In this document: positions 1-20,044 of the stretch, one piece after another
Layout of the letters: the number at the start of each line of letters is the position of its first letter
How positions within the stretch are numbered: position 1 is the stretch's first letter
Source: a virus
Strand: one strand, 5' to 3'
Virus record (IMG/VR): IMGVR_UViG_3300030105_000411
Span: 7,887-27,930 of that record
Length of the DNA: 20,044 nt
Program-made: the position numbers and the translations under genes
The notes under the pieces: model-generated
Database searches by the model: none
Told to the model about the DNA's origin: nothing
Seen by the model: the letters and a program-made list of their open reading frames with translations, nothing else

Positions 1-33
1 ACAGGCTCTGTTCTTGTCTGTCTTTCTCCTTGA

Positions 34-56
34 AGAGAAGTGTTAACATCTTCTCT
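34..56. repeat. Short inverted repeat left of the terminator
   Basis: A 7-bp perfect inverted repeat has arms AGAGAAG at 34-40 and CTTCTCT at 50-56, with a 9-nt loop containing TGTTAACA. Neither strand has a T-run after it, so it is not an intrinsic terminator by itself. It sits in the only apparently non-coding stretch of the window (about 1-91). It could be an RNA-processing hairpin, part of a composite terminator with the hairpin at 64-87, or chance. Confidence 0.3.
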
Positions 57-63
57 CTTACTC

Positions 64-93
64 ACCCCCGCCTTAATAAGCGGGGGTTTTTTT
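64..93 (+). terminator. Rho-independent terminator, plus-strand polarity
   Basis: An 8-bp perfect GC-rich stem (ACCCCCGC at 64-71 pairing with GCGGGGGT at 80-87) encloses an 8-nt loop and is followed by an uninterrupted T-run to position 93. That is a textbook intrinsic terminator for transcripts arriving from the left. Read on the minus strand, the stem is followed by a mixed sequence (GAGTAAG) with no U-run, so it should work poorly for the long minus-strand operon. The T-run overlaps the stop codon (92-94) of the 2337-aa gene, so a convergent plus-strand gene probably ends just outside or at the left edge of the window. Confidence 0.8.
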
Positions 94-3000
94 ATGGGAG
101 GATGTTGGTTAGATTCCACTTGTTCCTACCCCAATAATCGTCTCGATGGTTTTCGAGGGAGGCGCGTAGTTTTGGGCTAATGGTGATGCCGTTATACATA
201 CCGGCTGTGGTATCGTAGTGTTTTAACAACGATTTAGCAGCCGCCCTAACGTCAATCATAAAGTAGGGGTGCCGCTCGTTGAAATCATTCGATTCATCCA
301 GCGCGTCTTGATACCCCTCAATATCACCCGTGTTATAACTTATGTAAAGTTGTTTCAGTATGTTGGTTCTACGCTCGTTTGTAGCACGGTCTATATTTTT
401 GGTACTCATGTTCCGCTCTTGCTCAAACGTCACCTTAGTAGGCGCGAAACCAAAGAACTGAAACAGTAACTCTCCGCTGGTTATATCGTCAGCGATAATA
501 TCCCCGCGCCGCGATTTAACCGATCCGTCATCCCAATACCTATAGGTTTTGAAGGCATTACGAACGGCGGCTGGACTCATAGTCTCCACACCGCGCCAGA
601 AACCGTTGCCGTCTTTTATATCGTTAAACCCACGGTACATTTGAGACGCAACACTAAAGCCCGGTCCAGCAAACAACTCTGCACCAACTTCCGCTAAAGA
701 ACGATCTTTATTGTACGGATTCATTCGGAAAAGTAAGTTAGCCAGACCAATACGATTAGCCACATCTACACCAAACAGCGCATTAACGCCGCCCTTGTAC
801 AGACCTTCCCCAAGATATTGACGAGCCGAAGTTTCAAAGTCTTCTTCATCTTCATCACGGAACGCATTAGCTATCATAGCTACAGCCCCGTATATCGGCA
901 TCCCTTGTGCGCCAGCAAGCAAGAGCGAAGATGCCATCATACCTTTAAGTTGTTTAAACGCCGTTTGACTCATAGTTTTGGCTACGCCGTCGGATATACC
1001 CTGCTCTTTCAAGTTCCTAGGTAGATCCACAAGGAATGATTGGCGTGCGATCTTGAACATGGTGGCGTACATCTGGACCCCGAAGGTCTTGTACATCATT
1101 CCCATACGACCCAACCCCTGTTGAGCGATGCGAGGGGCTGTAGCTAGGAATGCGCCACCATTCATTTCCTGCGCCTTAAATATTGCCTCGTTCGCAGCGG
1201 CTACTTCTTTCTCTTTCGTAGACATAGCTTTTTCTGCTTTGGTAGCTTTGTCTGAATTTAACCTGTTAAGTTCTAAGGTATACGTTGCTGTAAGAGCTAC
1301 TTGGCGGTTGTACCGTTCTGCATGATGGAATACCCAAGCAGAAGCCGCGCTAACACCATCCATAGCTGTTTTATCTCTACCAGACATCTCGATGCCCATA
1401 GTGTCGTAGTACATAGAGCGGTTTAGCTGCCCCCTCGCCTTCGCAACTTCAACTAGGGTTTTAAGGGTGTTAAGCCGATCTATTTTCTTCTTGTCTTCAG
1501 GCTTGTTGGGGTCCAACCCTTTTAGTTTTTCGGGACGTACAACGAGACTTCCATCTTCCATTGTATCAAAGTAGTTATCCATAGACCATGCGGCCTTAGC
1601 TTCTACGTCTGATTTTGTACTGCTTATAGTGCCTATTTTTCTTGTGCCGCCACTACCAGTAAACACAGTGCTAGCGTCTCTTATTGCTTGGTAGGTCTCT
1701 CTGTAACCGTACTTACCGCCAAGGATAGGGGCCATCATAAGAGGCACTTGCGAGAGGTTTACCACAGCGGAAGATACGTTTAAGCCCAGAGTACCTAAGA
1801 AAGCAACCCGGTTAACTTGAACCGCTAAACGGTTAAGAGCGTTCTTTGGTGGGTTCTTTGCAAAACTGGCTCGCGCCATAAGTTCGTCAAAGATTATCTT
1901 TGTGTTTTCCTGATCTGTTGGGTTGTTCTCTTGAACTGTGCGGTACTCTTCATCTAAGCGTGCAGCTATCTCATCTATACTATTACCGGCCTTCATGCGC
2001 TGTATCTGGGCGGACATATTATAGGCTTTCTGCCGGAAAGCATCCTGTGCGTCCTGTATAAATCCGGTAGTACCTGCGCCTTCGTTACCTCGTCGGGACA
2101 ATGATTTAGCAAAAGAAGATTCCGGTAAAGCGTTCAAGAACAATTCCATGAATTCATTCTGCACATCAGCGTCTACTTTGTTAGCCTGAAGGGTTGCAAG
2201 AACTTGGCCTACAAATGCTGTAGCTGGCGCGTCTTTACCGATATTCTTAATAAGTGCGGCAGCGTTCTGATATTCGTTTATAGTAGAAACTTTTACCCCG
2301 CCGGAACCATACCCATCAGCACCTTTGTTTTTATTATCTTTCATAAGCTGTGCTACAAAGGTTTTTCTGGCAGACGGGCTTTCAAATGCCATCTGTACCA
2401 TCTCTGGATTGCCTTCGGCGTCTCTTGCCTCAAAACTAAGCCACAAATCGCCTTTACGTGTCAGCGGGAAATACGGCTTTAACTTGCCTTTCTCAAACAA
2501 CTTATCAAATATGCTCTTCTGTAGTTTTTCTTTCTGCGCGTCAGGTATGTCCAGATTGTTAATCCGTTCCGCCAGCACAGCCTTTAACTCGTTAAACTGA
2601 TCTAGGTACGCATTTTCTAGGAGCTTGTACATTTTAGCCCCTTCTACATCGATCAGGTCTTTGTCTTTCTTCATGGCATCGTAGGTATCTCTTTCGGGCG
2701 TTCCTTTTTTAGGGGGCGCTTCGTATGGATGCACTTGAGCGCGAGTGCTTCCATATACTAACCTGTCGAAAGCCTCTTTATGCTTCCTACCGGCAGATTT
2801 AAAGTAGTCGGCTAACTGTTTCATAGTACCGTCTACGCGAGTTTCAGCGTTACTTGTGTCTCCTTGAAGCCTGTCTATAGCTTCGTATAGGGCTGGCCCA
2901 GAATTTAAACCAAATGCAGGGGCGACATCTTGAGCGATAAGTTGCATGGGGGATACATAGGCAAGAATCTTCTTTACTCGTGGCGTAGTAGTCCTGAGAA

Positions 3001-6000
3001 GGAATATGTCCTTAAACCTATCTACAGTCTTCTGTCTGTCCGCTTTAGTAAATTTGTCGTTAAACGCTTGCTGCATAGCGTCTATATTTTTTCCTAATTT
3101 GTCTAGGTCCAAACTCATGGAGGCAGCTTCGCGAAACTGCGGTGCGGGGGCGAGCATAGCTTCGATGAACTGATCGACTTGGCCCAACGCTTCTGTGATT
3201 GGTTTGGTATCCATACCAAGTTTGTTCCGCACGAAATTTATTATTGTCCTGTAGAACCGTTGCAGAGCATTTACCGGCTTGCCGTTCGCGATATAGTTAG
3301 CATTGGGGGTAATCCCCGCGAGCGTTTGCTGGAACTCTGGGTTACCGAAGGCTTCTGCTACAAACTCGTCTAGGTTCTGCGAGCCGTATACACTACCAAG
3401 TTGATCTTTAACGTCGTTGAAGAGCTTCTCTAACTGTTTAGTAGCAGTGTGTGACTTGTTATCCAGTGTTTCGGAAGTCAGCGCGTGCGTGGTTTCGTGT
3501 AAGATCGTGTGTGGATTGATGCCAGTTGCTGCGTCAACCTTGATGGTGTTGGTCTTGGGATCAAACAGACCGGCAACAGGTTTACCCGCCTCGTCGGTCA
3601 GGTTCTCTACGACTTCTATCTTGGTATCGCCCAGCTTCTGCGCCAGTGTACGAGCTACCTGAGACACACGGTTACTTGGGGACGTGATAGCAAGAGTTTG
3701 TAACGCTTCCTTTAACTTACCAGCACGCAGCAGGTTGTTGATTACTGGGTGCGTAGGTAAGTCGAGACCCACAACTTGACCTGATTCCAAAAGCAGTTCT
3801 TTAAGATCACCTTTAGTAACTGTCTCTTCGACGTTAATGCCCTCTAGATAATCTATGTTCTCGTCTAGTTGGGCATCAACATAAGACTTAACTTGCTTTT
3901 CATTTTCTGCGAGAAAAGCGTCAGACATCGCAGAGCGCCGTGGACCGGCTTCGGCAACAATATCTACATCGGCGTCTGGGTTAAATCTTTTGCCTTTGAC
4001 AGCTACCGTTTCAAGCGCAAGCAAATCAGCCATATCTTTTACGGTCTTAGGATCTAAATTATCTCGCACCCACCGCATTGCTTCTTTCGCGGAAGGCTTA
4101 CCCCTACCCTTAAAATGCCTCTGCTCCGCTTCTGTGTAAGCAGCCCCGGTAAACCCTTTGTCTCCACCTTTAAGCCTATAGGAACCATCAGGGGGACCAT
4201 ATACAAGGTCGTAGATTATCTCATCTAAAGCCTCTATAGGATCATCTTTCCTCCCAAAATATTTTTTTGCTCCTGACACATTTCTATCTTCTGCGGTTTC
4301 TCTCCGAGCTTCTGCGCGGCTAACTAAGCCACCAGAAACAAGTTTATTCACTTTAACAACGTCTGCATCAGTGAACGATATAATACGCTTTACTGACGTA
4401 GGTTTTGATTCTCTAAACGCTCTGTCACCAGATGTTACTACTGTACCTTCCGGCGGGGGTACCTGCTTACTCTTAGGCGATGGTGTACGTTTCTTCTTAC
4501 CAGAAACACCTTCAGGCACGATGGTTACGGTGTTTCCATCTTCATCTACACGAGTTTTAAACGGCTTTTGAGTTTCAGTCTCCTTAGCCGCAGCCTTCTT
4601 GGCAGGAGCTTTTTTCGCTGCTTTTTTCGTTGCTTTTTTCGCAGGAGCTTTTTTCGCAGGAGCTTTCTTACTCGCTGCTGGCCTAGCTTCTGCCGCAGTT
4701 TTGGCCGCATCTTCTAGAGCTGCCACTATATCTTCTGGTTTTGTTTGTTTTGTAACCGGTATATTATTTTCTTCAGCAATGCGCCGTAGATTTCTGGTTA
4801 TAGACCCCGGCATACCTTCTTTAGCGGCAGCAACAAAGTCTGCTGCTTCTGGAGTAATTCCTTTAAGTTCGGTAGCTGGTTTTGCGCGTTCACCTAGTGA
4901 AGCGAGTTGCTCTCCGACTCTTCCAATAGCTCCTCCAAGGCCATCCGTAGTAGCGCCCACTCCAGCGGATGCAGGTCCAGTAGATCCGGCGGTATCTCCG
5001 CGTAAGGATACGGATTGTGGTACAGGAGTGACATCGCCCGTTCTACCTGTAGGATCGTCAATCGATCCAAGGTCGATTGTGTCCCCGAAAAGTTGTTGTT
5101 GTCCGACATCTTGTGCTCCTTCTGTTACCTGTCCCTCTTGTTCTGTTGCGGGCGTAACAGCAACGTCGCTTATTAGTGAAGAGGTGACCCTCTCTTCTCC
5201 AAGTAACTCTCTAACTTTTTGTTGTTTCTGCTGATTAACTTCTATGGCACGAGGCTGTTTAAGACCTTCTGCATTTTTCTGTAGTGTTTCTAGTTGTTTC
5301 TGTAGTGTATCTCGTGCGGGACCGGGGTTACCAACGTCCTGCCCTTTCAAGTCTTTTATTCTTTTCGGACCCCAAGCAAGGTCTTCTTCCGTAAGGATAC
5401 GAGCGTTTCGACGTTGTTCCGCACCAGCTTGGTCTGCAGTTCTCCTTTGGGCAGCAGCTTCGGCACGTGCTTCTTGCCTTGTAGGCACAGGTTGGGTTCG
5501 TGCAGCCGCAACAGTATCAGTTGCTCTGTTAATAAGGCTATATTCTTGTTGCGTGGGAGTGGTGTTGGATACCCCATCTTCCGCTAATGCCTCTGAAAAA
5601 CGTTGGGCGGTGTTGGTTCGACTTGCTGTTCCGAGATCGGTCAATACCGAATCTAGTATTTCACCGCGCCGTTGGGCCGTCTGCTGTTCTCGTTGGGTAC
5701 CAAGTTGGCCCCCAATAGTTTGTAATTCGGATTCAGGGCGAAGTGTTTCGTCTACTGGGCCTTCTTGGGCGCGAGTAATTCTATCTTCTATTGAAACTTC
5801 TGGGGTAAAGGCGGAATCAAATCGAGCCGCTTTAGAATCATCCGCCGCTATTATTTCTTCTAGTTGGGCAGTTTCAGCAACGTCGATAAGATCACCCTGC
5901 CGAGGGTCAGGGGTAGTAGGAGGGCGTCTGCGGTTTTCTAGCTCTAGTTCAACCTGTTCAGGAGTTAGTTCAATACCTTGAGCAGCGGCTTCTTCGGCTC

Positions 6001-7105
6001 GTAGTTGATCTGCTAGACGAGTCATATCTGGTGTACGCTCGGTTACAGAAGGAGGGGGGAACAACTCACCTTGTTCTTGCCCTTCCCTAAGAGTAGGAAC
6101 ACCAGCGGGATCAACCGGATCAACCGGAGCAACCGAATCAGCCGGATCAACAGAGTCATCAGGATCATCTTCAAAACGCTTGCGACCGCCGTATACATCA
6201 CCGACACCGCGTACAGTGCCACCTACTAGACCCGCAGCTACACCAACTTCAAAGTATTCATCTAACGCTTCGTCGCTAGCAAGATCTTGACCTGCTTGGA
6301 GTCGTTCTAATACCTGCTGACCAATTTCGGTGGGTACTTCTGTAACTACACCCGCGCCAACACCTTTAGCACCTCTGGTAAATATACCCCCGCCCATAGC
6401 GGCTTTACTTGTAAACCCACCAATAAGAAATCTATCTGCTATGAAATCAAGAATAGACTGTGGTATTGCTGTAAGTGCCGCCGCACCTTCGGATACTTCT
6501 TGTAGGTTACCCGCCGCAACTTCTTCTTTCTGGGCTTCACGATTAGACCCATAGAAGAACGGCAGGTTAGCGGCTATACCACCAACTACGGCTCCAACAG
6601 GGCCAGCCACTAAAAATCCAGCACCGGCACCAGCCAGTGTGCTACCTAATTGAGGAACTTGCGCTCCAAAGGTTGCAGCCGCGTAATCTGCAAGCCCGCC
6701 AAGACCGTCAATATCTTTAGTGCTACGAGTAGCACCAGCGGTTTCTTCTAGCTGCCGCCTGTTTTCTTCTACTATATCTGTTCCGTACCGCTCTAGCCCT
6801 TCAAGTCCGGTGACACCTCCAACACCTTCAACCGCAGACCCATACATTTGCTGGAGTAGATCAATACCCCTACCAACACCAGTAGAAAATAGACCCTCTT
6901 CTTGGCGAATCGAACCGAGCCGCCTCCGTTTTTCTTCTTCTGATTTTTCTGGTTCTTCTGGCTCTGTTCGGGAAGTTCCGCCAAGCGCCTTGTATTGTTC
7001 CATCTGAACAATAGACAGAATTTCTCCCTCTGAAGCACCTTCAGGGGCTTGTACTTCGTAGATTCTGCCGTCGCCGCCATCTACTTCGTAAATACGATCA
7101 GCCAT
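92..7105 (-). CDS. Giant polyvalent virion protein with zincin and PLxRFG-like motifs (2337 aa)
   Basis: Probably a DNA-ejected or internal virion protein; the exact role is unknown. Visible modules: a duplicated RIYEV motif at residues 4-8 and 14-18 in an N-terminal segment common in large phage proteins; glycine-rich hydrophobic stretches at about 135-185 and 237-305; a long disordered acidic and Gln-rich linker at about 310-760 with an Asp-Pro repeat; a Rho-N/SAP-like helical segment at 765-804 followed by a Lys/Ala/Pro tail at 813-841; a metallopeptidase motif HETTH at 1203-1207 with a possible third zinc ligand in DEFVAEAF (E1247 or E1251); PLTRKG at 1547-1552, resembling the PLxRFG motif of large phage polyvalent proteins; and hydrophobic segments at about 1765-1795 and 2051-2085. 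The start is ATG, 14 nt after the 705-aa gene, with a weak AAGAG upstream. It is the last gene of the operon. Protease activity and ejection are inference. The reading frame is uninterrupted and the translation is coherent throughout. Confidence 0.9.
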   Translation of the reverse strand: MADRIYEVDGGDGRIYEVQAPEGASEGEILSIVQMEQYKALGGTSRTEPEEPEKSEEEKRRRLGSIRQEEGLFSTGVGRGIDLLQQMYGSAVEGVGGVTGLEGLERYGTDIVEENRRQLEETAGATRSTKDIDGLGGLADYAAATFGAQVPQLGSTLAGAGAGFLVAGPVGAVVGGIAANLPFFYGSNREAQKEEVAAGNLQEVSEGAAALTAIPQSILDFIADRFLIGGFTSKAAMGGGIFTRGAKGVGAGVVTEVPTEIGQQVLERLQAGQDLASDEALDEYFEVGVAAGLVGGTVRGVGDVYGGRKRFEDDPDDSVDPADSVAPVDPVDPAGVPTLREGQEQGELFPPPSVTERTPDMTRLADQLRAEEAAAQGIELTPEQVELELENRRRPPTTPDPRQGDLIDVAETAQLEEIIAADDSKAARFDSAFTPEVSIEDRITRAQEGPVDETLRPESELQTIGGQLGTQREQQTAQRRGEILDSVLTDLGTASRTNTAQRFSEALAEDGVSNTTPTQQEYSLINRATDTVAAARTQPVPTRQEARAEAAAQRRTADQAGAEQRRNARILTEEDLAWGPKRIKDLKGQDVGNPGPARDTLQKQLETLQKNAEGLKQPRAIEVNQQKQQKVRELLGEERVTSSLISDVAVTPATEQEGQVTEGAQDVGQQQLFGDTIDLGSIDDPTGRTGDVTPVPQSVSLRGDTAGSTGPASAGVGATTDGLGGAIGRVGEQLASLGERAKPATELKGITPEAADFVAAAKEGMPGSITRNLRRIAEENNIPVTKQTKPEDIVAALEDAAKTAAEARPAASKKAPAKKAPAKKATKKAAKKAPAKKAAAKETETQKPFKTRVDEDGNTVTIVPEGVSGKKKRTPSPKSKQVPPPEGTVVTSGDRAFRESKPTSVKRIISFTDADVVKVNKLVSGGLVSRAEARRETAEDRNVSGAKKYFGRKDDPIEALDEIIYDLVYGPPDGSYRLKGGDKGFTGAAYTEAEQRHFKGRGKPSAKEAMRWVRDNLDPKTVKDMADLLALETVAVKGKRFNPDADVDIVAEAGPRRSAMSDAFLAENEKQVKSYVDAQLDENIDYLEGINVEETVTKGDLKELLLESGQVVGLDLPTHPVINNLLRAGKLKEALQTLAITSPSNRVSQVARTLAQKLGDTKIEVVENLTDEAGKPVAGLFDPKTNTIKVDAATGINPHTILHETTHALTSETLDNKSHTATKQLEKLFNDVKDQLGSVYGSQNLDEFVAEAFGNPEFQQTLAGITPNANYIANGKPVNALQRFYRTIINFVRNKLGMDTKPITEALGQVDQFIEAMLAPAPQFREAASMSLDLDKLGKNIDAMQQAFNDKFTKADRQKTVDRFKDIFLLRTTTPRVKKILAYVSPMQLIAQDVAPAFGLNSGPALYEAIDRLQGDTSNAETRVDGTMKQLADYFKSAGRKHKEAFDRLVYGSTRAQVHPYEAPPKKGTPERDTYDAMKKDKDLIDVEGAKMYKLLENAYLDQFNELKAVLAERINNLDIPDAQKEKLQKSIFDKLFEKGKLKPYFPLTRKGDLWLSFEARDAEGNPEMVQMAFESPSARKTFVAQLMKDNKNKGADGYGSGGVKVSTINEYQNAAALIKNIGKDAPATAFVGQVLATLQANKVDADVQNEFMELFLNALPESSFAKSLSRRGNEGAGTTGFIQDAQDAFRQKAYNMSAQIQRMKAGNSIDEIAARLDEEYRTVQENNPTDQENTKIIFDELMARASFAKNPPKNALNRLAVQVNRVAFLGTLGLNVSSAVVNLSQVPLMMAPILGGKYGYRETYQAIRDASTVFTGSGGTRKIGTISSTKSDVEAKAAWSMDNYFDTMEDGSLVVRPEKLKGLDPNKPEDKKKIDRLNTLKTLVEVAKARGQLNRSMYYDTMGIEMSGRDKTAMDGVSAASAWVFHHAERYNRQVALTATYTLELNRLNSDKATKAEKAMSTKEKEVAAANEAIFKAQEMNGGAFLATAPRIAQQGLGRMGMMYKTFGVQMYATMFKIARQSFLVDLPRNLKEQGISDGVAKTMSQTAFKQLKGMMASSLLLAGAQGMPIYGAVAMIANAFRDEDEEDFETSARQYLGEGLYKGGVNALFGVDVANRIGLANLLFRMNPYNKDRSLAEVGAELFAGPGFSVASQMYRGFNDIKDGNGFWRGVETMSPAAVRNAFKTYRYWDDGSVKSRRGDIIADDITSGELLFQFFGFAPTKVTFEQERNMSTKNIDRATNERRTNILKQLYISYNTGDIEGYQDALDESNDFNERHPYFMIDVRAAAKSLLKHYDTTAGMYNGITISPKLRASLENHRDDYWGRNKWNLTNILP
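4583..4669 (-). repeat. Lys/Ala/Pro histone-H1-like repeat tract in the 2337-aa protein
   Basis: Residues 813-841 consist of KAPAKK, KATKK and KAAKK units, encoded by near-identical DNA blocks with A-rich runs on the coding strand. Such tails occur in histone H1, AlgP and bacterial HU or Rho-N fusion proteins, where they bind DNA non-specifically. Here the tail directly follows a Rho-N/SAP-like helix pair. A DNA-contacting segment is a reasonable inference. The tract is also prone to replication slippage. Confidence 0.85.
6098..6172 (-). repeat. Asp-Pro/Val-Asp short tandem repeat in the 2337-aa protein
   Basis: Imperfect 9 to 12-nt units (plus-strand GGATCAACC variants) encode an acidic run of SVDPAD, APVDPV and DPAG units at about residues 312-336. 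It separates the N-terminal glycine-rich hydrophobic part from the long disordered linker, so it looks like a flexible hinge. No further function can be read from it. Confidence 0.6.
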
Positions 7106-7119
7106 ATTTTGCTCTTTTA

Positions 7120-9237
7120 CTACGGCGACACAGGTCTAGAACCAATGACTCTACCCGGCGTAGAACCAGAACCAGAACCAGAACCAGACCCAGACCCAGA
7201 CCCACCAGCAGGCATATTGGCTAATATACCCGACTGTTGAAGAGAGTACATCTTGAGCGAGTTGTAGGTTTTAAGCGTAGCATCGGCAAGGCTACGCCAC
7301 TGCGTCTTTATTTCTTCTCGAAGTTGTTTTGCTTTTTCTAGATCTTTTGGCTTACCAGCAGTCTCTAACGCACGCAGCCTAGGATCAGTTTGTAACGCAT
7401 CAGAAATTAACTTATCATACATCTGGTTGTATTTAGAAATGTTGAATTCAATTTTATCAATTACTTCTACCCAAGAACTTCTATTTTTAGCTTGACCTAT
7501 CATAGACTTAATAGAGTTTGCTTCTGCCTCTAACCCACCCTGCATGTTAGCAATATCGCCTTTTAATTTATTACCAGCGTTAGCTATTAGCACACCTATC
7601 AGGTCTCTCCGGTATCGAGCATCTTCCGATAGATTTGCAGTATCTGCTTGTAAGAACCCAATCGCGTCTTTAGTCAAATTAGTCCGCATATTGCTGACTA
7701 ATTGTTGATTATTTACAGCCGCCTGTTTTCTAGCATTTTCAGATAGTTCGTATTGTTTGTCGCCTGAAGCCATCGACCGACCACTAACTGCTAAGTCGTC
7801 TTTAACACCCAGATCTTCACGTGCAAATACGTTAGCGAGATCTAGTTGATCCTGCATTTGGTCTCCTCGGCGCATATCCGAGGCAGCGCGTCCGATATTA
7901 GCAAGAGCGCCTTGGCCTCCAGAACGAGCGAGAAGATCATAGAACCGGTTATCTTTCCTGCTGGCCGTGCTACGTTCGTTTAAGTCTCGTTGCTGTCGTG
8001 TTTGTTCTTCGCGTATTCTGGCAATACCAGATCTGTTTTGGAATGTATCAGCCTGTGCTTGGCGAGCAAGTCTTTCTGCCTCAGAATCTCTGTTTTGTTC
8101 TCTAAGATTCCTAGCGTAGATACCTTGCTCTTTCCCGGTTATATCTGCTATGCGTGCGGGATTAACTGCTTGGCCTCTATAGCCTACTGTTCTACCTCTC
8201 TTTACTGCATTCTCATCTATAACAGGAGCCGTAATCGGTGAGTATGCGGTAGAGATACCGCCAGTGTTTGGTATAGGTGGGGGCACACTAAAGTCAGTAG
8301 CTCCACCTACTACATTAGGATTAAGAGATGCGTTATTAGCCATATTCGGTGGTGAGGTTACGGGAGCAACACCTACATTACCTGCTGCGGCTTGGTCACT
8401 TGCTTCAGCAATAGCCGCGTCGGTATTTGGCTGTCTCAAGTCACCCATAGCTACATAATTTTGACGTGCAGCCTTGTTCATCGCGTCTATAGCGGGTGTC
8501 CATGAAGTACTTCCTCCTCTTTTCTGAAGAGGATCTGGTGCTGCCGCATCTCTGAGACCTAAACCTCTCATAGCAGCGCCGTATACCCTACCCGCAATTT
8601 TTTGTGGTGCTGCGGCGGCATCGTAAGCGGCGGCTGCCGCTGTTGTGGCTATATTAAGTGGACCTGCATCTCCTTTAGCCACTGCAATAGGAATATTTAA
8701 AGTTTCCAGAACTTGCTTTTGTTCGGCCTCCGTCATATTCATAAATCTTTCTTCAGAAACCCCACCTTTTGCTAAAAGTTTTTTAGCTAAATCCATAGCG
8801 GCTTTAGCGGCTTCGCTTTCAACCTTATCCCCGTTTGCAAAACTAACAATACCACCACCTGCCATATTAGCCATATTCGGTGCTGATTGACCCGCAACGC
8901 CGGTCATTTGAGCGCCTGCGGGAGGAGCGCCTGCGCCTGCTCTCTGTATATTCTGTTGCTGTTGACGTTGGTTTTGTTGAGCAACGCCGCCTACTTGCTT
9001 AATAAGATCGTCTTTAGTACGCCCTACAGCTTCTTCTCCACGCTGTTGAGCTACAGTCTGCGGGTTCTGTTCCATAGACAGTTGCAACTCTCTAGCTGCA
9101 GCGTCTTTCTCAGACTTAATTTTTTGCAACGCCAATAGATCCATAAGATCTTGGTTCATCTGGTAGTTTTTTTGTAACGCGGCAGGATTATTCCGGTACG
9201 CATCCGCTTTTTCTTGCACCATACGGTCAATAGACAT
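7120..9237 (-). CDS. Helical virion-associated protein with GGI motif and Gly-Ser tail (705 aa)
   Basis: No enzymatic domain is recognised. Residues 1-100 are highly charged and Gln-rich helix (dense Q, E, K, R), matching an N-terminus I recall from marine phage structural regions. A short motif MAGGGIVSFANGD lies at 125-137 and has counterparts in two neighbouring proteins. The middle (about 140-340) is Ala/Pro-rich and probably disordered. The section from about 350 to 675 is again strongly helical, with many Arg, Gln and Asn residues and likely coiled coil. The C-terminus ends in alternating Gly-Ser. There is no signal peptide. The start is ATG with AAGGA at 9245-9249, 7 nt upstream, and lies 15 nt after the 333-aa gene. 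By size and place it could be an internal core protein analogous to T7 gp15 (747 aa), but I see no sequence evidence of homology. Confidence 0.85.
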   Translation of the reverse strand: MSIDRMVQEKADAYRNNPAALQKNYQMNQDLMDLLALQKIKSEKDAAARELQLSMEQNPQTVAQQRGEEAVGRTKDDLIKQVGGVAQQNQRQQQQNIQRAGAGAPPAGAQMTGVAGQSAPNMANMAGGGIVSFANGDKVESEAAKAAMDLAKKLLAKGGVSEERFMNMTEAEQKQVLETLNIPIAVAKGDAGPLNIATTAAAAAYDAAAAPQKIAGRVYGAAMRGLGLRDAAAPDPLQKRGGSTSWTPAIDAMNKAARQNYVAMGDLRQPNTDAAIAEASDQAAAGNVGVAPVTSPPNMANNASLNPNVVGGATDFSVPPPIPNTGGISTAYSPITAPVIDENAVKRGRTVGYRGQAVNPARIADITGKEQGIYARNLREQNRDSEAERLARQAQADTFQNRSGIARIREEQTRQQRDLNERSTASRKDNRFYDLLARSGGQGALANIGRAASDMRRGDQMQDQLDLANVFAREDLGVKDDLAVSGRSMASGDKQYELSENARKQAAVNNQQLVSNMRTNLTKDAIGFLQADTANLSEDARYRRDLIGVLIANAGNKLKGDIANMQGGLEAEANSIKSMIGQAKNRSSWVEVIDKIEFNISKYNQMYDKLISDALQTDPRLRALETAGKPKDLEKAKQLREEIKTQWRSLADATLKTYNSLKMYSLQQSGILANMPAGGSGSGSGSGSGSGSTPGRVIGSRPVSP
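7161..7203 (-). repeat. Hexanucleotide tandem repeat encoding (Gly-Ser)n
   Basis: About seven tandem 6-bp units lie near the 3' end of the 705-aa gene: plus-strand ACCCAG copies at the right and AACCAG copies at the left. On the coding strand they read GGGTCT or GGTTCT and encode a Gly-Ser run close to the C-terminus. The two unit types are sorted into blocks, which suggests recent unit-by-unit expansion. A gain or loss of a unit keeps the frame. Confidence 0.85.
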
Positions 9238-9244
9238 AATTAAA

Positions 9245-9249
9245 TCCTT
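9245..9249 (-). promoter_or_regulatory. Ribosome binding site of the 705-aa gene
   Basis: AAGGA on the minus strand lies 7 nt before the ATG at 9237, within the 15-nt gap after the stop of the 333-aa gene. It supports this start over later in-frame ATGs. Confidence 0.7.
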
Positions 9250-9252
9250 ACT

Positions 9253-10254
9253 CTAAAACGCGCTGAATGAGTCGTTTACACCCATCCCACTACCACTACC
9301 AAAGTAATCTGACGTTGCGTTAGTCGCCGCTGCGTTATAGCCGCCAGTGTCAGTGCCGCTACCAAACAGACCGCTAAGAAGGCCACTAACACCACCTTTT
9401 CCTAGAATACTTTGTGTTAACCCCTGTGCCCCAGAAGCACCACCAAGTATATTAGCGAGAGCACTAGGTTGCGCGTAGCTGTAGCTTTGAGCAGCAAGAG
9501 GTAGACCCTGCAAAAGTGATTGCTGGTACTGCACTTGTTTATACGGGAACGCTTGCTCTTCTTCAAATTGCTTTTTATCAGCCGCAATACCTTCAGCTTC
9601 GATAGTTCGTTGTTGACCACCTAAATCTGCTTGGCGCTGTAGAGCATTTAGACCATACGTATTTGTCTGATTCTGTGCCTGCATAGCGCGATTTTGCTCA
9701 GTGTTAAACTGCTGTTGGGCCTTATTGTAAGCATCAAGATACCCTAACCCAGTAATCTCTGAGGCTTTATCAAGGTAAGAACGATCAAGCTCCGACTCCA
9801 TAACAGCTTGACGACCACCACCGTATGCCCCAGCGCGGCTTAACCTACTTGCGTTATCAATACGTTTAAGCTGCTGCTGCCGGTTTAGTTCGTCTAGTTG
9901 GGGTTGTAATGCGTTCTGCACGTACGGGTTCATGTACTGCGTAGCTTGCTCTGTGCCAAATGTTTGCGGTGTGAAGGCTGTCATCTGTTCTGTAGGTACT
10001 GCTAAGTTAGCAATGCCTTGGAATGCAGCAGTCTGAGGCGCACTTTGACCCGCACTAAGCGGCCCTGTGTATGCTTGGTAGGGCATATCGGATACAGCCT
10101 GTCCACGCCCAAGCATCTCCGTTACATAAGGGCCAACCCAGTTAGAAAGGGAGGATTCGGCGCCAGTTTTCTGACCGATTATACTCTCAGGAGCCGTAGC
10201 CGCTGCAGTACCCTGCGCGGTTGTTATGTTACTATCTGTTACGTCATTTGACAT
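9253..10254 (-). CDS. Gln/Ala-rich helical phage structural protein (333 aa)
   Basis: Function unproven. The type is familiar from marine phage late regions, where it sits among structural genes. A polar N-terminal leader (1-35) is followed by a segment with WVGPYVTEMLGRGQ and MPYQAYTGPLSAGQ. Next is a long helical region (about 95-250) with AGAYGGGRQAVMESELDR, many Gln, and few hydrophobic runs, likely an extended coiled coil. The C-terminus (about 265-333) is Gly/Ser-rich with a glycine-zipper-like ILGGASGAQG and SGLLSGLFGSG, which could associate with membranes. The start is set by a perfect AGGAGGT at 10259-10265, 4 nt before ATG. It belongs to the five-gene block of putative internal or ejected proteins. 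The family resemblance is from memory and would need a profile search. Confidence 0.85.
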   Translation of the reverse strand: MSNDVTDSNITTAQGTAAATAPESIIGQKTGAESSLSNWVGPYVTEMLGRGQAVSDMPYQAYTGPLSAGQSAPQTAAFQGIANLAVPTEQMTAFTPQTFGTEQATQYMNPYVQNALQPQLDELNRQQQLKRIDNASRLSRAGAYGGGRQAVMESELDRSYLDKASEITGLGYLDAYNKAQQQFNTEQNRAMQAQNQTNTYGLNALQRQADLGGQQRTIEAEGIAADKKQFEEEQAFPYKQVQYQQSLLQGLPLAAQSYSYAQPSALANILGGASGAQGLTQSILGKGGVSGLLSGLFGSGTDTGGYNAAATNATSDYFGSGSGMGVNDSFSAF

Positions 10255-10258
10255 ATTT

Positions 10259-10265
10259 ACCTCCT
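10259..10265 (-). promoter_or_regulatory. Strong Shine-Dalgarno of the 333-aa gene
   Basis: A full AGGAGGT on the minus strand lies 4 nt before ATG 10254 and overlaps the stop codon of the preceding gene. Together with the site at 10884-10890 it is among the strongest in the window, suggesting that the 204-aa and 333-aa proteins are made in higher amounts than their giant neighbours. Confidence 0.8.
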
Positions 10266-10878
10266 ACGCCGGTAAGAACTTGGCAGGATCAATCTCTTTA
10301 CCCTGTTTTGTCGTGCCGGTACGAGCTTTACGAATACGATCCATCATAGTATATAGCGTTTTAGCGCCAGCATCTGAGTTACCGTTACCAAGGTGACTTA
10401 CAACATCAGCCGGGATAACAAACTCACCATCACTCAACATTGCTTCCTGTTCGCCTTCGATGCTTGCAGGCACCTCGTCCGCCATACCATCACTAGCGCC
10501 GTTAAGATACTTACCTTCTCTAAGTTGAGCAATACCTCCTCCGGCCATACCGGTACCAACAGGACGTGCCTGCCGTGCCGGGTTGTTAGTGTTTAATGCG
10601 GCAAGCCCCTCTGCACTCATAGATGCAGGAAGTGTACCTCTTGGTATAAATCTTGGTTCGGTAAAGTACCTTTGACCGCTACTTCCGGGGCGGCGGGTAG
10701 GGTCATATGTACCCGGCACGCGCTCTCGTAGCACATCATAGCTGGGAATTTCGCCTTGGTACCCTACTTTTTGTACTTTCGGATCATTTAGACCAAAATA
10801 CTCTGCCCCAGCGCCAATACCTAAATTAATAAGTTTTTCAGCACCACCGCTACTTAAAAGATCATCAAACCAAGTCAT
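10264..10878 (-). CDS. Phage protein with DGEFVIPADVVSHLGNG domain (204 aa)
   Basis: A small protein of unknown molecular function. The N-terminus (1-25) is amphipathic and hydrophobic. Residues 35-85 are Pro/Arg-rich and probably extended. A GGI motif, MAGGGIAQLREGKYL, lies at 111-125. Residues about 126-188 form the recognisable part: DGMADEVPASIEG, then LSDGEFVIPADVVSHLGNG, then DAGAKTLYTMMDRIRKARTG. From memory this module recurs widely in phage structural regions, as a free protein or at the end of larger virion proteins. The stop of the 1687-aa gene overlaps the start as TAATG, with a perfect AGGAGGT 5 nt upstream. In T7-like order this place holds small internal virion proteins such as gp14 (196 aa), but that is only positional. 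Confidence 0.85.
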   Translation of the reverse strand: MTWFDDLLSSGGAEKLINLGIGAGAEYFGLNDPKVQKVGYQGEIPSYDVLRERVPGTYDPTRRPGSSGQRYFTEPRFIPRGTLPASMSAEGLAALNTNNPARQARPVGTGMAGGGIAQLREGKYLNGASDGMADEVPASIEGEQEAMLSDGEFVIPADVVSHLGNGNSDAGAKTLYTMMDRIRKARTGTTKQGKEIDPAKFLPA

Positions 10879-13800
10879 TATCTACCTCCTAGAGCGCTTA
10901 CAATCCCACCCTGTGCTGCATTACGTTGCTTAAAAGGGTTAGTGAAACCTGCTTCTTGCTGTGGTGTAGCGAATATACTCTCACCAAAAGGATCATACAC
11001 ATAGTCAATACTCGCAACATCTGGCGTTTTAACTTCTACGGGTGACGTTTCAAGTAACTGTTGCATATAAGCCTGTTGATTTTGTTCCGTTTGCCTTTTT
11101 ACCCTATCAGCTTCCTGTGTCTGGATCTGTTGCTGTATTTGCTGCTGCATCTGCATCTGCTGCATCTGCTGTTGCATCTGACCTTGTATACCTGTAGCAG
11201 CAAACTGACTATTAGGGGATAACTGCGTTTGCGGTACGGTACCAGCTTTAACTTGTTGTAACATAGTTTGGTCAGCAATATCTATTACATTATCGGCATT
11301 TACATCATATTGTATCTGCTGTTGAGTAAGTGGCGTAGGTTCTGTTAACACTTCTTGTTGTGCTATAATATCTGTAACAAAATCTATATCGGCATCCGTA
11401 ACTTCTTGCCCCGATTTACCTAGCATATTAGCAATGCTGTTATAGGCAGCAACAGGCAGAGCTTCTTGTACACGTCCACCAAGATCGCTTTCGGCGTATT
11501 GCCCCGTTAAACGTGTTACATCGGCAGGCAAAGCATCAAAGAATCCTGCCGTTTCAAAAGCAGTTCTAGCTTCGCCTTCCGTAACCACTAGTGGGTCAAC
11601 CTCTTCAGCAAGCAACCCGGCTTGTGTTGTTTGGAAATTTGGGTCGTTAGCTTGAGATATATACCGGGTAATATCGTCTTCTGTAGGTTTGTAATTCTGG
11701 GCTGCAAAAAACTGTTCTACTTCGGGTCGCGTAACCTGACGTGGATTTACGTAAGGATTGATAGTTGCAAGCTGTGTAGTTTGGAAATCAACATCGCCCT
11801 GACCTGCAAATAACGCGGCTTCAGCCTCTTCGGCGTTGTACCCAAGACTAGTAAAGTAGTTTAGCACTTCATCAGTTGTTGTCTGACGGGGATCTACATA
11901 CGAATCAATAGTCGCAAGTTGTTGAGTTTGTAGAGTTTGACCTACATTCTGGTTTATTTCTGCCTGTGTAGGTGTATACCCAAGACTAGCAAAATAATTA
12001 GTTACTTCATTTGCATCAGTGTAGTTCTGGTTAATGTAGTCGTCTATACCCGCCTGCAAAATATTACTGCTAGTTGCCGGTAACGTGTTTGGTGTTTGGG
12101 TTACAGTAGGTGCAGTGCCTACGAACCGTTGAATATCCGTAGAAGAAGGTACAAACGGAACGTCCGCTGTGTTCCCCGAGAACCCAGACTGAACTTCATT
12201 GAGCGTGTTGTAACTGTTGTTGTTAGCAGAGTTAAGTATGTCTACAGCAGTGTTAAACCTAAATACACCATCAGGATCTTGAGTTGCATCTAGAGTGGTT
12301 CCATCAAACTGATAGTCCGCATCATACCCAAACGTTTGTTTAATAGTAGCTTCACCAGCAGCACGCACTTCTGGGTCTGGCGATCCAGCATAGTTAGCAG
12401 CTTGGTTTATAGCGGGATTAAGGTTTACAAGCGCGTTACCTAAAACGTTGTTTGTATTACGGGTTTTAGGTTGCGTTGGGTCAGTATCTGTTGGCCCTCC
12501 CCCCGGCGTATCAAACGGTGACGGGGGTCTGGGTTCTCCCCCGGAAAGTGCGTTATACACGCTGCCCGCAGCTATAATAGAAGAGGAAGTTCCAGTGCCT
12601 GCTAAAAATCCTAACGTAGAGTTTGCAGTCAAGAGATTACCTAAATCACTGTACGCCCCACCCGGCTTAAACAGATCAGAATCGGGGTTTATCTCTTTTA
12701 CGGCTTGATAGTTAAAGTAGGCGGACGCGCCTTCTTCTACCGCTTCTGAAACACCTTCACCTGCAATACCGGTAGCTTTCTTACCTAAGTTATTGAGGGC
12801 GTACTTCATATTTTTACCGCCGACAATACTCGATACAAATTTGTGACCGGGATCAAACACACGGCCTGCAACGCCTTCTATGGCCGCTGCCATAAGGCCG
12901 TTAGTTATAGCATATTCCTGCGCTCTAGCTGACGCTGCTTCCGTTGTCATACCCGGCAGCTTCATCAACTCATCATACGTTACAGCAAACGTTTCACCGG
13001 CAGTAGCACCAGCAGTTTCTAATGTCTGTAATCCGGCGTTTGATGTCCACGCAGCGCGACTACCCCATTTTTGAGAGACTTGTTTAACCGTCTCCTCCGC
13101 AAACTCTCTGCCTGCCTGCCTACCAATATACGCTCCACCTTTAATTCCAGCTTTAATCCCCGTGCCTACACCGCCAGAAAGAAGCAGTAATGGTAGTTCC
13201 TGTATAATTTCTTTAGCTATTACTTCTCTTAGCACCACGCTTCTGTACTTAGGATCGAGCAATCCCCCACCAATAGCTTGAAGAGTTCCTACAATACCTT
13301 CAGCATCTTGATAGCTTTTGTTCCACTCTCCTACTAATTTGTTGTAGTCTTCTGGCTGTGTAGCCGTAGCAATACCAATCATTGCTTGAGTAGCCTTACC
13401 CAGATCGGTTGTTCGGGCGTCTATGGGGTTATTCCGGCTATTACGGAAGAAACTAACAATCCCGTTAAAGCCGTTTAATAGTTCTCCGCCAGCCCCTAAT
13501 GCAGTACCTGCGTTTGTACGAACCCCATCTAGGTTACCTACATCAATCCCGTATGTTTCCTTAATTTTGACTTTATTAGTGTCTAGATATTCAATGGTAT
13601 TTTTAACACCTATAGAAAGATCTACGAGGCCACGAGAGACGAAGTCTAGTTTGCTATACTCCTCTTCGTTCAATTTTAGTTTGCCTGCAGTATCTATTGC
13701 TATAAGAGGATTTATCTTAGCTACTTGTTGCAAAGTGGGCGGTAGGGATTGCAGCGGAGAGCCAAAAACTACGCCCCTGTCGTCGGCGGGAACAATAGTA

Positions 13801-15941
13801 CCATCGGGTTGTACGTTTCCACCAGCCTCTAGCCTCTGTTTCTCTACGCCGTCTTTATCTAGTACAATAAATTTGTTCTCAGACGGACTGTATACTGTAC
13901 GAGTTTCAGTATTATAATTTGGGTTAAAGGTAAGTTTAGTCCAATTAATATCACCAGTCGTAAATTGAAGGGCCTGATCTCTACCGGACGCAGAAGCCGC
14001 GTAGTTAAGTGATTGGTTTATTCGGATTAGACGAGCTTTACCTGAAGCTATATCGGCATCCGTAGTGCCGGGAGTCTTACCTATCGGTTTAGCGACTCGT
14101 TCTACAGCAGACATACTAGGTATATCGGGTACACTGTTAACATAAGCATTTATAGCCGCTATAGCCGGAGTAAGAGCTGGATCTGCGGACAAATTAAGAT
14201 TTTTTGCTGCTTCTAGATCATTCCCGATTGCTGTTCTTGCTGCAGCTACAAGACCATTTTCAAACTCTGAATAGCCCTCCATGCTCGACCATTTTTTATC
14301 TTCTTGAGAAAATGCCACATCATAAACTTTTTCCCGTAATGTGTCGTTTATTCGTGTATCGAATTCTTGTTTGTTCGTAAAGTTTGAGCGACCTGTAGCA
14401 AGCCAATGGGCGTGAGCATCAACGTTAGACGGAATACTATAAAGCTCTCTATATTCCCCCTCGTTAAACTCGGGGCGTAGTGCTGTTGTAAAAGACTTAT
14501 TTGCTACTTCAAATAATGGTGTACTAACAGTATCTAGATACTGTTGACTCGTAAACATACCCTCTTCCGCTTTTTTAACTGCGTCTACCGATACGGTATA
14601 CATATTTACGTTATTGTCATATTCAGCACGAAGATCTGATAGAGGAGCTATTGTTTCGCTGTATACCTCATTCCATTTTGTAAGACGTTCAAGAGCTTGC
14701 ACTCCCGCCGTAGAACCATCACTATTTTGATAGGTATCTCTATCTCGCTGCCAATCTGCGTAACCGTAGAACCCTATACTTTCAATGTTGAATTTTCCGG
14801 CTTTAATAGCTTCAGCTTTAGATATTAGTTCGTTAACACTTTCGGCAGATACATCAACACTTAACGCATTTTCGCTTGCTGTTTGTAAGCTGTTTTCATA
14901 CGTAGCTGTACTGCCAGTTATGTTGTCTAATGCAGCCTTTAGACCCCCGCTAGTAACTTTGTTTATAGCGTTGTTTAAGTCTTTTTGAAATACACCGGAA
15001 AGGCTAGCTTTATATGCTTCATACGGATCTGCGCCTGTATAAGCCGTTCTAGAAACATCACTTATAACCTTAGTTATTTGCGCCGCAGCTATTTCAGATA
15101 TGCCTGTATTATTTGCAAGGTAGCTGCTAATAGCTTTTGAAGAGACAGCAGCAGACGTAATAACACTAGCTAGCTCTCTCTCACTCGGTAGTTCTCCTGT
15201 TGTAACTAAACTAGCCGCCGTTGTTCCAGCACCACTCGTAATAACATCTTGTACAATTTCTGGTAGATCATCCCAAGTATCAACTATATCCGACAACTGA
15301 AAACCAATAGATTCTGTTGCGGAATTAATATTCTCAATGAAAGCGTTACTCTCAAAGTAATCCATTCCGACATCAGCCGAACCATACCCCGTACCATCAA
15401 CGGCTGCTTCTGCGGCTGCGATATTAATACTATCCTTTAGGTACGACGTACCTCCCGAAAGAGCCGCGCCAGTAGCGCCACTCATAGCCCCGCTTAATAC
15501 GGCTTTACCAACATCCCCCCCAGTAGCTGCTGCTGTAATCGCACCTCGAACAGCTCCGGCAGCAGCTCGCCCAGCAATATTTCCTGCTACTGCACTACCA
15601 ACTTCGCTACCAACTTCGCTACCAACCGCGCTACCTATCATAGGACCAACTTGAGCGCCTATATAGGACGAACCTACAGCTATAGCGATGTCTTTAATAT
15701 CACCACCTTGTATAGCGGTACTGGCTCCTTGTATAATAGGTATCGCCCAAGCATTTCCGGTAGCAATAGCAGCGATAGAAGCAATGGTTGTAATCGGGTC
15801 ATCCAACATCCCCTCGACGACACCACCAACCATATCTACTACTGGTTCAAGGATATCATCTACAACAAACTCAACAACATCCTCTATTGCATCACCTACC
15901 CACTTTATAGGCTTAGTAACAACGTCAATAACAGCAGACAT
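10878..15941 (-). CDS. Giant repeat-containing, membrane-active virion protein (1687 aa)
   Basis: No enzymatic motif is recognised. Features in order: an acidic amphipathic N-terminus (1-45); glycine-zipper hydrophobic segments at about 50-165 with GSEVGSEVGSAVAG, typical of sequences that oligomerise in membranes; a long helical middle with YRELYSIPSNVDAHAHW near residue 500; a second Gly/Ala-rich hydrophobic region at about 920-1130 containing AGEGVSEAVEEGASAYF; four copies of a roughly 50-residue repeat starting at I1299, I1345, I1394 and L1444, with a degenerate half-copy before them; one dockerin/EF-hand-like calcium loop DVNADNVID at 1546-1554; a Gln/Met-rich coiled tract at about 1584-1625; and a C-terminal GGIVSALGG motif. 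The start abuts the previous stop (TAGATG) with GAGG upstream. It may be an ejected trans-envelope protein like T7 gp16. That is inference, since no transglycosylase motif is visible. Confidence 0.88.
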   Translation of the reverse strand: MSAVIDVVTKPIKWVGDAIEDVVEFVVDDILEPVVDMVGGVVEGMLDDPITTIASIAAIATGNAWAIPIIQGASTAIQGGDIKDIAIAVGSSYIGAQVGPMIGSAVGSEVGSEVGSAVAGNIAGRAAAGAVRGAITAAATGGDVGKAVLSGAMSGATGAALSGGTSYLKDSINIAAAEAAVDGTGYGSADVGMDYFESNAFIENINSATESIGFQLSDIVDTWDDLPEIVQDVITSGAGTTAASLVTTGELPSERELASVITSAAVSSKAISSYLANNTGISEIAAAQITKVISDVSRTAYTGADPYEAYKASLSGVFQKDLNNAINKVTSGGLKAALDNITGSTATYENSLQTASENALSVDVSAESVNELISKAEAIKAGKFNIESIGFYGYADWQRDRDTYQNSDGSTAGVQALERLTKWNEVYSETIAPLSDLRAEYDNNVNMYTVSVDAVKKAEEGMFTSQQYLDTVSTPLFEVANKSFTTALRPEFNEGEYRELYSIPSNVDAHAHWLATGRSNFTNKQEFDTRINDTLREKVYDVAFSQEDKKWSSMEGYSEFENGLVAAARTAIGNDLEAAKNLNLSADPALTPAIAAINAYVNSVPDIPSMSAVERVAKPIGKTPGTTDADIASGKARLIRINQSLNYAASASGRDQALQFTTGDINWTKLTFNPNYNTETRTVYSPSENKFIVLDKDGVEKQRLEAGGNVQPDGTIVPADDRGVVFGSPLQSLPPTLQQVAKINPLIAIDTAGKLKLNEEEYSKLDFVSRGLVDLSIGVKNTIEYLDTNKVKIKETYGIDVGNLDGVRTNAGTALGAGGELLNGFNGIVSFFRNSRNNPIDARTTDLGKATQAMIGIATATQPEDYNKLVGEWNKSYQDAEGIVGTLQAIGGGLLDPKYRSVVLREVIAKEIIQELPLLLLSGGVGTGIKAGIKGGAYIGRQAGREFAEETVKQVSQKWGSRAAWTSNAGLQTLETAGATAGETFAVTYDELMKLPGMTTEAASARAQEYAITNGLMAAAIEGVAGRVFDPGHKFVSSIVGGKNMKYALNNLGKKATGIAGEGVSEAVEEGASAYFNYQAVKEINPDSDLFKPGGAYSDLGNLLTANSTLGFLAGTGTSSSIIAAGSVYNALSGGEPRPPSPFDTPGGGPTDTDPTQPKTRNTNNVLGNALVNLNPAINQAANYAGSPDPEVRAAGEATIKQTFGYDADYQFDGTTLDATQDPDGVFRFNTAVDILNSANNNSYNTLNEVQSGFSGNTADVPFVPSSTDIQRFVGTAPTVTQTPNTLPATSSNILQAGIDDYINQNYTDANEVTNYFASLGYTPTQAEINQNVGQTLQTQQLATIDSYVDPRQTTTDEVLNYFTSLGYNAEEAEAALFAGQGDVDFQTTQLATINPYVNPRQVTRPEVEQFFAAQNYKPTEDDITRYISQANDPNFQTTQAGLLAEEVDPLVVTEGEARTAFETAGFFDALPADVTRLTGQYAESDLGGRVQEALPVAAYNSIANMLGKSGQEVTDADIDFVTDIIAQQEVLTEPTPLTQQQIQYDVNADNVIDIADQTMLQQVKAGTVPQTQLSPNSQFAATGIQGQMQQQMQQMQMQQQIQQQIQTQEADRVKRQTEQNQQAYMQQLLETSPVEVKTPDVASIDYVYDPFGESIFATPQQEAGFTNPFKQRNAAQGGIVSALGGR
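10884..10890 (-). promoter_or_regulatory. Strong Shine-Dalgarno of the 204-aa gene
   Basis: AGGAGGT on the minus strand lies inside the last codons of the 1687-aa gene, 5 nt before ATG 10878. The TAATG overlap plus this site allows both coupled and independent initiation. Confidence 0.8.
11128..11187 (-). repeat. Gln/Met-rich trinucleotide-like repeat
   Basis: Imperfect CAG/CAA/ATG codon repeats (plus-strand CTGCTGCATCTGCATCTG pattern) encode runs such as QMQQQMQQMQMQQQ near residues 1585-1605 of the 1687-aa protein. Predicted structure is a continuous helix or coiled coil. The tract is prone to in-frame length change. Confidence 0.75.
11460..12049 (-). repeat. Four tandem ~50-residue protein repeats in the 1687-aa gene
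   Basis: Copies begin at I1299 (IDDYINQNYTDANEV), I1345 (IDSYVDPRQTTTDEV), I1394 (INPYVNPRQVTRPEV) and L1444 (LAEEVDPLVVTEGEA), with periods of 46, 49 and 50 residues. Each copy has a YV(D/N)P opening, a polar helix ending in an aromatic pair plus GY, an acidic (E/D)xI helix, then a QT-rich linker before the next copy. DNA identity between copies is low, so the duplication is old and held by selection on the fold. A degenerate copy (STDIQRFVG) precedes the first. Confidence 0.85.
15594..15641 (-). repeat. 12-nt direct repeats encoding glycine-zipper Gly-Ser-x-Val units
   Basis: Three to four near-identical 12-nt units (plus-strand CTACCAACTTCG) encode VGSE, VGSE and VGSA at about residues 101-116 of the 1687-aa protein. 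The spacing puts a Gly every fourth residue, the pattern of glycine-zipper helices that pack in membranes. Confidence 0.75.
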
Positions 15942-16418
15942 CTAGGCAATCCTCGGTATAGGGTCTTTACCAACTTTAAAATAAACTAGATAATCTCCTT
16001 TAGCATCTTCTCCAATATATACTCTGCTATCTGTATTCTTCTTTATCATTCGTTGTATTAGTTGCATTAACTTCAACACTTCAGATCCACTAAATGAAGT
16101 GTTAAAGTGAGTTATACCTTTCTTTCGTAGGTACTCCATATACTCTAGGCAGTTGTTAAGATAATTTTTACCTGTGTCTACGTTGAAAGCACGGCCTACC
16201 ATCTTGTTTTTGTTAGCCCCTACACCACGATTTGCTAGAAATACCGTATTACCAAATTGAACGGTGTCGGCAGTATCAAGCGTGCCTTCTTTAGCTATAA
16301 TAGCCAGCGCGGTAGCGATAGACATATCCCCAACGCCAATTTGGTCAAGTACCTTAACTATAATATCAGCACTTTGTAGCTCTTTATCGTCGCTGTTTGT
16401 AGTTTCCATGCGTGCCAT
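15942..16418 (-). CDS. Small phage structural-region protein, unknown function (158 aa)
   Basis: No family is recognised. The protein is soluble-looking with alternating helices and strands: an N-terminal acidic helix with SADIIVKVLDQIG, a central FGNTVFLANRG segment, a Lys/Asn-rich stretch with NYLNNCLEYMEYL, a basic helix LMQLIQRMIKK, and a C-terminal beta pair YLVYFKVGKDPIPRIA. Start choice: the longest frame begins at a TTG (16433) overlapping the previous stop, but the ATG at 16418, 7 nt after that stop, is more plausible. An ATG at 16409 is also possible. None of the three has a convincing Shine-Dalgarno, so translation is probably coupled. It sits between a small virion-type protein and the 1687-aa gene, so a role in tail or head completion is likely but unproven. 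Confidence 0.75.
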   Translation of the reverse strand: MARMETTNSDDKELQSADIIVKVLDQIGVGDMSIATALAIIAKEGTLDTADTVQFGNTVFLANRGVGANKNKMVGRAFNVDTGKNYLNNCLEYMEYLRKKGITHFNTSFSGSEVLKLMQLIQRMIKKNTDSRVYIGEDAKGDYLVYFKVGKDPIPRIA

Positions 16419-16425
16419 ATCAAGA

Positions 16426-16746
16426 CTACCCAATCTCTAAAAAACTAGCGACTACATGTAGTCGATTAGCTGTAGCAGCGGTTACTTTTAGTATTTCGGA
16501 CTCTTCAATTATTAGAGGGGCTGTTAGTAACTCTACGGTAGTATTTGCGGCAACGGCTTTGACTTTAAAAAGACTGAACACTGAAGACCCATTGGTTACA
16601 GTAACTGTTATAGTATCCGCATTACCAGAATCTTCAGAGACTAATATAGACTTAAATATAGCGGTAGTGGCTGTAGGACACGTATACAGAGTAGTTACGC
16701 TAGTAGCCGTAAGATCTAGTTTAGCGTTTTTGTAGTTATTAGCCAT
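16426..16746 (-). CDS. Small beta-rich virion protein (106 aa)
   Basis: From ATG 16746 the protein is almost all beta strand: NYKNAKLDLTATSVTTLYTC, then FKSILVSEDSG, DTITVTVTNGSS, VELLTAPLIIEESEILKV and a closing ANRLHVVASFLEIG. Short beta-sandwich proteins of this kind are frequent in marine phage structural clusters, where they may be decoration, tail or fibre-adaptor subunits; the role here is not shown. An upstream in-frame ATG at 16761 would add five residues. The TAATG overlap with the previous stop favours 16746, although no strong Shine-Dalgarno is present. Confidence 0.75.
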   Translation of the reverse strand: MANNYKNAKLDLTATSVTTLYTCPTATTAIFKSILVSEDSGNADTITVTVTNGSSVFSLFKVKAVAANTTVELLTAPLIIEESEILKVTAATANRLHVVASFLEIG

Positions 16747-16937
16747 TAGCTCATAAACCACGCTGTAGACTCTGCATACTCCTGCTTTAGAGCATCTTTG
16801 AGTGTGTTATCTATTTGATTAAAATACAACCGCAACGTTTCATTGTTCTGACTAAAAAACCCTGATTCGTATTCTTCTGGAGCAAAAGACAATGGAGGAG
16901 ACACAAAGTCCATACTTGTTTTAAAGGTTGACGACAT
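16746..16937 (-). CDS. Small conserved-looking phage protein (63 aa)
   Basis: A short soluble protein of unknown function. The N-terminus is polar and Pro-containing (FVSPPLSFAPEEYESGFF). The C-terminal half is one amphipathic helix (LRLYFNQIDNTLKDALKQE). It has no cysteines, signal peptide or membrane segment. Evidence that it is real: a good GGGAGG Shine-Dalgarno at 16943-16948, 5 nt before ATG, and TAATG overlaps with both neighbours, leaving no unexplained bases. By position it may be a small assembly or connector factor. Confidence 0.7.
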   Translation of the reverse strand: MSSTFKTSMDFVSPPLSFAPEEYESGFFSQNNETLRLYFNQIDNTLKDALKQEYAESTAWFMS

Positions 16938-18805
16938 TACCGCCTCCCATCAGGTCGTGTGTCTAAACGAGGAGAGCCTAGCTGCCACTGCACACCTGCC
17001 GCTGTAGACTCAACCTTAATAGACATTTGCCTACCGCGCACGCGCATATCAAGTTGGCTGGTGTACTTCTCTACGGGGGAAGTAGCAGACCTTGTAATTG
17101 TCCCGCTGCTGTTACCTCCTTCTGAATTAGGGCTGTTGTAGCCGGAACCAGAGTCTTGGAGTGGAAGCAACGACAACGACGCTACAGGAGAATCTGCTGT
17201 AGACCCATCAAAGGTAATATCCGGTAGTACTTTGGACACAAGGCTAAACCTGTGACCATCCTCTATATCAAATTCTGCAGAAGTTATGTACGAGCTAATG
17301 GCAATGGTGGTTGCTGTCTCGTTGTCGTCGATCCCTTCTTCATGGTTGACTAGATTTTTAGTGTAGGTAGCGGCTACCGGGAAGTTTCGCATACCAGAAT
17401 CTAACCAAGCGGTTCTAGCTAGGGTGCCATAGTACCAGATCTTGTCTTGATGGTTGTAAATTACATACCGATCTACGGTTTCAGAATCACTTGAACAATA
17501 GAACCACCATATCTCGTGGTATTCTTCGTTTGTGCCAGCAAATATCTGATCTGTTTGTAGGGCATTAAAGTCACTGAATACGTGTCGTAACAGATCGCAC
17601 TTTAACGTTTGGACCCTACTACCATCTGAAGTGTAAAATTTGTCTTTACCCATCCAATAGGAAGCTCCGTTGGCGTAGGCCACGGCTTTATCAGAGACTA
17701 TAGATATGTTCTCGCCAACAAGCTGTGCGCCCCAGACTATCTGCCCCCCAACGTACTGTAAGCTGTACATAGAAGTATCAGTCCACACATTTACTGCTTG
17801 CCTAGCTTGGTGCGCGGATACTATTTCTGAACCCCGTGACAACCGTAGACTACCGGCTTGGTTTGTTGCAGAGGGGGTCCAGTTCAAGACATCTTCTTGA
17901 TCCGACCAACGTATGAGCATAGGATCTTGGGTCGTTGTACCAATAATATTGGGGCCGAAACAAAATACGAATCGGTTTATGTCAGACACAAGTATGTAAT
18001 TCTGAATTGTAGGTACATCAGAAGCACCGCCAATACCTGACAAAAGCAATGCACGTGTGGTAACTCCATTTGAAGCGTCCCACCGGTATACTTGACCGCG
18101 CTTTGGACCAAATATAAGGTCTTCCCCAAAATTAGATTGGGTCCACGTACGTAGAGACACAGTAGAAGAACCACCATTACCCCACGTGCTTTCCCCCCAT
18201 GAACCAGCGCTCCAACCACTTAGAGGCACCGCTGAGTCTGTGCCTATATTTATCTGATAAGCGGCGTCAGTAGCTGATCCACCGTTGCCCGAATCAGAAG
18301 CGTTAGCTGCTACAGAAGAAGTTATGGTGTATGTGTTGACACTAGGTACAGTTACGATCTCGTACTCTTGGTTTAGTACATCTGCTGTTATAGTGCCTCC
18401 TAAAGACACCGCACTGCTAAAAGTAACGAAATCGCCTGCAGCCGCACCGTGGCTGTTATCGGTAACAGTCAACGTAGTAGAGCCATTAGTAGCGGCAAAA
18501 GTAGCTGCGTTGGTAGTAGTCGCTCTAATAGGGGTAACATCATAATAAACGCCCCCTTGTTCTAGGTAGAATTTTTTGCTGGTGCCAACACCGGTTAGCT
18601 TCTGCCCTGCTAAAGTAAGCCAAGCTGATAGAGATCTACATATACCCACAAATGTATTGCCAGATATTCTGTTCCAACCCCCTATTTTCTCGGGGAAGTT
18701 CTGTCTAAAACGAACCTTGTCACAATCATACCAACCACCCTCAGAAGAATACCTTGTGGCTTCTTTGTTTATGCCGGGTTTAAGCTCTAGTTTCCTAAAA
18801 GGCAT
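16937..18805 (-). CDS. Tail or head-completion structural protein, possibly P22 gp10-like (622 aa)
   Basis: A large beta-rich virion protein. The N-terminus (1-75) has the pattern LKPGINKEATRYSSEGGW, KIGGWNRISG and LTGVGTSKKFYLEQGGVYYD, which I associate with phage proteins related to P22 gp10, the hub that stabilises packaged DNA at the portal. Residues about 95-185 form a Thr/Gly-rich beta insert (NGSTTLTVTDNSHGAAAGDF). The core (about 245-480) has propeller-like Trp and Gly motifs: LIRWSDQEDVLNWTP, NVWTDTSMYSLQYVGG, YWMGKDKFYTSDGS and YHEIWWFYCSS. The C-terminus ends in a conserved-looking LGSPRLDTRPDGRR. The start has GAGAGG at 18811-18816, 5 nt upstream, and abuts the zinc-ribbon stop. 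It lacks fibre-tip or enzymatic motifs. The gp10 relation is probable, not certain. Confidence 0.85.
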   Translation of the reverse strand: MPFRKLELKPGINKEATRYSSEGGWYDCDKVRFRQNFPEKIGGWNRISGNTFVGICRSLSAWLTLAGQKLTGVGTSKKFYLEQGGVYYDVTPIRATTTNAATFAATNGSTTLTVTDNSHGAAAGDFVTFSSAVSLGGTITADVLNQEYEIVTVPSVNTYTITSSVAANASDSGNGGSATDAAYQINIGTDSAVPLSGWSAGSWGESTWGNGGSSTVSLRTWTQSNFGEDLIFGPKRGQVYRWDASNGVTTRALLLSGIGGASDVPTIQNYILVSDINRFVFCFGPNIIGTTTQDPMLIRWSDQEDVLNWTPSATNQAGSLRLSRGSEIVSAHQARQAVNVWTDTSMYSLQYVGGQIVWGAQLVGENISIVSDKAVAYANGASYWMGKDKFYTSDGSRVQTLKCDLLRHVFSDFNALQTDQIFAGTNEEYHEIWWFYCSSDSETVDRYVIYNHQDKIWYYGTLARTAWLDSGMRNFPVAATYTKNLVNHEEGIDDNETATTIAISSYITSAEFDIEDGHRFSLVSKVLPDITFDGSTADSPVASLSLLPLQDSGSGYNSPNSEGGNSSGTITRSATSPVEKYTSQLDMRVRGRQMSIKVESTAAGVQWQLGSPRLDTRPDGRR

Positions 18806-19012
18806 TTACGCCTCTCCATATGCAGGTATGGATGTTGCTTGCACGGACACGCTTTGCTTTAACCCAAGATCTTGCCCACAGTCCGAGCATTTATCAGCGT
18901 CTAATTCTGCTTCTTCAAGATCATACCCACAAGCAGCGCACACGATTTCAATGTTGTGAGATGATACTACCGTCCCATCTGCTAGTTGTTCTGCAGCGAC
19001 ATTCTTATTCAT
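18806..19012 (-). CDS. Small zinc-ribbon protein (68 aa)
   Basis: Two CxxC knuckles (C25-A-A-C28 and C42-S-D-C45) separated by 13 residues form a compact zinc ribbon, with GYDLEEAELDAD between them. The flanks are short and polar. The first 20 residues contain AEQLADGTVV and the C-terminus is rich in Val, Ser and Ala. Zinc ribbons of this size bind nucleic acid or stabilise small protein interfaces; nothing shows which applies here. ATGA overlap with the lysozyme stop and a GAGGG 7 nt before ATG support the start. Its place between the lysis and tail genes is unexplained. Confidence 0.8.
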   Translation of the reverse strand: MNKNVAAEQLADGTVVSSHNIEIVCAACGYDLEEAELDADKCSDCGQDLGLKQSVSVQATSIPAYGEA

Positions 19013-19449
19013 ACTAGTGCCCTCATCCTAACAATTAAACGATCTGCCCGTGCAGTTACTTGTTTATGCCACCGAGAATCTTCCATCTCGATTGCGGCTT
19101 TTCCCCAGTCCCGGTCTTCCACGGCGGCTAAGAAATTCTTAAACAAACCCATGCGGTTAATGCCCATATTGAACATCATATTAGCGCAGATCAAACGAAC
19201 TTCTTCTGGTAACATATCAAAATCGGGTAAGATCTTGTAACAATCGGCCACAGTCCAAGCTATATCTTTGTCAAACAGCTCATTAACACGTTCCTCGCTG
19301 ACAGGCGTATCAACTTCCATGTCATATTCAGGCTCGCCCTCACGGCAAAGATGTCCGATCCCTACCGTCTTCAAATTTAAATGGTCTAAGTAAATTTTAT
19401 GGACGCAACCCTCGTCAACACTAAGATCGTCACGTAGTTGTTCGATCAT
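19009..19449 (-). CDS. Endolysin, T4-type lysozyme (GH24, 146 aa)
   Basis: Hydrolyses the glycan chains of peptidoglycan at the end of infection. The T4-lysozyme catalytic triad is visible as E13 (DEG), D22 (IYLDH) and T28 in KTVGIGHL, with the same spacing as E11, D20 and T26 of T4 lysozyme. Downstream are LFDKDIAWTV, the FNMGINRMGLF segment of the C-terminal lobe, and the closing W-K-Q-V-x-A-R-A-D-R pattern. At 146 aa it is near the short end of the family. There is no signal peptide or signal-anchor, so a holin encoded elsewhere, probably upstream of the window, must release it. The start overlaps the lipoprotein stop as ATGA. Assignment is secure. Confidence 0.95.
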   Translation of the reverse strand: MIEQLRDDLSVDEGCVHKIYLDHLNLKTVGIGHLCREGEPEYDMEVDTPVSEERVNELFDKDIAWTVADCYKILPDFDMLPEEVRLICANMMFNMGINRMGLFKNFLAAVEDRDWGKAAIEMEDSRWHKQVTARADRLIVRMRALV

Positions 19450-19835
19450 TTCTTCTTCCCCGCTGGGGCTACAGCTTTTTCGTAATACACAATAACCTCT
19501 TTTTGCTGTTGCATAAACCGTTTTATATCGGCCATGTTAAGGGCCAACGTCTCATAGTCCCTGACGCTGATTGCGTAAAACAGAAAATCGCCATTCTGCT
19601 TTACAAAACGCCGTTTAAACGCTGCGAGCGTATCCTCTGTGACAACGTAGAAATGCAAGTTTGACAGCTTCACAGGCCGTGGTCTGTTTGGCGTCGGTAT
19701 CTTGCGCTCGACCTCGACCGTCTTGATCTCAACCGGCAATACGTCTTTGAAACTGCTGCAGCCGCTACTTAGCAGGAGCAGGAGCAACAACGCCGGAAAT
19801 AACTTCGAGCGAACGGAACAACTTTGCAGTACCAT
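19446..19835 (-). CDS. Lipoprotein, candidate outer-membrane spanin (129 aa)
   Basis: A signal peptide with a basic region (R9, K11) and a poly-Leu core (L16-L22) ends in a lipobox-like SSGC with the modified Cys at 26. Position -3 is Ser rather than the usual Leu or Val, a weak point. The mature part has a Pro-rich stretch (KIPTPNRPRP) and an alpha/beta section (HFYVVTEDTL, FLFYAISVRDYETLALNM, FMQQQKEVIVYYEKAV). Rz1-type outer spanins are short Pro-rich lipoproteins whose gene overlaps the inner spanin out of frame and lies beside the endolysin. This gene overlaps the preceding one by 71 nt in a different frame and abuts the lysozyme. The mature part is larger than most Rz1. Spanin function is inference. 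Confidence 0.75.
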   Translation of the reverse strand: MVLQSCSVRSKLFPALLLLLLLSSGCSSFKDVLPVEIKTVEVERKIPTPNRPRPVKLSNLHFYVVTEDTLAAFKRRFVKQNGDFLFYAISVRDYETLALNMADIKRFMQQQKEVIVYYEKAVAPAGKKK

Positions 19836-20044
19836 TGTTGATCTTCTTTTCTACTAAACCCGGTTTTTTGAGACTTAACTTCGCGAGGTCATGCTTGCGG
19901 AGTTTTCCAATAAGGACATCCTTGTAAACGTTGGCTGCATTCAGCTTTAAACCAAGTTCCTTGTTTAACTCCGCAAACTTCTCCCGGTCTTCAATCATAG
20001 CGTTAATGGTGTCATCCTGCATCTGCTTGGCTGTCTCTAGCTTG
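19765..20044 (-). CDS. Partial: helical protein, candidate inner-membrane spanin (3'-terminal part)
   Basis: The reading frame is open through the right edge (K-L-E-T-A-K-Q before the first in-frame ATG at 20022), so the true start probably lies outside and only about the last 92 residues are seen. The visible part is highly charged and helical (NAMIEDREKFAELNKELGLKL), likely coiled coil, followed by KPGLVEKKINNGTAKLFRSL and an Ala/Pro tail. A recurring KPGL(V/I)E module of this type is known from phage genomes, mostly as hypothetical protein. Rz-type inner spanins are an N-terminal membrane anchor plus coiled coil, and their 3' end overlaps the Rz1 lipoprotein gene, as here. The decisive N-terminal membrane segment is out of view. 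Confidence 0.65.
   Translation of the reverse strand, partial: KLETAKQMQDDTINAMIEDREKFAELNKELGLKLNAANVYKDVLIGKLRKHDLAKLSLKKPGLVEKKINNGTAKLFRSLEVISGVVAPAPAK

Follow-up and report, generated by a model that had tools for sequence, protein, structure and literature searches.

The late region of an uncultured virus contig carries five open reading frames (ORFs) whose products together exceed 5,200 previously unannotated residues. The window, i.e., the whole stretch of DNA analysed (20,044 nucleotides), is part of a 27.9-kb viral contig (IMG/VR record IMGVR_UViG_3300030105_000411). A sequence-only reading of the window had proposed a candidate DNA-ejection apparatus resembling gp14, gp15 and gp16 of phage T7. 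Gene order, homology, motif conservation (including active-site residues) and predicted folds were computed for the block, whose five genes most likely encode proteins that leave the head first to open a path through the envelope for the DNA.

Gene order and genomic setting

The five ORFs follow one another closely on the minus strand, where neighbours are separated by no more than 15 bp or overlap by 1 bp, and form the end of a late operon (Table 1); their sizes and order are exactly those given by the sequence-only reading. The block is preceded by a gene for a P22 gp10-like stabilisation protein (tubular-tail-B-type) and then three small ORFs, in agreement with its earlier placement after tail-type genes. 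The tblastn matches of this 622-aa protein are podovirus stabilisation proteins. In one relative (L008), the genes downstream of the block have the opposite orientation.

Table 1. Position of the block, its neighbours and selected protein features in the window.
Feature	Window position	Strand	Remarks
Terminator-like hairpin	64-87	+	
2337-aa ORF	92..7105	-	ATG start; giant last gene; gp16/internal-virion-protein-D class, PLxRFG (DarB-like, polyvalent) with zincin
PLxRFG tail-700 helical module, residues 1544-2314	164..2476	-	NCBIfam; alignment with 7 cultured phages; AF2
PLTRKG (variant of PLxRFG)	2450-2467	-	
Zincin metallopeptidase-like domain	3236..3673	-	HETTH (residues 1203-1207) at 3485-3499; E1247 at 3365-3367
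Hydrophobic glycine-zipper segment, residues 157-179 of the giant	6569..6637	-	hydropathy scan
N-terminal 40-aa motif IYEVxxxDGxxYEVxAPEGASExEI	6986..7105	-	profile from 22 sequences
705-aa ORF	7120..9237	-	ATG start; slot of T7 gp15/P22 gp20
GGI motif of the 705-aa protein, near residue 128	8827-8868	-	invariant; 40-member family
333-aa ORF	9253..10254	-	ATG start; ejection-protein family
204-aa ORF	10264..10878	-	ATG start; C-terminal motif like one in tape-measure proteins
204-aa C-terminal LSDGEFVIPADVV motif	10384-10557	-	similar to motif in tape-measure proteins
1687-aa ORF	10878..15941	-	ATG start; glycine-zipper protein, length-variable upstream partner
1687-aa C-terminal (A)xGG(I/V) motif	10881-10922	-	
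622-aa ORF preceding the block	16937..18805	-	stabilisation/tubular-tail-B-like structural protein; phrog_3287 E 1.1e-60, tblastn

Conservation and synteny in relatives

The related genome G001 (61.7 kb) encodes proteins of 1701, 204, 332, 682 and 2296 aa in the same order as the window, with 71-85% identity among the genes compared, and the block order recurs in dozens of IMG/VR contigs, which shows that the five ORFs are real genes. G001 also contains genes for a P22-size portal, TerL and a gpT-like capsid, and none of the ten G001 proteins scanned matched tail tube, sheath or tape-measure profiles.

Searches of viral contigs retrieved 324 PLxRFG relatives, of which 80 were kept, and 44 of the 333-aa protein. 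Relatives keep the order 204-333-705-giant: the giant lies two genes downstream of 66 of 74 complete 333-type ORFs, a count that is not redundancy-reduced and whose exceptions are mostly contig ends or fusions, and complete giants with a PLxRFG tail have a 333-type gene at most three genes upstream in 57/63 cases. The genes of the 204- and 333-aa proteins are fused into one ORF in several contigs (L125, L140, L142-L149), from which we argue that the two protein types work together. Furthermore, one contig (L069) encodes an enlarged 333-type ORF of 1143 aa without a separate 705 gene, and a 1009-aa ORF of another (L119) represents a 204 homologue with ~790 inserted residues. Among bacterial genomes, relatives were identified in only two MAG contigs.

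Cultured relatives were found via the 622-aa protein (DSL-LC04, HTVC023P/027P, MinM2/Pag-Yong1 and CRP-901/902) and via the 204-aa protein (Caulobacter phage RW and kin). In the cultured genomes inspected, the operon ends with the stabilisation protein followed by a DGEFV protein, a protein of ~300 aa, one of ~280-650 aa and a large last gene, an order that is less regular in CRP-902. The last genes vary in length (1068, 2803, 722, 1342 and 868 aa). Synteny extends to DSL-LC04, MinM2, RW and HTVC023P/027P, and the detectable homology in cultured genomes lies in the 333 family and the 204 C-terminus.

The 2337-aa giant

Residues 1544-2314 of the giant match the NCBIfam family NF032893 (PLxRFG) with 305 bits (E 1e-90), above the curated cut-off of 100 bits. 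The literal PLxRFG is absent and replaced by PLTRKG, with K in place of F in 45 of 61 aligned lineage members and P, R and G invariant; since the family-defining curated profile is still passed, this represents a variant of the motif and does not exclude the protein from the family. The giant also matches the DarB-like phrog_10089 (E 3.5e-43), and its C-terminus is common to the last genes of seven cultured phages (Skulduggery, POI1126, LASTA, Mwe-JY07, 1F273_PE002, ABTNL-3 and Mel-JY34), whose products range from 1790 to 4985 aa and differ in their upstream domains. In phage JC1, the DarB-like giant gp69 is abundant, with 51 unique peptides in mass spectrometry of CsCl-purified virions (PMC9144972), and very large putative ejection proteins of the DarB-like/PLxRFG kind, such as Pavtok gp27, have already been discussed (PMC8402733).

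The N-terminal 40-aa motif is common to many otherwise different last-gene giants, and its profile matches the last gene of Ochrobactrum OH (OH_37) with an E-value of 1.3e-7. A likeness of this motif to one of P22 gp16 is visible by eye, but scored 5.7 bits, which is not significant, and was rejected. The single clear hydrophobic glycine-zipper segment of the giant lies in a region matching phrog_6958 (virion structural protein, E 1e-12).

In the zincin domain, H1203, E1204, H1207 and E1247 are invariant across 61 aligned sequences, and HExxH is present in 96/97 homologous ORFs with both domain matches, the latter being the fairer figure for conservation because the 61 sequences were picked through the motif. 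The combination of HExxH and a downstream Glu in a multidomain late-gene protein is that of polyvalent proteins of the MPTase type; no second enzymatic domain was found in the giant with Pfam and NCBIfam. When searched against the PDB (hmmsearch), a profile of the zincin plus tail matched two gp16-class chains, 9sfn_G (E 1.6e-8) and 8vb2_A (PhiM1 gp48, E 4.3e-5), over the zincin and the adjoining region. Residues 268-528 of PhiM1 gp48 have been termed endolysin/exotransglycosidase-like (PMC11440229). The stretch of gp48 aligned to the zincin of the giant contains LLHEAAHAKT, and this domain may, judged by the alignment, be a zincin.

The AF2 model of residues 1145-2337 is confident (pLDDT 79.7, pTM 0.71). 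Foldseek against BFVD placed polyvalent proteins first, followed by the internal core protein of phage Ab05, internal virion protein D of CRP-4/CRP-5 and the RSB3 core protein; the gp16-class/phiKMV-type matches had E-values of 2.8e-10 to 4e-8 with low TM-scores (0.2-0.37). The same model had no match with E <0.1 in the PDB, where 8vb2 was not among the matches listed, indicating that helicity alone does not yield small E-values. By sequence or fold the giant thus appears related to solved or named gp16-class proteins, with fold identity to 8vb2 unproven. It is the last and largest gene of the cluster and is found at the gp16 position of all syntenic blocks; the corresponding last gene of Caulobacter phage RW carries an SLT and matches phrog_342, an internal virion protein with endolysin domain.

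The four smaller proteins

The 333 family matches phrog_4287 (DNA ejection protein) in 23 of its 45 members at 1e-3 (best 4.5e-19), with an E-value of 0.0011 for the window protein itself, and hhalign relates the family to the 'DNA injection protein' of Vibrio phage ABTNL-3 (97%). Furthermore, phiM5_27, which has been detected in virions, is a homologue (E 3.5e-22). AF2 predicts a long hairpin of helices (101-141 and 146-250) with invariant Gly/Arg residues at the turn (G142, G145 and R148); no significant PDB match was found with Foldseek.

No homologue of the 705-aa protein was identified outside the lineage by BLAST or hhalign, and one weak match of its family to a de novo design in the PDB was ignored. 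The 705-slot proteins of two relatives (L138 and L097) contain a T7-like SLT transglycosylase, and such domains are known to have moved between ejection proteins (PMC8954989). The assignment of the 705-aa protein to the T7 gp15/P22 gp20 type, for which hhalign gave no sequence match, is based only on position, helicity and the SLT of these two relatives.

The C-terminus of the 204-aa protein follows the pattern GG(I)...DG.AD.(V/I)PA...LSDGEFVIPADVV, with ARGGYAVKGPGTGRSDSIKANLSDGEYVI as its counterpart in RW_580, and is homologous in DSL-LC04, MinM2, RW, HTVC027P and HTVC023P. No window member of the 204 family matched a tape-measure PHROG at 1e-3. Such a match was obtained for the DSL-LC04 759-aa protein only, and the family has only the short DGEFV motif in common with tape-measure proteins.

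The 1687-aa protein contains 17 glycine zippers compared with 5.8 in shuffles (reached in 0/300), concentrated near residues 91-116 and 924-936, and repeats near residues 1300-1450. Its homologues were found at 12 non-redundant loci (complete recognised ones 1116-2677 aa), and it had no PHROG, Pfam or phage match. It probably represents a fifth virion protein that varies between lineages. The place given to it in the machine, from position only, is the weakest claim made here, and it is the least certain member of the block.

A probable ejection module and its proposed mechanism

We interpret the block as a module of internal (ejection) proteins belonging to an uncultured podovirus with a genome of ~60 kb (probability roughly 0.77). 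In this module, the 333-, 705- and 2337-aa proteins would take the places of gp7-gp20-gp16 in P22 or gp14-gp15-gp16 in T7, with the 204-aa protein as a fourth member. The block most likely represents a larger, protease-bearing version of the T7/P22 machinery. Support for an ejection role comes from homology, synteny, the predicted fold and a homologue detected in virions in the case of the 333- and 2337-aa proteins, and from position, fused genes and the transglycosylase of relatives in the case of the 204- and 705-aa proteins; presence in virions has been reported by others, for relatives.

The T7-like module of the sequence-only reading is largely supported for these four proteins, with the 1687-aa protein as its weakest part. 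Its statement that the analogy involves no recognised homology was mistaken for the 2337-aa (NF032893, 9sfn, 8vb2) and 333-aa (phrog_4287) proteins. The profile searches it called for gave gp16-class and ejection-protein matches for these two, but the 333-, 705- and 204-aa proteins showed no direct homology with T7 gp14/15 or P22 gp7/20, either by BLAST and profiles (all three) or by hhalign (333 and 705), and hhalign gave no link to P22 gp7/20/16 or T7 gp14/15/16. In the structure comparison it suggested, neither the 333-aa nor the zincin-tail model had a significant PDB match, and none of the matches related the block structurally to T7 gp14/15 or P22 gp7/20. Glycine-zipper or Gly-rich segments were confirmed in the 1687-aa (significant excess), 2337-aa (one clear segment) and, more weakly, 333-aa protein (Gly-rich C-tail), and long polar helices in the 333-aa model; the zipper signal of the 705-aa protein is mostly its GSGSGS tail and not a membrane segment. 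The suggestion that a zincin replaces the transglycosylase was correct regarding the zincin itself (HETTH, E1247). The simple exchange is not tenable, as zincin-type regions already occur in gp16-class proteins (phiKMV-type, PhiM1 gp48, N4 vRNAP) and relatives have a transglycosylase in the 705 slot or, in RW, the last gene.

We infer that all five proteins would be packaged, near the portal, and would exit before the DNA upon tail binding. The glycine-zipper and helical proteins would line a channel across the outer membrane and periplasm, and the 2337-aa protein would unfold to pass the tail and, on its PLxRFG helical body, fold again at or across the inner membrane. The zincin could act as a protease that cuts itself, for release or maturation of parts, or an envelope or host protein.

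Alternative interpretations

The giant is also a polyvalent/DarB-like cargo protein, and it might mainly serve anti-defence or host takeover from within the head, which would leave the ejectosome to the smaller proteins. Points in favour are its membership of the PLxRFG/DarB-like family, its polyvalent relatives with methylase, helicase, ART and LPD domains, the frequency of MPTase, which no other domain exceeds in polyvalent proteins (PMC5512222), and the protection of DNA from restriction by P1 DarB. However, no methylase, helicase or ART match was found in the window giant with Pfam, PHROGs and NCBIfam, and both its constant gp16 slot and the gp16-class structural proteins matched by its zincin plus body argue against cargo as its main role, which we consider unlikely.

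The interpretation of the entire block as tail fibres was rejected on the gp16-class and ejection-protein matches. A narrower version, in which the 333-aa protein (perhaps also the 204-aa one) sits on the outside of the virion, as an assembly part of the tail tip, a spike or a fibre, and is not ejected, draws on phiM5_27 and OH_40, relatives annotated as tailspike or tail fibre that end in a Peptidase_S74 chaperone domain as tail fibres do. We regard it as improbable, given that neither the window protein nor its close relatives yielded an S74 domain match, that phrog_4287 is named DNA ejection protein, that the 333 gene is fused or adjacent to ejection-slot genes and that the predicted fold is a helical hairpin. 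The length variability and zipper richness of the 1687-aa protein, next to a 204-aa protein with an LSDGEFVI motif like that of tape-measure PHROGs, could also point to a true tape-measure protein and a tail longer than supposed. However, no tape-measure match was found for the 1687-aa protein, the ten scanned G001 proteins likewise lack tape-measure, tube or sheath matches, and the 622-aa protein is of podovirus type, as are its relatives, making a longer tail highly improbable. The ejection module remains our preferred interpretation.

Comparison with known systems

Like T7 gp14-gp15-gp16, PhiM1 EP3-OEP-TEP and P22 gp7-gp20-gp16, the block is a late-operon cluster after a tail protein with increasing sizes and the largest gene last, and a mobile transglycosylase domain occurs in its relatives. 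The zincin-type region of the last protein matches, by sequence profile, PhiM1 gp48 and 9sfn. In contrast to these three-protein sets, the window encodes at least four, probably five, larger proteins; its own block lacks a transglycosylase, and its 333-, 705- and 204-aa proteins lack detectable homology to those of T7 and P22. With the DarB-like PLxRFG giants of the Bcep22/LASTA/POI1126 type, also from ~60-kb podoviruses with smaller virion proteins before the giant, the window giant shares its C-terminal 700-850 residues and last-gene position. LASTA-type giants carry SLT, methylase, helicase and LPD39 domains in 3000+ N-terminal residues upstream of this common C-terminus, whereas the window giant has a zincin and low-complexity sequence in that place.

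The C-terminus of the N4 virion RNA polymerase consists of a zincin (C1) and a helical part (C2) (PMC12633501). The window giant resembles this giant ejected protein in layout, with an HExxH zincin ahead of a very large helical body at the C-terminus, and differs in lacking an RNA polymerase domain. We tentatively propose, as a possible though doubtful generalisation, a widespread uncultured podovirus lineage whose ejectosome would be enlarged to four or five proteins and in which the zincin on a common PLxRFG helical chassis would define a gp16-type subclass. The core proteins of phiKMV/PhiM1, N4 vRNAP and the DarB-like polyvalent giants would then share one ejected-protein architecture of chassis plus exchangeable cargo, and a short GGxV/DGEFV motif, common with tape-measure proteins, would mark proteins that go ahead of the DNA.

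Ejection clusters, PLxRFG giants and zincins in ejected proteins are each known separately, and no paper joining them was found in the open-licence literature. The analysis provides a mechanism-bearing annotation for the block in a common uncultured podovirus group, and the zincin raises the testable question of whether the ejected machine carries a protease and what its target is. The four- to five-gene block conserved within this uncultured lineage appears to be new, as does the sequence link between zincin-PLxRFG giants and gp16-class structural proteins, which suggests a common chassis for giant DarB-like anti-restriction proteins and classical ejection proteins.

Motifs and repeats of the block proteins

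Three consecutive proteins of the candidate DNA-ejection module (1687, 204 and 705 aa) each carry a GG(I/V) motif. The pattern occurs in 28 of 40 members of the 705-aa family and in 18/30 of the 204-aa family, versus 1.8 in shuffles in either case, and is possibly an assembly or processing signal common to the three proteins.

Features of the block and its flanks (window positions)
Feature	Position	Strand	Remark
Strong terminator-like hairpin	64-87	plus	directly at end of minus-strand giant gene
Histone H1-like AKKAPAKK repeats, 2337-aa protein	4517-4738		residues 790-863
N-terminal 40-aa motif of giant (2337-aa protein)	6986-7105		common to many giants and OH_37 (last-gene protein of Ochrobactrum phage OH)
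GGI motif, 705-aa protein	8827-8868		invariant
GG(I/V) motif, 204-aa protein	10384-10557		ahead of DGEFV
GG(I/V) motif, 1687-aa protein	10881-10922		C-terminus
Lysis cassette Rz, Rz1, lysozyme	19009-20022		ahead of P22 gp10-like stabilisation gene

The 1687-aa protein (10878-15941) contains repeats of approximately 50 residues (D-P-x-x-x-T...YF..LGY; residues about 1300-1450) and an EF-hand/dockerin-like loop, DVNADNVIDIAD, at residues 1546-1557. The related locus L119 is without a separate 1687-type gene, and its 1009-aa ORF is a 204-type protein interrupted by about 790 inserted residues; this insert may substitute for the 1687-type protein. In the flanks, the Rz and Rz1 genes of the lysis cassette overlap, and the predicted hairpin at the opposite end would insulate convergent operons.

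The giant protein and its zincin relatives

The AKKAPAKK repeats of the giant possibly bind DNA within the head. Its N-terminal motif could, by analogy, be a packaging signal, because the capsid-targeting signal of P1 DarB is located inside the first 30 residues (PMC9024508).

In bacterial genome bins, zincin-tail relatives were identified only in two MAGs, assigned to Verrucomicrobiales (L157) and Betaproteobacteria (L158), both of which are putative host taxa. The zincin profile also aligns with the gp16-class ejection protein PhiM1 gp48 (8vb2_A residues 379-581), and the aligned domain, which contains HEAAH, has been described as endolysin/exotransglycosidase-like (PMC11440229). Judging from this alignment, reannotation of the PhiM1 gp48 domain as a zincin is possible.
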